Source: Pyxidicoccus sp. MSG2 | Lineage (GTDB): Bacteria > Myxococcota > Myxococcia > Myxococcales > Myxococcaceae | Direction: 5' to 3' | Assembly: GCF_026626705.1 (NCBI RefSeq) | Contig: NZ_JAPNKC010000001.1 | Location: 5,270,001 to 5,334,000, forward strand | Length of the DNA: 64,000 nt | Shown: piece by piece, positions 1-64,000 of the stretch | Numbering within the stretch: the first letter of the stretch is position 1 | How the letters are laid out: each line of letters begins with the position of its first letter | Notes under the pieces: model-generated | Seen by the model: the letters and a program-made list of their open reading frames with translations, nothing else | What the model was told of the DNA's origin: nothing | Databases searched by the model: none | Position numbers and translations under genes: made by a program

Positions 1-2779
1 CTGGCAGCGGAACGACTTCCCAGGCTCTTTGTGCCGAGCTCTCTCGCAGCGCGGAGAAGAAGCGCTCCATGGAAGCGGAGCGCTCGGGTGCCGCTGAAGC
101 CTCTCCCGTGGAGGCAGCGGGTGCTTGCAGCGGGGCGCCGAAGGCCGGGTCGGCGAGAACGACGACGGAGTCCGCTGGGGCCAGCTCCTGGGCGCGGGGC
201 AGCAGGTCCTTGCCGGAGGTGAGGTAGGTGAAGTCGAAGGACTCCACGAGGAACTGCTTCCCGTCGTGCAGGGCGGCGAAGGACACCAGGGCCAGCTGAC
301 CATCCGGTGCCAGGAAGAGGCGGCGCGTCTTCCCCAGCAGCGGAAGCAGGGGGTGGAACACGAGCTGGTAGACCGACCGGGCCTGGGCCTCGAAGGCAAC
401 GTCCTGATTGGCCAGGGAATCGCGCAGACCCGAGGCGGCCAGGTCGATGGGCTCGGCCGGGCCCAGGTCCAGCGTGCGAATGGTCGCGTCTGGAAGAAGT
501 ACCAGCGCGAGGTAGCGCAGTTGACCGGACCGCCGTGACTCGGGCGTGCCGCGTCTGGGTACGAGCGGACGGTCCTCGTAGCTGATGAACTCGACGAGGG
601 CACCGTCCTCGGGCAGGGCCTCGGCGACCCGGTCGACAATCTCCGCGGGAGGCGGCAACTCGGCCAGCGCGCGCAGGGGTGCGGAGCGCCGGGCCAGGTC
701 GGCTTCGAGGGCAGTCCCCTGCTCGGAGAGTTCGTTGAATCGCTGTTGGTAGACCGCGGGTAGAAGCGATCCGGGGCCCTGGAGTGACAACTGGGCCAGC
801 TGGGTGCGCACCCCCCTCAACCGCTCGAAGGCATCGCGGTCCTGCGCGCCCAGGCTCCGGTAGATGGTCCGGGAGATTTCAGCACTCTCCTCCACGGAGC
901 GGCCCTTGAGGAGCAGGGCCGCGCTGAGGGACAGGCGCCTGACGCTGGCGTCGTCAGGATGGGCGCGCAGCAGCGCATAGAGCCGCTCCTCGTCGGTGCG
1001 TAGAAACTGGAGGAAGCGGGCCAGGTGCACCTCGGAGAAGCCGAGTGCCTCCTGGCGCAGACGCTGCTCGGAGATGGCGAAGGCGCGCGTGAGCAACGGC
1101 AGGGCTTCGGGGAGGCGATGCCGGGCCAGTTGGACCATGGCAAGACTGTTGAGCGCTTCCGCGTTGCGGGGATGCCTCTTGCCGGTGGTCGCCGCCCGAA
1201 TGGCGAGTGTGCGCTCGTAGAGTGGCTGGGCCTGACCGTACAACCCCTGAGCCAGGTAGAGATCGGCCAGGTCGTGCAGCGGGTCGGCGACGTCGGAATC
1301 ATTCCTGCCATAGGCCGCTTCCGCGACCGCCAGCGCGCGCTGAAGAAAGGGCCTGGCGTGGTGGTACAGCCCCTGGGCCAGGTAGATCTTGCCGAGCTTG
1401 CTGAGCGGCCTTGCAACATAGGGGTTGCTCTTGCCGGAGACCTCCTCCAGGGTCGCCAACGCGCGCTTCAGGAGCGGCTCGGCGCGAGAGTACGCTCCCA
1501 GGGCCATGTAGAGCCTGCCGAGACTGTCGAGCGAAAGGGCGACGGAGAAGTTCTTCTCGCCAAAGGCCGCTTGCCGGATGGCCAGCGCGCGCTGAAGGAG
1601 CGGCTCGGCTCGAGCGTACAACCCCTGGGACAGATAGAGGTTGCCGAGTTTGACGGCCGGTTGGGCGACGTGGGGATGGCTCTTGCCGAGAGCCACCTCC
1701 CAGATGGCTAACGCGCGCAAGAAGAGCGGCTCCGCCCGTCCATAGAAGCCCTGGATTTCGTAGGAAAGAGCAAGCCGGTAGAGCGGACCGGCAACGAGGG
1801 GATGGCTCTCGCCGACGGCCGCTTCCTGTATGGCCAGTGCACGTTCGACGAGCGAGTCGGCACGAGCGAACAACCCCTGGAGCAGGTAGGGTCTCGCGAG
1901 GAGCAGGAGCGAAGCCGCGACGTCGGGGGGATTCTTGTCGAGGGCCGCTTCCAGAATGGCCTCCGCACGCGCATAGAGCGGCTCGGCTCGAGCGGACAAC
2001 CCCTGGGCCTGGTAGAGCTCGGCGCGGCGCCAGAGTGAGTTCGCGACGTCGGGATGGTTCTTGCCGAGGGCCGTTTCCTGGATGGAGAGTGCGCGCAAGA
2101 AGAGCGGCTCGGCTCGAGCGGGCGACTCCGGGTACAAGTTGAGGTAGAGATAGGCGAGGTCGTTGAGCGTTTGAGCGACATCCGGGTGGTGCTGTCCGAG
2201 GGCCGCTTCTCGAATGGCCAGCGCGCGCAAGAAGAGCGGCTCGGCTCGAGCGTTCGAAAACTGGAGTACGTAGAGGTTGGCGAGGTCGTTGAGCGACGCG
2301 GCGACGAGGGGATGGTTCTCGCCGAAGGCCGCTTCCCGAATGGCCAGCGCGCGCGCATGGAGCGGCTCGGCTCGATCGGTCAACTCCTGGGCCAGGTAGA
2401 GGTGAGCGAGGTGGGTGAGCGTTTGAGCGATATCCGGGTGGTTCTTGTCGAGCGCCGCTTCCTGAATGGCCAGCGCGCGTTGAAGGAGCGGCTCGGCCCG
2501 GACAGGGTTCCCCTGAAGCTGAAGATGACGACCGAGCCAGTCCAGACACCGGGCGACCTCCGGATGTGTGCCCCCGAGTACCGCCTCTCGCAGCGCCAGC
2601 GCATGCTCACCCTTCGCAATGGCGTCAGCGTACCGGCCCGCGTCCCAGAGTGAGTTCGCCTCATCGAATGCAACCTGCGCCTTCTGCAGTCGCGCGTCCG
2701 GTGACGCTTCCCCCTTCGCCGCTCCGGCCGCACAGCACACCACCACCATCACCAACATCCACCCGCGAACCTGCCGCAT
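1..2779 (-). CDS. TPR-CHAT protein (3' end beyond window)
   Basis: The reading frame is open from an ATG at 2779 to base 1, giving at least 926 residues with the C-terminus missing. Residues 1-24 look like a signal peptide (basic start, hydrophobic run MLVMVVVCCAAGAA). About a dozen kinesin-light-chain-like TPR units of roughly 42 residues follow, with the recurring pattern ARAEPLxxRALAIxEAALGxxHPxVAxxLxxLAxLY. The last visible 250 residues resemble a CHAT (caspase-like) domain, including LALVSFAALHDGKQFLVE, a typical block near the catalytic His. The catalytic Cys would lie beyond the left edge. TPR-CHAT proteins are putative proteases whose TPRs bind partners; secretion is inferred from the signal-like N-terminus. 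The 195-bp gap to the divergent amidohydrolase gene should hold both promoters. Family is fairly sure, activity is not. Confidence 0.85.
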   Translation of the reverse strand, partial: MRQVRGWMLVMVVVCCAAGAAKGEASPDARLQKAQVAFDEANSLWDAGRYADAIAKGEHALALREAVLGGTHPEVARCLDWLGRHLQLQGNPVRAEPLLQRALAIQEAALDKNHPDIAQTLTHLAHLYLAQELTDRAEPLHARALAIREAAFGENHPLVAASLNDLANLYVLQFSNARAEPLFLRALAIREAALGQHHPDVAQTLNDLAYLYLNLYPESPARAEPLFLRALSIQETALGKNHPDVANSLWRRAELYQAQGLSARAEPLYARAEAILEAALDKNPPDVAASLLLLARPYLLQGLFARADSLVERALAIQEAAVGESHPLVAGPLYRLALSYEIQGFYGRAEPLFLRALAIWEVALGKSHPHVAQPAVKLGNLYLSQGLYARAEPLLQRALAIRQAAFGEKNFSVALSLDSLGRLYMALGAYSRAEPLLKRALATLEEVSGKSNPYVARPLSKLGKIYLAQGLYHHARPFLQRALAVAEAAYGRNDSDVADPLHDLADLYLAQGLYGQAQPLYERTLAIRAATTGKRHPRNAEALNSLAMVQLARHRLPEALPLLTRAFAISEQRLRQEALGFSEVHLARFLQFLRTDEERLYALLRAHPDDASVRRLSLSAALLLKGRSVEESAEISRTIYRSLGAQDRDAFERLRGVRTQLAQLSLQGPGSLLPAVYQQRFNELSEQGTALEADLARRSAPLRALAELPPPAEIVDRVAEALPEDGALVEFISYEDRPLVPRRGTPESRRSGQLRYLALVLLPDATIRTLDLGPAEPIDLAASGLRDSLANQDVAFEAQARSVYQLVFHPLLPLLGKTRRLFLAPDGQLALVSFAALHDGKQFLVESFDFTYLTSGKDLLPRAQELAPADSVVVLADPAFGAPLQAPAASTGEASAAPERSASMERFFSALRESSAQRAWEVVPLP

Positions 2780-2973
2780 GTTGGCTCCTTCGACCTGCTC
2801 CCTCTCACCCTGAGCCAACGTGGGGAAAAACGATGCAGAAAAAACCCGCGCTCGGGCGGAACGGGGGCTGTCCCTACCGCCCCGCCCTCGGGGATGACGC
2901 GGCGTGCTCAGTCGTCGTGGCAGCTCGCTCGGAGCCAGAGACTCCTCGGTTCGAAGATGGAACAGTCATCTCC

Positions 2974-3900
2974 ATGCGAACCCCTTCTTCCTCGGGCCTG
3001 CTCCTGCAGGCAGCGCTCCTCGTCCTGTTCACAGGGTGCGCTCACACCCCTGCCCCCACCGCCCGGTACTCCGGTCCGCTCATCGACATCCACACGCACG
3101 TGAGCTGGAGCGCGCAGTCGCGCCTGGGCGAATCGCAGCCGGAGGGAACGGAGGCCCTGCTGGCCCTGGCCGCGAAGGCCGGCGTGGAGAAGACGGGCAT
3201 CATCGTCATGGCGCCCAGGGGGCAGCTCGACGTCACCCGTCAGCTCAACGACCAGGTGCTGGAGGCCGCGCGACAGAGCCAGGGCCGGCTGTTCCCCGTC
3301 GGCTCGGTTCATCCGGAGGATGGAGACCTGGCGCTCGCGGAGCTGGAGCGCCTGAAGGGCCTGGGCTTCCGGATGATCAAACTCCACCCCAACTCGCAGC
3401 AGTTCGACGTGGCCTCTCCCGCGCTGGAGGCCGTGGTGAAGAAGGCCAGCGAGCTGGACCTCGTCATCCTCTTCGACGGGTACTCCCCCTTCGACGCGAA
3501 CCAGCCCGGCAAGTTCCTGCTGCTCGCGGCCAGGAATCCGAAGGCGCGCATCGTCCTCGCCCATCTGGGCGGGCCGCGCTTCCATGACATGGCGCTGTTC
3601 GCGATGATGCAGGGCTACTCCTGGTATCAGCGCAACGTCTGGTTCGACCTCTCGGCCGTGGCGCGCTTCTACGCGGGCTCTCCCTACGCGGACGAGCTGG
3701 TCTGGCTGGTGCGAAAGCTGGGCGTCGACCGGGTGCTCTTCGGCTCGGACTGGCCCGTGGACACTCCCGAGCAGGCCGCCGCGGCCGTGCACCAGCTCGG
3801 CTTCACGGCCGAGGAAGAAGCGCAGCTCTTCCACGGCACCGCAGCCTCCCTGCTCGGCTTCTCGCCCGAAGCCCAGCAGGCCGGAAGCCTCGCGCGCTGA
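2974..3900 (+). CDS. Amidohydrolase-family lipoprotein
   Basis: This 308-residue protein starts with a lipoprotein signal (LLVLFTGC, lipidated Cys22). An open frame extends upstream, but the lipobox places the true start at 2974. The rest is a TIM-barrel of the amidohydrolase-2 group. Visible metal-site elements are IDIHTH (H40, H42), KLHPN (H138), AHLGG (H197) and FGSDWP (D259), all in canonical order. Such enzymes hydrolyse or decarboxylate small carboxylated or amide substrates at one divalent metal. The substrate cannot be told from sequence. Being membrane-anchored is unusual for this mostly cytoplasmic family but common in myxobacteria. It is transcribed alone, divergent from the TPR-CHAT gene. 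Confidence 0.9.
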   Translation: MRTPSSSGLLLQAALLVLFTGCAHTPAPTARYSGPLIDIHTHVSWSAQSRLGESQPEGTEALLALAAKAGVEKTGIIVMAPRGQLDVTRQLNDQVLEAARQSQGRLFPVGSVHPEDGDLALAELERLKGLGFRMIKLHPNSQQFDVASPALEAVVKKASELDLVILFDGYSPFDANQPGKFLLLAARNPKARIVLAHLGGPRFHDMALFAMMQGYSWYQRNVWFDLSAVARFYAGSPYADELVWLVRKLGVDRVLFGSDWPVDTPEQAAAAVHQLGFTAEEEAQLFHGTAASLLGFSPEAQQAGSLAR

Positions 3901-4006
3901 TTCAGTGCCTCGTGCGCAAAACCGACGCTTCTGATTGCTATCAACGAACTGCTGGAGCGAACCGCGGAGTCGCCTCATGGTGTCTGCCGCTCATCCCGGA
4001 GCCTTC

Positions 4007-5125
4007 ATGCATCCCCAGAGACTTCATCGGTGGCCCACGGTCCTCTCGCTGGCCGTGGGGCTCGCGCTCGTCTGCGCAGCGGGCTGTTCGGACGAAGTGG
4101 ACGTGCCCAACCCGCTGACGAATCCCAAGGACGGCCCACCCGCCGGCAATCCGAACGCGGAGGCCACGTGCGGCGTCCCCGCCGAGGCGGGCCTCGCCGA
4201 CGTCTCCAAGCCCACCACCATCGTCGGCACGGGAACTCCCGCGAGCTGCACCAGCGCCGCCTTCGTCGCGGCCGTGGCCAGAGGTGGCGTCATCACGTTC
4301 GACTGCGGACCGGAGCCCGTCACCCTCACGCTCGACAAGACGGCGAAGGTCTTCAACGACAAGGGGCCGGACATCGTCATCGACGGCAAGGGCCTGGTGA
4401 CGCTCAGCGGCGCGGGCAAGCACCGCATCCTCTACATGAACACCTGTGACAAGGCGCAGGTGTGGACGACGTCTCACTGCGACAACCAGGACCACCCCCG
4501 GCTGACGCTCCAGAACCTGACGTTCGTGGACGCCAGCTCCAAGAGCGAGACGGAGTTCGACGGAGGCGGGGCGGTCTGGGTGCGCGGTGGGCGCGTGAAG
4601 GTCATCAACTCCCGCTTCTTCAACAACGCCTGCGCCGACGTCGGGCCTGACGTCGGGGGCAGCGCCCTCCGGGTGTTCAGCCAGTACAACGGACTGCCCG
4701 TCTACGTGGTGAACACGACCTTCGGCGGCAAGCCGGGCTATGGCGGGGTCTGCTCCAACGGCGGCGGCATCAGCAGCATCGGCGTGTCGTGGACCGTCAT
4801 CAACAGCCTCTTCTCCTACAACCGGGCCATCGGCAACGGCGCGAATCCCGCCAGTCCGGGCACCCCGGGCGGCGGCAGCGGCGGGGCCATCTACAACGAT
4901 GGCAACAAGATGACGCTCTCCCTGTGCGGCACGCGAATCGAGCACAACGAGGTCAACGCCCACGGCAGCGCCATCTTCTTCGTCAGCAATGACCACTCGG
5001 GCGACATCCGCATCGACCGCTCGGTCATCAAGAGCAACACGGGCGGCTCGTGGTACGTGACGTATCCGCAGATATCGAATCACTCGGATACGCCCATCGT
5101 GGTCACCAGCTCCACGATTGAGTGA
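4007..5125 (+). CDS. Right-handed beta-helix lipoprotein
   Basis: This is a 372-residue secreted lipoprotein. The chosen ATG has GGAG five bases upstream and gives MHPQRLHRW followed by a hydrophobic core and lipobox VCAAGC. The mature part has short repeated strands with Asn-rich turns (GLVTLSGAGKHRILYMN, LQNLTFVDAS, VINSRFFNN, VVNTTFGG, VINSLFSYNRA, RIEHNEVNAHGSAIFF). These are typical of right-handed parallel beta-helix proteins of the choice-of-anchor/polymorphic-membrane type. Myxobacteria carry many such surface proteins of unknown ligand, some with polysaccharide lyase folds, but no catalytic motif is recognisable here. An in-frame ATG at 3977 is an alternative start. Confidence 0.8.
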   Translation: MHPQRLHRWPTVLSLAVGLALVCAAGCSDEVDVPNPLTNPKDGPPAGNPNAEATCGVPAEAGLADVSKPTTIVGTGTPASCTSAAFVAAVARGGVITFDCGPEPVTLTLDKTAKVFNDKGPDIVIDGKGLVTLSGAGKHRILYMNTCDKAQVWTTSHCDNQDHPRLTLQNLTFVDASSKSETEFDGGGAVWVRGGRVKVINSRFFNNACADVGPDVGGSALRVFSQYNGLPVYVVNTTFGGKPGYGGVCSNGGGISSIGVSWTVINSLFSYNRAIGNGANPASPGTPGGGSGGAIYNDGNKMTLSLCGTRIEHNEVNAHGSAIFFVSNDHSGDIRIDRSVIKSNTGGSWYVTYPQISNHSDTPIVVTSSTIE

Positions 5126-5188
5126 CGCGGGCCGCGACTCACGCGTGCGCGCCAGCTTCCATGGGCTGAGCGCGCACTGCCGCCGCCG

Positions 5189-6094
5189 TCAGTTGGTGAG
5201 CAGCACCTTGCCCACCCCGCCCTGCTCCGCGAGCTTCTGCGCTTCCTTCACCTGGTCCAGCGGGAACCGCTTGCTGATGGGGATGACCAGGTCCCCCTTC
5301 GCCGCGCTCTGCCCCAGCTGCGTGAGGCGGCGCGAGTCCGGATGGCTGAAGATGGCGCGCACGGTGATGCTCCGGCCCTTCGCCTCCGGAGGCTCTCCCA
5401 CCACGCTGCCCAGGGTGCCGCCCGGCTTCAGCTTCTCCAGCACCGCGGCCACGGTCTTCCCACCCACGGTGTCCGCGATGGCATCCAGCATGGGCAGCTT
5501 CGCGACCTCCTCCGGGACATCGAGGGCGACCACGCCCTCCACCCCCAGCTTCTCCGCCTCCGCCTTCTGCTTCGCGCGCACGCCGGCCCAGACCTTCACG
5601 CCCCGGGCCTTCGCCGCGAAGATGGCGGCGCGCCCCACCGCGCCCAGCGCGCCGGTGACGAGCACCGTGTCGCCCCTGTTCGGGTTCACCGCTTCTTCCA
5701 TCAACTGCGTGCCCGTCAGGGTGACGAGCGGCAACGCGGCGGCGTCCTTCAGGTCCAGTGACTCGGGCACCTTCGCAAAGGCCTCCGCGGGCGCGACGAC
5801 CCGCTCCGCATAGCCGGCGCTCACCAGGCCCATCACCCGGTCACCCGGCTTGAACGCGTCCACGCCCGCGCCGACCTCGAGGACCTCACCGGCCACGTCC
5901 CGCCCGAGGATGGTGGGGAACTTCACGGGCATCCACGCCTTCATGTCACCCCGGCGAATCTTCAAGTCCACCGGGTTGATGCTCGCGGCGGAGACGCGCA
6001 CCTTCACCTCGCCCGGTCCGACCTGGGGCTCGGGCATCTCCTGTACGGCGAGCGCATCCACGTCCCCGTAGGACTTCAGGACCACGGCTTTCAT
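5189..6094 (-). CDS. NADP-dependent quinone-oxidoreductase-type MDR protein
   Basis: A 301-residue medium-chain dehydrogenase/reductase of the zinc-independent quinone oxidoreductase (QOR) branch. The ATG at 6094 is preceded by AGGAGG and gives MKAVVLKSYGD, the normal family start. The N-terminal GroES-like half contains INPVDLKIRRG and FPTILGRDVAGEV. The Rossmann half contains VLVTGALGAVGRAA for the dinucleotide phosphate. The zinc-binding Cys cluster of alcohol dehydrogenases is absent. It probably reduces quinones or alpha,beta-unsaturated carbonyls with NADPH in the cytosol. It is monocistronic, and its upstream region faces the RoxA-like gene. Confidence 0.9.
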   Translation of the reverse strand: MKAVVLKSYGDVDALAVQEMPEPQVGPGEVKVRVSAASINPVDLKIRRGDMKAWMPVKFPTILGRDVAGEVLEVGAGVDAFKPGDRVMGLVSAGYAERVVAPAEAFAKVPESLDLKDAAALPLVTLTGTQLMEEAVNPNRGDTVLVTGALGAVGRAAIFAAKARGVKVWAGVRAKQKAEAEKLGVEGVVALDVPEEVAKLPMLDAIADTVGGKTVAAVLEKLKPGGTLGSVVGEPPEAKGRSITVRAIFSHPDSRRLTQLGQSAAKGDLVIPISKRFPLDQVKEAQKLAEQGGVGKVLLTN

Positions 6095-6482
6095 GAGGGC
6101 CTCCTCGGCGCGAGAGGGAATCGCACGAAGGGTAATCACCGGGGCCCGGCCCGCCATCAGCGCCCCCGTGGAGCGGGCAGGCAAGCCCCACGGAGGCCGG
6201 CGGCGAAGGGAATGCCGGCCCCACGGACACCGCGCGAGCACCGGGCACACGTCCCACCGCTCCACCTTCAGTTCCCTTGCGACGGTCATCACAACCCGGT
6301 GGCACGTGTCACGGGCATCTTCGACGACGCGCACCACCGAGGACGTCAGGCTCGACCTCGGCTGAAAGCCTCACTCCGCCCGTCCACACCCGGAAGCCGA
6401 TGCCGAGGACGGAGCCCACGTTGGCATCCATCGATGACGCGCTGCGTATTGTGGGTGCCCGCCCAGGAGCCTACGAATCGTC
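6095..6482. other. Intergenic region, no gene seen
   Basis: About 390 bases separate the oxidoreductase start from the palindrome in front of the RoxA-like gene. Open frames cross it but have no ribosome binding site or recognisable protein pattern. It should contain the divergent promoters. Confidence 0.5.
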
Positions 6483-6503
6483 TTATTGGCACAGTGCCAA
6501 TAA
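6483..6503. promoter_or_regulatory. Perfect palindrome, probable operator of the RoxA-like gene
   Basis: TTATTGGCAC and GTGCCAATAA form a perfect 10-bp inverted repeat around a central A. It ends 17 bases before the start codon and just ahead of the GGAGG ribosome site. Its size and symmetry fit a TetR/GntR-like dimer site, and its position favours repression. No matching regulator gene lies next to it. Confidence 0.6.
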
Positions 6504-6520
6504 CCGATGGAGGGCTGCGC

Positions 6521-8545
6521 ATGAGACTTCGATGGAACCGTAGGTGGGCATTTTCGAGTTGCCTCACCGTCGCCATGGGCGTTTGCCAGGCGGCGGCCGC
6601 GGACCCGCTGCCGTTGTTGGAAACGACGGCCCTCCGCTCGCCGTTCTCGGCGGCGTGCCAGGGGAAGCCGGACTCCACGCCGTTGCCGGTGGACCCGCGC
6701 ACGCTGGTGGTGCCGGGCGTCAACAAGCCCGGGGCCGCGGTGCAGTTCAACGCGTACTGGGTGGACCTCCACACCCCGCCAGCGCCGTTCGTCTCGACGC
6801 TGGCACCCAATCCCCAGACGTGCGGCGAGTTCCGCGCGAGCGTGGCCCGGGGCCGCTCGAACATCGAGACGCGCGCCTACTTCCAGCCCTTCAGCGACTC
6901 GCTCGCCTACTACAACCTCTTCAGGCTCTGGGGCTACCTCCTGCGCCCCGCCGACTTCGACGAGCAGGTCATCAAGCGCTACGGACTGTCGAAGGCGCCG
7001 TTCCGCAATCCCTATCCGATGCCGTGGGAGAACCCCAACCTCACCAATGGTGGCAGCGGCCAGCTCCCGCTGGGCATGGTGCAAGAGCGGGACGCCAATG
7101 GGCGCTTCACGGGGAAGATTGCCTCGAACTGCTCGGGCTGCCACGACTCGCGCTTCGGCACCGAGCAGGAGGCGGGCTTCGCGTGGGGCCGTACGAATGA
7201 CGCCATCGATGCGGGCCTCATCCAGTCCGATTTCTTCCGCTCCACCGTCTGGGAGACGCCGCTGCTGCTCACGCCCGTGCCCTGGAGCGTGGGCCGCGGC
7301 TCGAGTGACGCCATTGGCATCGTCGACCTGCTGCCCGCCATCTTCGACATGGACTCGCTCGCGCTCGTGCCGAGCCTGCTCGAATATTTCCCCACCCACG
7401 CGGGAGGCATGTCCCGCGCACCCAACTGGTGGTACCGCGCGTTCAAGACGCGCCAGTTCTGGGACGGCGCGCTCACCTCGGACAACGTCCGCTCGGAGAT
7501 GGCGTTCGGAATCGCGAACCTGGGCCGCACGGCGGAGCAGCGCCGCGCGCTGACCGCCGAGTTCGACGACAACGACAACTTCTTCATCTCGCTCTCGCCG
7601 CCCGTCTATTCCAAGCCCATCGACACCGCGCTCGCCGAGCAGGGCGCCATCCTCTTCCACGAGCGGGACCTCTGGGCGAACGGCGCCAATGCCGGCATCC
7701 CGAAGGCGGCGGGCAACGGCTCCTGTGCGAGCTGCCACGGCGTCTACTCGCCACGCCATGCCGCGAACCCGGCTTATCTGCCCGACCCCCGGCTCAAGGG
7801 CATCGCCGGCGTCATCACGCCCATTGAGACCATCCGGACGGACCCGGCGCGCGTGCAGTTGATGGCGGACGAGCGCAAGCGCAGGACGTGGAACACGTCC
7901 TTCCTCGCCTACAACGACGAGGCCCCCGACCACGGTCCCTTCTACGACGACCCCGTCTCCAGCGCGCTGCGCCGCGTGCCGCGCAGCAAGTACGACAATG
8001 GCACCGGGCCCGTCTACTCACCCCTGGGGCCGAACGAGTGGATCAACCCGTTCGGCTACGTCGCGCCGCCGCTCTACGGCGCGTGGGCCTCCGCGCCCTT
8101 CTTCCACAACGGCAGCGTGCCCACCCTCTGGGAGGTGCTGAAGCCGGCGGACCGCCGGAAGGTGTGGAAGCGCGTACAGACCTCCGCCAACGGGCTGGGG
8201 ACCAACGCCGGCTACGACGCGAGCTTTGCGTCGTATGACTTCGCGAAGCTCGGCTGGAAGGTGACGCCCCTGGCCTGCGGTGATGTCCCGGCCAATGACC
8301 CGTTCATCCCCTGCAGCCAGGAGATGGCGACGGCCGACGTCCTCTTCGCGAACGTCGCCAACCTCGCCGCCAACTACAACTCGCTGGCGTACCAGACACC
8401 GCCGCCCATCACCGCGAAGCAGATTCGCTCGCGAATGATTTTCAACTCGTACCTGTACGGGATGGGCAACGGCGGGCATGACTTCACCCAGTCGCTCACC
8501 GACACCGAGCGCTGGGCGCTCATCGAGTACATGAAGACGCTCTGA
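6521..8545 (+). CDS. RoxA/RoxB-like dihaem c-type rubber oxygenase homologue
   Basis: A 674-residue exported protein with a cleavable signal (hydrophobic run ending CQAAAA) and two CxxCH haem-c sites: C204-S-G-C207-H208 and C402-A-S-C405-H406. As I recall it, RoxA of Xanthomonas sp. 35Y is about 680 residues long with haem sites near 191 and 390. Both length and the roughly 198-residue spacing agree. The second site continues as CASCHGVYSPRHAANPAYL, and later FFHNGSVPTLWEVL and RKVWKR recall the RoxA/RoxB group more than short MauG peroxidases. RoxA-type enzymes cleave cis-1,4-polyisoprene outside the cell with O2, and homologues are known in myxobacteria. The start is fixed by GGAGG and the signal peptide. 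The exact subfamily and substrate remain inferred. Confidence 0.78.
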   Translation: MRLRWNRRWAFSSCLTVAMGVCQAAAADPLPLLETTALRSPFSAACQGKPDSTPLPVDPRTLVVPGVNKPGAAVQFNAYWVDLHTPPAPFVSTLAPNPQTCGEFRASVARGRSNIETRAYFQPFSDSLAYYNLFRLWGYLLRPADFDEQVIKRYGLSKAPFRNPYPMPWENPNLTNGGSGQLPLGMVQERDANGRFTGKIASNCSGCHDSRFGTEQEAGFAWGRTNDAIDAGLIQSDFFRSTVWETPLLLTPVPWSVGRGSSDAIGIVDLLPAIFDMDSLALVPSLLEYFPTHAGGMSRAPNWWYRAFKTRQFWDGALTSDNVRSEMAFGIANLGRTAEQRRALTAEFDDNDNFFISLSPPVYSKPIDTALAEQGAILFHERDLWANGANAGIPKAAGNGSCASCHGVYSPRHAANPAYLPDPRLKGIAGVITPIETIRTDPARVQLMADERKRRTWNTSFLAYNDEAPDHGPFYDDPVSSALRRVPRSKYDNGTGPVYSPLGPNEWINPFGYVAPPLYGAWASAPFFHNGSVPTLWEVLKPADRRKVWKRVQTSANGLGTNAGYDASFASYDFAKLGWKVTPLACGDVPANDPFIPCSQEMATADVLFANVANLAANYNSLAYQTPPPITAKQIRSRMIFNSYLYGMGNGGHDFTQSLTDTERWALIEYMKTL

Positions 8546-8567
8546 GTCGCTGTCCGGAGAAGGGTCG

Positions 8568-8596
8568 GGCGGCGGGTTCGATTCCCGCCGCCTCCA
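8568..8596 (+). repeat. tRNA/tmRNA 3'-end-like fragment and hairpin
   Basis: GGCGGCGGG, TTCGATT and CCCGCCGCC form a 9-bp hairpin followed by TCCA. The core (GCGGG, TTCGATT, CCCGC, then CGCCTCC and A) has the exact layout of a T-arm plus 3' acceptor strand, but no cloverleaf or tmRNA body lies upstream. The acceptor strand would suit a tmRNA 5' end. It sits between two convergent genes and may act as their terminator. It may be an attachment-site scar. Confidence 0.5.
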
Positions 8597-8620
8597 ACCG
8601 TCCAACCTCAACGCCCTGCC

Positions 8621-9364
8621 TCAGACCCCACGGTAAGGCGTGCCCTTGAAGCCCTCGGCGAGCAATGTGTCGACGGGCACGAGGTAGGGGTTGGCAGCAG
8701 GCTCGAGCGCGCGCAGGAAGCCGTCCCATGCGGCACGGTCGGAGGCGTCGTCGTTCGGCACGGAGAGAGTCTCGAACCAGTCGCGTGGCACCGGGCGCTC
8801 GTTTCCGTGGTCGATCACCTTCACCTTGCGGTCGGGACGTGCGCCGACCGGGCAGTTGGCGGCCAGTGCGACCAGCGTTCGTTGCAACCAGGGTTCGAAC
8901 CCGCAGTCAGGGGGCAGGACATGGAGCGCCAGCACAGCGCACTTGCCGGCCTCGCTCACCATCTGCGGGCGGCCCTTCTTGAACGCGAAGTGCAGGTCCT
9001 GGATGCGAATCAATGCGTCCTGACGTGGGCCGTCCGGATTGCCATGGTTCGTCACTGCACTCGTCACGCCGTCGTAGTCGAGGCTGCGCGAGTACGCGAC
9101 CGCGGCGGTCGAGGTCCATGCCGCCTCCAACCGGTACAACAGGTCGGTGATGTCGGTCAGGCCGTCGAGCCGCCACGCAACCCACTCGATGCAGGCCAGG
9201 CCCACGGCTGCCTTGCCCTTGTAGTTCACCTGCGTCAGGGCATCGGCCAGGTGGCCGGGGATGCTGTCCGGGTTGTCGAGCGCGAGGGAGACCTGGGTGC
9301 CAGAACGGAATGTGAGCGGCGCCATGGAAATCGAAGCCGGAATATGGACGGGGCGCTTCAGCAT
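8621..9364 (-). CDS. Hypothetical protein, 247 aa
   Basis: No family is recognised. The ATG at 9364 (MLKRPVHIPAS) has GAGG at a good distance. The open frame continues upstream through non-coding sequence, so this start is preferred. The protein is soluble, without signal or membrane segment, and has a helical middle (WVAWRLDGLTDITDLLYRLE) and a charged C-terminus. Its upstream region carries the same 60-bp element as the next minus-strand gene (start 11921), so the two are probably expressed under the same control. Paired orphan genes of this kind are sometimes immunity-type proteins, but nothing here proves that. Confidence 0.7.
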   Translation of the reverse strand: MLKRPVHIPASISMAPLTFRSGTQVSLALDNPDSIPGHLADALTQVNYKGKAAVGLACIEWVAWRLDGLTDITDLLYRLEAAWTSTAAVAYSRSLDYDGVTSAVTNHGNPDGPRQDALIRIQDLHFAFKKGRPQMVSEAGKCAVLALHVLPPDCGFEPWLQRTLVALAANCPVGARPDRKVKVIDHGNERPVPRDWFETLSVPNDDASDRAAWDGFLRALEPAANPYLVPVDTLLAEGFKGTPYRGV

Positions 9365-9410
9365 GGGTCGTTCCTCGGCAGTGGGTTCCACGGGCGCACC
9401 GGCCCAACGG

Positions 9411-9470
9411 ATAGGACGGATAGGAGCCCTGTTGAGGGCGGCGGGAGGGTGAAGAGGGGCAAAGAAGGGC
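9411..9470 (-). promoter_or_regulatory. Copy A of a duplicated upstream element
   Basis: About 85% identical over 60 bases to 11951-12010, and placed 46 bases before the start at 9364. Read on the minus strand it contains TCAACA, a 16-base spacer and TATCCG, a weak sigma-70-like pair. The conserved block GGAGCCCTGTTGAGG is unchanged between copies. Confidence 0.5.
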
Positions 9471-9632
9471 TGGTCTGCTCCCCGATTATCGGACCCGTTG
9501 AAGCGTTGATGCGCGTGCCCGCCACCGCGCCGCTTTCGTCGCTCGCGCGGGCCTGGGGCTGCTGGGAGGAGCTGCGTTCCTGGACGGTCCGGCACGGCGG
9601 AGCACCTGACGCACGTCAGGCGCTGCGAACGA

Positions 9633-11921
9633 CTACGCGTCCTCTTCCCTGCGGAAGGACTCGACGCTGGGTCCATCAATGCCGCTGGCGGCGCTCAGGA
9701 ATCCATTGCCGTTCTCGGCGCCGACGTCAGCCTCTCCACGAAGGAGCGCCTCCAGCCCCGCGCGCGTCGTCGGAAGCCCTGCTCCGCGGAGCAGCTCGTC
9801 GGCGTTGACGCCGAGCCTCCAGAAGCGCTTGTTGTCGAGCAGCGCCTGGAGCACCTCTCGCCGTGCCTCGGACGATTCCGCCCGTCGCGTGGCGGCGAGC
9901 GCCGCCCGGGTGACGCCGTAGACGGCGGTCAGGTCCGCCTGACGCAGGGCCTGGATGAGCGTGCCGTGGTGCCGCGCTCGCTCCTCGGCAGGCAGCAGCG
10001 TGAGTACGACCACCGCCCCCATGTCTTTCGCCTGCGCCCGCTCCAACAGCACCGCGACGGCCCTGTCATTCTTCGGAAGGTGGAGGCGCAGCCAGCTCCT
10101 GGCTGCCTCGCTCCGGAGGCGCTCGTCCTCCGAGCCCAGCGCGCGTTCGAGCGCGGCGCGAGAGGCCTCGGTCGCGGGATGGAGTGAGAGCATGCGCGCC
10201 GCGAGCATGCGCGGGTCCGGACTGCCCGCCCGGCCCTCGAGGAGCTCGCACAGCGCTCCGGCGGCGCGCGCGTCGTCAGCGAGGCCGAGCAGCACCGTCG
10301 CGGGCTCGCTGACAGCCGGGTTCGCGTACCGGGACAGGCGGACCCAGGCCTCCACATGCTCGACGAGCGCGAGGTGGAAGAGGCCGTGGCCGGGTTCGAG
10401 CCCCGCCTCTTCCAGCGCCTGGGTCGCCCGGGTTGGACCAGGCCCCTTGCGCTGGCGGAACGCCTTCTTCAGCGCATTCGCGGCATCGAGGTTGTAGTCG
10501 CGGGTCCCCACCCTCGAGAGGAACGTGAGCAGTTGTTCGAGCGCCGCTTCGTCCCTCAGGTGCGAGGTGATGGCGCATATGAACGGGAGCACCGGGCCCG
10601 CGAGCTCGGAGATGGAGCCGTGGTGGAACAGGTTGTCGCTCAGCGAGCCGAAGGCGTGCTCGATGGCCGCCGGGTTGTCGAGGGTCATGAGGCGCAGCAG
10701 GTTGGGGACCGTCTCCGCCTCCAGGTCGAAGAAGCTCGCGAAGCTTCCCCACTCCACGTCCATCGCCTTCTCCAGGAAGGCCGGCACGGGCTCTCGCTGC
10801 AACTGGAAGATGAGCGGCAGCAGCGTCCCGAGCGCCGCCGATGCTCCGAGCCCCAGCCCACCGACGTGGAGCTCCCGTGCCTCCGCGTCCCCGGCATGGA
10901 GCATCCACGTCCCGGAGAGCTGCCCGTCCTGGACCGGGCCCTCGCCCACCACGGTGCCCTGCGCGTCGAAGGTGCGTCCTCGCCCCTCGCCAGGCAGCAG
11001 CTCCGTTCTCGGTCGGCCCTCTTCATCGAAGTACTGGACGCGGACGAGCGCATGTTGCGCATCCCGGCGCTCCTCCCTCCCGATGCGGTCCGGGAGGCTC
11101 CCCCAGCGCTCGATGGATTCACCCGAGACGAGCGACTCGACCTCGCGGAAGCCTCCCTGCGCGTCGAAGGCCCGGCGCCGGACCCGGCGGCCCGTCTCGT
11201 CGAGCCAGGACTCATCGAGCACGCCATCGTGCTCATCCAGGGTCCGGTACTGGCGCTCGTGGCGGGGGCGACCGTCCTGGAACTCGCCCACCTCGAGGAT
11301 GCCCCTCGGCCTTCCGTCCGGGGCCACTCCGGAGAACCGCCACCCCTTCCACGTCCCCACCGGCCCCTGCTCCGCGTCCACCGTGCCGGCCACCCACTGC
11401 TCGCGTGACGGAAGCCAGACGGCTTCGGCCGGAAGGAACGCTGGCCGTGGCGGCGCGGCGGGCGGCTGGAAGGGCTCACCGGGCGGCATCGAGACAATCC
11501 GCTTCGCCAGCTCCGGCTGGCTCGCGAGCGCGGCTTCCAGGGCGGCACCGGGCTCATGTCCGAAGCCCAGGGCGAGGAGCGCCTCGACGGCCTCGGTGTC
11601 GCCCTGCTCCGACGCATGGACCAGCACGTCGCCCTCACGCCGGAAGTCAGGCGAGCGGCTGCCCGTGCTCCGCCGGTTTCCCGCGTGGTACGTCACCGCG
11701 ACGAGCTCGCCCTCCAGCGTCCAGCGCCGGTGAAGCCCCTCGGGCAGGCCTCCGCTCTTGAAGAGGCCCGTCCCCCACGCGCGCGCATCGTCGGTGAGCC
11801 AGGCGTCTTCCGGAAGACCGGCGGGCCGCGCCGGCGCCGGCTCGCCCCGCGGCGTCAGGGACTGGCCTGCAGCATCGAAGAGCGGGGAGGGGCCGTTCGG
11901 CGGAGGGGCGGGGAGCGACAT
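9633..11921 (-). CDS. Ankyrin/MORN-like/HEAT-repeat protein, 762 aa
   Basis: A large cytosolic repeat protein. Residues about 80-130 look like an ankyrin-type unit (DVLVHASEQGDTEAVEALLALGF). Residues about 150-330 hold MORN/YwqK-like strands (YFDEEGRPRTELL, GRTFDAQGTVVGEG). The C-terminal 400 residues are HEAT-like helical pairs (AALERALGSEDERLRSEAARS). No catalytic motif is visible, so it is probably a scaffold or binding protein. The start at 11921 (MSLPAPPPNG) is chosen because upstream in-frame sequence is antisense to the ArsR gene. It shares its leader with the gene at 8621-9364, which follows it on the same strand after about 270 bases. Confidence 0.75.
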   Translation of the reverse strand: MSLPAPPPNGPSPLFDAAGQSLTPRGEPAPARPAGLPEDAWLTDDARAWGTGLFKSGGLPEGLHRRWTLEGELVAVTYHAGNRRSTGSRSPDFRREGDVLVHASEQGDTEAVEALLALGFGHEPGAALEAALASQPELAKRIVSMPPGEPFQPPAAPPRPAFLPAEAVWLPSREQWVAGTVDAEQGPVGTWKGWRFSGVAPDGRPRGILEVGEFQDGRPRHERQYRTLDEHDGVLDESWLDETGRRVRRRAFDAQGGFREVESLVSGESIERWGSLPDRIGREERRDAQHALVRVQYFDEEGRPRTELLPGEGRGRTFDAQGTVVGEGPVQDGQLSGTWMLHAGDAEARELHVGGLGLGASAALGTLLPLIFQLQREPVPAFLEKAMDVEWGSFASFFDLEAETVPNLLRLMTLDNPAAIEHAFGSLSDNLFHHGSISELAGPVLPFICAITSHLRDEAALEQLLTFLSRVGTRDYNLDAANALKKAFRQRKGPGPTRATQALEEAGLEPGHGLFHLALVEHVEAWVRLSRYANPAVSEPATVLLGLADDARAAGALCELLEGRAGSPDPRMLAARMLSLHPATEASRAALERALGSEDERLRSEAARSWLRLHLPKNDRAVAVLLERAQAKDMGAVVVLTLLPAEERARHHGTLIQALRQADLTAVYGVTRAALAATRRAESSEARREVLQALLDNKRFWRLGVNADELLRGAGLPTTRAGLEALLRGEADVGAENGNGFLSAASGIDGPSVESFRREEDA

Positions 11922-11950
11922 GGTGGAGCGTGGTTGGAGCCGCCCGAAGT

Positions 11951-12010
11951 ATAGGCCGGATGGGAGCCCTGTTGAGGATGACGGGAGGGTGAAGAGGGAC
12001 CAACAAGGGC
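11951..12010 (-). promoter_or_regulatory. Copy B of the duplicated upstream element
   Basis: Matches 9411-9470 and lies 30 bases before the start at 11921. On the minus strand it holds TCAACA, a 16-base spacer and TATACT, a better -10 hexamer than copy A. This copy is probably the stronger promoter. Confidence 0.55.
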
Positions 12011-12031
12011 CGGAGGCGGGCCTTGACGAAC

Positions 12032-12051
12032 ATATGCACCATGGTGCATAT
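12032..12051. promoter_or_regulatory. 20-bp perfect palindrome, ArsR-type operator
   Basis: ATATGCACCATGGTGCATAT is perfectly self-complementary and ends eight bases before the regulator ATG. TTGACG (12023-12028) lies just upstream and TATACA (12049-12054) overlaps its right end, so a bound dimer would block transcription. This is the usual autoregulatory arrangement for ArsR-family repressors. Confidence 0.7.
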
Positions 12052-12059
12052 ACACGCCA

Positions 12060-12410
12060 ATGCAACTCGATGTCTTCCAGACGCTCGCGGACCCGACGCG
12101 CCGCCGCATCATCGAGGCCCTTCGCGCTGGCGAGCAGCAGGTCAATGACGTCGTCGAGAGGGCCGGAATCCACCAGTCCGGTGTCTCGCGGCATCTGCGC
12201 ATCCTCTCCGAGTCGGGCTTCGTCTCGATGCGCCCGGATGGGCAACGTCGCCTCTACGCCTTGAAGCCAGAGCCGTTCCGGGAGCTCGAGGCGTGGCTCA
12301 CCCAGTACCGGGAGCTGTGGGAGGCGCGACTCGACCGCTTCGGGGCCGCACTGGAGAAGAAGCAACAACAACAGACTCGTCGAGTCAGAGAGCGGAGCAA
12401 GCAGAAATGA
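12060..12410 (+). CDS. ArsR-family winged-helix repressor
   Basis: A 116-residue regulator of the ArsR/SdpR type. It starts MQLDVFQTLADPTRRRIIEAL, followed by the recognition helix HQSGVSRHLRILSESGFV and wing MRPDGQRRLYAL. It lacks the CxC metal site of arsenic or cadmium sensors, as expected for members paired with SRPBCC genes. Its stop overlaps the next start (ATGA), so the pair is one operon. No Shine-Dalgarno is visible, and the TATACA box lies about six bases before the ATG, so the message may be leaderless. It probably represses itself through the palindrome immediately upstream. Confidence 0.92.
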   Translation: MQLDVFQTLADPTRRRIIEALRAGEQQVNDVVERAGIHQSGVSRHLRILSESGFVSMRPDGQRRLYALKPEPFRELEAWLTQYRELWEARLDRFGAALEKKQQQQTRRVRERSKQK

Positions 12411-12898
12411 GCAACGCGAACGCGTCACGCAGTGAGGCGAAGGTCGTCATCGAGCGCACCTGGCGGGCGGACATCCAGGACGTATGGGAGCTCTGGACCA
12501 CAAAGGAGGGCTTTGAGTCGTGGTGGGGACCGCAGGGCTTCCGCGCCGAGGTTCAAGAGCTCGACGCGCGCACGGGCGGTCCCCTTCGATACGAGATGAT
12601 TGCCGACTCGCCGGAGATGATTGCCGCGATGAAGCAGATGGGCCAGCCGACCTCCCACGCAACCCGCTCCCGCTTCACCGAGGTGAAGCCTCGCTCGCGG
12701 CTCGTCCTCACGAACGTCATCGACTTCATCCCCGGCGTCGCGACCTACGAGAGCAAGATCGCCGTGGACTTCTTCCCCAGCGGCGACCGCGTTCGCATGG
12801 TCGTCACGATGGACGCGATGCACAGCGATGAGTTCACGAAGATGCAGCAGGAGGGCTTCACGAGCCAGCTCACGAAGCTCGACTCGCGGTTCGCTTGA
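12407..12898 (+). CDS. SRPBCC/AHSA1-domain protein
   Basis: A 163-residue member of the START-like superfamily (Activator of Hsp90 ATPase homologue 1 type). The opening VVIERTWRADIQDVWELWT and WWGPQGFRAEV are diagnostic, and the fold is a hydrophobic-ligand pocket. The start is the ATG overlapping the repressor stop by four bases, so translation is coupled. ArsR-SRPBCC pairs are common in bacteria and usually autoregulated, but the ligand is rarely known. It is cytoplasmic, with a clear terminator hairpin 145 bases downstream. Confidence 0.92.
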   Translation: MSNANASRSEAKVVIERTWRADIQDVWELWTTKEGFESWWGPQGFRAEVQELDARTGGPLRYEMIADSPEMIAAMKQMGQPTSHATRSRFTEVKPRSRLVLTNVIDFIPGVATYESKIAVDFFPSGDRVRMVVTMDAMHSDEFTKMQQEGFTSQLTKLDSRFA

Positions 12899-12941
12899 GC
12901 CACCGGGTGGGCATGCCGGTGGGCGGGAACCACGAACCGGC

Positions 12942-13034
12942 GTGCCCAACGTGGCGGCGGCGCTGACCGAGGACGCCCTCGTCGCGGCCCTGGCCTCCCG
13001 GCTGATGCCCGTGGTGGAAGCGCGCGCGGAGTGA
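12942..13034 (+). pseudogene. Possible 30-codon C-terminal remnant
   Basis: A GTG-initiated frame gives VPNVAAALTEDALVAALASR followed by LMPVVEARAE. It looks protein-like but has no ribosome site and no room for a full gene. It may be the tail of a lost gene or chance coding in GC-rich DNA. Confidence 0.25.
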
Positions 13035-13042
13035 GGCGTCTC

Positions 13043-13074
13043 CGGGCGGCGGGATGGATGCGTCCCGCCGCTCG
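13043..13074 (+). terminator. Intrinsic hairpin after the ArsR/SRPBCC operon
   Basis: A 12-bp stem with one G-U pair (13043-13054 with 13063-13074) and an 8-base loop. There is no U-run, as is frequent in high-GC genomes. Confidence 0.55.
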
Positions 13075-13160
13075 GGAGCACCGGGCTGTGGACCGGTGAC
13101 GCCGTCGCTGGGAAGGTAGGCCCTTCGCGTCCCCGCTCGGACGCACGAAGGGAGCTGACG

Positions 13161-13934
13161 ATGCAGGGGTACTCTGCCGAGCACACCCGAGGACGCGTGG
13201 CGTCCCGGTGGGTGGCGTTGCTCATCACCGGATTCGTTCTCACGCTGCCCGGCATCGCCGCCGCCCAGGCGTACGAGGGCAGGGCCTGTACGGCGAAGGG
13301 AAGCCTCTCCCTGAAGGGGCTCCAGGTGGGCGCGAGCCTCTCGGGCGGAATCTCCCATGGCCTCACGGGGGACTTCTCGGACTGGGCGTCATCGACGCTG
13401 CTGCCGAAGGGCAAACCTCCCGCCTGCGAGGACTGTCCACCCCAGGCCGAGGACGACCTCCGCGAGCGGGAGATGACCGCGCACGAGTGGACGTGTGGCT
13501 ATTCGGCGGAAAAGGCGATGGACGGCAAGCCGGACACGGCCTGGTGCGAAGGCGCGAAGGGAACAGGCGTGGGAGAGGTGCTGCTGGCGAAGGTGGAGCC
13601 GGGCAGGCCGGTGAGCATCTGGGCGGGCTTCGGCAAGTCGGCCCAGCTCCATGCGGCGAATGCGAGGCCACGCAAGGTCCGGCTCGCCGTGCTCCAGGCG
13701 CGGAGCGCGACGGCAAGTCAGTCGAGCATCGACTACGGAGGGCTCACCGTGGCCGCCATGGGAGAAGTGGAGCTGAAGGACGTCAACGACTACCAGGAAC
13801 TGAAGCTCCCCGCGTTCAAGCCCGACTCAAACGCCGCGGGCACCTTCGTTGCCATCGAGGTGCTGTCCGTCTACCCGGGCAAGAAGTTCACGGACCTGTG
13901 CATCAGCGAGGTGCGTGCCTCGGACAGGCCCTGA
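13161..13934 (+). CDS. Secreted discoidin-like (NADase-type glycan-binding) protein
   Basis: A 257-residue exported protein with a signal peptide ending about GIAAAQA and AGGGAG ahead of the ATG. The C-terminal 150 residues (EWTCGYSAEKAMDGKPDTAW, then VSIWAGFGKS and FVAIEVLSVYPGKKFTDLCI) match the discoidin-like domain called NADase-type glycan-binding in myxobacteria. This is a beta-sandwich that probably binds sugars. The N-terminal 60 residues of the mature form are low in features. No enzymatic domain is attached. It is monocistronic. Confidence 0.8.
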   Translation: MQGYSAEHTRGRVASRWVALLITGFVLTLPGIAAAQAYEGRACTAKGSLSLKGLQVGASLSGGISHGLTGDFSDWASSTLLPKGKPPACEDCPPQAEDDLREREMTAHEWTCGYSAEKAMDGKPDTAWCEGAKGTGVGEVLLAKVEPGRPVSIWAGFGKSAQLHAANARPRKVRLAVLQARSATASQSSIDYGGLTVAAMGEVELKDVNDYQELKLPAFKPDSNAAGTFVAIEVLSVYPGKKFTDLCISEVRASDRP

Positions 13935-14014
13935 GGGAGGGCGCCCAGGTGGAGCTGGAGTGTCGGGAGCGACTGCTACTTTCGGAACGCAGTCCCAACC
14001 GAAAGCGGCTCCTC

Positions 14015-14398
14015 ATGAACCCGTCGATCAAGTGTGTGTTGCTCCAGGGTGTCCTCCTTCTCTCCATCGGCGTGCTCGGGGCGTGTGGCCCCGTCGATGA
14101 AGACGGCGCGCCGGCCCTGGAGCAGGCGTCCGAGGTGAGCGCCGCAACCAGTGCCTGCTGCACCGCCCTACCAGGGACGTCCCAGGGCTTCTGTGACGGC
14201 CTTCCGCAGACCCTGGACCGGTGCAACTCGGCCAACGGCGGCACGTCCTGTCAATGGACGTGCGGGACGCCGTGCTGTCAGGCGTTGCCCGGAACTCCTC
14301 AGAGCTTCTGCAACAGCCTTCCGCGGACCCAGTTCGGGTGCAACGTGGCCAACGGTGGCAGCGCCTGCAACTGGACCTGCGCGGGTCCTCGCTGGTAG
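14015..14398 (+). CDS. Cys-rich two-repeat lipoprotein
   Basis: A 127-residue lipoprotein with a lipobox VLGACG. The mature part is two near-identical units of about 40 residues, each with six Cys: CCTALPGTSQGFCDGLPQT... and CCQALPGTPQSFCNSLPRT..., both ending NGGxxCxWTC. All repeat Cys are paired in number, so each unit is probably a disulfide-bonded mini-domain. The function is unknown. The Shine-Dalgarno is weak, and the start is set by the signal peptide. Confidence 0.75.
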   Translation: MNPSIKCVLLQGVLLLSIGVLGACGPVDEDGAPALEQASEVSAATSACCTALPGTSQGFCDGLPQTLDRCNSANGGTSCQWTCGTPCCQALPGTPQSFCNSLPRTQFGCNVANGGSACNWTCAGPRW

Positions 14399-14442
14399 TG
14401 GCTGGACCTCACCCACGCGCATACGAAGAATGGAAGAGCACC

Positions 14443-15273
14443 TCATCGCGATGAATCCGTCGCGCCGCCCTCCGGGGGAAGGAAGGCGAACACCCGCGCC
14501 GGGGCGCCGCTGCCATCCTTCACGGACAGCGGAGAGACGACGAGGAAGGCCCCCACGGGTGGCAGCGCGGAGAGATCCGCGAGGTTCTCGATGTGGTAGC
14601 CGCCCCCGGGCAGGAAGTCCTTGTGCTGTTCGAAGGAGGCATTGGGCCCCGGGTCCGTGGAGAGCGTGTCGATGCCAATGGCTCGCACCTTGCGCTGGCG
14701 CAGCACCTGGCTGGCGGCCACGGAGAGTCCGGGGAAGTGCAGGACACCCGCCGCGTCCGCGTTGCGGTAGCGCTGCTCGTCGGGCCAGCGCGAGGCCCAG
14801 CCAGTGCGGATGAGCACCAGGTGCTGCGGCTGGAGTGGGCCATGGGCGCGCTCCCATGCCTCGATGTCCGTGGGGGACACCGCGTAGTCCGGGTTGCCCG
14901 CCACCTGCGCGGTGACGTCCAGCACCGCGGCCGGGCCACTCAGCATCTCGACAGGGAGTTGGTCCACGGATGCCGTGCCCGCTGCAAAGTGGGCCGGCGC
15001 ATCCACATGGGTTCCCCCGTGCTCGCCGAGCTCGAGCTGCCGGATGTAGTACCCGTCACGCTCGACGGTGCCCAGCACCCTGGCATTGAAGCGCGTCCCG
15101 CCCGGGAAGAGAGGCATCTCCGGAGTGATGGGATGGCCGAGGTCAATGACACGCGCACGTGAGAGCCAGGCAGCAGGTGACTGCGCCTCGTGGCCACCAG
15201 CGCCCGAAGTGGCGCAGGCGCCCGACAACAAAGGCAGAGGGAGCAGCAGGAGCTTCCAATATCCATTCTTCAT
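14443..15273 (-). CDS. Cyclase/kynurenine-formamidase-like lipoprotein
   Basis: This 276-residue protein starts MKNGYWKLLLLPLPLLSGAC with a lipobox Cys. The rest is the cyclase family (PF04199). IDLGHPITPEMPLFPGG and the metal motif HGGTHVDAPAHF (HxxxxHxD-like) are intact, and a later block IGIDTLSTDPG is typical. Family members hydrolyse N-formylkynurenine, isatin or similar amides with Zn or Mn. The lipoprotein anchor suggests action in the periplasm or at the outer membrane. GAGGTG precedes the chosen ATG. The gene converges with the Cys-rich lipoprotein gene, 44 bases away. Confidence 0.9.
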   Translation of the reverse strand: MKNGYWKLLLLPLPLLSGACATSGAGGHEAQSPAAWLSRARVIDLGHPITPEMPLFPGGTRFNARVLGTVERDGYYIRQLELGEHGGTHVDAPAHFAAGTASVDQLPVEMLSGPAAVLDVTAQVAGNPDYAVSPTDIEAWERAHGPLQPQHLVLIRTGWASRWPDEQRYRNADAAGVLHFPGLSVAASQVLRQRKVRAIGIDTLSTDPGPNASFEQHKDFLPGGGYHIENLADLSALPPVGAFLVVSPLSVKDGSGAPARVFAFLPPEGGATDSSR

Positions 15274-15501
15274 GCTGAAGCACCTCGTCAGTGGATTGAA
15301 CCCGAAGCGAGGGTACTCCAGGGACACGAGACCTGGCCCGATGCATGGAGAGGCCACCCTGCCCTCGTGCTCCCCACACGCAGGCAAGTCGAACGCACGC
15401 ACGGAAGCTGTTCCGGCTCACGAGGTGAGCTTCACGCCGGTCCACTCTGCGTGCTCACCCCCGAGGATGAGGGCGCCGCCCGCACGGTACACTGCCGCGC
15501 C

Positions 15502-16989
15502 GTGAGAGCCCCCCTGAGAGAGCTCCTCGGCCGCGCGCTGGGGGCGTTCGAGTGTCATGCCGACGAGGTCGCCCTGGGGCACCTGCTGGAGGCCTGGCGT
15601 CACTCTCGCGACGCGCGTATCGCCTCGCTCGTGGAGGGATTGTCGGAGCGGCTCACCCGGAGGCTGTCTCCGCTGGACTGTGGCCCGGGCTCCGAGTCGA
15701 TGAACTGGCGCCGGCCGTTGGACCTGCCGCGGCTGCTCGCCAGCCTGCGGGAAGGCGCGGACCGTGGCTACCCCGGCTCGCTGCGCCGGGCGCTCCGGGG
15801 CTTCCGTGAGTGGCCGGAGGACCCTCGCTTCACCTCCGTGCTGCTGGAGATTGTCCGCATGCCCATCGCCACGGACGTGGGCGTGCCCGATGTGCTCTGT
15901 GAGTTGCTGGCGCACGTGAGGGACCCACGTGTGCTGGCGCCTCTGAGGGAAGTGCACGCGGGTCTTCCTCCGGGCAACGACTTCGCGGCGCGGCTCGACG
16001 CCGTCATCCAGCGCATCCTCCCGAAGGTGGGCCCGCCGCTGGACGAGGAGTCCACGCGCCTGTGCGAAGAATGGGAGACGGCCTTCTGCGCGCGCGAGGA
16101 CTCGGAGGCCCGGAGCGGACCGGTGCGCGAAGCGCTGCTGGCACGCGTGTACGCGGACCCGGAGGACGTGTCCGCGCGCCTGGTGCTGGCGGACCACCTG
16201 CTGGAGCAGGGCGACCCGCTGGGAGAGTTCATCACGCAGCAGTGCGCGCCGCAGCCGGACGAGGCGCGCATCCAGGACCTGCTGAAGGAGCACCAGCTCC
16301 AATGGGAGGCGCCGCTGGGCGCGAGCGTGGTGCGGGGCTTCGTCCAGTTCGAGCGGGGCCTTCCCGTGGCCGTGCTGATGGACCACTCCCGAGGCGAGCC
16401 GCTCCCCGAGCCCGGGCCCGGCTGGTCGACGGTGCGGGAGGTTGGCTGGAGCATGGCGACGTATCCGGGCGCGGAGGTGGAGGCGTGGCTTTCGCACCCG
16501 CACCTGCGGAACGTGATGTCGCTTCGGAGTCTTGATGCGGAGATGGCGCGAGGGCTGGGCTCGCGCCCGCTGGGGTTGAGTCACCTCGACGTGTCGGGGC
16601 CCCTGGTGGAGAAGGCGCCGGACCTGTTCACCCGGTTGGATGGGTTGCCCCGGCTCACGCACGTGCTCGTGTACAACGCGGCCCCGGAGGACGTGCGCCT
16701 GTGCGCGACGTCGCGGCTGGCGTCCCGGCTGGTGCGCTTCGAGGCGCGCGGAACGGTGGCATGGGCGCTCATCGTGATGGTGCGAAAGCAACTGCCCGTG
16801 CTGGCGAAGCTGTTCAGCGCGGAGGGAGTCCCGCCGCTCGCGCATGCCATCCAGGGCGCGTCGGGCTTCGGCATCCGTGCGCTCCACATCCATGTGGAGT
16901 GCCGGCTGACGACGTCGGACCGGAGACACCTCCAGGATGCGGCCTCCCTATACGAGAGGGTGGAGTGGAGCCGGGAGGGGCCCGGGTAG
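15502..16989 (+). CDS. TIGR02996-domain protein, 495 aa
   Basis: Residues about 210-245 (LLARVYADPEDVSARLVLAD followed by HLLEQGDPLGEFI) are the TIGR02996 repeat-companion motif, well known from Myxococcus. The C-terminal half reads like irregular leucine-rich segments (LSHLDVSGPLVEK, LTHVLVYNAAPEDV). The first 200 residues are helical. It is cytosolic and of unknown function, presumably protein-binding. The start is uncertain: GTG at 15502 begins a plausible VRAPLRELLGRAL, but no good Shine-Dalgarno is present. The frame is open further upstream, where it would run over the cyclase gene. Confidence 0.8.
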   Translation: MRAPLRELLGRALGAFECHADEVALGHLLEAWRHSRDARIASLVEGLSERLTRRLSPLDCGPGSESMNWRRPLDLPRLLASLREGADRGYPGSLRRALRGFREWPEDPRFTSVLLEIVRMPIATDVGVPDVLCELLAHVRDPRVLAPLREVHAGLPPGNDFAARLDAVIQRILPKVGPPLDEESTRLCEEWETAFCAREDSEARSGPVREALLARVYADPEDVSARLVLADHLLEQGDPLGEFITQQCAPQPDEARIQDLLKEHQLQWEAPLGASVVRGFVQFERGLPVAVLMDHSRGEPLPEPGPGWSTVREVGWSMATYPGAEVEAWLSHPHLRNVMSLRSLDAEMARGLGSRPLGLSHLDVSGPLVEKAPDLFTRLDGLPRLTHVLVYNAAPEDVRLCATSRLASRLVRFEARGTVAWALIVMVRKQLPVLAKLFSAEGVPPLAHAIQGASGFGIRALHIHVECRLTTSDRRHLQDAASLYERVEWSREGPG

Positions 16990-17134
16990 AATGAAGAGAG
17001 CGGCACGGCTTCTCCACCGGCCCGGCCCACAGCACCGGCCGGCACCTCGCCCACCTTGCGGGATGGCGTTGGAGTCCAACTACCTCGCGAGTAGTCTCCC
17101 CGAGCGCGGTGCGGACCGCCTCACGAGGTAGCTC

Positions 17135-18550
17135 ATGGAGTCTGACGTCCTCAATCCGGCAAGCCTGCTTCCCGGGACGCATATCGGCCCGTGGCGTCTG
17201 CTGGAGCAGCGCGGCCGGGGCACCTACGGTGTCGTCTACCGCGCCGAGCCCGCGGAGCCGCGGGCCGCCGACGTCGTGGCCCTCAAGCTGGCCCTGCACC
17301 CGGGGGACGCGCGCTTCGCGCGTGAGGCGGAGCTGCTCTCCCGCATCCGTCACCCCGCCGTCCCCCGCCTGCTGGACCACGGCCAATGGCAGCCCCGGGA
17401 AGGCGTGTCCTACGCCTGGCTCGTCATGGAGTGGGTGGAGGGCACGCCGCTTTATGAGTGGGCCCAGGCCTGGCGCCCATCTTCACGACAGGTGCTTCAG
17501 GTTCTCGCGCGCCTGGCCCGTGCCCTCGACGCCACCCATTCGGCCGGAGGCCTCCACCGCGATGTGAAGGGTGACAACATCCGCGTCCGACGCGAAGACG
17601 GTTTGCCCTTCCTCTTGGACTTCGGCTCCGGACACCACGTGGGAGCCGCCACGCTGACCTGGCAGCCCCTTCCTCCTGGCACTTCGGCCTACCGCTCGCC
17701 CGAGGCATGGCGCTCCATCCGCCGCCTCAGCAAGCGCTCCGCTGTCCCGTATCCCCCGGGGCCCGCGGATGACCTCTTCGCCCTGGGTGTCACCGCCTAT
17801 CGATTCATCACGGCGAAGTACCCGCCGGTGGCCCACCCGGAGGATGAGGATGCCTGGCTCTGGCGTCCCGAGGAGCTCGCGCACTGGACGGCACGAGTCA
17901 GCAACTCCCGCTGCCTTCCGGAGCTGAGCGCGCTGGTGTCCCGGATGCTCTCACCCCAACCCGAAGCGCGAGGCAGCGCGCGGGAGATGGCGGAAGCGCT
18001 GGAGCAGGCTGCGCGCAGCGCGGGACGTGAGGCGGACGTGCCTCTCTTCACGGGAGAAGAGCCGCGGCCCGCGGGCCTCTTTCCCCTCCCCCAGCACTTC
18101 ACGATGCAGCGCCCTCCTCGCCCGCGCAGGTGGCCCTGGTTCGCGGCCGCGGGCCTCGGAGGCGCACTGGCCGCGGGGTTGCTGAGTCGCTCCGAGGCGC
18201 CCCAACTCGCGGAGCAGGAAGAAGCAAAGGATGCCGGCACCGTGGCCGTCGGGGACTCCGCACTGACGGCACCGGTGTCGCCCGAGCGAGCCCCCTCCAT
18301 GTGGCGACCCATCACGGAAGACCTGCCACCAAAGCCCCTCCCAGGGCAGCGGCGCCCGGACGGCAATGGCCGCTGTCCCGGCAAGGTGCAGGTCTCAATC
18401 AACGGCGGCTGTTGGACGAAGCTGTCCGTGGACCAGAAGGACTGTGATGAGAAGGGTGCCTTTGAATACAGGGGCGCGTGCTACTTCCCTGTCATGACTC
18501 GGCAACGCCCTGCCACCTCGAGCCCCGCGGAGCGAGACGACAGCCCATAG
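17135..18550 (+). CDS. Membrane-anchored Ser/Thr protein kinase
   Basis: A 471-residue Hanks-type kinase. It shows the glycine loop GRGTYGVVYRA, VALKL lysine, catalytic HRDVKGDNI, LLDFGSG in place of DFG-plus, and SAYRSPEAW of the activation segment. A single membrane segment (WPWFAAAGLGGALAAGLLS) lies near residue 335. About 115 residues follow outside, with two Cys pairs in C-terminal CPGKVQVSINGGCW and DCDEKGAFEYRGACY. This short Cys-containing tail recurs in myxobacterial kinases and may sense an extracellular cue. GAGG precedes the ATG. A strong hairpin ends the unit. No substrate or partner phosphatase is adjacent. Confidence 0.95.
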   Translation: MESDVLNPASLLPGTHIGPWRLLEQRGRGTYGVVYRAEPAEPRAADVVALKLALHPGDARFAREAELLSRIRHPAVPRLLDHGQWQPREGVSYAWLVMEWVEGTPLYEWAQAWRPSSRQVLQVLARLARALDATHSAGGLHRDVKGDNIRVRREDGLPFLLDFGSGHHVGAATLTWQPLPPGTSAYRSPEAWRSIRRLSKRSAVPYPPGPADDLFALGVTAYRFITAKYPPVAHPEDEDAWLWRPEELAHWTARVSNSRCLPELSALVSRMLSPQPEARGSAREMAEALEQAARSAGREADVPLFTGEEPRPAGLFPLPQHFTMQRPPRPRRWPWFAAAGLGGALAAGLLSRSEAPQLAEQEEAKDAGTVAVGDSALTAPVSPERAPSMWRPITEDLPPKPLPGQRRPDGNGRCPGKVQVSINGGCWTKLSVDQKDCDEKGAFEYRGACYFPVMTRQRPATSSPAERDDSP

Positions 18551-18559
18551 CCGTGTGCA

Positions 18560-18588
18560 ACCCTCCCCACGAGGCCGGTGGGGAGGGT
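18560..18588. terminator. Bidirectional terminator
   Basis: ACCCTCCCCAC and GTGGGGAGGGT form a perfect 11-bp stem with a 7-base loop between the convergent kinase and small lipoprotein genes. Confidence 0.8.
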
Positions 18589-18610
18589 GAAGAACCCTCG
18601 GATACCGGGT

Positions 18611-18856
18611 CTAGGACGGGTTCGTACTGATGCACGTCGACATGCACGTGCCGAGCGTCCCCGGGCGGCCTACGTCATAGCAGCAGATCCAGCCGACATC
18701 GCAGTTGGCGCTGGTATCGCACGCGTACGACCTCTGGCCCTGCTCCTGCTCCCCCAGGGACTCCTCATTTGCGGCTCCGGGCTCCACGTCACCCTCGACT
18801 CCGCCACAGCCAGCCAGCAATCCAGCCATCAGCAGCGTTCCAAGAACACGTCGCAT
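18611..18856 (-). CDS. Small Cys-containing lipoprotein, 81 aa
   Basis: AGGAGG lies five bases before the ATG. The signal MRRVLGTLLMAGLLAGC is followed by an acidic linker and a C-terminal module with six Cys (YACDTSANCDVGWICCYD, then CMSTC). It belongs to the same loose class of short myxobacterial lipoproteins as those at 23601 and 27978. The function is unknown; three disulfides are likely. Confidence 0.85.
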   Translation of the reverse strand: MRRVLGTLLMAGLLAGCGGVEGDVEPGAANEESLGEQEQGQRSYACDTSANCDVGWICCYDVGRPGTLGTCMSTCISTNPS

Positions 18857-19018
18857 GTGCCCTCCTGGTTGTGAAGCGTTGCAATAATAACCCAACTGCT
18901 TCACCCATTTCTCCCTCCTGCCAAAACCAGGGATGAGCACCGTGGTGGGTACAGTCGCGGGCCCGCCTCACGGGGAGCGGCGGGCTCGCGGCATCGTCTC
19001 CTGCCTCGGAGCAACCGC

Positions 19019-19189
19019 ATGAACCAGAAGCCGTCGCTGCCGTGGGACACCCGCGCCTACAACGAGGCGGAGACGCAGTTGACCGACGCGCAGAAGCCCC
19101 GGGCGCGAGAGCTCATCTCGCAGGAGCGCGAGAAGCAGTTCCATGAGCGCGAGGCCATGCGCCGGCAGATGGACAGCGTCAGCCGCTGA
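19019..19189 (+). CDS. Small charged helical protein, 56 aa
   Basis: MNQKPSLPWDTRAYNEAETQ opens the frame. It continues as a continuous charged helix (LTDAQKPRARELISQEREKQ, FHEREAMRRQMDSVSR) likely to form a coiled coil. GGAG sits about ten bases upstream. It has no known domain. The strong codon bias and lack of Cys or hydrophobic runs suggest a real small cytosolic protein. The membrane-protein gene follows after about 150 bases. Confidence 0.6.
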   Translation: MNQKPSLPWDTRAYNEAETQLTDAQKPRARELISQEREKQFHEREAMRRQMDSVSR

Positions 19190-19335
19190 GCGGCCGCGTG
19201 TCAGGGCCCCCGGGGCGAAAATCCTCGCGAAAAGGGCATGTCGAAATCGCGAGCCCGGCTCCGACCTCGGGGTGAAGGGCGGGTCGCGGCCCACCAGCGG
19301 GCCGGTGCCGCCGCCCATTCCCGAGGAGGAAGCAC

Positions 19336-19872
19336 ATGTGGAGCCAGGAAGGACTTCGAGGCGGGGCGCTCTCTGGACACGGGGTGGCTGTCACGGTGGG
19401 CGGTGGTACGGCACGGCCCTCCCGTCGCGTGCTGCGCCGCGTGGGCGCGGTGTTCGCGGGCCTGCTGCTGAACGCCGTGCTCGCCACGGCCACGGACGAG
19501 CTCCTGCGCGCCACGGGCGTCTTCCCTCCCATGCAGCAGCCCATGGCGGACGCGCTCTTCGCGCTGGCGACGGCGTACCGCACCGTCTTCGGCATCGCCG
19601 GCTGCTACGTCGCTGCACGGCTCGCGCCCGACAGGCCGATGCTGCACGCGCTGTGGCTCGGAGGCGTGGGCCTCGTCCTGTGCCTCGTGGGCGTCGTGGT
19701 GGCGCTGGGGCAGGGGCCCGCGTTCGGGCCTCTCTGGTACCCGCTGCTCCTCTGCGCCACCGTGCTGCCCAGCGCGTGGGTGGGAGGGCGGCTCGCCACG
19801 CACCGCCGGCAGCGTGCCGGTGGGCACGAGGAGCGCCGTGGCGACCTCCTGCGTCCCTCTGCCACTCGGTGA
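19336..19872 (+). CDS. Hypothetical membrane protein, 178 aa
   Basis: AGGAGG precedes the ATG. After about 30 residues there are four hydrophobic segments (VGAVFAGLLLNAVLATA, ADALFALATAYRTVFGIAGC, LWLGGVGLVLCLVGVVVA, LWYPLLLCATVLPSAWVGG) and a basic C-tail. It is an integral inner-membrane protein of a small uncharacterised family. No transporter or enzyme motif is recognised. Confidence 0.75.
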   Translation: MWSQEGLRGGALSGHGVAVTVGGGTARPSRRVLRRVGAVFAGLLLNAVLATATDELLRATGVFPPMQQPMADALFALATAYRTVFGIAGCYVAARLAPDRPMLHALWLGGVGLVLCLVGVVVALGQGPAFGPLWYPLLLCATVLPSAWVGGRLATHRRQRAGGHEERRGDLLRPSATR

Positions 19873-19963
19873 GATGTTCCACACCTTGACGTAGGCCGCG
19901 GCCCACTTGCCCTGGCTCAGCGTCGTGCCCTCCAGGGTGCGCACCCTCAGCGCGTCGATGGTG

Positions 19964-20032
19964 CAGAGCACAGGCCGTGCAGCCCCTCTGGGCACACGCC
20001 AGCCCAAGCGGACCAGCCAGGCAGCAGGCCGC
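19964..20032. repeat. 69-bp dispersed repeat, copy 1
   Basis: Nearly identical (about three mismatches) to 22075-22143. The core is CCGTGCAGCCCCTCTGGGCA then CACGCCAGCCCAAGCGGACC. It is not an inverted repeat and does not code for an obvious protein. Confidence 0.7.
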
Positions 20033-20317
20033 AGGGGGCGTCCAAATCTCTGTGGGGGCTTGGGGCTCAACACCCCGCGCTCCGGGGGGCCCGAAGCGCT
20101 GGGGCCCACCGCGCAGGCCGCGAGCGCCTTGCCAGGTGCTCCACAATGGCGGGCACCCCACCGGGGGCTGTCAGGGATGCCAGCGCCCACCTGCGGCCTC
20201 CACTCCGAGAGCAGGCCAAGACGTCCTGCGCGCAAGTCCGGCGCACCAGCCCAGCCCATTCCACTCGCGCCGTCCGCTCCTTCTTCGCTTCCACCTTCGC
20301 CCCCACCTCAGCCGGTG

Positions 20318-20363
20318 GGCTCGCCTCTTGTCGCTTCGGCCCTGCCCTCGCTTGGGGGAACAC
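20318..20363. repeat. 46-bp dispersed repeat, copy 1
   Basis: Matches 23519-23564 and 44141-44186 (consensus GGCTCGCCTCTTGTGGCTTC then GGCCCTGCCC, GCTTGGGGGAAC). This copy has no gene directly downstream. Confidence 0.65.
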
Positions 20364-20699
20364 CGCCCCGCGCGCACCACCGTACAGGTCTTCGCACTAC
20401 CCGACGCGGGCCTGCGGGTGGAAATCGACTGCGTCGCGTACGTGCCTTGAGAATTCGGGACGGACTGGGGCCCCCCGCGTGGTGGGTCTCTACAACCCTC
20501 GTACTCGGAATTCCTCATCCTCTGGGATTGTCGAGCACGCCCCATCAAAGACAGGCATAAAACAACACGCACACCGCCCCGGAGATATGAATCACATCCA
20601 CAGAACGGCAGTAGCGTCCATTCGCGTTTGGCATTTCGGGAGCCGCACTCCACCTTGGCCTCCTCCGGTTCCCCAACCGGAGTTTCCAAGGAGAAAGCC

Positions 20700-21482
20700 T
20701 TGTTTCGACTGAACCCACGCTTCGCTGTGCTCATGCTGGCCGTCACTCTGGGAGGCTGCGGCCCCGAGGAGATGATGAAGGAGGAGACGGACACGGAGAC
20801 CGAGGCCGTGCTGGCCACTGCCGAGCAGGAGCTGGTCGGCAGCGGGTCGTACGTATGGACGTCTTCCAGCGCCGCGACGCCCATGGGCACCTCCACGGAC
20901 CGGTTCTGCTTCCTGGAAAAGGTCCGTGGCCGCCTCGATGGACCTTCGGACCACGTGCGCATCTTCGCCGCGGATGGGAGCTGGTACCTCCATGGCAACG
21001 CTGGCAGCGGCGGCCCGCTGCAGGCTGGCGCCCGGTGCGCGTACCGGAGCGGCGGCGTGCTCTCCGGCGAGTATGAGTGGACGCCGGGCCAGAACCTGCC
21101 GACGAACATGGGCACTGCGTCCGGTCGGGTGTGCTTCCTCACGCGCGTGGACGGTGAGTTCAACAGCGGAGGCCACTGGATCCGTGCCTACGTGAGCGGC
21201 GGCTCGTGGTTCCTGTTCGGCTCCTCCAGCAAGGTCTACGGACGCGCCCGGGCCCGCTGCATCACCGTGCCCTCCTACAGCGGCGAGTACGTCTGGAGCC
21301 AGGGTCAGTCCTACGGCGAGCACATGGGAACCACCACCAACCGGGTCTGCGCCCTGGTGTACATGGCGGGTGAGTTCGCCAGCTTCAACGAGTACGTCGA
21401 CATCCTCCCCACCGCAGGCTCCTATTACCTCCGCGGCAGCTCGTCGACGTATGGCGTCGCCGCCCGCGCGCGCTGCTTCTGA
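20700..21482 (+). CDS. Three-repeat secreted lipoprotein, 260 aa
   Basis: TTG at 20700 is chosen because AGGAGA lies six bases before it and it yields a proper lipoprotein signal (FAVLMLAVTLGGC). The mature protein is three repeats of about 70 residues. Each opens with (S/G)-x-Y-x-W and has MGTxxxRxCxL in the middle, and each ends in ARC. Each repeat carries two Cys, so one disulfide per unit is likely. The repeats look like small beta-domains of unknown ligand. No enzyme motif is seen. Confidence 0.75.
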   Translation: MFRLNPRFAVLMLAVTLGGCGPEEMMKEETDTETEAVLATAEQELVGSGSYVWTSSSAATPMGTSTDRFCFLEKVRGRLDGPSDHVRIFAADGSWYLHGNAGSGGPLQAGARCAYRSGGVLSGEYEWTPGQNLPTNMGTASGRVCFLTRVDGEFNSGGHWIRAYVSGGSWFLFGSSSKVYGRARARCITVPSYSGEYVWSQGQSYGEHMGTTTNRVCALVYMAGEFASFNEYVDILPTAGSYYLRGSSSTYGVAARARCF

Positions 21483-21489
21483 CGCGCCA

Positions 21490-21978
21490 TCAGGACTTCG
21501 ACACCTGGCCCGTCAGCCGCTGCCACTCCGGCCAGAGGTTTTCGACGGGCCTGCCCAGCTCCCGCGCATGGGCGATGGCCTCCGCGGTGCCGCCCTCCGC
21601 ACCGGACCACAGCGCCACCACGTGGTCCCCTCGCGAGAGCACCCACCTGTCGCGCACGGTCCACATGGCCGGCGCGCGCTGGGAGAACGCGACGTGGACG
21701 AGTGCCGCTCGCTCCAGCAGTGACTGGAGGTGCGCGTACGCCTCTCCCGGCCAGTTGCGCCCCTGACCGGGCCACGCCAGCGCCGCCACCAGGGGCACCA
21801 CCTCCTCCAGCGCGGCCTCAGCCATCGCCAGGTCCCAGCCGGGCGCCATCCCGCAAATCACCTCGACAGGCCGCGCCCGCTGGAGCCACTGGCGGGCGAA
21901 GGCGCGCAGCCGGGACGCGGACTCCTCGCTGAAGCCTCCCAGCAGGTGGGGTTGGTGACCTGTAACAGCGGCGCGCAT
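21490..21978 (-). CDS. SLOG/YspA-like Rossmann-fold protein
   Basis: A 162-residue cytosolic protein opening MRAAVTGHQPHLLGGFSEES and continuing VICGMAPGWDLAMAEAALE and SRGDHVVALWSGAEGGTAEA. This is the pattern of DUF1273/SLOG-type nucleotide-binding proteins related to YspA and DprA/LOG. Such proteins bind or process nucleotide-derived ligands. GGAG precedes the ATG at 21978. The upstream region contains the 69-bp repeat. It is not in an operon, and no effector gene is next to it. Confidence 0.8.
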   Translation of the reverse strand: MRAAVTGHQPHLLGGFSEESASRLRAFARQWLQRARPVEVICGMAPGWDLAMAEAALEEVVPLVAALAWPGQGRNWPGEAYAHLQSLLERAALVHVAFSQRAPAMWTVRDRWVLSRGDHVVALWSGAEGGTAEAIAHARELGRPVENLWPEWQRLTGQVSKS

Positions 21979-22074
21979 GTGGAGGCTCCAGTCCAACAAC
22001 CCAGCAGGGACTGGGCGCCTCGCGCATCCTGACAGCCGGACACAGGCCGCCAGTGCGGCCGCTCCGCGCCGGGC

Positions 22075-22143
22075 CAGAGCAGAGGCCGTGCAGCCCCTCT
22101 GGGCACACGCCAGCCCAAGCGGACCCGCCAGGCAGCAGACCGC
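22075..22143. repeat. 69-bp dispersed repeat, copy 2
   Basis: The partner of 19964-20032. It lies about 100-165 bases upstream of the SLOG-gene start on the minus strand. Confidence 0.7.
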
Positions 22144-22252
22144 TGGGGCATGAATGAGCCCCGCGGATTTGGACCGCTGGGGCATTGGCTGTCGACGCGG
22201 GCTTGAATCGCGAGCCCGCGGAAAATGCCGGCTACTGGCGTGGCGAGGCCGT

Positions 22253-23269
22253 TCAGGGGGAACTCGTGCTGGGAGCGACCGGCATCTGCACGGTACCCCC
22301 GGCCGACATGTACAGGTCGTTGGGAAGGGGAATGATGGACCGGGGGAGGTCGAAGGCCGCCTCCTCCTCGTCCATGACGGTGAAGGTCCAGAGCGCCGCC
22401 ACGTCCTCGCGCGCAATCCCCTGCCCCATGACGAGGTCGAACACGGGGGCGTAGCGCAGGCGAAGGGCCTCCAGGGCCCGCGCCGCCGCGTCCGTCAGCC
22501 CGGAGACGGTGCTCCGTCCGGAGGCGTCCACGAGCGGCGTCGTCGAGCGGACCCGTTGCCAGGAGGGGCTCGCGGCGAGAAGCCACCCCTGCGCGTCCCT
22601 CAGGCCCGCGGCGCCACCCACCAGCACCACGACATACCGCGCGCCCTTCGGCCAGCCTTCGGGCTGCGGGGGGAAGATGCTGATGCGCAGCGTGTCCGGG
22701 TTGTAGCCGATGGTGGGCTGGGATTGGCTGGTGGCCCCCGCGAGCTGGATGACCCGGATGTTGGGCGCACGGACAGTGCCGGGGTCGAGCCGCGCCGAGG
22801 CTCTGGCGGAGGGGACGGACGACACCAGGAAGCCGTTGAGCGAGTTGAGGTAGTTCTGCGTAAACGCACGCTCCGCGGGGGAGGCATCTGGCAACAGCGG
22901 AAGGTTCAGCCGGCCGGTGACGGAGTCGAGATACACGTCATTGATGTCGGGAACGATGGGCAGCGCGCCGAGCGGCTCGAAGAGGATGGTCGTGGTTCCC
23001 GCGGGGAGGCCACCGTCACCTGCTCCGCTGTCAGGCGCCTCGCAGACGCCTTCGCCACAGGTGTCACCGGAGCGGCACGTCTGACAGGCGGCCCCGCCCG
23101 TACCGCAGGCGGAGACGCTGCTCCCTGGCTGGCAGACGCCGGCGCTGCAGCAGCCAGCACAGGTCATGGGGCCGCATGAGGAGGTATCGGGAGGCCTTGA
23201 AGGCTCGCTGCACGCGGCCACGAGCAGAAGCATCATGGCCGCACGGCCCGCGAATGGGGAGACGCGCAT
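22253..23269 (-). CDS. Cys-rich lipoprotein, possibly 3'-truncated
   Basis: A 338-residue lipoprotein with a lipobox Cys (MMLLLVAACS). An eight-Cys segment follows (CGPMTCAGCCSAGVCQPGSS, CGTGGAACQTC, CGEGVC) of the type frequent in myxobacterial surface proteins. The main domain contains PIVPDINDVYLDSVTGRLNL and, at the very end, IIPLPNDLYMSAGGTVQMPV. These two blocks look like repeats of one motif found at the start of lipase-like or Ig-like modules. The protein stops right after the second block, as if a further module had been lost. The function is unknown. Confidence 0.7.
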   Translation of the reverse strand: MRVSPFAGRAAMMLLLVAACSEPSRPPDTSSCGPMTCAGCCSAGVCQPGSSVSACGTGGAACQTCRSGDTCGEGVCEAPDSGAGDGGLPAGTTTILFEPLGALPIVPDINDVYLDSVTGRLNLPLLPDASPAERAFTQNYLNSLNGFLVSSVPSARASARLDPGTVRAPNIRVIQLAGATSQSQPTIGYNPDTLRISIFPPQPEGWPKGARYVVVLVGGAAGLRDAQGWLLAASPSWQRVRSTTPLVDASGRSTVSGLTDAAARALEALRLRYAPVFDLVMGQGIAREDVAALWTFTVMDEEEAAFDLPRSIIPLPNDLYMSAGGTVQMPVAPSTSSP

Positions 23270-23518
23270 GAAAGAACTCTCGCTGGGCAGGTGCGGCCGG
23301 GGGAGTCGCCAATCTATCACGCATGGGCGTTCCTACCTTTGCGGTGTGGCCTCCGGGCCACACGCGTCCTTGCTGCCCACCCGGATGAAGTCGAGCGGTG
23401 CCGGCTGTCGCTGTAGGAGGCCCAGCCGCTGGTCAGCTGCGTCCCGGGATTCCTGCTGATGTCCCCGCTCTCGTACGAGAGGCGCTTCGCGTTCGAGTGC
23501 GTGTGCTGCTCGGAGGCG

Positions 23519-23564
23519 GGCTCGCCTCTTGTGGCTTCCGCCCTGCTCACGCTTGGTGGAACAC
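23519..23564 (+). repeat. 46-bp dispersed repeat, copy 2
   Basis: Ends 36 bases before the small lipoprotein start at 23601. The conserved end GGTGGAAC includes GGAAC, the -35 core of many ECF-sigma promoters. TACAAT follows at 23568. Confidence 0.6.
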
Positions 23565-23600
23565 GTGTACAATGGCAATTCCCCTACTGGAGGTTCACCG

Positions 23601-23858
23601 ATGATTCAGAGGCTTGTCGTGACGATGTGCCTGGCGCTGGGTCTGTCCGCGTGTGGTCCGCAAACGCCCGAGGACACCGCCGCCCCGTCGGGGACCGCGG
23701 AGCAGTCCGTGGTGCTCCCTACCGGACCTACCGTTTGTGACATGGACGGCTGCCCCACGGGCATGTGTGCCATCAAGGCCGTCCCCAGTTCGAGCTGTCC
23801 GGGTGGAGCCCTGTACTACTGCACCACCATCGTTCGCGGACAGACGCACTGCATCTGA
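23601..23858 (+). CDS. Small Cys-containing lipoprotein, 85 aa
   Basis: GGAGG precedes the ATG. The signal MIQRLVVTMCLALGLSACG contains a lipobox. The mature part is short, acidic at first, then has six Cys within 40 residues (TVCDMDGCPTGMCAIKAV, SSSCPGGALYYC, HCI), which fits three disulfides. The function is unknown. The 46-bp repeat immediately upstream may include its promoter. Confidence 0.85.
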   Translation: MIQRLVVTMCLALGLSACGPQTPEDTAAPSGTAEQSVVLPTGPTVCDMDGCPTGMCAIKAVPSSSCPGGALYYCTTIVRGQTHCI

Positions 23859-23950
23859 TTCACGCGAGGCCCGGCCGGCTGGATTCCGTCTCCCCGGCCG
23901 GACCTCCGCCGCGCGCAAGTGGCACGCCTTCGCGCGCCGCCAGGCGGCCT

Positions 23951-24175
23951 TCAGTCCCACCACAGGGACCACGTGGTGGACTGCATCAGGGCGGTGGCCT
24001 CCTGCGCGGCCGTGCCCATCTCGGAAGGCTTCAGCGCCAGCTGCTCCCGCGCGAGCGCCAGCGCGGCGTCCCGGTCCTTCGCGGGCCGGTCCACCACCCA
24101 CTCGACGATGCCCGGGCGGACAGAGGCGACGCGGGCGCCATGGCGCTCGTCCCTTTCGCCCGAGGCGCGTGACAC
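23951..24175 (-). CDS. Possible small protein, 74 aa
   Basis: A GTG-initiated frame encodes [10 protein letters not shown], then [20 protein letters not shown] and [13 protein letters not shown], ending STTWSLWWD. The amphipathic middle and Trp-rich end look genuine, but no Shine-Dalgarno is visible and no family is recognised. It could be a small protein or the tail of a lost gene. It is antisense to nothing important and lies just upstream of the carbonic-anhydrase gene on the other strand. Confidence 0.4.
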
Positions 24176-24262
24176 TCGCTGATACGAGGTGACCTGGCGG
24201 GTCCGTCGGATGAGCCACAAGCACCTTGCCTCGGGGGTGCGGTTGCGATGGGGTGCCGGGCC

Positions 24263-24793
24263 ATGCCTCTCTATGCACTGGAAGACGTGTCTCCCGAGGT
24301 GATTCCCGGCGCCTATTGGATTGCGCCCACTGCATCCGTCATCGGACGGGTGCGACTGGCTCGCGACGTGAGTGTGTGGTGGGGCGCGGTGCTGCGCGGG
24401 GACATGGACCTCATCGACGTGGGAGAGGGAACCAACATCCAGGACGGCTCCATCCTCCATACCGACGCGGGCATCCCCCTGGTGATTGGCGCGCACGTCA
24501 CGGTGGGCCACCGCGCCATGCTCCACGGCTGCACCGTGGGGGACGGCAGCCTCATCGGCATCGGCGCCACCATCCTCAACGGCGCGCGCATCGGGAAGGG
24601 GTGTCTCATCGGCGCCCACGCGCTCGTCACCGAGGGGACGGAGATTCCGGATGGCTCGCTCGTGGTCGGCGCTCCCGCGCGCGTCTTGAAGCAGGTGAAC
24701 GAGGTGCAGAAGCACGTGCTCGAAGGTTCGGGCCCCCACTACGTGCACAACGCCGACCGCTACCGGAAGACGCTGCGACACATCGGCGATTGA
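24263..24793 (+). CDS. Gamma-carbonic-anhydrase-like left-handed beta-helix protein
   Basis: A 176-residue hexapeptide-repeat protein of the gamma-CA/YrdA/PaaY family. It contains [45 protein letters not shown] and [10 protein letters not shown]. The His residues in HTD and GHRAMLHGC match the trimer-interface metal ligands. Members bind Zn or Fe and some have weak CO2 hydratase or thioesterase activity. The start MPLYALED fits the family better than an ATG 15 bases upstream. It is cytosolic and monocistronic. Confidence 0.92.
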
Positions 24794-24852
24794 GCCGATA
24801 TTCAGGGTCGCGCAGAACCGGGGCGGTGGCCTGAGCCAAGATGGCGCACTCC

Positions 24853-24887
24853 GCTCCAATCTGGCGCGCGCAGGAGCTCCAATCTGG
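24853..24887 (+). promoter_or_regulatory. Tandem 12-mer activator-type sites
   Basis: GCTCCAATCTGG occurs twice, at 24853-24864 and 24876-24887, with starts 23 bases apart (about two helical turns). The pair lies 46-80 bases upstream of a sigma-54-like promoter, where an enhancer-binding protein would bind. Confidence 0.55.
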
Positions 24888-24932
24888 ACGGGAGTCCCCT
24901 CTTTTTGGAGCGGTTCCCGTCTGACGGAGCAC

Positions 24933-24948
24933 TGGCACACGGCTCGCA
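24933..24948 (+). promoter_or_regulatory. Sigma-54-type -24/-12 promoter
   Basis: TGGCAC-ACGGC-TCGCA keeps the invariant GG and GC at the exact spacing of the TGGCACG-N4-TTGCA consensus (deviations at two positions). It lies 70 bases before the kelch/Ig lipoprotein start. Confidence 0.6.
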
Positions 24949-25018
24949 CCGCGGGGAGGTGAACTCTCACCGCTCGTGAATATTGCGCGAGCGGTAGAGC
25001 ACCGGGCCGGAGACACCC

Positions 25019-27769
25019 ATGCACGTCGTCAAATCGAAACAATTTGTATCACTGTGGCTGCTCACACTCGTGGCGCTTGGCGCTGGCTGTGGTTCGGAGC
25101 AGGGCGGAGCGCAGCCGGAGCCCCATGCGCTCGGCGAAGCACGGCAGGAGGTCGTCGAGTGGACGGGCAGTTTCTCCCCGGGGCGCTGGAACCACACGGC
25201 CACGCGGCTCGCGGACGGGCGGGTGCTGGTGGCCGGAGGTGAGACGTCGACGAGCAATTACAGCTCGGCTCAGCTCTACAACCCGGCCACGGGCACCTGG
25301 ACGGCCACGGGCTCCATGAATGCCGCGCGGACCATGCACTGCGCCGTGCTGCTCGACGATGGCCGCGTCCTCGTCATGGGCGGCAACAGCAACGGCACCA
25401 CCAACCTGGCCAGCGCGGAGCTCTACAACCCGGCCACGGGCACCTGGACGCTGACCGGCTCGCTCTACCAGCGCCGCCGCTACCACGCGGCCGTGAAGCT
25501 GAACAACGGCAAGGTGCTCGTCGTGGGCGGCCTCTACAATGTCAACGACACCTACCTCGCGTCGGCGGAGCTTTATGACCCCGCCACGGGCACGTGGACC
25601 TTCCTGAGCCCGGGCCTGTCCGCCACGCGGATGGGCGCCTCGGCCATTCTGCTGCCGGATGGCCGGGTGGCGGTGCTGGGCGGTCAGGCCTACTCCGGCA
25701 CCACGGACGTCTCCACCCAGGTGGAGTTGTTCAATCCCGCGACGAACACCTTCAGCTCGGGAGGCTCGCTCAACCAGAGGCGCTACGAGGCGGGCTTCGT
25801 GGGGCTTCCCGACGGACGCATCCTCGGAGCGGGCGGCTGGGGCTATCTGAGCTCCGCGGAAATCTACAACCCGGCAACGCAGACCTCCCAACCCATCAAC
25901 CCGATGGCGCAGGTCCGCGATTCCCCGGCGCTGGTCGCCCTCGACTCCACGCGCATCCTCGCGGTGAGTGGCAGCTTCAGCGGTAGCCCTCCCTACAGAA
26001 CGCCCTCCATCGAGGCCTACGACACCACCACCGGCACCTGGAGCACCTTCGGCTCGCTGCACACCGCGCGCAGCGGGCACACCGCCACGCTGCTGACCGG
26101 CACGCCGCTGCGGGTCCTCGTGGCCGGAGGCTCCACCGACAGCACGGACCTGAACAGGGCCGAGGTCATCAAGGACGGGCCGGACACGACGCCTCCCACG
26201 TGCACGATGCTGTCCCCCTCCGCCGGGAACACCCTCAAGCAGACCTACACCCTGGCCGTCAGCGCGTCCGACAACGTGGACGTCACCTCGGTGCAGCTCT
26301 ACGTGGACGGCGCCCTCCTCGGCACCGCCGCCCGCCCCTATCCCCTCTCGGACCCGAACTTCTACTCGCTCTCCTGGAACACCACGTCGGTGGCCAATGG
26401 CGCCCACACGGTGTCGGCCACCGCCCGGGATGCCGCGGGCTACGTCACGTCCACCGGCAGCGTGAGCTTCACCGTGGACAACGACCTCACGCCGCCCACC
26501 GTCAGCTTCACCTCGCCCACGGCGGGGACCGTGCTGAGCCTGACGGCCACCCTGACGGCGACCGCGTCCGACAACGTGGGCCTGGCCCGCGTCGAGTTCT
26601 ACCAGGGCACCACGCTGCTGGGCTCCGACGCATACGCTCCCTACAGCTTGAGCTGGGACACGACGCTGGTGGCCAATGGCGCGTACACGCTCACCGCGAA
26701 GGCCGTCGACACCACGGGCAACGTGACGCAGTCCTCCAGCGTGGCCGTCACGGTGGCCAATGAGACGGTGCCCCCCACCGTCGCGATCACCGCTCCCGCC
26801 CCGGGCGCCGTGCTGCTCGGCACTGTCACCCTGACGGCGGATGCCACGGACAACGTGGGCGTCACCCGCGTGGAGCTCTACCGGGGCAGCACGCTCATCG
26901 CGACGGACTACACCGCGCCGTACAGCGTGACGTGGGACACGCGCACCGTGGCCAATGGCGCGTACGCGCTCACCGCGAAGGCCTACGACGCGGCCCGCAA
27001 CACCACCACCTCCGCGGCCGTCAACGTCACCCTGAACAACGACCTCACGCCGCCCACCACCAGCGTCACCGCACCCTCGGCGGGGGCCTCGTTGAGCGGC
27101 AGCGTCACCGTGTCCGCGAGCGCGTCCGACAACGTGGCGGTGGCCCGTGTGGAGCTCTACCGGGACACCACGCTTCTGGGCTCGGTGGGCACCGCGCCGT
27201 ACAGCGTGACGTGGGACACCACCAGCGTCGCCAACGGGAGCTACACGCTGACGAGCAAGGCCATCGACACCTCGGGCAATACCACCACCTCCGCGGGCAT
27301 CGCCGTGACGGTGGACAATGACTTCGTCGTCAACGGGGGCTTCGAGGGCTCCTCCAGCCCGTGGACGCTGACCGGCCAGGCCTTCTGGCGGAACGGCGGC
27401 TCCTCGCCGCACGGCGGCTCCGGCAACCTGGAGCTGGGCCCCCTCAGTGCTGGCAGCAGTGGCTCCGCCGAGCAGTCCTTCACCCTCCCGGCCGGAAGGG
27501 CGGCGACGCTGTCCTTCTGGCTGTACATCACCAGCGGCGAGAGTTCCCTCCCCATCGACAGTCTCGCCGTGGAGATCGTGAGCAGCTCGGGCGCGCTCAC
27601 GAAGCTGCAGGGCTTCTCCAACCTCCAGAAGGGAACCGGCTACGTGCAGTATTCCTACAGCCTGGCCTCGTACGCGGGACAGACGGTGCGGCTGCGCTTC
27701 CGCGCCACCAAGAGTGGCTGGTCCTCACTCATCACCGTGTTCCGGGTGGATGACGTGTCGGTGAAGTAG
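25019..27769 (+). CDS. Kelch-repeat and Ig-domain lipoprotein, 916 aa
   Basis: The lipobox VALGAGC is followed by a kelch-type beta-propeller (residues about 45-385). Its blades read HTATRLADGRVLVAGG, ASAELYNPATGTWT and MHCAVLLDDGRVLVMGG. Four Ig-like domains of about 90 residues follow, each with TPPTxxxTxPxAGxxL...SASDNV...VELYRDTTLLG...VANGxYTLTAKA. The last 150 residues (NGGFEGSSSPWTLTGQ, LRFRATKSGW) form a carbohydrate-binding-like sandwich. It is a surface adhesin-type protein, a common myxobacterial architecture. GGAG precedes the ATG. The upstream sigma-54-type promoter suggests developmental or motility-linked control. Confidence 0.9.
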   Translation: MHVVKSKQFVSLWLLTLVALGAGCGSEQGGAQPEPHALGEARQEVVEWTGSFSPGRWNHTATRLADGRVLVAGGETSTSNYSSAQLYNPATGTWTATGSMNAARTMHCAVLLDDGRVLVMGGNSNGTTNLASAELYNPATGTWTLTGSLYQRRRYHAAVKLNNGKVLVVGGLYNVNDTYLASAELYDPATGTWTFLSPGLSATRMGASAILLPDGRVAVLGGQAYSGTTDVSTQVELFNPATNTFSSGGSLNQRRYEAGFVGLPDGRILGAGGWGYLSSAEIYNPATQTSQPINPMAQVRDSPALVALDSTRILAVSGSFSGSPPYRTPSIEAYDTTTGTWSTFGSLHTARSGHTATLLTGTPLRVLVAGGSTDSTDLNRAEVIKDGPDTTPPTCTMLSPSAGNTLKQTYTLAVSASDNVDVTSVQLYVDGALLGTAARPYPLSDPNFYSLSWNTTSVANGAHTVSATARDAAGYVTSTGSVSFTVDNDLTPPTVSFTSPTAGTVLSLTATLTATASDNVGLARVEFYQGTTLLGSDAYAPYSLSWDTTLVANGAYTLTAKAVDTTGNVTQSSSVAVTVANETVPPTVAITAPAPGAVLLGTVTLTADATDNVGVTRVELYRGSTLIATDYTAPYSVTWDTRTVANGAYALTAKAYDAARNTTTSAAVNVTLNNDLTPPTTSVTAPSAGASLSGSVTVSASASDNVAVARVELYRDTTLLGSVGTAPYSVTWDTTSVANGSYTLTSKAIDTSGNTTTSAGIAVTVDNDFVVNGGFEGSSSPWTLTGQAFWRNGGSSPHGGSGNLELGPLSAGSSGSAEQSFTLPAGRAATLSFWLYITSGESSLPIDSLAVEIVSSSGALTKLQGFSNLQKGTGYVQYSYSLASYAGQTVRLRFRATKSGWSSLITVFRVDDVSVK

Positions 27770-27842
27770 CCCGCCTCGTGGACCCGGAGGCCCGGGTGCT
27801 GTCGCGCGTGGACGCGTACGCGGGCCGAGCCTGACCTGGTGA

Positions 27843-27861
27843 CCGGGTTCATGAAACCCGG
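27843..27861. terminator. Short hairpin between convergent units
   Basis: CCGGGTT and AACCCGG pair around the loop CATGA, 73 bases after the kelch lipoprotein stop. The stem is modest. Confidence 0.4.
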
Positions 27862-27863
27862 CA

Positions 27864-27965
27864 CTACCACCCCCAGGTGAGCTTCAGCTCCACGTTGCCC
27901 GAGCAACCGCGCAGGGGCTCACGTGGAACGCCGTTCTTCTCCGCTCGCGCTGCGAGACAGCGCAC
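27864..27965 (-). pseudogene. Possible C-terminal remnant
   Basis: The minus strand reads EKNGVPREPLRGCSGNVELK then LTWGW and stops, which resembles the tail of an outer-membrane or AgmX-like protein. There is no start signal, and the 27770-27977 gap holds nothing else. Confidence 0.25.
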
Positions 27966-27977
27966 TCCCGTCCTTCG

Positions 27978-28268
27978 CTAGCCTTCGCCGCCGCAAGGCG
28001 TCCGTTGCGATACGGCTGCGTATGGTGTCCTTGGACCTATTATGAACACCCTGAAACCACAGCGGCAGACTTCTCGCCCCACCTCGGCCGTGTAGGTCGC
28101 ATCGCTGTAATAGACATTGGTGTAGGCGTACGTGCAGAACTGAGGCGGCGGCACCGCCTGTGCGGTCACGGGAAGCGGCTCCTCCACATCCGCCTCCGGG
28201 CCTTCCACCCCGCCGCATCCCATCAACAACCCCGCCGTCAGCAATCCGCCGATGAGTGTCGCGCGCAT
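27978..28268 (-). CDS. Small lipoprotein, 96 aa
   Basis: GGAGGG lies just before the ATG. MRATLIGGLLTAGLLMGCGG is a classical lipoprotein signal, almost a twin of that at 18611-18856. The mature part has four Cys (FCTYAYTNVYYS, EVCRCGFRVF, TPCGG), suggesting two disulfides. The function is unknown. Confidence 0.85.
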   Translation of the reverse strand: MRATLIGGLLTAGLLMGCGGVEGPEADVEEPLPVTAQAVPPPQFCTYAYTNVYYSDATYTAEVGREVCRCGFRVFIIGPRTPYAAVSQRTPCGGEG

Positions 28269-28661
28269 TCACCCTCCAACAGAAAATCAGGTCTGGTTTG
28301 TACGACTGAACAACCTATCACACGCTACCCCAGGAGCCTGCCTGTCATTCCCCTCAGCCGCGGCTATTGCGGAGGTCGTCGCCGCAAATGCAGCTACCGG
28401 GCTCCGTGGGAAAGACATGACAACAGACGCTTGTTCTTCCTTTCGCACTCCTCGGCGCTGGGTGCTGCGTCGTGATGCAATGCCAGCGTAGTGAGGCAGG
28501 TCCGTCCCTCCAATACGGAAAAACCGCAGGTCGTGGTGAGTCAAAAGCAGAAGGCCCCGGCGCGGGAAGCACCGGGGCCTTCGGGTCAGTCCTTACATCA
28601 TCGTGACGAGAACCCACTTCCTGGACGACGGAGGTTCAGCCCCGCGAGTTCCGGCCCGACC
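28269..28661. other. Intergenic region
   Basis: About 390 bases with no convincing gene. It contains the promoter side of the small lipoprotein and, at its right end, the terminator of the 1336-residue gene. Confidence 0.5.
28551..28581 (-). terminator. Terminator of the 1336-aa gene
   Basis: AAGGCCCCGG and CCGGGGCCTT form a perfect 10-bp stem. On the minus strand it is followed by CTGCTTTTG, so it is oriented to end the large minus-strand gene. Confidence 0.75.
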
Positions 28662-31600
28662 TCACGGTCGCACGGTGATCCGGAACCCGGTCCGAGAGGC
28701 GGTCTGCCGCGGCGCGTAGGAGTCCACGCACGTCAGGTCGAACACCGTGGTCCCCTCCCTCGTCGGCACACCACTGAGCACGCCGGTGGCGGCGTCCATG
28801 CTCAGTCCCGGCGGCAGGGTGCCGATGACCGTCCACGTCCACGGGGTGTTGAACGCGGCCTCGCCGTCGCGGGCGACGCGGGCCTGGTATTTCTGGCCGA
28901 GCTTGCCGTCCGGAAGCTGCTGCGACGGGATGGACGGCCCGTCGCTGAACGCCGCCGCAGCGGTCATCGCGCCGGAGGTGAGGCCGACGAGCAGGTCGAT
29001 GCCGCCGACCGCCCAGGCGCGTTCCGGGCCATAGGTGCCCGGTTTCTTGGCGCCGAAGCGGACCGCCTGGAGCAGGCCAGGCACCGCCGCCAGGCCCGCC
29101 TGCGCCTTGGCGTAGTCGTTGGGCAGGCCGCCGCTGGCGGTGAAGCCAATCTGGCCGGCGGCCGCGGTGACCGCGAGGACCGGGCCCCAGGTGACATCGT
29201 CGAGGTTCTTCAGCGCCGGCACCTTCACCTGGTTGAACAGGTACAGGTACACCACGGCCCACGACAGGATGGCATTGGCCGCCGCGAACGCGAACGCGCC
29301 GGTGGCGTGTTCGTTGTCCCAGTCCTTGCCACTGACCGGCGGGCAGGCGGCGATCATTCCCGCGCTGGCGACCAGGAAGGCGTTCGAGCCTCCGACAAAG
29401 GCGGCGGTGTCGAAGCCAGGTATATGGCTGTCCGGTAGGACCGGGATGACGTCCGCCGCGGCGTTGGTGAACGCGCCCGCCATCCCCATGACGCCGCAGA
29501 CGCCCTTCACGATCTTCATGTTCTTGATGAAGACCGGGTCGGCGAACAGGGCCGCCCTGGCCTCCGGGTCGTGGTCGGCGTCGCGCCCGCTCCACATCGG
29601 TGCGGGCAGCGTCGGGAACGTGCCGCCGGGGAACGGGCTGCTCTTCACGCCATGGACGAGCTTGTAGGCGGTGGTGGTCAGGAACGCGCCAATCAGGCTG
29701 ATGAGGCCGCCGAGCGTCATGTCATCGCGGTCCGGCACGCCGCTCTGCTCGTGAATCCACGAGTACAGGCTGTTGACCGGCCCCAGTGGCAGCGGGAGGT
29801 CCAGCACCGCCTTCAGGCCGTCCGCCACGTCGGTGAGCAGCCCCACCGCCGCCTGCAGCACGTGGTCCACGGCCTTCAGGGCGGCGACGATGAGCTGCTC
29901 GAGGATGTCAATCAGCGCGACCATGCTCGCCTTCGCCGCCGCGGCCGGGTCCGCCGGGTTGGTGATTTGCGTCAGCAGGATGTTGAGATCGCCAAGCACC
30001 GTCTGGAACTCGTGGCTCAGGTCGGTCTCGCCGAGCCGCGCCAGGAACGTCGTCCACGCGGCATCTATCTTCGGGTCGATGGCCCCTGCGGTCGCGTTCG
30101 GGGTCAGGGTGGCGAGCATCCGGGGACTGACGGTCTGGTCGAGCAGCCAGGTCCCCTGCGGGTTGCTGTGCAGCTCCTCGGGAGAGATGACGGTCTTCGT
30201 CTCCTTGTTCGTCACGGCCGGCAGCACGTTCGCCGCGTTTCCCACCGGCTGCCCGAGGTACTGCGCCTTGATGGCCTCGAAGTAGGCGTGGGTGGCGGCT
30301 TCCTGCTTCTCGAACCAGCCGTGCAGCCGCCCGCCGTAGTGCGAGAACGTCGACGAGGCAAACGCGGCCATCTCGTGCAACCCGGACTCCAGCGCCTTCT
30401 TCGTCTCCCAGATGTCCTTGAACGAGAACAGCGCGGTCAGCCAGTCGACCATCTTCTGCACGGCCGTGACGACCAGGCTCACCACGGCCTCGACGGCCCG
30501 CACGGCGGTCTCGACGGTGTCGATGATCATGCCGACGAGCTCGACGAAGGCCTCGCCAATCTTGATGAACACGGTGGTGACCGTGTCGACGATGACCTTC
30601 GCCACCTCGATGACGCCGTTCTTGATGCCCTCCCAGACGTCGCCGACCCAGTTGGCGAAGTCGTCCCAGATTCCCTGGTACCGGGGGTGGGCGCGCATCG
30701 CGGCGCGGTGCGCCTCGGCCTCCTCGGCGGTGGTGAACTCGTGGTAGGCGATGGCGCCGACGGCCGCCGCGGGCGACAGGTCCGGCCCGATGGCGAAGCC
30801 GTGGATGGCCGGCGCGCGCCCGGCTCCGGTGTGCAGCGCGGATTTCATGGGCTGGCCGGCGGCCTGGCGGAAGACATTGCCGGTGCTGGCCACGACCTGC
30901 TTGCAGCCGTCGAGCTGGGTGCCGGGCTTCACGACAGGCTGCTTGTCGGAGGTCTTGGCGGCCAGCAGCGCCGGACCGCTGAACAGCCCGTCCTGAGAGG
31001 GCAGCGGCGAGTTGCCAGCGAGGTATTCGTGGACGGCCGCGGCCGGCTGCACGACTGCGCCGTTCTCCAGTCCCGCGGCGTCCACGTGCAGGGTGGCCGG
31101 AAGCAGGCCGTCGGCGGGAGTGGCGATGGTGACCTTCCCCAGGCCGTTGGTCGGCACCTCGACGATGTGCCCGGGCCCGACCAGGTACGAGGCACCGTCG
31201 ACCTGGATCTCCACCAGCGTCTCGGCGCTGATCTGCACCGGCCGCCACGCCATCGGGTTGCCACGCCGGTCCCGCAGGGTGACGGAGCTGACGTAGTGGT
31301 TCACCAGGTGCGGGCCGCCGGTGGCGGTCAGCCGGATCTTGTCGCGAGACCAGCGGATCGACGTGACGTCCTGGGTGTGGACCGCGTACTTGTCCGCCGG
31401 CGAGGCGACGCCGGAGAGCTTCACCAACTGGCTGGGCAGGTAGTCCGGGTAGGGGTCGAGGGCGAACGAGACGACGTCGGGCACCAGCCCGACCCAGGTC
31501 GGCACGGTCGCCGGCGCGGCGGTCGTGTGTTCGGCATGCGCGTGCTCCGCGCCGCCAGGCGGCGGGGGAGTGTTCGTCGACCGCGACCACACCGGAACGC

Positions 31601-32672
31601 CTCCCTCGTCCCAGCTCACCTGGTGCAGCACCTTGAGCCGGCCGGTCGTCTTCTCACCATTCGGCAGCGTGTCCGGCCCTATCCCGTACACATGCATCAG
31701 ACCATTGACGTCGATCCACGACTTCGCGGTGAGCACGCCCAGGCCCTCGGTGTAGCGGTACTTCCCGTCGGGCGCCCCCTCGGCCATGTTCCAACTGACC
31801 AGCTGACCGGCCGTGTCGAGGTACACCACGCCGATGTCGGGCATGTCGTAGGAGCGGTAGACACCCACGATCTCCCGCGCGTCCGAGGCAATCGCGCGGG
31901 TCTGCACCACGTCGTTCCCGGCGTGCCGAACCAGCCTGTTCCCGATCCGCCAGTACGCGATTCCATAGTACGGCAGATGCGCCACGTTCCGCGTCGAGGA
32001 GACCGTCCCGCCGACGAGCTGGTCGAGCGTGCCCGGGTTCGCCGCGACGTAGAATGTGGAGAACCGGTACTGCTGGTTCATCACCGCGTCCAGCTTGAGG
32101 ACCGAGCCGTTGCCTGCGTCGATGGCGGTGACGTACGGATTCGTCCCGTCGTAGTACACGAACATGTTCCGGACCCCGGAGACCCCGGAGCCGTCCACCG
32201 AGCGGACCGCTCGCGGCACGTCCGTCCACGTGCAGAGGACGTCCCCCTTGTCGTCTGTGGAGGACAACCTCAGTGCCTGGGGGCCGTTGCCGTTCCCGCC
32301 GTTGTAGATGGCCCAGAGGGTGAAGTCCTGCGGATGCACCACCACGATGACTTCAGTGGCCCGCACCGCCGCGGCCTTCTCGCCGAGCACGGGGAGCTGC
32401 CGCCACCCGGTCTCGGACCCGGCGCGCTCCAGGTAGGTCAGATGCCCTTCGGTGTCGACGATGAGCGCCTCCTCCTTGCCGCCCCGGAACGGGTTGGCGA
32501 ACAGCGCGACGGTCCCGTGGCCGTCCTTGATGGACAGCTCGTCGGCGGCCACGGCGTCCTGCATCAGCAGGCACGACACGGTGGCGGAGCCCGGCCGGCC
32601 GAGGTCGGCGTCGTCTGGGACCGGAATGGCATTCGCCCGGAGGACGGAGGAGTAGGCACGCGTAACGCTCAT
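28662..32672 (-). CDS. Very large hypothetical protein with helical core and Ig-like end, 1336 aa
   Basis: The start is ATG at 32672 (MSVTRAYSSVLRANAIPVPD). Residues about 40-420 have WD/propeller-like strands (FVYYDGTNPYVTAIDAGNGS, SWNMAEGAPDGKYRYTEGLG). Residues about 690-810 are long amphipathic, transmembrane-like helices (WDDFANWVGDVWEGIKNGVI, IDTVETAVRAVEAVVSLVV), and more helices continue to about 1200. The C-terminal 90 residues are a putative Ig domain of the He_PIG type (LPPGLSMDAATGVLSGVPTR). There is no secretion signal. Similar modular proteins occur in actinomycetes, so transfer is possible. It is divergent from the peptide operon starting at 33034, with 361 bases between. The role is unknown; a pore-forming or toxin-like function is only a guess. 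Confidence 0.75.
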   Translation of the reverse strand: MSVTRAYSSVLRANAIPVPDDADLGRPGSATVSCLLMQDAVAADELSIKDGHGTVALFANPFRGGKEEALIVDTEGHLTYLERAGSETGWRQLPVLGEKAAAVRATEVIVVVHPQDFTLWAIYNGGNGNGPQALRLSSTDDKGDVLCTWTDVPRAVRSVDGSGVSGVRNMFVYYDGTNPYVTAIDAGNGSVLKLDAVMNQQYRFSTFYVAANPGTLDQLVGGTVSSTRNVAHLPYYGIAYWRIGNRLVRHAGNDVVQTRAIASDAREIVGVYRSYDMPDIGVVYLDTAGQLVSWNMAEGAPDGKYRYTEGLGVLTAKSWIDVNGLMHVYGIGPDTLPNGEKTTGRLKVLHQVSWDEGGVPVWSRSTNTPPPPGGAEHAHAEHTTAAPATVPTWVGLVPDVVSFALDPYPDYLPSQLVKLSGVASPADKYAVHTQDVTSIRWSRDKIRLTATGGPHLVNHYVSSVTLRDRRGNPMAWRPVQISAETLVEIQVDGASYLVGPGHIVEVPTNGLGKVTIATPADGLLPATLHVDAAGLENGAVVQPAAAVHEYLAGNSPLPSQDGLFSGPALLAAKTSDKQPVVKPGTQLDGCKQVVASTGNVFRQAAGQPMKSALHTGAGRAPAIHGFAIGPDLSPAAAVGAIAYHEFTTAEEAEAHRAAMRAHPRYQGIWDDFANWVGDVWEGIKNGVIEVAKVIVDTVTTVFIKIGEAFVELVGMIIDTVETAVRAVEAVVSLVVTAVQKMVDWLTALFSFKDIWETKKALESGLHEMAAFASSTFSHYGGRLHGWFEKQEAATHAYFEAIKAQYLGQPVGNAANVLPAVTNKETKTVISPEELHSNPQGTWLLDQTVSPRMLATLTPNATAGAIDPKIDAAWTTFLARLGETDLSHEFQTVLGDLNILLTQITNPADPAAAAKASMVALIDILEQLIVAALKAVDHVLQAAVGLLTDVADGLKAVLDLPLPLGPVNSLYSWIHEQSGVPDRDDMTLGGLISLIGAFLTTTAYKLVHGVKSSPFPGGTFPTLPAPMWSGRDADHDPEARAALFADPVFIKNMKIVKGVCGVMGMAGAFTNAAADVIPVLPDSHIPGFDTAAFVGGSNAFLVASAGMIAACPPVSGKDWDNEHATGAFAFAAANAILSWAVVYLYLFNQVKVPALKNLDDVTWGPVLAVTAAAGQIGFTASGGLPNDYAKAQAGLAAVPGLLQAVRFGAKKPGTYGPERAWAVGGIDLLVGLTSGAMTAAAAFSDGPSIPSQQLPDGKLGQKYQARVARDGEAAFNTPWTWTVIGTLPPGLSMDAATGVLSGVPTREGTTVFDLTCVDSYAPRQTASRTGFRITVRP

Positions 32673-33033
32673 GGTGAGACCGCCAGTCGAAGGTTGTGAG
32701 GGGGATGGCGGTCCAGAGAGCAACTGTCGTGCCCTGCCGCCACCTCGGAGTGACAGCCAGCGCGTGAGGGCCACTGGCTGTCCCTTCGCGTCTTTCCGAA
32801 ACGCTTCCGCGTCCAGCAGTCACGCCGGGCCAACGGTGCGTGAGCACGAAGACGGGCACGTTTTGAAGCCATGCGTCATGTCGCGCTGCGACGGTGAGTG
32901 TGAGTTGCATTGCGTCATTCTCAAACTCGCAGACTTCGTGACGGTCCCCTTCCATGCCCTTCGAGCCGAGAGGTAACCTTCGCACCGCGCCGAGGGAACG
33001 ATTCCCCTCGACGCAGAGCGAAAGGAAAACACC
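32673..33033. promoter_or_regulatory. Divergent control region of the large gene and peptide operon
   Basis: A 361-base region between oppositely transcribed genes. No clear consensus promoter could be assigned. A 32-codon Cys-containing frame (from 32878) lacks a ribosome site and is probably chance. Confidence 0.4.
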
Positions 33034-33189
33034 ATGAAGATCCTCAAGGCGTTGAGTGACCGCTTCCTGAAGTTGTTCCTGTCCGAAGTTCCCGCGGGTG
33101 CCTGTGTTCCGAACATCGGCGAGTGCTGTACGGCCAGGCGCATGTCCCACAGCTGCACGGGCCCCTGCGTCAAGTCCTCTGTCTGCTGA
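33034..33189 (+). CDS. Six-cysteine secreted-peptide precursor, 51 aa
   Basis: AAAGGA precedes the ATG. Residues 1-23 (MKILKALSDRFLKLFLSEVP then AGA) form an amphipathic leader ending A21-G22-A23, an AxA signal-peptidase-like site. Residues 24-51 hold all six Cys: 24, 31, 32, 41, 45 and 51 (spacing C-x6-CC-x8-C-x3-C-x5-C). Cleavage after A23 would give a 28-residue basic peptide with Cys at both ends and three possible disulfides, knottin-like in size. Downstream genes encode MauE, a MauD-like thioredoxin, an ABC exporter and an S26 peptidase, exactly what such a peptide would need. No lanthipeptide or radical-SAM enzyme is nearby, so disulfides are the expected modification. The bioactivity is unknown. 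Confidence 0.75.
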   Translation: MKILKALSDRFLKLFLSEVPAGACVPNIGECCTARRMSHSCTGPCVKSSVC

Positions 33190-33206
33190 TTTCTGACTCA
33201 TGACTC

Positions 33207-33237
33207 CGGCTGGATGTGAGCCATTCACATCCAGTCG
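33207..33237 (+). terminator. Attenuator-type hairpin after the peptide gene
   Basis: CTGGATGTGA and TCACATCCAG form a perfect stem around GCCAT, extended by three more pairs (one G-U) to 33207/33237. It sits between the peptide stop and the MauE start. Partial termination here would give more precursor than processing proteins, as in many bacteriocin operons. Confidence 0.7.
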
Positions 33238-33258
33238 TGGTCTTCGCGAGGACTTCCG

Positions 33259-33810
33259 TTGAACGCGGTCAATCTAGGCTGTCGACTGTTGCTGGCCACG
33301 GTGTTCGCGCTCGCCGCGTTCGGAAAGGCGCGCGGACGCAAACCTTTTGATGAATTCATCCACACGCTCGAGACCTTTGGCTTTCCGCGCGCCCTGGCGG
33401 GGGCGCCGCTGGCGGCCACGTTGATCCTGGCGGAAGCCGCCTCCGCGCTGTTGCTCGTGGTGGACGTGGCGGCGGGCTATGCGCTGGCGCTGGCGCTCCT
33501 GGTGGGCTTCACGCTGGGGCTCGCGTGGGTGATGCGCCGGGGAGAGGCGGTCGCGTGCCGGTGCTTCGGTGCCAGCAACGCCCCCGTCAGCGCGGCGCAC
33601 CTGGTACGCAATGGGCTGTTGCTGACAATCACTGTCGTCGGGGCGGTGAGCCACCAGGTCGCCTCGGGGGAGCTGGCGGTGGGGATGGGCGTCATCGCGG
33701 GGACGGTCGGAGTCCTGGCGGGGCTCTTCGTCACGCGCTGGGATGATCTGGTGTTCCTGCTTCGAGGACCGCAGCCGCTGGCCGCGTCTTCGCGAACCCG
33801 ACGAAACTGA
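33259..33810 (+). CDS. MauE/DoxX-like membrane protein
   Basis: TTG at 33259 has GAGG seven bases before it and gives 183 residues. Four to five membrane segments are visible (LLLATVFALAAFGKA, LILAEAASALLLVVDVAAGY, ALALLVGFTLGLAWVM, LLLTITVVGAV). CRCFG between segments matches the redox Cys motif of MauE. In methylotrophs MauE works with MauD to form the six disulfides of methylamine dehydrogenase small subunit in the periplasm. No methylamine dehydrogenase genes are present here, so the partner is likely the six-Cys peptide. The next gene begins eight bases downstream. Confidence 0.85.
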   Translation: MNAVNLGCRLLLATVFALAAFGKARGRKPFDEFIHTLETFGFPRALAGAPLAATLILAEAASALLLVVDVAAGYALALALLVGFTLGLAWVMRRGEAVACRCFGASNAPVSAAHLVRNGLLLTITVVGAVSHQVASGELAVGMGVIAGTVGVLAGLFVTRWDDLVFLLRGPQPLAASSRTRRN

Positions 33811-33818
33811 GGAAGCAG

Positions 33819-34340
33819 ATGATTGAAACGCTTGTCGTGGGTGGTGTCATCCTCGCCGTGCTGGTGGTGGCCAATCTCATGCTGACCCTCGGGCTCATCG
33901 GTCGGCTGCGCACGCTTCAGGAGATGGTGAACAACCAGGTCATCGTGCGCGACCCGTTCCTGCCCCAGAAGGGGGAAGAGGTCGGTCGCTTCGAGGCCAC
34001 CACCATGGATGGCGAGGCCTTCACGGATGCCGCTCTGCGGGAGGGGAAGACGCTGGTCGGCTTCTTCGCCACGGGCTGCCGGGTCTGCTCCTCGGTGCGC
34101 AAGCAGCTCCTCGAGTCGCCGCCTGGAATGCCGCTCATGGCGTTCATCGAAGGGGACCCCGGCGACCCGGACACGTTGGCGGTGGGGGCGTCACTGAAGC
34201 ACATGGCCAGGGTGGCATTGCTGTCCGATGGGGACTCCGTGACGCGGGCCATCAAGCAGGCGGGCTATCCCACGCTCGTGCTCGTCGACAAGGGCGTGGT
34301 CGCGGCCTCGGGGCACTACCTGCACGAAGTCCTGTCATGA
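33819..34340 (+). CDS. MauD/TlpA-like membrane-anchored thioredoxin
   Basis: A 173-residue protein with one N-terminal membrane anchor (residues 4-28, VVGGVILAVLVVANLMLTLG). A thioredoxin fold follows: LVGFFATGCRVCSSV with the redox pair C87-R-V-C90 and cis-Pro loop AGYPTLVLV. The order anchor, short linker, redoxin is that of MauD. It should face the periplasm and exchange disulfides with the MauE homologue and the peptide. GAGGA precedes the ATG. Its stop overlaps the exporter start by four bases, so translation is coupled. Confidence 0.85.
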   Translation: MIETLVVGGVILAVLVVANLMLTLGLIGRLRTLQEMVNNQVIVRDPFLPQKGEEVGRFEATTMDGEAFTDAALREGKTLVGFFATGCRVCSSVRKQLLESPPGMPLMAFIEGDPGDPDTLAVGASLKHMARVALLSDGDSVTRAIKQAGYPTLVLVDKGVVAASGHYLHEVLS

Positions 34341-36202
34341 GTGAGCCGCGCAGTGGGCGGGGGCTGCTGCGCGAGTTGTCGCGCACGGTGGGCGCGGCCG
34401 TGGCGCTCCAGTGGCGCGCGGCGCCGCTGGCGTCGGGGTTCGCCTTCCTCCTCACGCTGTGCACCGGCTCCGTGGCCGCCGTGGGTGGCTGGCTCACCAA
34501 GGAGTTGCTGGATGAGTTGGGCCGCGGCGCCCTGGCCGACTCCCAGCGGGCGCTCACGCTGGCGGTGGGCGCCGCCGCGGTGGCCGGCGGCTCCATGGCC
34601 ATCCTCAATGTCTCCGAGTACCTGACCGGAGTGATTCGCTGGGGCGTCACGTTGGAGGTGGAGCGCTCCCTCTTCGCGAAGGTGGCGGCGCTGGAGGGCC
34701 TGCACCACTTCGAGGACCCCGCCTTCCACGGCCGCTTGCGGCTCGCGGAGGAAGCCGCCCGGGACGCGCCCCAGCAGCTCATCGAGTTCGTGAGGGCCCT
34801 GCTGCGCATGCTCGTCTCGGTGGGGACACTGAGCGCCGTGGTCCTGATGGTGTCGCCGCCCATGGCGCTGCTGCTGCTGCTGGCGGGGGGCGTGGCACTG
34901 ATGGCCCAGCTCGCGCGCAGCCGGTGGATGGTGGCGCTGTCCGTGGCGCTGGTTCCGACGTATCGCTGGCGCGATTTCTACCATTCACTGCTGGTGGACG
35001 TGCGGGCGGCGAAGGAGAGCCGACTGTTCGGCCTGGGGGAGCTGCTGCTGGACCGGATGGTGGCATCCCTGCGCAAGGCGGCGGACAGCGAACTGGCCGT
35101 GACGCGCAAGGGGCTGGCCGTGCAGGCAGCGCTGTCGCTGCTCACGGCGGCGGTGGCGGCAGCCGGGGCCTTCATCGTCGCCCGGGGCGCGCTTCAGGGC
35201 CGGCTCCAGCTCGGGGACGTCTCTCTCTTCCTCGCGGCCGTGGCTGGCATCCAGGCCGCCTTCAACGGGCTTCTCTCGCAGCTCGATTTCGCGGGCCGCA
35301 GTGTCCAGACCTTCAAGAACTACCTCGACATCATCGCCCTTCCCGTCCGCGCGCCGGAGGCTTCGCGTCCGGTGGCGCCGCTGCGGCACGGCGTGGAGTT
35401 GCGCGACGTCTGGTTCCGCTACGACGCCAGCGGACCGTGGGTGCTGCGCGGGGTGAGCCTCTTCATTCCAGCGGGGGGCTCGGTGGGACTCGTCGGCGTC
35501 AACGGCGCCGGAAAGAGCACGCTGGTGAAGCTGCTGTGCCGTCTCTATGACGTGGAGCGCGGCCAGCTCCTCTGGGACGGAGTGGACGTCCGCGAACTGG
35601 ACGCCCGAGCGCTGCGGCGGCGGATGACGGCGACCTTCCAGGACTTCATGACGTATGACTTCACCGCGGCGGAGAACATCGGCCTGGGGGACCTGGACCG
35701 CCTGAAGGACGATGCGCGAATCCGCGACGTGGCACGCCTGGCGGAGATTGACGAAAAGCTCGCTTCGCTCCCCGCGGGTTACGACACGCTGCTGAGCCGC
35801 GTGCTCGAAGGCGAGGACGAGGACATGCCGGCGGGTGTCTCGCTTTCCGGAGGGCAGTGGCAGCGATTGGCGCTGGCTCGGGCCCTGATGCGCCAGGACG
35901 TCGACCTGTTGGTGCTGGACGAGCCAAACTCCGGCCTGGACGCGGCCGCCGAGTTCCAGATCCACCGGACGCTGGAGCGCCACGGCGCGGGGCGGGCCCG
36001 GCTGCTCATCTCCCACCGGATGAGCGCGCTGCGGAGCGCGGACACCCTCTTCGTCCTCTCCGAGGGCCGCATCATCGAGCAGGGGTCGCATGACACGTTG
36101 ATGGCGGCGGGCGGCGAGTACGCGCGACTGTTCACGCTCCAGGCGAGCGGCTATCAGGACGAGCGCGTCGCATCACGGGCGAGCCAGAAGGAGGTCGCAT
36201 GA
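34337..36202 (+). CDS. ABC-type peptide exporter (fused TMD-NBD)
   Basis: A 621-residue half-transporter. About six membrane helices span residues 20-310. The ATPase domain has Walker A VNGAGKST, signature LSGGQWQRLALARALM, Walker B LLVLDEPNSGLD and switch His LLISHRMS. Unlike many bacteriocin exporters there is no N-terminal C39 peptidase; the separate S26 peptidase downstream would replace it. It presumably works as a homodimer moving the precursor peptide across the inner membrane. It overlaps both neighbours by four bases. Confidence 0.92.
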   Translation: MSEPRSGRGLLRELSRTVGAAVALQWRAAPLASGFAFLLTLCTGSVAAVGGWLTKELLDELGRGALADSQRALTLAVGAAAVAGGSMAILNVSEYLTGVIRWGVTLEVERSLFAKVAALEGLHHFEDPAFHGRLRLAEEAARDAPQQLIEFVRALLRMLVSVGTLSAVVLMVSPPMALLLLLAGGVALMAQLARSRWMVALSVALVPTYRWRDFYHSLLVDVRAAKESRLFGLGELLLDRMVASLRKAADSELAVTRKGLAVQAALSLLTAAVAAAGAFIVARGALQGRLQLGDVSLFLAAVAGIQAAFNGLLSQLDFAGRSVQTFKNYLDIIALPVRAPEASRPVAPLRHGVELRDVWFRYDASGPWVLRGVSLFIPAGGSVGLVGVNGAGKSTLVKLLCRLYDVERGQLLWDGVDVRELDARALRRRMTATFQDFMTYDFTAAENIGLGDLDRLKDDARIRDVARLAEIDEKLASLPAGYDTLLSRVLEGEDEDMPAGVSLSGGQWQRLALARALMRQDVDLLVLDEPNSGLDAAAEFQIHRTLERHGAGRARLLISHRMSALRSADTLFVLSEGRIIEQGSHDTLMAAGGEYARLFTLQASGYQDERVASRASQKEVA

Positions 36203-36660
36203 TGCTCACGGCGATGAGCCTGGGGGCCGCGCTTCTCGTGGCGGGGGCCGTGTTCGCGTCCTGGGCGCGTCACCGCTGGATTGTCGTCGCGGTGCGAGGC
36301 AACAGCATGTCGCCCACGCTGCACGATGGGCAGCGGCTCGTCGCGAGGCGGCTGGACCGTTCTGTCCTGCCCGGGAGCGGCTATGCGCGTTCAGACATCG
36401 TCGTCTTCCTGCCTCCCGCGGCGCAGCGCGCGGCGATGGACGCCGAAGCACTGCCCTATCTCGTCAAGCGGGTGGCCGCCGTGGCGGGAGACCCGGTGCC
36501 GGAGTGGGCCCGGGCGGCGCTCGGTGCCGACAGCCAGACGTGCGTCCCACCCGGCAAGGTGGTGGTGGCCGGAGACAATGCGCACAGCCAGGACTCACGG
36601 CAGCTGGGCTACATCGACGCGGAGACCGTCATCGCCATCGTGCGGCCAGGCGGGGCCTGA
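36199..36660 (+). CDS. S26 family signal peptidase
   Basis: A 153-residue membrane-anchored peptidase: one N-terminal helix (LGAALLVAGAVFASWA), then RGNSMSPTLHDGQRLVAR with nucleophile S36. The general-base Lys90 lies in YLVKRVAAVAGD, and VVVAGDNAHSQDSRQLGYI is the conserved box D/E. It is shorter than housekeeping LepB. Clustering with the exporter suggests that it cuts the precursor after A-G-A. Its ATG overlaps the exporter stop, and it is the last gene of the unit. Confidence 0.9.
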   Translation: MMLTAMSLGAALLVAGAVFASWARHRWIVVAVRGNSMSPTLHDGQRLVARRLDRSVLPGSGYARSDIVVFLPPAAQRAAMDAEALPYLVKRVAAVAGDPVPEWARAALGADSQTCVPPGKVVVAGDNAHSQDSRQLGYIDAETVIAIVRPGGA

Positions 36661-36788
36661 GTCTTCGCGAACGACGCCAGGCGTGGAACCCTGTGAATGA
36701 AATCCCCGCGCCCCCGTCATGAAGTGCATGAGGCGAGCGGGCGGCGAGAGCCACTCCTCTTCTGGAAACCTCCCACAAGGAAAGTCCC

Positions 36789-37547
36789 ATGCTGGCATTT
36801 CGGAGTGGCTCCGAGGGTGGTCGTACGCGTGAAAACCGGTCGTCCGCGAAGGGCAAGGGATGGGTGGCGCTCGCGCTGCTGCTCCTGCCGCTGACGGCGG
36901 CGGCGGGTCCGGGTCCTGAGTACCGCTGGGACGAGTCTCGCAACCGCCCCGGGTCCAATCGCTGCCACGACAGCTCGCAATGCGATGGCGCACGCACGTG
37001 CAGCCCCGCGGGCTGGTGCCAGGGCGAGGCGCGTCCCCTGCCGCCCCCTCCGCCTCCCGAAGTCCCCAGAGGACGGGACTGGCACCCTGGCCGGGGGGAG
37101 TCGCGCGCCCAGCGCAGCACCTTCATCCGCAGCAGGCTCGCGGGGCTCGTCGTCGACATCCTGGGCGGCAACCGCTCGCCCGGCGCGGGGCTCGTCGCCT
37201 ACCGGGCCAAGTCCAACCGGGAGGGCAATGACAACCAGAAGTGGGAGCTGGTGCCCACGCGAGGCGGCTACCTCATCCGCAGCCGACTCAACGGGCTCGT
37301 GCTCGACGTGCAGGGAGCCAACAAGGCTCAGAGAACCCCCGTCGTCATGTGGGAGGCCCACGGCCAGCCCCATCAGGTGTGGCAGCTCGTGCCCGGCCCG
37401 GTCCGCGGCACCTACTACATCCAGAGCCAGCTCAATGGCTTCGTGCTCGACATCGAGGGCGCCAACACGGATGGCTCGGGGCGGCTCATCACCTATCCCA
37501 TGAAGCGCGAGGGAGCGGACAATCAGCTCTGGCTGCTGGACATCTGA
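36789..37547 (+). CDS. Secreted ricin-type beta-trefoil lectin
   Basis: A 252-residue exported protein with AAGGAAA before the ATG. Its signal core WVALALLLLPLTAAAG is preceded by a long basic N-region. A four-Cys stretch (RCHDSSQCDGARTCSPAGWC) and a Pro-rich linker lead to one trefoil domain (residues about 110-252). Its repeats read IRSRLAGLVVDILGGN, IRSRLNGLVLDVQGAN and IQSQLNGFVLDIEGAN, each with a Q-x-W-like end. It probably binds polysaccharide outside the cell. It may be independent of the peptide operon 128 bases upstream. Confidence 0.88.
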   Translation: MLAFRSGSEGGRTRENRSSAKGKGWVALALLLLPLTAAAGPGPEYRWDESRNRPGSNRCHDSSQCDGARTCSPAGWCQGEARPLPPPPPPEVPRGRDWHPGRGESRAQRSTFIRSRLAGLVVDILGGNRSPGAGLVAYRAKSNREGNDNQKWELVPTRGGYLIRSRLNGLVLDVQGANKAQRTPVVMWEAHGQPHQVWQLVPGPVRGTYYIQSQLNGFVLDIEGANTDGSGRLITYPMKREGADNQLWLLDI

Positions 37548-37578
37548 CGCGGAAGCCATGCCGCGAGGACGCGTTGGC

Positions 37579-38775
37579 TCAGACGGAGCGCAGGAACGAC
37601 GCGGTGCTCCGTTCTCGCCCCTCAATCGCCACGGTGTCCCCCTGCCCCCTGGAACCTGGATGCTCGGGTTCGAAAAACCGAGCGGGCGCGTGCCGCCGCT
37701 GCCAGAAGGCCTCGCCCATCCAGCGCTGCTCCTGCGCGTAGTGGGCCTGGCGTGCCTCCAGGTAGCCGGAGAACTCCTCCTCCCGCTCCCGTGCGTAGTC
37801 CTCCAGCGCCTCCCGGTCCCCTCTCAGGGAGGCCAACAGCGCGCGTGCCGCCGCCTGCCCCGTGCGCAGCCCCTTGACGATGCCGCTCGAGGACAGTGGA
37901 TCCCACATGGCCGCCGCGTCCCCCACGGCCGCCCAGCCTTCTCCGGCCGCGCGCTCCAGGCGGCTCGTCTCGCAGGGGCGGACATGCAGCCGCCGCACCG
38001 TCGGCAGCCCTCCCAGCCCCCGCGTCAGGTGACGGGTCCGGGCCAGCAGCGCGCTCCACCCGGCGGGGCGCAACGCGTTGTGGCGCTCCAGCACATCCAC
38101 GTCGCTCATCAGGGTGAAGATGAGGCGCCCCTGGGGCAGTGGCGCCGCGTACCACCAGCCCGAAGGGGTGGCCTCCACCCGGAGCAGGTGCTCCTCGTGG
38201 CCCGGCGGCCTGTCCACGACGGCCGACACGCTGCAGAGCCTGTCATGGTTCTGCCGCCGCACGCCGCGGTATCGCGCCACCTGCGCCGAGCGTCCCGTTG
38301 CGTCCACCAACACCGTGCAGTGCAACGTCCTCGGGCCCTCGGGCGTGCTGAGCTGGAGCCGCCACCCGCGCTCCTCACGCTCCAGGTGGGTGACGCAGGC
38401 GTTCCTCCACAGCTCCACGCCCTGGGACTGCGCGTGACGCGCCAGCAGGCTGTCCAACTGCCGGCGCTCCACGTGCCAGCCCTGGCCGTAGGGGTTGGTG
38501 AGGAAGGAGTGGTGGTGGGGCTCCTCCGAGCCCCAGGTGGCTTCCAGGCCGTACGAGACCAGGAAGCCCTCCGTCTCCAACGGTTCAGGGGCGAGCCACC
38601 GCCGCAACTCGGCGAACGCCACCGGGGAGAGTGTCTCCCCAGGGCGCCAGGGCGAGTAGTCCGTGCGCTCCAACACGCAGGTGGACACCCCCGCCCTCAC
38701 CAGGGTCAGCGCGGCGCTCAGCCCCGCGACCCCGCCGCCCACCACCACGGCCGTGCAGGTGGCTCGCCCGTCCAT
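37579..38775 (-). CDS. lodB: LodB-like FAD-dependent oxidoreductase
   Basis: A 398-residue flavoprotein of the tryptophan-halogenase/hydroxylase-like group. It has the FAD-binding VVVGGGVAGLSAALTLVRAG near the N-terminus, LVDATGRSAQVARY, and GDAAAMWDPLSSSGIVKGLR for the second FAD loop. It lacks the WxWxIP halogenase motif. In Marinomonas, LodB is needed to build the cysteine tryptophylquinone of LodA. Its ATG overlaps the LodA-like stop (TGATG), so the two are translationally coupled. It is cytosolic and the last gene of the operon. Confidence 0.85.
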   Translation of the reverse strand: MDGRATCTAVVVGGGVAGLSAALTLVRAGVSTCVLERTDYSPWRPGETLSPVAFAELRRWLAPEPLETEGFLVSYGLEATWGSEEPHHHSFLTNPYGQGWHVERRQLDSLLARHAQSQGVELWRNACVTHLEREERGWRLQLSTPEGPRTLHCTVLVDATGRSAQVARYRGVRRQNHDRLCSVSAVVDRPPGHEEHLLRVEATPSGWWYAAPLPQGRLIFTLMSDVDVLERHNALRPAGWSALLARTRHLTRGLGGLPTVRRLHVRPCETSRLERAAGEGWAAVGDAAAMWDPLSSSGIVKGLRTGQAAARALLASLRGDREALEDYAREREEEFSGYLEARQAHYAQEQRWMGEAFWQRRHAPARFFEPEHPGSRGQGDTVAIEGRERSTASFLRSV

Positions 38776-40643
38776 CACTTGCTCCGCTCCTGCGACTCGA
38801 AGAAGTGCTCTCCCTCCTGGAGGACGAAGCCCAGGCTCGACCACTTCTGCTGCATCTGGATGTACATGGCCAGGTCCCTGGCGGGAGTGTCCTCCGTTGC
38901 CTGGGACTGGAGCGCCGGCTTCTGCGCCTCGACTTCGGCCACCTTCTCCAGCTCGCGCGTCCAGGAGACCATGGCGAGGTCCCCCTTCTTGGCGAACACG
39001 TCATCCGGCCGGTGGGCGCACCACCACATGTGGTACATGCGCTCGCCGTCGTACGGGATGTGCGCTGCGGGGTAGAGCTGCTTCTTGCACTGGTAGAAGT
39101 CCGCCTGCCAGGGCAGCGCCATCTGCTGGGAGAAGAAGCCTGGGCGGATGGTCAGCGTGTCCGGGGCACCGGGGAAGACATTCCCCGAGTGCTTGACGCG
39201 GAAAGGCGTTCCGTACAGCTCGGGCCTGCGCACCATCCAGCTGCAGTCGATGCCGGGGAAGAAGGGGCCTCCCACCGAGTTCTCCATCGCGGCCCGGTCC
39301 AGCCCCTCGGCGGTGATGGCCTGGGGAATGGACTGGGCCGCCGCCGCATCCCAGTCCTCCACGAACTCACCCGCGGCCCAGCGCTCGAGCACCGCGTACT
39401 GCACGCGCGTGAGGGTCATGAAGTAGTCCGGTCCGGGCTGCTTCTCCAGGTCCGTGTACCTGTCTCCCAGCCCCTTGGGCATGAGCAGGGGCTCGTTGCC
39501 GGTGTTGTTGGAGGGGTTGCGCATGTAGCCGAAAATCGTCCTGCGCATGCGCCTGCCTCGGCTGGAGGACACCGAGCCCAGGTCCTGCTCCACGCCCGCG
39601 AGGCTCCCATGGAAGGACTTGGAGGCTTCGGGGTTGTGCACCTGGCGCTGCTGCAGGGCACGCTCGAGCAGCGGGTAGACCTCGTGGAGGAAGGAGGGCT
39701 TGTAGCTCTTGAACGTGTTCGCCTGGGCGTCCCAGTCCGCCCGCTGCGCCGCGAGCCGCGCGAAGAGCCCCTGGGAGAAGAGGCCATCCGTGTCGACGAG
39801 CTTCACCTCCTGGGGGAAGCGCACGGCCACGTCCCACAGGGTGTCCAGCAGGCGGACGGTGATGCCCACCGAGGGCGCGAAGTCGGGTGGCCCCACCAGG
39901 ACCCAGGCCCCGGTGTCACCCTCCAGCTTCGCCACCTGCGTCTTGCCGTCCACCACGTAGGTGACCTCGGCCGACACCGGCCCGTCCGCCATGTCGTCGA
40001 ACCAGTGGTCGTTGTTCACGTAGTTGTTGATGAGCGTGCCGGGCTTCGTCGTCTGGGCCTGGCCGGGCCCGCCGAGCACGAGCAGGTGGCCATTCTCATC
40101 CGTGCGCAGCTCTCCCAGGGACTTGATGGGGATGTGGCTCTTGGTGTTGGTGAAGGGGACCGGCGGGGTGTTGCGGCCCGAGATGGACTTCGCGCCCGGG
40201 TCGATGACGAGCAGCCGCTCCCGGTCCGCCGCGGGCACGTGGCTGTTGCGCAGCCGGTTCTGCGTGTCATGCACGCCCGGCTCGGTCTCCGGCCCCTTCC
40301 ATTGGCCGTTCGCGCCGTCCTGCCCGTCGAACTTGAAGAAGGCGGCCTTGCGGTTGGCCAGGTGGGCCTTCCAGGTGACCTGGGTGACGCCCTGGCTGCC
40401 AGCGGTCACCTCGCGCAAGGGGACGATCTGGCTGCCTTTGAGCTCGTACTCGAAGATGCGGAAGCGGGCCGCCTGGCGCTTGACGCGGCCCTGGCTGTCC
40501 TTGAAGGGGCGGAACTTCTTCTGGGCGACGTCGTAGTTGGGCCGCTCGTTGGGCCGCTCGGGGCCGATGAAGAAATCGGTGGGGGCGTCGCCCACGCGGG
40601 CGACGCCGATGGCAGGGTGGATTCGGAAGAATCTCTGGCTCAT
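38775..40643 (-). CDS. lodA: LodA/GoxA-like CTQ quinoprotein amino-acid oxidase
   Basis: A 622-residue protein opening RFFRIHPAIGVARVGDAPTD then FFIGPE, the hallmark of the LodA/GoxA family (L-lysine epsilon-oxidase, glycine oxidase). There is no signal peptide, as in LodA. Candidate quinone residues are C467 in PGIDCSWMVRRP and W512 in ALPWQADFYQC, whose surroundings look typical. The C-to-W spacing of 45 is shorter than the roughly 65 I recall for LodA, so the subgroup differs. Such enzymes oxidise amines to aldehydes and release H2O2, which is antimicrobial. The substrate is unknown. GGAG lies eight bases before the ATG at 40643. Confidence 0.88.
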   Translation of the reverse strand: MSQRFFRIHPAIGVARVGDAPTDFFIGPERPNERPNYDVAQKKFRPFKDSQGRVKRQAARFRIFEYELKGSQIVPLREVTAGSQGVTQVTWKAHLANRKAAFFKFDGQDGANGQWKGPETEPGVHDTQNRLRNSHVPAADRERLLVIDPGAKSISGRNTPPVPFTNTKSHIPIKSLGELRTDENGHLLVLGGPGQAQTTKPGTLINNYVNNDHWFDDMADGPVSAEVTYVVDGKTQVAKLEGDTGAWVLVGPPDFAPSVGITVRLLDTLWDVAVRFPQEVKLVDTDGLFSQGLFARLAAQRADWDAQANTFKSYKPSFLHEVYPLLERALQQRQVHNPEASKSFHGSLAGVEQDLGSVSSSRGRRMRRTIFGYMRNPSNNTGNEPLLMPKGLGDRYTDLEKQPGPDYFMTLTRVQYAVLERWAAGEFVEDWDAAAAQSIPQAITAEGLDRAAMENSVGGPFFPGIDCSWMVRRPELYGTPFRVKHSGNVFPGAPDTLTIRPGFFSQQMALPWQADFYQCKKQLYPAAHIPYDGERMYHMWWCAHRPDDVFAKKGDLAMVSWTRELEKVAEVEAQKPALQSQATEDTPARDLAMYIQMQQKWSSLGFVLQEGEHFFESQERSK

Positions 40644-40661
40644 GGTCACTGCTCCGTTCTT

Positions 40662-42881
40662 TCAGTGGGTTTCCTGGTCGAGCTGGTCGAGGAGATCCAA
40701 CAGGCGTTGCTTGTCCTTCGCGGGCAGGTCGCGGTCGGGGGGCATCTTGAAGCCGATGACCTTGGCCTGAGCGGGGTTCGGGTCGATGCGGTCGAGCATG
40801 GGACTGGTCTGGTCGGCGATCAGGTCCTTGCTGAAGACATCGAAGCGAATGGCGCCATGACAGCGGTAGCAATACTTGTTCAGCAGCCCCAGCAGCTCCT
40901 TGTCCTGAGGCTTGGAGCTCCACGTCAGGGGAGTGGGCGTCGGCTTGCGCGTCCTGTGGAGCGGGTGGCTGAGATTGGCGAACTCGAAGCCGCGCGTGAG
41001 GAGGTCCGGCTCCGGCTGGACCGAGTTCTGGTGCAATTGCAGCCACTTGTCGGTGGCGGCGAGCTGGAAGCTCTGGTTGTTGACGCGCCGCTGCTGGTCG
41101 GCGATCTCCCGATTGACGGTGCGAAGGATGTCGAAGGCCGCGGCGTACTGGGGCGACTTCGTATCCTTGCCAGCATCGAACAGCGGAGCCGGGGCGTCGG
41201 GTCTGGCCAGGGCGGGGAAGTCGCCATCCGTGAGGCGGTCCATCCAGTGGTCCGTATCCAGGAGGTTGAGGATGGCCTGGCCCTTGAGCGAGCCGTGGCA
41301 GGTGTCACACCCATTGGGCACGAAGTACGGCGCCGCGCCGGCCGTGTCACCCGCGGCGACCAGGTTGCCCGCGTCGAAGAAGGCATCGAGCTGGTAGGAG
41401 AGCTTGTAGCCGTTCGCCGAGGGGCCGAAGTCCACCCAGTAGATGCTGTCGACCTCCGCGCACTCCTCCCTGGTGCCGGTGCAGTGGGTGACGAGGGATA
41501 CCTGGGTGTTGACGGAGCTGTTCTTCAGGTTGCCGGGGAGGGTGCCGCCGAAGGGGCTATGGACGGGCGGGCTGGTGAAGTGGTTGAAGAGGATCCACGC
41601 GCTCTCCACGTGGTGCTTCGCCGCCTCGGAGTTGGGGCGGGAGTTGATGCGCACCAGCCGGCGCCAGCCGATGTTGCGCTTCTCCGGAGCCACGGCGAAG
41701 TTGACAATCTTTGGCGCGAAGAAGCGGGAGACGAGAATGTCCCCCTTCTGGCGGACAGGCGGGGTGCGCTCGACGACGGTCCACTGATTGCCAATGCCTG
41801 TGTGCCAGGAGGTGACGCCCTGGGCGGTGTCGGGGCGGTGCAGGTAGTCACCCTTCCACGACTTGAGCATGAGCTTGCCGTTGGTGGACTCGGCCTTCCA
41901 ATCGATGCCGACGCCCGTGTTCCCGGTGGTGACGCCCTGCGGGCTGTCGGGGCGGTTCAGGTAGTCCCCCTTCGAGGACTTGAGCCGGACCTTGTCTCCC
42001 ACGCACTCGGCGGTCCAGAGGGTGCCGGCCCCCGTGGATGCGGAGGCGACGCCCTGGGCCGTGTCGGGACGGTTCAGCGAGTCGCCCTTCCACGACTTGA
42101 GCTCGATGGACTTGCCACAGTAGGCGAAGGCCGACGCAGGGGGCGGGTTGGGGCCGCTGCGCTCGACGACGGTCCACTGATTGCCGATGCCCGTGTGCCA
42201 GGTGGTGACGCCCTGCGCGCTGTCGGGGCGGTGCAGGTAGTCACCCTTCCACGACTTGAGCATGAGCTTGCCGCTGGTGAACTCGGCCGTCCAATCGTTG
42301 CCGGGGCCCGTGTGCCAGGTGGTGATGCCCTGGTTGCTGTCGGGGCGGTGCAGGTAGTCCCCCTTCGAGGACTTGAGCCGGACCTTGTCTCCGACGCACT
42401 CGACGGCCCAGATGATGCCGGTCCCCGTGGATGCGGAGGTGACACCCTGGGCGGTGTCGGGACGGTTCAGCGAGTCGCCCTTCCACGACTTGAGCTCGAT
42501 GGACTTGCCACAGTAGGGGAAGGCCGCCGCAGGGTTGGAGCCGCCGCCCATCAACTTCTCAGGGGCCTCGAACTCCACGACCTCGGGAGTGAGCTCCGAG
42601 TAGCCGAGGTAGTTGAGCAGCTCCTGCATGTTGGCCTTCGACTCGATGGTCTCCGGCGTGAGGAAGTTCAGCGTCCTGGCGAGTTTCTTGTAGTAGGCCG
42701 AGGCCTCCGCCGCGCTGCCGTTGTTGAGCGCGCTGGGCTTGGCGTCGGGGGCGGAGGGCTGGGCGGAGGCTGTCGAGCCCAGCAGCAGCAGCGCGGAACA
42801 GAGGCCCACCCACACGCGGCCACCTCGGCGGCGAGGGCGGTTGGGGGATGCGACATGGCGGGGAGGTCTATGTAAAGGCAT
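40662..42881 (-). CDS. Secreted dihaem cytochrome-like protein with fascin-type beta-trefoils
   Basis: A 739-residue exported protein with a long basic N-region and signal core ending LLLLGSTASA. Residues about 115-350 are two trefoil-like blocks of fascin-type repeats (SIELKSWKGDSLNRPDTAQG, VRLKSSKGDYLHRPD, LMLKSWKGDYLHRPDSAQGV). The C-terminal half has two haem-c motifs, C525-D-T-C528-H529 and C671-Y-R-C674-H675. A late IGFKMPPDRDLPAKD recalls the distal Met region of dihaem cytochromes. It lies 18 bases before the LodA gene on the same strand. The likely roles are sugar or surface binding plus electron transfer, perhaps for the oxidase. Confidence 0.8.
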   Translation of the reverse strand: MPLHRPPRHVASPNRPRRRGGRVWVGLCSALLLLGSTASAQPSAPDAKPSALNNGSAAEASAYYKKLARTLNFLTPETIESKANMQELLNYLGYSELTPEVVEFEAPEKLMGGGSNPAAAFPYCGKSIELKSWKGDSLNRPDTAQGVTSASTGTGIIWAVECVGDKVRLKSSKGDYLHRPDSNQGITTWHTGPGNDWTAEFTSGKLMLKSWKGDYLHRPDSAQGVTTWHTGIGNQWTVVERSGPNPPPASAFAYCGKSIELKSWKGDSLNRPDTAQGVASASTGAGTLWTAECVGDKVRLKSSKGDYLNRPDSPQGVTTGNTGVGIDWKAESTNGKLMLKSWKGDYLHRPDTAQGVTSWHTGIGNQWTVVERTPPVRQKGDILVSRFFAPKIVNFAVAPEKRNIGWRRLVRINSRPNSEAAKHHVESAWILFNHFTSPPVHSPFGGTLPGNLKNSSVNTQVSLVTHCTGTREECAEVDSIYWVDFGPSANGYKLSYQLDAFFDAGNLVAAGDTAGAAPYFVPNGCDTCHGSLKGQAILNLLDTDHWMDRLTDGDFPALARPDAPAPLFDAGKDTKSPQYAAAFDILRTVNREIADQQRRVNNQSFQLAATDKWLQLHQNSVQPEPDLLTRGFEFANLSHPLHRTRKPTPTPLTWSSKPQDKELLGLLNKYCYRCHGAIRFDVFSKDLIADQTSPMLDRIDPNPAQAKVIGFKMPPDRDLPAKDKQRLLDLLDQLDQETH
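41767..42520 (-). repeat. Internal duplication encoding the trefoil blocks
   Basis: DNA for the first block (about 42124-42520) and the second (about 41767-42115) is nearly the same, including the unit encoding SIELKSWKGDSLNRPDTAQG in both. The similarity at base level points to a recent duplication or gene conversion. Confidence 0.7.
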
Positions 42882-43238
42882 ACATTTCTCCGGCTCAGGT
42901 GCGCTGCGGAGCCGGCGTTGTGCAGGGCTTGCGCCAGGGCGCGACGCGCTGCTGGGAAGAGGGCACTCGCGAGGGAGCGCAGCGTGGTGCCCTGGGGAGG
43001 GGCCACGTGTCAGGAAGAAGGGCTGACACGCCAGCGCGACGAGTGACGCGTTAGCGGCCGCGATTGACACGTCAGCGCGGCGGGTGGCGCATCAGCGCCC
43101 CGGAGGAGGGCGTGGAGGTGGGGAGTGCGGGGAAACCCGTAGAGGGACGCAAGCGTCCGCCCCCCGGACGCTCGAGGCAGCGGCCAGGAAGGAGCGGCCT
43201 GGAGGCTTGCGGGTTCGAAGGTCGCCCGGGTCAGCCGT
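42882..43238. other. Upstream region of the lod operon
   Basis: No gene is seen. It holds the promoter of the operon and the four iterons, and the 3' flank of the DoxX gene. Confidence 0.5.
43024..43097. promoter_or_regulatory. Four tandem 13-bp iterons upstream of the lod operon
   Basis: TGACACGCCAGCG (43024), TGACGCGTTAGCG (43044), TGACACGTCAGCG (43065) and TGGCGCATCAGCG (43085) share the pattern TGRCRCRYYAGCG. They start 20, 21 and 20 bases apart, two helical turns each, so a protein would bind one face of the DNA. They lie 140-220 bases before the operon start. Confidence 0.6.
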
Positions 43239-43610
43239 TCAGGGAATCGGCGCCAGGACCATCCGGCCGTACGCGATGAACGCCATGAGGAGGCCCAGCA
43301 CGCCACTCATGATGATGGGCGGAACCTCGCGGTACTTGATGTGCACCCAGATGAACACGAGGCTCTCGAGCGCCAGGACCGTGGCGGCCACCACCGTGAG
43401 CGCCGGCTGCCAGTGGAAGGCAGCGGGGACGACCAGCCCGACCACGCAGACGAGCTCGAGGATGCCGAGGGCCCTCCAGGCTTCCCGCGGCAACGCACCA
43501 AAGGACGGGACCCCCTCGCTGACCTTGTCGAACATGAAGGCCTTCATGACGCCCGACGCTCCGTACACGAGCGCGGCGAGGACCTGCAGGACCCACAACA
43601 GGATGTTCAT
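43239..43610 (-). CDS. DoxX-family membrane protein, 123 aa
   Basis: A four-helix membrane protein of the DoxX_2 type: ILLWVLQVLAALVYGASGVM, LGILELVCVVGLVVPAAFHW, LTVVAATVLALESLVFIWVH and MSGVLGLLMAFIAYGRMV. ATG at 43610 is preferred, with GGGAAG about ten bases upstream; an ATG three codons earlier is possible. Family members take part in quinone or thiol redox chemistry or stress tolerance, but no specific role is visible. It follows the lod control region but is read toward it, not from it. Confidence 0.85.
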   Translation of the reverse strand: MNILLWVLQVLAALVYGASGVMKAFMFDKVSEGVPSFGALPREAWRALGILELVCVVGLVVPAAFHWQPALTVVAATVLALESLVFIWVHIKYREVPPIIMSGVLGLLMAFIAYGRMVLAPIP

Positions 43611-43759
43611 TGTGTGCATCTTCCCGGTTTCCGCGTCGGCGCGCAGCGCGGTTTCCCTCCCGCAGCCCCGCCTCCTCCCCGGCGGGAGGGCGGCACCTCA
43701 GCGGCAGGCTTCGCAGAGCCCCTGGAGTCGCCCGGCTTCCTCCGGAGCACTCGCTGCGC

Positions 43760-44106
43760 ACCGCGAGCTCTTCCCTGGCGATGTCCAGGGCGGCTCGCGA
43801 ATCGTCGGGGAGGAGCACCTGAGGGGCGAGAAGTTCAGTTGGGGAGGTAGCTGCGGGAGCCCGCAGTACCCGGCCCAGTACGCGCGCGTGTCGGCGTACG
43901 CGAGCTGGATCACCCAGAAGACCAACACCGCGCCGCTCTACTCGTACACCCTGTACAACCCCTACTTCAGTGGCACGTATATGTACCTCACTCCGAACAA
44001 TGACTACGTGTCGCTCTTCCTCAACAAGTACTCGACCTTCACGGTCTGCGCACGGGAGGGCTCCGTCAGCGGAGGCCCCTTCACCCAGGGCGCGCGGTGT
44101 GGGTAG
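43760..44106 (+). pseudogene. C-terminal remnant of a trypsin-like serine protease
   Basis: The frame ending at 44106 contains FSWGGSCGSPQYPAQYARVS then AYASWI, the conserved C-terminal block of S1 proteases, preceded by a damaged GDVQGGS where GDSGGP would be. His and Asp catalytic regions are absent and no signal peptide or start codon is present. About 60 residues after the protease end (YSYTLYNPYFSGTYMYL, GARCG) would be an appended domain. It is a decayed secreted protease gene. Confidence 0.55.
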
Positions 44107-44140
44107 GCACTGACGAGCATGGCTGCAGCCTCAGGCGCCA

Positions 44141-44186
44141 GGTTCGCCTCGTGTGGCTTCGGCCCTGCCCAGGCTTGGGGGAACGC
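44141..44186 (+). repeat. 46-bp dispersed repeat, copy 3
   Basis: Matches the copies at 20318 and 23519. It ends 78 bases before the gene at 44265 and again finishes in GGGGGAAC. Confidence 0.6.
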
Positions 44187-44264
44187 TGTAACCCGTTTGG
44201 GACGATTGGCGTACCCTGGAGTACACCGCAGAAGAGATGTACCCCTGAGTTCGGAGAGGTCCCC

Positions 44265-45350
44265 ATGATCAGCTCGCTCATTCGCCGGCTCGTCCCCGCC
44301 GTTCCGACGACGTCCTCCCAGCCGACGACGACTGCCGCGCCGGCGGCGACTCCGCCCGCGCCGGCCTCCTACGTCCAGGACGGCTTCGACACGGCACAGG
44401 CGACCCCGATGAGCCTCGACGGTAGCGGAAAGGCGCCCCCCGTCCTTCCGCCGTTCCTCGAGCGCATCCTCCCTCCCATCGGGCCGGAGCTGGTGCACCT
44501 CGACACCGGATGGACTCCGCAGGGCCAGGGCTACGACGCCGGGCGCGGCGAGGTACTCACCACGTACTACAAGGAGAACGACGAGTCGTGCGACGGCAAG
44601 TCCGACGTGTTGCTCTCCATCCAGAACAAGAACACCGGCGAGGAGACGACCCAGGTGAAGCTGGGCGGGAGCGGTGAGTTCCCGCCGCCTTCACATGGCG
44701 GAGGCGTCTCGACGGACGGCGACTACGTCTACGTCTCCGACACGGACGCCGTGTATGTCTATACCCGCGAGGAAATCGAACAGGCCGCCAGGGATGGGAC
44801 TCGCGCCGAGCCGTCGCAGGTGATGCCCGTGCCCGGTGACACGGTCGACCCCGCGGACCCGGACACCGGGCTGATCTCGAACGGCAGCTACATGACCGTG
44901 AAGGACGGCTACGCGTACGTGGGTGGGTACAGCGAAGACGGCGACGGCAAGGCTGGCGCGGTGTGGCGCTACAAAATCGACGAGACCACGGGCGAGCTCG
45001 CGCCCCACCCGGAGGGACCCATCCGCGCGCCCGACCAGGCGCAGGGGATTGCAGTCGTCGATGGTGCTTTGATGTTCACCACCGGCAAGCATCAGCTGGT
45101 GTACCAGCCGTTCGACGAGAAGACCTTCACGGCGGACATCGGCGACCGGCACGACATCAGCAACGGTTTGATCGACCCGTATGCGCAGGGCCTGAACATC
45201 ATCGATGGTGAGGTCTGGGTGACGTACGAAAGCGGCTCGGACAAGTACGAGGACAAGGTCGACCACCCCCGGACGCACATCCAACGCATCCCGTTGGAGC
45301 AGCTCGACCTCGAGGCCGCGGGGCTGACGCCGGAAGACCTGGAGGACTGA
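44265..45350 (+). CDS. Hypothetical protein, possible beta-propeller, 361 aa
   Basis: GGAGAGG precedes the ATG. The N-terminus (MISSLIRRLVPAVPTTSSQP) is followed by a Thr/Ala/Pro-rich linker without a classical signal. The main part has strand pairs such as GYDAGRGEVLTTYYKENDES, DGDYVYVSDTDAVYVYTREE and IAVVDGALMFTTGKHQLVYQ, suggesting a propeller. It is strongly acidic. Myxobacteria encode several proteins with this kind of short Pro-rich lead, but no function is known. It stands alone. Confidence 0.75.
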   Translation: MISSLIRRLVPAVPTTSSQPTTTAAPAATPPAPASYVQDGFDTAQATPMSLDGSGKAPPVLPPFLERILPPIGPELVHLDTGWTPQGQGYDAGRGEVLTTYYKENDESCDGKSDVLLSIQNKNTGEETTQVKLGGSGEFPPPSHGGGVSTDGDYVYVSDTDAVYVYTREEIEQAARDGTRAEPSQVMPVPGDTVDPADPDTGLISNGSYMTVKDGYAYVGGYSEDGDGKAGAVWRYKIDETTGELAPHPEGPIRAPDQAQGIAVVDGALMFTTGKHQLVYQPFDEKTFTADIGDRHDISNGLIDPYAQGLNIIDGEVWVTYESGSDKYEDKVDHPRTHIQRIPLEQLDLEAAGLTPEDLED

Positions 45351-45559
45351 GGCGCTCGGGCTCAGTCGCCGCAGGACAGCTTCAGCACCAGGGAGGTGGC
45401 AGGGAGCCTCCAGAAGCGTCGGAGAGGGGCCCACCGACTGCCCGAGCCCCCGGCCTGGTTACACGCGGACCCCTGTCCTGTTTTGTGGGGAGTCGCCCAC
45501 GGGTGATGTCGAACGTCCTTCTCCAGCCGTCATTCTGGAGGAGAATCGGCGCCCGACCC

Positions 45560-48500
45560 ATGGCCCAGCTCCATCGTCTGCGAATCCTCCACATCTCCGA
45601 CCTGCACGAGAACGGCACGCGTGAAACAGCGGCCTGGCGGCGGCGCGAAGTGCTGGGAACCGAATGGGAAAGGAACCTGGATGCGCTCCGGGCCGAGGGG
45701 CCCATTGACCTGGTCTGCTTCACGGGGGACCTGGCGCAGTCGGGAGTCGCGGGGGAGTACGAGCCGCTGACGGGCTTCCTCGACGCGCTGCTCGGGCGCC
45801 TGGGGCTGACTCGCGAGCGGCTCTTCCTCGTCCCTGGCAATCACGACGTCCACCGAAAGACGGCGGAGCGCGCCTGGAAGGCGCTGCGCGAGAAGATGGG
45901 TCCGCACGAGAGCGAGGTCTTCTCACGGTGGATGGCCGGGGGTCGGGCACCGCGCGGCATGAAGAAGGCGCTGCCCGACGAGGTCCTGCAGCGCCAGTCC
46001 GCCTATCGCGAGTGGCTCCGCGACACGCTGAAGCGCGCGGACCTGCTGCCGGAGAACTCTCCTCACAAGCGGCTGGGCTACCGGGCCAGGGCGCCGCTGG
46101 GGCTTCCCTTCGATGTACACATCATCGGCCTGGACTCCGCGTGGCTCGCGGGAGACGACAGCGACAGTCGCAAGCTGTGGCTGACGGAGGACCAGGTGAT
46201 GCGGCTGGTGACGGACGCGCAGGGGAACCCGCTGCCGGGCTTCCGGCTGGCGCTGATGCACCATCCCCTGACGGACCTGGCGGACGGTGAGGACTGCCGG
46301 CGGCGGCTCGCGGACCATGTGGACCTGCTGCTGCGTGGACATCTCCACGAGTCGGAACCCGAGACCTGGGCAGACCCGTCACGCACGCTGCGAGGGCTGG
46401 CGGCGGGGTGCCTCTACCAGTCCAACCGCTACCCCAACGCGTGTCATGTCCTCACCGTCACGCTGGACGAGCAGGGTCGGCCGCAGCGCTACGACGTGCA
46501 CTTCCGTGCATGGTCTCCGCGCGGGCGCATCTGGCATGACGACACCAGCCTGTACCGAGAAGCGCCGCACGGGAAGCTGACGTGGTGGGTGCAGACACCG
46601 CCCGCCGAGAGCACGATTCATCCCCGCGTGGGAGATGTCTTCGTCGGGCGGAAGGAGGAGCTCGAGCGGATTGCGCAGGCGGTGCTCCCCGCGAGCGGCG
46701 CCCCGCGTCCGGTGGCCGTCTGCTCGCTGCTGGGCATGCCGGGAGTGGGAAAAAGCTACCTGGCCGACCGCTTCGCCCACGAGCACCGGGAGCGCTTCCC
46801 TGGCGGCTACGTGCGGCTGACGCTGGAGTCGAAGGAGACGCGGACGCTGGAAGGGCTGCGCGACGTGCTGCTGGATGCGCTGAAGCTGCCCGCCGGGCCC
46901 GAGGCGTGGGTGAACCTGCAGGCGCGGCTCCAGCGGCCGATGACGCTGCTGCACGTGGAGAACGTCGACAGCGAGCCACTGGCGGAGGTCGCGGTGGAGC
47001 TGGTGAAACACCTCCAGGCGTGCCCCATCGTGGTGACGGGGCGGCATCGCGCGCTTGGAGCGGATGCGGGGTGGGCTCGCATCGAAGTGGCTCCGCTGGA
47101 CGAGACCACGGCCCTGCGGCAGTTGGCGGCGGAGTACCGCGAGGCGCGGACTCCCGAGGAGTCCGCGGACTTCGCAAGACTGGTGAAGGAGCTCGGGTAC
47201 CTTCCCCTCGCTGTTCACCTCGCGGCGGGCTACCTGCGCGCGCACCGCCCGGTGAAGTCGCTCTTCGACTACCTGCGCCGCCAGGGCTTCCAGGTAGGGC
47301 CCGTCGACAAGGCGGACCCGCTGCTGACCGCGCAGCGCTCGCGAGCCCTCCTGAGCAGCACCTTCGAGCTCTCCCTATTGGTCTTGCGCGAGGAGCTGGA
47401 GACCGCGCTCGGACAGCCGAAGGTGGACGCGGCGATGTCCGGCCTCGCGGGCCTGGCACATGCTCCCGCATCGGGAGTGGGCGCCAGCCTGGGGATGGCC
47501 ATGGCCGGGCTACCGCCGGAGGATTTCGAGGAGCTGACGGTGCGGGCCTTCGGGCTGTGCTTGCTGGAAGAAGCAACGGAGGGGAGGAAGGAGCCCGGTT
47601 GGCGCCTTCACCCGCTCCTGGCGGAGCTGCTGCGGGGCGAAGCAAGGGACAGCGCTGTCATCGGACGGATGACTGAATGGTTCGTGACCAGGCTGCCAAA
47701 GCGTGACCCGGGTCACGAGGCCGAGCAGGGACAGCACTGGCAGGCGGTGCATGAAGAAGCAGCCTCACTGGGGAGCTGGCTTCCGGAAGTACCGGATGCG
47801 GAGTGCGCACGTGTTGACCGCGCGGGTTCCATCTATGCGCAGAGCTGCGGGCCTTTCATGGCCTGGATGTCCTTCACCAGGCGTTGTGTGGCGGTGGCGA
47901 GTTCATCGAAGCATCGCTCCGACGCACTATGGACTCTCGGCAATGTGGCACTTCGCGCGGGCGAGCTGGGTGAGTCGCTCGCGGCCGCACAGGCCAAGGC
48001 CCGACTGGACAATGCCGACGGAAACGAGCGCGAATCCGCTCTCGCTCGCGGGCTGGAGGCTGACATCCTCCAATACCGGGGGCAGCTGGACGAAGCCCTT
48101 CGCATCCGCCGCGAGGAGGAACTCCCCGTCTACGAGCGGCTGGGCGACGTGCGCTCTCGCGCCGTGACGCTGGGGCAGGTGGCCGACATCCTCCAAGATC
48201 GGGGGCAGTTGGACGAAGCCCTTCGCATCCGCCGCGAGGAGGAAATCCCCGTCTACGAGCGGCTGGGCGACGTGCGCGCTCGCGCCGTAACGCTGGGGAA
48301 GGTGGCCGACATCATCCAAGATCGGGGGCAGCTGGACGAGGCCCTTCGCATCCGCCGCGAGGAGCAACTCCCTGTCTTCGAGCGGCTGAGCGACGTGCGC
48401 GCTCGCGCCGTGACGCTGGGGAAGGTGGCCGACATCCTCCAGGCCCGGGGGCAGCTGGACGAGGCCCTTCGCATCCGCCGCGAGGAGCAACTCCCCGTCT

Positions 48501-49438
48501 ACGAGCGGCTGGGCGACGTGCGCGCTCGCGCCGTAACGCTGGGGAGGGTGGCCGACATCCTCCAAGACCGTGGGCAGTTGGACGAGGCCCTTCGCATCCA
48601 CCGCGAGGAGCAACTCCCCGTCTTCGAGCGGCTGGGCGACGTGCGCTCTCGCGCCGTGACGATGGGACAGGTGGCCGACATCCTCCAAGCCCGGGGGCAG
48701 CTGGACGAAGCCCTTCGCATCCGCCGCGAGGAGCAGCTCCCCGTCTTCGAGCGGCTGGGCGACGTGCGCGAGCGCGCCGTGACGCTGGGGAGGGTGGCCG
48801 ACATCCTCCAAGCCCGGGGGCAGCTGGACGAAGCCCTTCGCATCCGCCGCGAGGAGCAACTTCCCGTCTTCGAGCGGCTGGGCGACGTGCGCTCTCGCGC
48901 CGTGACGCTGGGGCAGGTGGCCGACATCCTCCAAGACCGGGGGCAGCTGGACGAGGCCCTTCGCATCCGCCGCGAGGAGGAAATCCCCGTCTACGAGCGG
49001 CTGGGCGACGTGCGCGCTCGCGCCGTGACGCTGGGGCAGGTGGCCGACATCCTCCAAGCCCGGGGGCAGCTGGACGAGGCCCTTCGCATCCGCCGCGAGG
49101 AGCAACTCCCCGTCTTCGAGCGGCTGGGCGACGTGCGCGCTCGCGCCGTGACGCAGGGGAAGGTGGCCGACATCCTCCAGGCCCGGGGGCAGCTAGACGG
49201 GGCCCTTCGCATCCGCCGCGAGGAGCAACTCCCCGTCTACGAGCGGCTGGGGCTACGCCACGACCTGATTATCGGACGGGCAAACCTGGCGATCACCTAC
49301 CTCGCCCGGAATCAACCTGGAGACAAACAGCTTGCCGTCGAGCTACTGAGAGCCGCACTCCGCGAAGCGCGAGCAATGCGCTTGCCCGAAGCCGACCAGT
49401 TCATCGCAGTCATGAAACAGCTGGAGGTTGATGAATAG
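45560..49438 (+). CDS. Metallophosphoesterase-STAND NTPase-TPR protein, 1292 aa
   Basis: Domain 1 (residues about 5-300) is a calcineurin-like phosphoesterase with all metal motifs: HISDLHENG (D14, H16), FTGDLAQSG (D57), VPGNHDVH (N94, H95), ALMHHPL and LLRGHLHES. Domain 2 (about 375-700) is an NB-ARC/STAND ATPase with P-loop GMPGVGKS (392-399) and a GxP-like LGYLPLAVHLAAGYL. Domain 3 (from 835) is ten 41-residue TPR repeats and a short tail. This effector-NTPase-sensor order is that of prokaryotic NLR-like defence proteins, in which ligand binding to the repeats triggers oligomerisation and effector activity. Calcineurin-like nucleases or phosphodiesterases are plausible effectors. The start is uncertain (ATG at 45506 is an alternative); 45560 is chosen by fit to the enzyme N-terminus. 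Confidence 0.9.
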   Translation: MAQLHRLRILHISDLHENGTRETAAWRRREVLGTEWERNLDALRAEGPIDLVCFTGDLAQSGVAGEYEPLTGFLDALLGRLGLTRERLFLVPGNHDVHRKTAERAWKALREKMGPHESEVFSRWMAGGRAPRGMKKALPDEVLQRQSAYREWLRDTLKRADLLPENSPHKRLGYRARAPLGLPFDVHIIGLDSAWLAGDDSDSRKLWLTEDQVMRLVTDAQGNPLPGFRLALMHHPLTDLADGEDCRRRLADHVDLLLRGHLHESEPETWADPSRTLRGLAAGCLYQSNRYPNACHVLTVTLDEQGRPQRYDVHFRAWSPRGRIWHDDTSLYREAPHGKLTWWVQTPPAESTIHPRVGDVFVGRKEELERIAQAVLPASGAPRPVAVCSLLGMPGVGKSYLADRFAHEHRERFPGGYVRLTLESKETRTLEGLRDVLLDALKLPAGPEAWVNLQARLQRPMTLLHVENVDSEPLAEVAVELVKHLQACPIVVTGRHRALGADAGWARIEVAPLDETTALRQLAAEYREARTPEESADFARLVKELGYLPLAVHLAAGYLRAHRPVKSLFDYLRRQGFQVGPVDKADPLLTAQRSRALLSSTFELSLLVLREELETALGQPKVDAAMSGLAGLAHAPASGVGASLGMAMAGLPPEDFEELTVRAFGLCLLEEATEGRKEPGWRLHPLLAELLRGEARDSAVIGRMTEWFVTRLPKRDPGHEAEQGQHWQAVHEEAASLGSWLPEVPDAECARVDRAGSIYAQSCGPFMAWMSFTRRCVAVASSSKHRSDALWTLGNVALRAGELGESLAAAQAKARLDNADGNERESALARGLEADILQYRGQLDEALRIRREEELPVYERLGDVRSRAVTLGQVADILQDRGQLDEALRIRREEEIPVYERLGDVRARAVTLGKVADIIQDRGQLDEALRIRREEQLPVFERLSDVRARAVTLGKVADILQARGQLDEALRIRREEQLPVYERLGDVRARAVTLGRVADILQDRGQLDEALRIHREEQLPVFERLGDVRSRAVTMGQVADILQARGQLDEALRIRREEQLPVFERLGDVRERAVTLGRVADILQARGQLDEALRIRREEQLPVFERLGDVRSRAVTLGQVADILQDRGQLDEALRIRREEEIPVYERLGDVRARAVTLGQVADILQARGQLDEALRIRREEQLPVFERLGDVRARAVTQGKVADILQARGQLDGALRIRREEQLPVYERLGLRHDLIIGRANLAITYLARNQPGDKQLAVELLRAALREARAMRLPEADQFIAVMKQLEVDE
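48062..49260 (+). repeat. Ten tandem 123-bp repeats inside the STAND gene
   Basis: Units start every 123 bases from 48062 to 49169. Each encodes DIL-Q-x-RGQLDEALRIRREE, then a block like LPVYERLGDVRARAVTLG. The DNA is almost identical from unit to unit. Confidence 0.95.
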
Positions 49439-49493
49439 AGGAAGTGGTTTCCAGCCTGTCCGGTGACTGAGAACTCGTGCCATCGTCCCCGTC

Positions 49494-49691
49494 ATGGCAT
49501 CTACCCGCGCCATCAAGGGCTCTGTGGGCCGGCTCGCTGTCACCGACTCCTGTGAGGGCTGACTCCCCGTCCTCTCCCTCAATAGCAGCACCAGCAATCG
49601 CACGCAGTGGACCGCACAGCAGTTACACATGAAGCAGTGCTGTGTGTCCTTCGACCTGCGCGGCATCGATGACTCGGACCTGGACCCGTAG
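49494..49691 (+). pseudogene. Short frame interrupted by one TGA
   Basis: ATG at 49494 reads MASTRAIKGSVGRLAVTDSC then EG, TGA (49560-49562), and the same frame continues 42 codons (LPVLSLNSSTSNRTQWTAQQ, CCVSFDLRGIDDSDLDP) to a TAG. It overlaps the 3' end of the minus-strand gene. It may be a decayed small gene or chance. Confidence 0.25.
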
Positions 49692-50924
49692 GGCCGCTAC
49701 GCAGCCATGGACCTGCCCGGGGCACCACGCCCCACAGAGTAGACTCCCGCACCGTGGCAGAGCGCGGCGCGACTCCTCGTCGTAGGGCCAGAAGCGGGTG
49801 CGTCGTCGTTCGGGCACTGCGCCGCTCCCTGAGTCCACGGGGACACTCAGTGCCCGGACCAGGCCGCCGAGCCACCCGTGGGGTGGCTCGAACGTCCGCG
49901 CGGGATGGAGACCGTCCTCGTCCTCCACGACACTGCTCGGGCCTTCGTCATTCTCGAAGCGGCGCGCCAGCTCTTCCCGAGGAATGGCTGGAAGCAACTC
50001 CAGGAACTGGGGCACGCGAAGCGGCTCGGATGCGGGCTTGAAGAGCTTCTGCTTCAGCGCTTCGAACGGTCCGGAGGGCTCCGCATGCATCACCCCCTCG
50101 ACAGCGACCCGGACCGGCGCTTTCGCCCACGGCGACACCGCGGCCGAGAAGAGCGCATCCAGCGTGTCACCGGCCTTCGCCCTGCTGACTCCCGTCTCCT
50201 GCACGGCCCGAAGCCACGCCTCGGGGGAGGGCGAGCCAAAGCCCACGCCGCAGTCCTCCGTCGACAGAATCAGCTCGAAGTACGATTTCTCGTCGGTGGT
50301 GCGGTCGGGTATCCACAGCAACTGCTCCCCGAGCCGACACGCGGACCAGGAGGTGGCGTCATCCCCGCACCAGAGCTGCCACGCCCCCCGCGCCGCCTGG
50401 GGCACCAGGCCCTTCATCCAGGTGGAGACGATGGCGCGGGCACGCTCGACAGAAAGGCCCCGCTTGCGAAGCTCCTCCAGAATCCGCGCGCCCCGCGCAT
50501 CCACCTGCGCGGGCCGGGTCGGCAACCAGCGCGGCGCAACGGGCACCCAGGCCGGGCGATTGAGGGCCCGACCATCCGCCCCAAGCCGGACGGGCTCCAG
50601 CCACTCTCGCGCATTCACGTCGTACACCTCGAGCCGGCCATGCTCGACATCGAGGATGAACCACGTGAGGAACTGAATCCGGCTGTGCTCATCGTCCGGC
50701 GTGAACCAGGGCGCCCAGCCACTATCGTTAGCCTCGCGTGTCGGCAGTTTGCGCCAGCCCCAGGGAGCGGAAACGAACGCTTCCGCGACGCCCTTCGCTC
50801 CACCGTAGCGGCGCAGGAGGCGCAAGAGGAACACGCCCAGCATCTCGGGGACTCCGTCGTCGGAGACCTCGACACCTCGCCACAGGTCCCGGGTTCCCAC
50901 CGCGAGAATCGCTGGTTCGCTCAT
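49623..50924 (-). CDS. Hypothetical protein, 433 aa
   Basis: No family is recognised. It is a soluble protein without signal or membrane segment, rich in Trp and charged residues (VSAPWGWRKLPTREANDSGW, FILDVEHGRLEVYDVN). The helical middle is RILEELRKRGLSVERARAIV. The last 60 residues are Arg/Cys-rich and less protein-like, so the gene may have suffered a late frameshift and originally ended near 49830. Its neighbour on the other strand is the STAND gene, with which it converges. Confidence 0.65.
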   Translation of the reverse strand: MSEPAILAVGTRDLWRGVEVSDDGVPEMLGVFLLRLLRRYGGAKGVAEAFVSAPWGWRKLPTREANDSGWAPWFTPDDEHSRIQFLTWFILDVEHGRLEVYDVNAREWLEPVRLGADGRALNRPAWVPVAPRWLPTRPAQVDARGARILEELRKRGLSVERARAIVSTWMKGLVPQAARGAWQLWCGDDATSWSACRLGEQLLWIPDRTTDEKSYFELILSTEDCGVGFGSPSPEAWLRAVQETGVSRAKAGDTLDALFSAAVSPWAKAPVRVAVEGVMHAEPSGPFEALKQKLFKPASEPLRVPQFLELLPAIPREELARRFENDEGPSSVVEDEDGLHPARTFEPPHGWLGGLVRALSVPVDSGSGAVPERRRTRFWPYDEESRRALPRCGSLLCGAWCPGQVHGCVAALRVQVRVIDAAQVEGHTALLHV

Positions 50925-51004
50925 GCCCGGACTCTCTCATGTCCCGGCATGCCCGCCACCATGTCCACGACAGGCATGAGGCCAGCGCGTCCCTCTCACC
51001 GCGC

Positions 51005-51290
51005 CCCAGCCTCCAGAACGCGAAGCCGCACACGCACGAGGCGGTGATGCGCTGGCTTCACTCCACCCCGCGAGGTGGTCGTCACCGCTCCGGAGCGCAT
51101 TCTCACGTACGACTCGGACCGCGTCTTCGAGCACTACAAGGGCCCCGTCCACACCCTCGTCGTGGACGCCTTCATCCAGCCCGAGGCCTACCATCTGCTC
51201 TACCCGCACCTCCCCCACACCGTGTTCACGGGCGTGAACCATTGGCTGAGGATGGACGAGCCGGAGACGTTCAACGCCGATTCACCGAGG
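51005..51290 (+). pseudogene. Alpha/beta-hydrolase C-terminal remnant
   Basis: The frame reads VVVTAPERILTYDSDRVFEH, then VHTLVVDAFIQPEAYHLLYP and FTGVNHWLRMDEPETFNA. The last block matches the catalytic-His end of alpha/beta hydrolases (GxxHWLxxxxPExFN). Upstream coding-like sequence (NAKPHTHEAVMRWLHSTP) is in another frame, implying a frameshift near 51072, and the nucleophile elbow is missing. Confidence 0.5.
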
Positions 51291-51348
51291 TGTAGACCGC
51301 ACGGAAGAACCGCTTCCGGAGGGTGGAACGGCGATGCGGGAGCCTCCT

Positions 51349-52611
51349 ATGCTCCGCGCCGTGCGCCCTGCTCCCCTTGCCGCCGTACTGATGCGCTCCC
51401 TCGGACACGGCGCGCTCCGGTCCTCGCTGCTGGCGCTGGCCCTCCTCGCCGGCTGTGGCACGAGTCGACCCACGCCCTCCTCGCCGGCCCTGGAAACACC
51501 GGCGCCCGCGCGCACCGCGCCCGCGATCTGGGGGCCGCTCGCGCCGGGCAACCATGACGTGGGCCTGCGCGTCATGGCGGTCCCCGCCGGCACGGATGCC
51601 GCGGACGCCCGCCCGCTCCAGCTCACCGTCTGGTATCCCGCGCGCGACGCGGCCTCCTCCGCGCGCCTGCACTACCGCGACTACGTGGGCCTCACCGGCT
51701 CCGAGCAACAACCGGAGTCCTCCGAGGACGCTGACGTCTCCAGGGCCGCGGTGACGCGCTACCAGAAGCTCGTGACGGGGATGGGGCTGCCAGCGGCCGC
51801 CGTGTCGGCGTGGTTGAACGCGGACGTCCTCGCGGCGCGCGGAGCCGCTCCGGCACCGGGCCGCTTCCCGCTGGTGCTCATCGCGCAGGGACGCTTCCAC
51901 TCCGCCCACCATCAAGCGGTGCTGGCCGAGTACCTCGCGAGCCACGGCTACATCGTGGCCACCACGCCCTTCCCCGCGCACCTCGCGCCGCCGTTGGAGA
52001 ACGAGAACGTCCTCGCCATCGCGCGGGGCCAGGCCCGGGAGCTGGTGCGTGCGCTCGACGCCATCAAGGCCGACACGCATGTGGACACCTCGCGCGTCGC
52101 GCTCGTGGGGCACAGCTTCGGAGCCCGCGCGGCCTTCCTCTTCGCGCGCGAGCACCCCGAGACGTCCGCCCTGGTCAGCCTCGACGGTGGCATCGCCAAC
52201 CGCCAGGGCAAAGAGTGGCTCGCCGGCCTCACCGGCTTTCGCCTGGACGACTTCCGCGTGCCGCTGCTCCACCTCTACCAACAGGGCGACGCGGCGGTGG
52301 TGCCCGACTTCGACCTCGTGCGCTCCCTGCGCGGCGCGGACCGGTGGCTCGTGCGCATCACGGGGCTCAGGCACCTCGACTTCACCAGCGTCGGCGCCGC
52401 CACCGCCGTGGCTCCCACGCTCGCGCCCGGGGGACGGGCCACGAGCACGGCGCGAGGCTGGGCCGCCAGTGCCGACGACACGCTCCGGTTCCTGGACGCG
52501 CAGCTCCGCCAGCAGACACAGGAGCTCGACTCGCTCTCCACTCCGGCGGACGCCTCCAGCAGCACCTCGCCCGTCGTCACCGTGACGCACTGGCGCCCGG
52601 GCCAGCCCTGA
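51349..52611 (+). CDS. Alpha/beta-hydrolase lipoprotein (PAF-acetylhydrolase-like)
   Basis: GGGAG lies six bases before the ATG at 51349. The signal ends in ALLAGC, so the enzyme is a lipoprotein of 420 residues. It has the nucleophile elbow VALVGHSFGARAA, an upstream oxyanion region FPLVLIAQGRF and a late GLRHLDFTS with the likely catalytic His. The layout resembles platelet-activating-factor acetylhydrolase/dienelactone-hydrolase-like esterases. The substrate is unknown. It is probably at the outer membrane or periplasm. An ATG at 51334 is an alternative start. Confidence 0.88.
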   Translation: MLRAVRPAPLAAVLMRSLGHGALRSSLLALALLAGCGTSRPTPSSPALETPAPARTAPAIWGPLAPGNHDVGLRVMAVPAGTDAADARPLQLTVWYPARDAASSARLHYRDYVGLTGSEQQPESSEDADVSRAAVTRYQKLVTGMGLPAAAVSAWLNADVLAARGAAPAPGRFPLVLIAQGRFHSAHHQAVLAEYLASHGYIVATTPFPAHLAPPLENENVLAIARGQARELVRALDAIKADTHVDTSRVALVGHSFGARAAFLFAREHPETSALVSLDGGIANRQGKEWLAGLTGFRLDDFRVPLLHLYQQGDAAVVPDFDLVRSLRGADRWLVRITGLRHLDFTSVGAATAVAPTLAPGGRATSTARGWAASADDTLRFLDAQLRQQTQELDSLSTPADASSSTSPVVTVTHWRPGQP

Positions 52612-52672
52612 GCGTGGCTCGGTGCCCCGCTGGATTCAGCTTTCCGGCAGCCGCAGGTAGGCCATCTCTTCC

Positions 52673-53176
52673 CTATGAGGCCGACAGTTCAATCGAGCGA
52701 AGCACCTGCCATGGACTGCCCATGACCTGCTCAATGAGACAGAGCGTATTGAAATTGATTGGCGGCAGGGTGCGCAGTCCCGCGGCACGGTCCAACGAGT
52801 TGCCCGGGGCCTGTGGGTTGCGAGGATGAGCGAGCGTGATGTGGGGCCGTTGCGGCTTCAGGTCCAAGGCCCCAAGTATCGTCTGGCGTAGAAAACGAAA
52901 GTCCTCGAGCCCTTCAATGCCGTACATCACGATTCCATGGCCATGAAAGGCTTCCGGTTCTCCAAACCGCAAAGTCACTGGCTTCAAGTGAGGCGACAGG
53001 AGGCGGGCGTCGAGCTCCATCTCGGAAAGCCTGCCGAGCTCATCTTCCCTGCACAGTGTCACGTGAGCAGGAATGAGCCGCTTCTGTATCGGGTCAACCA
53101 CGTGCCGGACCGCCTCGATCTCCGCGGCAAGGGGCCCCGGCACAAACAGGGTCAACTGCCTTCTCGTTGCCTGCAT
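52673..53176 (-). CDS. 2'-5' RNA ligase/2H phosphoesterase family protein
   Basis: A 167-residue cytosolic protein with the two signature His motifs, IPAHVTLCREDE and RPHITLAHPRN, spaced as in LigT/CPDase 2H enzymes. These open 2',3'-cyclic phosphates or form 2'-5' linkages. GAGGA lies eight bases before the ATG at 53176. The length is normal for the short bacterial class. A strong hairpin separates it from the upstream M23 gene on the same strand, so it probably has its own promoter. Confidence 0.88.
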   Translation of the reverse strand: MQATRRQLTLFVPGPLAAEIEAVRHVVDPIQKRLIPAHVTLCREDELGRLSEMELDARLLSPHLKPVTLRFGEPEAFHGHGIVMYGIEGLEDFRFLRQTILGALDLKPQRPHITLAHPRNPQAPGNSLDRAAGLRTLPPINFNTLCLIEQVMGSPWQVLRSIELSAS

Positions 53177-53218
53177 TCGTCACGTCCTCGTGTACCGCAC
53201 CCGTTCCTTCACGGTTCG

Positions 53219-53250
53219 GGAATCGAAGCCGCACGGGCGGCTTCGATTCC
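53219..53250 (-). terminator. Terminator of the M23-LGFP gene
   Basis: A perfect 14-bp stem (53219-53232 with 53237-53250, arms GGAATCGAAGCCGC and GCGGCTTCGATTCC) around the tetraloop ACGG. It lies just after the stop of the minus-strand LGFP gene. Confidence 0.75.
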
Positions 53251-53282
53251 TACTCGAAGCACGGGGCAACTTCAGGGGATTG

Positions 53283-54872
53283 CTACTTCATGCGCACCGT
53301 GACGGCGCCGGTGGTGGTGTTGAGGGTGATGAAGCCCTTCTGGAATTCGCTCTCACGTCCACCGGTGACGGCGTACTCGTCCCGCACCGGGTAGCCCAGC
53401 GCTCCCGCCTCCCAGCCCATGGACTCCCACTTGTCCCGGATGGGGCCGTGCACCTCCTGCGCTCCCGTCGCCGGCGTCCAGTAGATGCTTCCATTCTGGA
53501 AGTGGTTGAAGCGCCCCACCCCATCCGGAGTCTTCGTCTCGTCCGTCAGCGGGTAGCCCAGCAGCCCCGCCTCACGGCTCAGCGCCACCCACTTCGCGTT
53601 GATGTCGCCCACCACCGCATGTGCTCCCGTCGCCGGCGTGAAGTAGACGCTTCCCTTCTGGAAGTGGTTGAAGCGCCCCACCCCGTCCGGCGCCCCCTGC
53701 TCGTCCGTCACCGGGTAGCCCAGGTAGCTCTTCTCCCACCCCAGCTCCGCCCACTTCGCATGCACGAGTCCGCGCACCTCGTGCGCTCCCGTCGCCTGCG
53801 TCCAGTAGATGCTCCCATTCTCGAAGTGGTTGTAGCGGCCCGTCTGGTCCGGCGTCGCCAACTCCCCCGTCTTCGGGTAACCCAGCGCGCTGCGCTCCCA
53901 GCCCAGCTGCTCCCACTTCGCCCGGATGTCCCCGTGGACTTCCCAGGCCCCCAGCTCCGGCGTCCAGTAGATGCTGCCGCGCTCGAAGTGGTTGAAGCGG
54001 CCGCGCCCGTCCGGCGTCGCCAGCTCATCGGTGAGGGGGTAGCCCAGCACGCCGACTTCCCAGCCCAGCTGCTCCCACTTGAGCTTGATCTGCCCCACGA
54101 CCACGTGCGCGCCGAGCGTCGGAGTCCAGTAGATGCTGCCGCGCTCGAAGTGGTTGAAGCGGCCCACCCCGTCCGGCGTGGACAGCTCACCGGCCAGGCA
54201 CCTGCCCAGCAGCGCCGGGCCGTTCACCGCGTCGTACTTCGCCTTGATGTCCCCTTTGAGCACGCAAGTGGAGCAGTTGTTGCTGGTGATGCTCCTGGAG
54301 CCGTAGCTGCCGGGATAGGGCGCGAGCGACACGCCGTTGAGGACGATGTCCTGGCCCACGCCGTTGAGCAGTTGCTCGTAGTGGACGTGCGCCCCGCTGC
54401 TCGCGCCGGTGCTCCCCGTCACGCCAATCTGCTGGCCTTGCGCCACCTGGGTGCCGCTCGGCACCGAGTAGGCCGACAGGTGGAAGTAGTACGTCATCCA
54501 TCCGCCGCCGTGGTCGATCTTGATGTAGTTGCCCGCGCCGCCGGACTCGAAGTGGCGCGTGGCATAGCCTGCCGCGGAGGCGAGCTGCGGCTGGCCGTTG
54601 GTGCCCCCTCCATTGTTCACGAAGTCGAGCGCGCGCCGCACCTCGGCGCTGTGGTGGCTGTACGTCCAGGACTGCCCGCAGGGGAAGGGGGCCTGGAAGT
54701 TGGGTCGCGCCAAGGGCGTGATGAGGGACGCCTCCTGCGTGGGCGCCTCCTGCGTGCCTGCAATCGGGTCCTCAGAACCGCAGCCGGTGCCGCTCAGCAG
54801 CAGCGCCAATGACAGACCTGACAGCCACGTACGGGGATTCAGCCAGCCTTCGACTTTCATGGGGATGTTCAT
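53283..54872 (-). CDS. M23 peptidase with six LGFP repeats, lipoprotein
   Basis: A 529-residue lipoprotein (SLALLLSGTGC). Residues about 60-180 are an M23/LytM domain with RRALDFVNNGG and the HxH of GAHVHYEQL. Residues about 205-525 are six LGFP units of about 54 residues: KWEQLGWEVGVLGYPLTDEL, TPDGRGRFNHFERGSIYWTP and variants. LGFP repeats bind cell-wall or arabinogalactan-like glycans in other bacteria. The enzyme may cut peptidoglycan of self or prey. The ATG at 54860 is an alternative start, and the Shine-Dalgarno is weak for both. It is monocistronic. Confidence 0.9.
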   Translation of the reverse strand: MNIPMKVEGWLNPRTWLSGLSLALLLSGTGCGSEDPIAGTQEAPTQEASLITPLARPNFQAPFPCGQSWTYSHHSAEVRRALDFVNNGGGTNGQPQLASAAGYATRHFESGGAGNYIKIDHGGGWMTYYFHLSAYSVPSGTQVAQGQQIGVTGSTGASSGAHVHYEQLLNGVGQDIVLNGVSLAPYPGSYGSRSITSNNCSTCVLKGDIKAKYDAVNGPALLGRCLAGELSTPDGVGRFNHFERGSIYWTPTLGAHVVVGQIKLKWEQLGWEVGVLGYPLTDELATPDGRGRFNHFERGSIYWTPELGAWEVHGDIRAKWEQLGWERSALGYPKTGELATPDQTGRYNHFENGSIYWTQATGAHEVRGLVHAKWAELGWEKSYLGYPVTDEQGAPDGVGRFNHFQKGSVYFTPATGAHAVVGDINAKWVALSREAGLLGYPLTDETKTPDGVGRFNHFQNGSIYWTPATGAQEVHGPIRDKWESMGWEAGALGYPVRDEYAVTGGRESEFQKGFITLNTTTGAVTVRMK

Positions 54873-55112
54873 CCTGCGCCAGGGGCGCTGTCTGGGGGAG
54901 AGTCGGCGTTAAGCCCTTCCATGAGGGCCCGACCTCTCCGCCATCCCACGAAAAATAAATCAGATTGAATGAGCGCCTGGAGGCAGGAACCCTTCTGGCT
55001 CGAAAGGGGCCGGTCCTTTCCCCCCAGCGAACCGAACGTGGGGAAGGCAGCCCACTCCTGAGCGCCGGGGCCGCGTTGACGGTATGAAACGGCGGCGCGT
55101 AGGCTCCGACGC

Positions 55113-55463
55113 ATGCTGGTGGTCCGTTCAGCGCAGGTGGCCACGCTCGCACAGGGGCGCTACGAGCTGTACCTCGACAAGGCCACGGACCTCGTGGCCG
55201 AGCACTGGCCGAGCATCCTCGCCGCCTCCGGACGGGACGACCTGCGCGCCCGCGTCCGCCGCCTGTCCGACGAGGCCCGCGGCCAGGGCTTCGAGACGCA
55301 GGAGCAGTGGCTCCGCTACGTCAACGTGGCGCTCGCGCTGGGAGACGGCTTCTCGCAGCGCCCCGCGTTCTCCGCCGTCCTCCACGGGCCGCTCACGCCC
55401 GGGGAGAAAATCGAGGAGCTCGTCGCCCTCTCCCGGAGCGAGCTGCGCAAGGATGGAGACTGA
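55113..55463 (+). CDS. Hypothetical protein, 116 aa
   Basis: A soluble alpha-helical protein (YELYLDKATDLVAEHWPSIL, FETQEQWLRYVNVALALGDG). It has no signal. A similar combination of a small helical protein followed by an Ig-like one occurs next to type VI or contractile-injection cargo genes, but no VgrG, PAAR or DUF4123 gene is in this window. It is followed after six bases by the next gene, so it is an operon. Confidence 0.65.
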   Translation: MLVVRSAQVATLAQGRYELYLDKATDLVAEHWPSILAASGRDDLRARVRRLSDEARGQGFETQEQWLRYVNVALALGDGFSQRPAFSAVLHGPLTPGEKIEELVALSRSELRKDGD

Positions 55464-55469
55464 GAGCCC

Positions 55470-55979
55470 ATGAGCCACCTGGAGACGCGGACCCTCGTCG
55501 AGTCCCATGACCTGAACGCCGTCATCGAGGAGTTTCCGCTCGGCCCGTCCAGGGCCGAGTCCTTCGAGGCGCTGGACCGCGCGGCGCAGCGGGACGACCT
55601 GACGTGGCCCGCGTCGCCAGTGACGAGCTGCCCCCTCCCCTACCTGGACCTGGTGTTCCGTCACGCGAACGGCGAGCCCATCCGCGACACCGAGTGCGTG
55701 CTCGACTTCCCGGCCGGAGCGCAGGCCCGGAAGACGACGAACGCGTCCGGGCGCGTGCACTTCGCGGACGTGGACGCGGACGCGTCCAAGCTGACGGCCA
55801 CCGTCGAGCCACTCGAGCCGGCGGTGGACGGGACGCCGCGCTTCCTGCTGCGCGTCGTGGAGCAGGAGCAGGGCGCGCAGGCCGCGAAGTCCCCCGCGAA
55901 GGAGACGGCGAAGGACGCGCCGCTGCTCTACTGGGTGCGGCCCACCGCCTCGTCCGACGACGCAGACAGCGAGGAGTGA
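55470..55979 (+). CDS. Ig-like (prealbumin-type) small protein, 169 aa
   Basis: The central part (LDLVFRHANGEPIRDTECVL, DFPAGAQARKTTNASGRVHF, ADVDADASKLTATVEP) has the strand pattern of SpaA/transthyretin-like Ig modules found in adaptor or tail-associated proteins. The C-terminus is rich in Glu/Lys/Ala. There is no signal peptide. It is co-transcribed with the preceding 116-residue gene and converges with the DNase I-like gene 10 bases away. The function is unknown. Confidence 0.7.
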   Translation: MSHLETRTLVESHDLNAVIEEFPLGPSRAESFEALDRAAQRDDLTWPASPVTSCPLPYLDLVFRHANGEPIRDTECVLDFPAGAQARKTTNASGRVHFADVDADASKLTATVEPLEPAVDGTPRFLLRVVEQEQGAQAAKSPAKETAKDAPLLYWVRPTASSDDADSEE

Positions 55980-55989
55980 GCCGCGCCCC

Positions 55990-57672
55990 TCACAGGGTGA
56001 TGCTGAGCTTCACCGGGTAGTGGTCGCTGACGCCCTCCGTCCACAGGTACTTCTTGCAGATGCCCTTGATGGGGCTCGGCTTCTTGTTCTTCGCGTCGGT
56101 CTCCGCGGCGACGAAGCCCGGGTCCAGGGCCACGAGGTCCACCGTGGCCACGTTGGTCACCGCGCCGCCCGGCAAGCCAATCGTGAGGATGTGGTCGAAG
56201 GCATGCGTCGTCAGGTGGTCCAGCGTGATGTTGGGCGCGGGGGGCTGCTTCGTCGCGACGTAATAGTAGGCGGCCTCCCCCGCGCCCTTGGCTGCCTTGA
56301 GGCTGCTGCGAACCATCGTCTTGTGGGAGGTGAAGCCCGCCAGGGTGAGGGCGTTGAGCGCGGTGCTCTCCGCGACGGGGTGCGTGGTGTCCTTGTAGTC
56401 CGGGTCGTTCTTCTTGCCGGGCTTCACGAGGACGCGGCACTGGGGGACGAGCGGGCAGGTGTTGAAGTCGCCGACGATGACAACCGGCTTGGTGCGCAGG
56501 GGCGGGAGGATGTCCCGGATGAGGGCGATGTTGTTCACGGCGTCCGAGTTCTCCGGCGCGCGCGCCTGGGGCGGCGCGTGGAGCCCCACGACGACGAAGC
56601 CCCGGTCCGTCGAGTCGGCGACGCTGGTGTCGAACTCGAGCTTCTTCACGGTGGGCGCGGCCCAGACGAAGGCCCCGTCGGTGGCGACGCTGCAGCCGAC
56701 GGGGAGCTTGTCGGTGATTTTCTGGGGCGCGTGGATGACGCTCCGGGCCCCCGTGCCGCCGCTGGTGACGAGCAGCACGTCATAGGGCTGTCCCTCGACG
56801 GCGTCCGGCAGGGCCGCGGCCGTCTCGAAGACGAGCCCGCCGGTGACGGCGCGTGACGTGAGGGCAATGCTCTTCGTCACGTCGTTGCCGGCGCCGTCCG
56901 CCACCTTCACGTCCAGGTGGAACGCGCCCGTCACCGTGGGCGTCCCGCTCAGGACGCCACCGACGAAGTCGAGCCCCGCGGGCAGGGCCGACGTCCCCTC
57001 TTTGCTCCAGACGTATGGAGGCGTGCCGCCGCAGGCCTGGAGCGTGAAGCGGTAGGGGTGCGCATCCACCGCGTCGGGGAGCGAGCCCGTGAAGATGTCG
57101 AGGTTCGGACCGGGCAGCGCCTTGACGTCGACGGAGAACTTCCGCGCGGTGCGCTCGGGCGTATTGAACTCCACCAGGTAGGGATTGCGCCCGAAGAAGT
57201 CGACGTCGGTGCCGCCCGTGTCCTCGAAGGCGACCTTGCCCGCCTTCGTCGAGGTCGCGCCCCAGGGCAGGCTGTGGTGGGTGGGCGTCACCGTCTTGGT
57301 CACGATGGCGGTGGGGCCGACGATGTTGTCCGGCCCCGTGAAGTCGACCACCTCGGAGAAGTAGTAGACGCCAATCATGTCGGACTTCGGAGGGTCCGCC
57401 GACGCGCGCAGGGGAACGACGCGCCACGCGGGGTGCTTCGCCGCGAGCCCGAAGTAGAGCGCGAGGATGCCGTCGAGCCCCGCGCCCTCGGTGACGACGT
57501 CACCGTGCGAGAACTTGACCATCTTCGTGAGCGGCTCCACGACGACGATGATGTCGAAGAGCCGGGCACCCGCCGTCGAGTAGATGGTGTTGAGGATGGT
57601 GTTGCCGTGCTTGGTGTAGCGGTTGCCCGCGAAGTCCTTGATGTTCCACGAGAGGATGTTCAGGGTGGGCAT
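55990..57672 (-). CDS. DNase I-like (EEP) phosphatase/nuclease split by Ig domains
   Basis: A 560-residue protein without a signal peptide. The EEP fold starts NILSWNIKDF (N10) and IIVVVEPLTK (catalytic Glu). It is interrupted at about residues 190-330 by two He_PIG-like Ig domains (LPAGLDFVGGVLSGTPTVTG, LPDAVEGQPYDVLLVTSGGT). It then resumes with RGFVVVGLHAPP, VVIVGDFNTCP (Asp, Asn), FDHILTIG and VSDHYPVKL (catalytic Asp-His). All key residues are present, so it should be active as a nuclease or phosphodiesterase. GGAG precedes the ATG. It follows the 514-residue gene by 28 bases, so the pair is an operon. Confidence 0.85.
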   Translation of the reverse strand: MPTLNILSWNIKDFAGNRYTKHGNTILNTIYSTAGARLFDIIVVVEPLTKMVKFSHGDVVTEGAGLDGILALYFGLAAKHPAWRVVPLRASADPPKSDMIGVYYFSEVVDFTGPDNIVGPTAIVTKTVTPTHHSLPWGATSTKAGKVAFEDTGGTDVDFFGRNPYLVEFNTPERTARKFSVDVKALPGPNLDIFTGSLPDAVDAHPYRFTLQACGGTPPYVWSKEGTSALPAGLDFVGGVLSGTPTVTGAFHLDVKVADGAGNDVTKSIALTSRAVTGGLVFETAAALPDAVEGQPYDVLLVTSGGTGARSVIHAPQKITDKLPVGCSVATDGAFVWAAPTVKKLEFDTSVADSTDRGFVVVGLHAPPQARAPENSDAVNNIALIRDILPPLRTKPVVIVGDFNTCPLVPQCRVLVKPGKKNDPDYKDTTHPVAESTALNALTLAGFTSHKTMVRSSLKAAKGAGEAAYYYVATKQPPAPNITLDHLTTHAFDHILTIGLPGGAVTNVATVDLVALDPGFVAAETDAKNKKPSPIKGICKKYLWTEGVSDHYPVKLSITL

Positions 57673-57700
57673 GCGGCGCTCCTGATGCGTTCAGGCCGGC

Positions 57701-59245
57701 TCATTGGGCCGTCCATGACTCCAGTGTGATGCCACCCTGCGCGATGCGGAAACGGACGTGCATCGGCCGCCGCACGACGGGCGGGTCCTGGCGGCCCAGT
57801 GTCCTCCACATCTCCGTGTAGGCCTCCGCGGGCATGGCCTCGCGCAGCGCGGTGATGGCATGGGCCGGCGTGAAGGAGATGCTCGCGTCGAGCGGCTCGT
57901 CGAAGACGTTCGTCCCCTCACGGAAGTAATGCAGCTTCGCCTCGCCCTCGACGAAGACGTTCGTCAGCGACGGGTCATCCGGGAATCCGACGACCCACCG
58001 GAGGCTGATGCGGGCGAACCGCAGCCTTCCGTCCCGGGTGACCAGGTTTCCGATGCGGAGCTCGCACAGCGTGCTCGCGGTGAGGCCGTCGGACAGCTGC
58101 GTGTTCTGGTTGTACCGGCGGACCTTCGCGGTGGTCGGACGCCAGGAGGCCGGGAGCACGTCGCGCCAGAAGGAGTTGCCGCCCATGAGCGCGTCCAGCT
58201 CCGCGACGGGCACCGCGGAATCCTTCTTCATGCTCGTGCTCATGCGGAGCTGCAGCGACTCGTGCTCGGCGGGGACATCGCCGTAGAAGAGGCGCTCCTG
58301 GGAGCCCAGCGTCTTGAGGCCGTAGAGCTCGAACTTCACCTCGCGGTAGCCGTCGTCATCCTCGTCCGGCACGGAGCGCTCTCCGTCGATGAGGCCCTCG
58401 CCGCAGGTGGCCTTGAAGTAGCCCCGCTCGAGCTGGAGCGAGCCGACCTTCAGCTTGAAGAGCGGCGCGGTGAAGAACTTCACCGTCTCGTCCGCGTCAT
58501 GGGGGAGCCACCCGAAGAGCGTGAGCTTCTTGCCCTCGGTCGGCACGTCCACGAGCGCGGCGAGGTGCGGGGGCATCGTCAGCGTGCAGTGGAAGAGGAT
58601 GCCCCGCTTCGCCTTCACCCGCGCGTAGCGTGTCTGGATGCGCATGTCCGCCGTCGAGGCCACCAGCTCGTGGTCGCTCAGCGCGACGTTCGTGAGCTCG
58701 CCGAGATAGGGATGGCGGAAGTAGCCATTGAAGAAGTCGAGCGTCGGCTCCTGGAAGCCGGAGATGCGGGTGCACAGCTCGACGCCGCGCTCGGACTGCC
58801 AGGCCGTGCCCTGGATGCGCAGCCCGTTGCCGAAGGTCCCCTTGAACACCACGCGCTCGAGCTCCGTGCCGTACTTGCGCCGGAGGCGCCGGAGTGCTCC
58901 CTGCTTGTCGCGGGTCTCCACGAAGATGGTCACGGGCGGAGGCTCGGGCCGCTCGTCGGGGAGTTCCTCCTCCTCCACCCGGATTCGCACGCCGAGGTCC
59001 TCTCCCACCTGCTGCGCGCTCCCGGAGCCCCGCGCCTGCTCCGGCTCTCCGAAAATCTCCCGGAGCAGCTTGGGGGGCGGGCGCTCCTTCTTCACGCCTT
59101 CGAGCCGGAATTCGTCATGACCCCGCGCCACCACCTCGGGCAGTGCTTCCTCCAGGTGCTTCGTTCCGAGCGTCCTGAGGGAAATCGCCGCTCTCGTCGA
59201 GAGCGCGTCCTTCAGGTCATTGTAGAGCAGCTGGAGGGTGGACAT
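57701..59245 (-). CDS. Hypothetical protein, 514 aa, partner of the EEP enzyme
   Basis: No family is recognised. The start is ATG at 59245 (MSTLQLLYNDLKDALSTRAA) with GAGGA about 11 bases upstream. A helical N-terminus leads to mostly beta-sheet sequence (VFKGTFGNGLRIQGTAWQSE, FFNGYFRHPYLGELTNVALS). Acidic linkers lie at about residues 90-110. It has no signal or membrane segment. Tight coupling to the split EEP nuclease gene suggests a joint role, for example carrier, cargo chaperone or scaffold; this is inference only. Confidence 0.75.
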   Translation of the reverse strand: MSTLQLLYNDLKDALSTRAAISLRTLGTKHLEEALPEVVARGHDEFRLEGVKKERPPPKLLREIFGEPEQARGSGSAQQVGEDLGVRIRVEEEELPDERPEPPPVTIFVETRDKQGALRRLRRKYGTELERVVFKGTFGNGLRIQGTAWQSERGVELCTRISGFQEPTLDFFNGYFRHPYLGELTNVALSDHELVASTADMRIQTRYARVKAKRGILFHCTLTMPPHLAALVDVPTEGKKLTLFGWLPHDADETVKFFTAPLFKLKVGSLQLERGYFKATCGEGLIDGERSVPDEDDDGYREVKFELYGLKTLGSQERLFYGDVPAEHESLQLRMSTSMKKDSAVPVAELDALMGGNSFWRDVLPASWRPTTAKVRRYNQNTQLSDGLTASTLCELRIGNLVTRDGRLRFARISLRWVVGFPDDPSLTNVFVEGEAKLHYFREGTNVFDEPLDASISFTPAHAITALREAMPAEAYTEMWRTLGRQDPPVVRRPMHVRFRIAQGGITLESWTAQ

Positions 59246-59670
59246 GGCGGGCAGTCCTCTTCCCACCTGCGTGTCACGAACGCCGGAAATGAGTCAAGGG
59301 AACTTCCAGACTGAGCCAGCAACAGCACCGCTCCAATCCCTATCACATACGAGCAGGGGTGCCGGTTCGCGGGGTGGCAATGACAAACACCCGTCTTCCG
59401 CGCCGAGCCCGACCGTCCAAGGGCCCATCGGGCTCCTTTCACATCGGCCCCACGGGAGGGGTGAGAGAGACCTCGGGGGAAACCGTGACGCGGTCTGGGT
59501 TCAAATCAACCCGCACGATTAATTACAGATTGGCGAGCCAAAGTCATACCGCCGGTGCAATTCAATTTCGCTGGGGGGGGCGAGGCGAGGACAAAGGCGC
59601 CTTGGGGGCGCCGGGCCCTTCCTGCGTGTTTTTACTTGAGCAGACATTGAGAATCTTGGGGACGACCATC
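59246..59670. other. Intergenic region between divergent genes
   Basis: About 425 bases with no convincing gene. A plus-strand frame is open across it but lacks a ribosome site. A run of eight to nine G lies at about 59571. It should hold promoters for both sides. Confidence 0.45.
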
Positions 59671-62106
59671 ATGACGAGAAGCTGGCAGTGGAAGCTGGGT
59701 GCACTGGCGGGTGGCGCATTGGCGGTGTCTCTGCTGGGGGGCTGCGGAGCGAGCTCCGGACCCGGAGAGCAGGAAGGGCCGCCGCTTGGAGAACTGACGT
59801 CGAGGGCCGGTGGCAATCCGTGTGGAACCAATGGGGACCCGAGCGGGCCCGTGGAGCCCTACGCGGACTCGGTGCTGGACGGGGCGACGAACCGGGTGAC
59901 GGACCAGGACAACGCGGTGGGTGCCCCGGACGGCATGGTGGCGACGCTTCAGGGGGCGGCGACGTTGACGCTCGACATGGGGACCGGAGAGGAGGGCCTG
60001 GAGTCGCTGAAGCTGTACTACGTGGGAGGTGCGCCGACCCGGGCCACGGTGGAGTTCCTCCGGGCGGACGGGGTGCTGCTGGCGACGGGGCGTGTCAGCA
60101 AGACGGGGACGGAGCAGGGGCGCCTGGTGGCGACGGTTCCGTACACGAAGAGCGCGGCCTTCCGGCTGGTGAAGGTGAAGGGGGCCTCGGGCACCACCTA
60201 CCAGGTGGACGCGGTCGAGACGACGAAGCTGGGGACGGGCACGTGCGTCTTCTGCGGCGACGGCATCCTTCAGGGCCCCGAGGTCTGCGACGACAAGAAC
60301 ATGCTGTCGGGTGACGGCTGCAACAGCGTCTGCGAAATCGAGCCGGGCTACACCTGCAGGGGCTCGCCGAGCGTTTGTGACGACAACTGGGCGCCCACGG
60401 TGGAGGACTTCCACGGGACCACCCCTGAGGACACCCCGTTGGACATCACCCTCACCGCGGTGGACCCGGAGGGCGCCGCGCTCACCTACACCTTCACCAC
60501 GCCCGGCCACGGCACGCTCACGGGGACGGGCCCGTCGGTGACGTACACCCCGGCTGGGGACTTCTCCGGAGAGGACACGTTCCAGGTCACCGTCTCCGAC
60601 GGTGAGAATCAGGTGACGGCCACCGTCACAGTCACGGTCCAACCGGTCAACGACGCGCCCGTGGCCGCCTCTGCCGCGGTGACGGTGAGCTACAACACGA
60701 CGACCCCCATCACGGTGTCGGCCACGGATGTGGACGGAGATGCGCTCACGTTCAGCTTCACGGCCCCCGCTCATGGGACGCTGTCCGGAACGGGCGCCCA
60801 GCTCATCTACACGCCGGCCGCGGACTTCCAGGGAGCGGACCTCTTCACCTTCACGGCCAGCGACGGCTCGCTCACCTCCGCCGTCGCCACCGTCAGCATC
60901 ACCGTCAGGGGGCCGCCTGTCTGCGGCGACGGCTACATCGATTCGGGTGAGGTGTGTGACGACGGCAACCGCGTCGCGGGGGACGGCTGCCGGGCGGACT
61001 GCCGGGGCGTGGAGGTGTGCGGCGACGGCCTGGTGGACAGCACGACGGGAGAGCAGTGCGACGATGGCGGCACGACCCCCGGGGATGGCTGTGACGCCGC
61101 GTGCCAGCTGGATGCCTTCTCCAACGTGCCCCCCACGCTCATCAGCGGGACGCTGAGCTGCAGCACGGCCAACTCGAACACGGGGCGCAAGGTGGCGGTG
61201 GATGCGCTGGGGCGCTTCTACGTCGTCATGAAATGCGGTGGCGCGGTCCACGTCAGCGTGAGCGTGGACCGTGGCCAGACCTGGGTGGGGCCCACCCCCC
61301 TGGGCATCACCGGCGCGGCGGAGGTCGCGATTGAAGGCGGCCCCACGGGGGTCGCCTATGTCGCGGCGACGGCGGCCCCGGGCGTGCTGTTCTTCACCCG
61401 GACCGTCGACGCGGGGGCGAGCTGGGAGGCGCCGCGAATCCTGTCCTCGGTGGCCGGCCCCACCGTCAGCCTGGATTCCATGGGCGATGCCCTCTACATC
61501 TCCGGCACGCGAGGCAGCGTGGGGGTGCGCGTCCTCCGGAACTTCGCGCGAGGCGCGGGCGACTTCAGCGGGACGGACTCGGACCAGTCCAACATCTACC
61601 ACGACGTCATCGTGGACAAGATCAGCGGAGACATCTTCTCGGTGAGCGACGACCCCTCCTTCCGCATCCGCCGCAGCAGCGACCAGGCGACCAGCTTTGG
61701 CCCGCTGAGCTCCCCGCCGGGGCAGGCCTTCTACTCGGACTGGACGGGCTCCAACGGGTTCATCTACGTCACGGGCACCTTTGGGGACAACAACGTGGAC
61801 GTCATCCCGGTGTCGGCGCCTGGGACGAGCACCCAGGTGACGGGCCTCCCCACGAACATCGGCCCCGGTCCCTTCCGGTCGATTGACGCGGACGCCATCG
61901 GCAACGCCTATGTCGCCTCTCAGTTGACGACGGGCGCTGTCCAGTTGGACCGGATGCTCGTGGGGGCCGCCACGATTTCGGCCGCGGATGCCAGGACGGT
62001 GGCGCAGGGCGCCGCGCCCGCGGTCGCGGCGCTTCCGTCCAATGGCGGCGCCCTGGTGGCCTACACGAGCGGCACCAGCATCTATGCCTCGGTGGTGGTG
62101 TACTGA
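59671..62106 (+). CDS. DUF4215/cadherin-like/propeller lipoprotein, 811 aa
   Basis: The lipobox VSLLGGC is followed by a discoidin-like region ([20 protein letters not shown]). A Cys-rich DUF4215 unit follows ([32 protein letters not shown]), then two cadherin/Big_9-like domains ([40 protein letters not shown]). Two further DUF4215 units ([34 protein letters not shown]) precede a C-terminal sialidase-like propeller of about 300 residues ([30 protein letters not shown]). This mix is characteristic of myxobacterial surface proteins. No enzyme residues are evident. GGGGA lies before the ATG, and the open frame upstream is not coding. Confidence 0.88.
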
Positions 62107-62248
62107 GCTGAAACCATGAGGTCCCTGATGCGCGCCTTCCAGGTCATGCGGGAGGCGCGCATCCAGGCCGCGGTGGGTGAGCCCACGCCACCGATTGGAG
62201 TTGCACCGAGTCCGTTCCGCCGCGAGCGCCTCACGGAGGCCGGCACGC

Positions 62249-63127
62249 TCAGCGCGCGGCGGAGTAGGACTTGTCCTGCTCCAGCGTGAGACCCCGGCCC
62301 TGCTGGGTGGTGAAGCGGACGGGGAATGTCTGCCATTGCGTGCCGTCCACCGCCGTGCGCACCTCGAAGTGCAGGTGCGGGCCGCGCGAGTAGCCGGTGT
62401 TGCCGGAGATACCCAGCGGCTGCCCGGCGGTGACGGACTGGCCCTCCCGCACGAAGACTCCGCCCGGCTTGAGGTGCCCGTAGTAGCCGAACGTCCCGTC
62501 GGCGTGGCGCACCAACACCCGGTTCGCCTTGTCCCGCTCGCGGTAGCTCTTGTCGGTGCCGGCCGTCTTGAAGGTGTGGATGGCATCCGCCACGACGCCG
62601 TCGCGGGCGGCGCGCACCAGCGAGCCCTCCGGCAGGTCGAAGTCCAGCGCGTGGCGCATGGGGCCGGTGTGGCTGATGCCGCCGTCGTAGCCCTGAATCA
62701 CGCGGACGGCGTGGTTGGGCTCGAAGGGCAGCCGGTAGAGGACGGAGTCGTCGTGCCGCGCCCGGGCGGTGCCCCAGTTCCAGTTGTAGTGGACGTTCTT
62801 GTACCGCCAGGCCAGCCCCCGCTTCGCGCGCCTCAGCCGCACCAACGTCTTCGTCTGCGAGCCCTCGAACACGGCGGTGACAGGCAGCGGAGTCGAGAGC
62901 TCCACGTTCTCCACCTCCGCGTCGAGCGTCACCGTGAGCTCGGAGGTCGCCGTGGTGCGCAGGGTGAGCGTCGCGCTCTCGGTGTCCAGCTGCTCGATGA
63001 TGAGACAGACCCGTCCGTTCTCCGAGCACGACTCGTGGCGGTAGGGAAGGGACGGCGAGGACTGCGCCCGCGCGGAGCCCCACGCCCAGAGCAGCAGCAG
63101 TCCCACGGCACAGCGAGTCGCTGACAA
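62249..63127 (-). CDS. Secreted M23 (LytM) metallopeptidase
   Basis: TTG at 63127 is chosen because GGAGG lies eight bases before it and it starts a signal peptide (CAVGLLLLWAWGSARA). After a beta-rich region, the peptidase domain shows MRHALDFDLPEG (HxxxD zinc ligands), VLVRHADGTFGYYGHLKPGG and the HxH of GPHLHFEVRTA. All four ligand positions are present, so it should be an active peptidoglycan endopeptidase of 292 residues. It lacks LGFP repeats, unlike the M23 protein at 53283. It converges with the 811-residue gene. Confidence 0.92.
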   Translation of the reverse strand: MSATRCAVGLLLLWAWGSARAQSSPSLPYRHESCSENGRVCLIIEQLDTESATLTLRTTATSELTVTLDAEVENVELSTPLPVTAVFEGSQTKTLVRLRRAKRGLAWRYKNVHYNWNWGTARARHDDSVLYRLPFEPNHAVRVIQGYDGGISHTGPMRHALDFDLPEGSLVRAARDGVVADAIHTFKTAGTDKSYRERDKANRVLVRHADGTFGYYGHLKPGGVFVREGQSVTAGQPLGISGNTGYSRGPHLHFEVRTAVDGTQWQTFPVRFTTQQGRGLTLEQDKSYSAAR

Positions 63128-63164
63128 GGAATGACCCTCCTGCCGGCGCGTACGGTGTGCGCCG

Positions 63165-63380
63165 TCCGGAAGACTCTAGCCGACACCATCGACCGCCAGC
63201 TCATGCTCTCCGCGCTGAACATGGCGTTGCTCAACCGCCCTGCGCCGGACATCCACCGTCAGCCCCAAGGAGTACGAGCGGAACGCCTCAACCCGAAGTG
63301 CGGCAGCTTGACGAACCTGTCCACGAAATCGGGCAAGCCCAACTTCGTGGACACTCCACTAGCGCCTCGGACTTGGGCAC
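63165..63380 (+). mobile_element. Probable IS3-type transposase remnant
   Basis: The plus strand reads DTIDRQLMLSALNMALLNRP, which resembles the DDE-domain stretch before the HSDRGSQY motif of IS3-family OrfB proteins. It then degenerates (APDIHRQPQGVRAERLN). No intact catalytic motif or paired terminal repeats are seen. Nothing else is recognised between the M23 gene and 63567. Confidence 0.4.
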
Positions 63381-63567
63381 CACCCGGGGCCGCAGCGCCG
63401 CGCTGGCGCCGCACCCGAAGTCCAGCGTTGTTGACCCAGTAGCACTTGCAGTGTAGTTGTGGTCTGTGAGTCTGGAAGCTTGAAATTCAAGAATAGTCTG
63501 CCAGCCACTTCGTCGGGGGCGTGAGGACTCATGTCGAGCTCCTTCCCGACTCGGGGATGGAGACTTC

Positions 63568-63772
63568 ATGAAGCGCATTGGAAGCGGCTTGGCGTGTGCG
63601 GTGCTTTCCCTATCGCTGCGTCGCCATTCGGGGGCCCGGGAAGCCCATCAAGGACGAGTGCGCGCTGGGGAGGCACACGTGCTCCGCGAATAGGGTGTGT
63701 GTGAATACACCGAGCAGCGACGTCTGCCAGTCGCTCGGAGACGGGCGCGGGGCTGGACTCTGTCTGTTGTGA
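63568..63772 (+). pseudogene. Frameshifted small EGF-like secreted protein
   Basis: ATG at 63568 with GGAG upstream starts MKRIGSGLACAVLSLSL, a signal-like opening. The continuation (GKPIKDECALGRHTCSANRV then CVNTPSSDVC, an EGF-type calcium-binding module) is in the +1 frame. A one-base shift lies between about 63600 and 63640. It could be a real mutation or a sequencing error. Confidence 0.5.
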
Positions 63773-63809
63773 GCAGTGGTGCGATTCATTCCATGAAGGG
63801 AGACATCCA

Positions 63810-64000
63810 ATGAGAAACCGTGCAGGTGCGCTGTTGTCGCGGGGGCTGGGAGCGACGTTGGCATTGTTACTGGGGTCTTGCGGTGTGGAGCCTCTCGACG
63901 AAGGTGTACGTCCCGGAAGCGATGGGGCGTTGCGAGGAGGTGATGCAGCGTTGACGCGTACGAGCCCGGAAGCCTCGCTGACGTGGGACCCGTATGCGGA
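63810..64000 (+). CDS. Lipoprotein, cut by the right edge
   Basis: GGGAG lies before the ATG. MRNRAGALLSRGLGATLALL then LGSCGVEPLDEG is a lipoprotein signal with the lipidated Cys in GSCG. At least 63 residues are visible and the frame is open to base 64000. The visible mature part is acidic and low in features. It may form a unit with the broken EGF-type gene 38 bases upstream. Confidence 0.7.
   Translation, partial: MRNRAGALLSRGLGATLALLLGSCGVEPLDEGVRPGSDGALRGGDAALTRTSPEASLTWDPYA

Follow-up and report, generated by a model that had tools for sequence, protein, structure and literature searches.

LodA-like enzymes are known as oxidases that release H2O2, which kills competitors and drives biofilm dispersal; in M. 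mediterranea, the CTQ of LodA is matured by LodB. The locus described here lies in a 64,000-nucleotide stretch of DNA (the window) and shares with the lod and gox operons the LodA_N and LodA_C domains, the conserved CTQ cysteine and an adjoining LodB, but differs from them in that its first gene encodes a putative exported diheme cytochrome. Moreover, GoxA carries a Tat signal according to a passage of PMC3948610, whereas no export signal was seen on the window LodA.

A CTQ enzyme with a diheme partner has a precedent in QHNDH, the enzyme of the qhp operon, whose alpha subunit is described as diheme in a passage of PMC7876137. Both systems combine a CTQ enzyme, a diheme partner and a flavoprotein related to QhpG; however, CTQ resides in a small crosslinked gamma subunit in QHNDH and would reside in a 622-aa LodA in the window unit, and no further qhp-like gene recurs beside units of the window type. 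MauG likewise has two c-type haem sites and is tied to a tryptophylquinone enzyme, but the window unit possesses LodB and lacks a sequence match to the MauG family. As for the trefoils of the first gene's protein, they share fold and profile similarity with CBM92 and other bacterial fascin-like trefoils, yet CBM92 is attached to glycosidases while the window trefoils are attached to redox proteins.

Gene content and family membership

The initial annotation had described lodA and lodB as overlapping (TGATG), with an exported protein bearing two CxxCH sites and fascin-like trefoils 18 bases upstream of lodA. Both observations were confirmed with correct coordinates (Table 1); the lodA stop codon ends in the A of the lodB ATG (a 1-base overlap). 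The start of gene 1 at 42881 has a homologous counterpart in the closest relative. Cytochrome, lodA and lodB constitute a three-gene unit, since only these three recur across the loci that carry the module. Recurrence of neighbouring genes was counted on gene calls from a home-made codon-composition filter; because this filter missed one known cytochrome gene (L073), the upstream-gene check was redone on all open reading frames. A DoxX-like gene upstream on the same strand (43239-43619) was considered as part of the unit and rejected, as it was absent from the genes recurring in at least three module loci.

Table 1. Features of the three-gene unit (window positions)
Feature	Positions	Strand	Basis
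Gene 1, exported trefoil/di-CxxCH protein, 739 aa	40662..42881	minus	ATG at 42881
Sec-like signal sequence, likely cleaved after ASA	42762..42881	minus	judged by eye
N-terminal segment, conserved, probably helical, homologous in most relatives	42543..42761	minus	alignment
Fascin-type beta-trefoil 1	42153..42524	minus	alignment, model, structure match
Fascin-type beta-trefoil 2, 84% identical to trefoil 1	41763..42131	minus	alignment
Di-CxxCH tail, 368 residues, constant part of gene 1 protein	40665..41768	minus	tail search and alignment
Haem site 1, CDTCH	41295..41309	minus	sequence and tail alignment
Haem site 2, CYRCH	40857..40871	minus	sequence and tail alignment
Met within GFKMP, a candidate for the axial ligand of haem 2	40743..40745	minus	conservation; ligand role inferred
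18-base gap with GGAG, between gene 1 stop and lodA ATG	40644..40661	minus	
lodA, 622-aa protein of the CTQ-oxidase family, without visible signal sequence	38775..40643	minus	domain and family matches
Cys519 of LodA, at the alignment position of the CTQ crosslink residue (Cys516) in M. mediterranea LodA	39087..39089	minus	alignment
Trp540-Trp541 of LodA, candidates for CTQ Trp	39021..39026	minus	invariant in LodA alignment
lodB, 398-aa flavoprotein whose start overlaps the lodA stop	37579..38775	minus	family matches

The window LodA scored 213 bits for LodA_N and 114 bits for LodA_C in Pfam, far above the cut-offs, and both domains were present in 17/17 aligned members. Against the NCBIfam equivalogs, it reached 238 bits for LodA (cut-off 600) and 204 bits for GoxA (cut-off 750), while the lodB product reached 253 bits for LodB (equivalog cut-off 400), with 232 bits for GoxB and 178 bits for QhpG. 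Because the NCBIfam scores lie below the equivalog cut-offs, the two proteins are, as judged from sequence, family members and not certified lysine oxidase and maturase; members of this LodA clade should not be named lysine or glycine oxidase by default. Cys519 was invariant in 17/17 rows of the LodA alignment. Trp540 and Trp541 were also invariant, with the alignment to the solved LodA stopping before its CTQ Trp (Trp581).

The putative diheme cytochrome and its linkage to one LodA clade

The tail and LodA alignments (A1 and A3) each comprised 16 of the 18 module loci plus one outside sequence, with the near copies L064 and L072 left out. Both CxxCH sites were invariant in 17/17 aligned tails, down to 35% identity, and the Met in GF[KRQ]MP after the second site was kept in 17 of the 18 Myxococcota copies (the 18th is cut by a contig end); thus the two CxxCH are more than chance occurrences. 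Haem 1, on the other hand, has no invariant Met in the tail alignment and therefore may be open or His-ligated. The Pfam family Cytochrome_CBB3 scored 17.7 bits in the gene 1 protein (cut-off 27) and 28.3 bits in a divergent relative (P0007). Based on the conserved CxxCH sites and a signal sequence judged by eye, the gene 1 product is a putative exported diheme c-type cytochrome. An AlphaFold model of the diheme tail from 7 sequences had a pLDDT of 38, and when 17 tails were used as a profile against the PDB, the matches were at chance level only. Homology of the tail to the QHNDH alpha subunit or to MauG was considered and rejected: Pfam yielded neither a QHNDH alpha-domain match nor a match to the CCP_MauG-type families of MauG and di-haem peroxidases, at E 0.1 for the window protein or E 1 for its relatives.

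In 195 Myxococcota genomes, a search with the di-CxxCH domain found 18 places, and in 18/18 the cytochrome gene was directly before lodA. LodA itself was found at 59 places in these genomes, 41 of which had no tail match (22 of the 41 were fetched and read). The expectation that a dedicated cytochrome would accompany lodA at syntenic lod loci thus held within one LodA clade but not elsewhere: since 41/59 LodA places in these genomes have no match to it, the cytochrome regularly accompanies that clade and does not mark lod operons at large. The 18 cytochrome-linked LodAs formed a single clade with support of 99/99 in a LodA tree from which one broken copy (L082) was left out. Moreover, tail and LodA distances were correlated at r = 0.979 over 17 of the 18 loci (the copy in G139, which is divided between two contigs, was left out), a value reached in 0/5000 permutations, although this co-divergence partly reflects shared species history. 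The interval between cytochrome stop and lodA ATG was 12-23 nt in 17/17 places where a single contig carries both genes, which makes separate transcription of the cytochrome gene unlikely. In two genomes lodB was inverted, with cytochrome and lodA still together.

Such strict linkage, the diheme nature shared with MauG, and the proposal, in a passage of PMC7876137, that the QHNDH alpha haems perform the last oxidation of CTQ are consistent with a maturation role, in which the diheme protein would complete the oxidation of the LodA CTQ, just as TTQ is completed by MauG. Nevertheless, lodB adjoins lodA at 18/18 module places, no MauG-family match was obtained, and the cytochrome appears exported while LodA has no export signal. 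Since, in addition, no LodA is known to need a cytochrome, we consider this role very improbable.

A scan of genome contigs with the tail found 6 loci, assigned to Myxococcota by title or by matching the searched genomes, and a set of 384 relatives yielded the tail in 16 genomes and LodA in 38, all of them already among those known, without extending either beyond the phylum; no relatives were found in viral contigs. Searches beyond Myxococcota otherwise covered plasmids, where distant tail homologues were found in S. meliloti with no LodA adjoining; therefore the fold was not made for LodA alone.

Possible electron transfer and peroxide roles, and the neighbours of other LodAs

Our tentative reading, to which we assign a probability of roughly 0.45, is that the cytochrome would take electrons from the CTQ of LodA. 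The unit would then make a haem-coupled LodA-type amino-acid (or amine) oxidase: i) LodB would mature the CTQ; ii) the exported cytochrome would act in the same place as LodA, probably in complex with it; iii) the reduced quinone would most likely give its electrons to the haems, which would relay them; and iv) the trefoils, carried by either partner, would fix the pair to a surface or partner molecule. Such a pair might work as a quinohaemoprotein dehydrogenase, either in addition to or in place of releasing H2O2 as an oxidase. In favour of this reading are the linkage to lodA throughout the clade, the correlated divergence of tail and LodA, the invariant CxxCH sites, the trefoils of common origin on both partners and the QHNDH precedent. 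Against electron transfer stand the H2O2 release of known LodA-like enzymes, the iron or peroxide chemistry suggested by companions of other LodAs, the distant tail homologues of S. meliloti with no adjoining LodA, and the missing export signal of LodA, which leaves its meeting with an exported cytochrome unexplained. A bolder version, which we regard as somewhat unlikely, is an independent second quinohaemoprotein dehydrogenase, in which a LodA-clade CTQ enzyme would not rely on O2 but give its electrons to the exported diheme cytochrome, the pair being surface-held by trefoils that moved between partners. As the members of this LodA clade all come with a putative diheme cytochrome of their own, one can directly test the wiring of a LodA-type CTQ to haem, a wiring known from QHNDH, and its independent origin. 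In the host group, which consists of predatory soil bacteria, the enzyme may thus pass electrons to a haem partner and not only to O2.

The notion that a lod operon is normally limited to lodA plus lodB did not survive comparison with a published survey and plasmid loci. Passages of PMC4417212 list an extra small gene, tyrosinase, multicopper oxidase and ferritin-like proteins as LodA neighbours, and catalase-like, pfam14518 and vWA domains as LodA N-terminal fusions. Among the plasmid lodA loci viewed, 6/10 had a same-strand gene ending <=65 nt upstream (two loci were near copies). At other lodA loci a ferritin-like, a catalase-fold or an unrelated exported CxxCH protein precedes lodA, and a DyP-type peroxidase was found near another; one catalase-like companion scored 25.2 bits (cut-off 25). 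Genes beside other LodAs thus often point to iron or peroxide chemistry.

These companions, the catalase-like and pfam14518 fusions, and a haem 1 that may be open or His-ligated would suit a peroxidase handling the H2O2 of LodA, either protecting the producer or using the peroxide on a target. However, no di-haem peroxidase family was matched in Pfam at the above thresholds, and the other LodA companions are unrelated among themselves, so that their common theme may be loose; we therefore rate a peroxidase role as unlikely. On plasmids of Pseudoalteromonas xiamenensis and Xanthomonas sacchari, too, the gene immediately preceding lodA encodes a CxxCH protein, whose start looks signal-like in P. 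xiamenensis. These proteins are unrelated to the window cytochrome, have one haem site rather than two and belong to a broad family most of which has no LodA neighbour. The P. xiamenensis protein was rejected as a homologue of the window cytochrome, as only the CxxCH letters align.

Beta-trefoils on either partner

Pfam reported Fascin (E 2e-6) and DUF569 (E 2.5e-5) in the gene 1 protein, both above cut-off. The trefoil model (pLDDT 65.5) contained beta strands only, in trefoil repeats, and its structural matches were trefoil proteins; the best single-domain match was CBM92-B (Z 16.5, rmsd 1.8, 117 aligned), and profile similarity to the CBM92 structure 7zoi reached E 4.8e-6. The model thus has a beta-trefoil fold, with CBM92 as its nearest structural relative. 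The sugar-binding motif of CBM92 is given as WExF in a passage of PMC11039641; it occurred 0 times in the gene 1 protein and in all other cytochrome or LodA trefoil regions tested, and CBM92-type glucan binding was rejected for this reason. Fascin-like actin bundling, raised by top Foldseek rows that were human fascin at 11-14% identity, was also dropped, because a shared fold shows no function.

In 5 loci the cytochrome contains a homologous trefoil, in 6 others such a trefoil is fused at the LodA C-terminus, while the early-branching loci L067 and L078 keep the tail and have no trefoil. The parts of the module are therefore modular, which is new here: the trefoil varies, being on the cytochrome, on LodA or absent, whereas the diheme tail is constant. 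This natural series is a ready comparison set. Trefoils common to both proteins suggest a common location. Together with the structural match to a carbohydrate-binding module and the occurrence of free-standing proteins built of such trefoils or of Cys-pair repeats, they would fit an exported protein that only anchors LodA on a surface, its haems serving something else; yet it is the tail that is constant, also in the two loci without trefoil, and the WExF motif is absent throughout, making anchoring alone very doubtful.

In 5 genomes the trefoil had seemed exclusive to the module (7/8 matches), which was overturned by the search of 195 Myxococcota genomes: at E < 1e-10, 22 places were found, of which 11 belong to the module. 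Three of the other 11 were inspected (two trefoil-only proteins and one large protein), and the remaining ones were open frames of 76-296 aa.

Linkage of a diheme cytochrome gene to lodA

The exported trefoil/di-CxxCH protein that the initial annotation had placed at the head of a lodA-lodB operon is real: gene 1, lodA and lodB lie consecutively on the minus strand, with 18 bases (containing GGAG) between gene 1 and lodA and a 1-base overlap between lodA and lodB. The LodA encoded here, the only one in the 13.3-Mb genome, has the Cys matching the CTQ-crosslink Cys of M. mediterranea LodA. The closest named relative of the locus is from Pyxidicoccus caerfyrddinensis (98% across the tail, i.e., the 368-residue C-terminal part of the gene 1 protein).

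Features of the window and of other loci
Feature	Location	Strand	Remark
Gene 1, exported trefoil/di-CxxCH protein	40662-42881	minus	
lodA	38775-40643	minus	LodA_N 213 bits, LodA_C 114 bits
lodB	37579-38775	minus	
Lectin-like protein	36789-37547	plus	ricin-B trefoil and scytovirin-like matches
51-aa peptide	33034-33189	plus	six Cys in second half
MauE-like membrane protein	33259-33810	plus	E 2e-21
Thioredoxin-like protein	33819-34340	plus	assigned by eye
ABC transporter	34337-36202	plus	
S26 signal peptidase	36199-36660	plus	
1317-aa protein	45485-49438	plus	
Decayed lodA, genome G123	L082, about 7747-9510		
Six-repeat RCxxC protein	L063:4391-5551		secreted-looking
Six-repeat RCxxC protein	L064:4458-5747		secreted-looking
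Diheme-tail homologue, S. meliloti pSymA	L101:9536-11101		distant
One-CxxCH protein, Pseudoalteromonas xiamenensis	L110:2065-3495		before lodA
One-CxxCH protein, Xanthomonas sacchari	L112:5142-6266		before lodA

Among 195 Myxococcota genomes (split matches and pieces merged by hand), LodA_N was present in 38, at 59 places (one a fragment with stops), and the tail in 16, at 18 places, every one directly before lodA; in G139, whose copy spans two contigs, the final 60 residues of the tail lie just before its lodA. This neighbourhood survey, the check proposed in the initial annotation, thus found the tail at 18 of the 59 LodA places and not at LodA genes at large. Same-strand ORFs with a CxxCH were looked for whose end falls in the interval from 600 nt ahead of the lodA start to 120 nt past it. 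All 17 unsplit module loci (cytochrome gene, lodA and lodB) have one, and there 12-23 nt separate the stop codon of the cytochrome gene from the ATG of lodA; none of the 22 tail-less places examined (of 41) has one.

In a midpoint-rooted tree of 40 LodA sequences, some with long branches (L078 and L080), a single branch (support 99/99; recovered in 200/200 bootstrap trees) separated the 18 module LodAs from all the others. Tail and LodA distances were correlated both over 17 loci (r 0.979) and without two outliers (r 0.968), with 0/5000 permutations as high in either case; this co-divergence is partly shared species history. By our own gene calls, only cytochrome/lodA and lodB recurred in more than five module loci, and where lodB is inverted (G096 and G098) cytochrome and lodA are still together. 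Searches of the open-access literature turned up no paper describing a diheme cytochrome next to LodA. The pairing is real, conserved within one LodA clade, testable, and unreported in the literature searched.

One further genome, G123, carries a decayed lodA of the same clade, without its start and the stretch with the crosslink Cys, beside a lodB that looks full-length; no cytochrome was detectable in that genome. This single case fits loss of cytochrome and LodA together.

Constant tail and variable trefoils

The gene 1 protein begins with a signal-like stretch (by eye) and a short segment that is conserved; two fascin-type trefoils come next, followed by the tail with its two CxxCH. Both CxxCH are invariant in the tail alignment. 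The Met of GF[KRQ]MP, a candidate haem ligand, is present in all copies but one (17 of 18), and that one is truncated. The window's tail had no Pfam match above cut-off and no PDB match by profile search; in P0007, a divergent relative, the second haem region exceeds the Cytochrome_CBB3 cut-off (28.3 vs 27 bits).

Across the module loci the diheme tail of the cytochrome stays constant, and the trefoils vary. Fascin-type trefoils lie between N-terminal segment and tail in five module loci including the window, two in each of four loci and a single one in L061, where a Cys-pair repeat region comes after it. Eleven loci have at that same point only three RCxxC repeats, which, given how the repeats are patterned and how L061 aligns, are probably a trefoil of another type; in six of these eleven a fascin-type trefoil is found at the LodA C-terminus (102-120 bits against the window's trefoil in five, two pieces in L068). 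The early-branching loci L067 and L078 have neither kind, and G096 and G098 encode a separate protein of Cys-pair repeats beyond lodB. Homologous trefoils thus occur on either partner, the strongest hint that cytochrome and LodA may act in one place. Trefoils of this type also occur away from the module (at E < 1e-10, 11 places lie within it and 11 elsewhere); the genome of the window has two matches, both in gene 1.

In L063 and L064 the six-repeat protein adjoining inverted lodB consists of the Cys-pair repeat that many of the cytochromes contain internally, here as a protein on its own.

The trefoil pair was modelled (mean pLDDT 65.5), with human fascin as top Foldseek match. In a second structural comparison the top match over both domains was a mosquitocidal holotoxin with several trefoils (2vse, Z 17.5, rmsd 6.0, 249 aligned), and the best single-domain match was CBM92-B (7zon, Z 16.5, rmsd 1.8, 117 aligned); CBM92 also led the profile search (7zoi, E 4.8e-6). 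CBM92 sugar sites are described as relying on WExF (PMC11039641). As this motif was absent from the trefoil regions tested, sugar binding is not claimed.

Companions of other LodAs and a possible electron route

Outside Myxococcota, a distant tail homologue occurs in four S. meliloti plasmid records (28-31% identity), with no LodA beside it in the one record viewed; none of the four is among the 37 plasmid records matched by the window LodA in tblastn. The pSymA homologue has the N-terminal segment, lacks the trefoil and is not next to LodA, and the matches are shorter or broken up in two of the four strains.

The surroundings of lodA were viewed in ten of the 37 records and in an eleventh (X. 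sacchari) reached via its neighbour. A same-strand gene directly upstream was common and varied in kind: a ferritin-like gene in two near-copy Azospirillum records; in Hymenobacter a gene for a small protein, with a ferritin-like one before it; in Paraburkholderia an S53 peptidase; in P. xiamenensis an exported protein with a single CxxCH, a relative of which takes this position in X. sacchari; and in Mycetohabitans another protein, with a DyP-type peroxidase further up. Bradyrhizobium, A. ramasamyi, Planctomyces and Rhizobium had no such gene. In Myxococcota, L095 has a catalase-like protein before lodA, barely above the Pfam cut-off. A published survey lists further lodA neighbours and fusions, and the word 'cytochrome' is absent from its main text (PMC4417212). 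Having a redox or haem companion ahead of lodA is thus a more general pattern.

The one-CxxCH proteins belong to a family different from the tail; of 96 genomes in the window's family, 40 contain relatives, none of which adjoins a LodA place of the survey (compared by eye).

Several lines of evidence favor what we take as the likeliest reading, that the haems would accept electrons from the reduced CTQ of LodA, to which we give a probability of about 45%: i) the strict pairing; ii) the conserved haem sites and candidate Met ligand; iii) the precedent of QHNDH, in which CTQ has a diheme partner (PMC7876137). Against electron transfer count the lack of a visible export signal on LodA, the release of H2O2 by known LodA-like enzymes, and the other LodAs' companions, which indicate peroxide or iron chemistry. 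Peroxide handling by the diheme protein is conceivable, though we think it unlikely; anchoring without electron exchange seems quite unlikely, and a MauG-like role in maturation the least probable of the alternatives.

Other genes in the window

The lectin-like gene is convergent with lodB, and its trefoil differs in type from those of gene 1. The five genes at 33034-36660 (+), from the 51-aa peptide to the signal peptidase, look like a maturation/export cassette for a disulfide-rich peptide. The 1317-aa protein combines a metallophosphoesterase, an NB-ARC-like ATPase (below cut-off) and a long array of TPR repeats that are almost identical to one another, and resembles defence or signalling STAND proteins.
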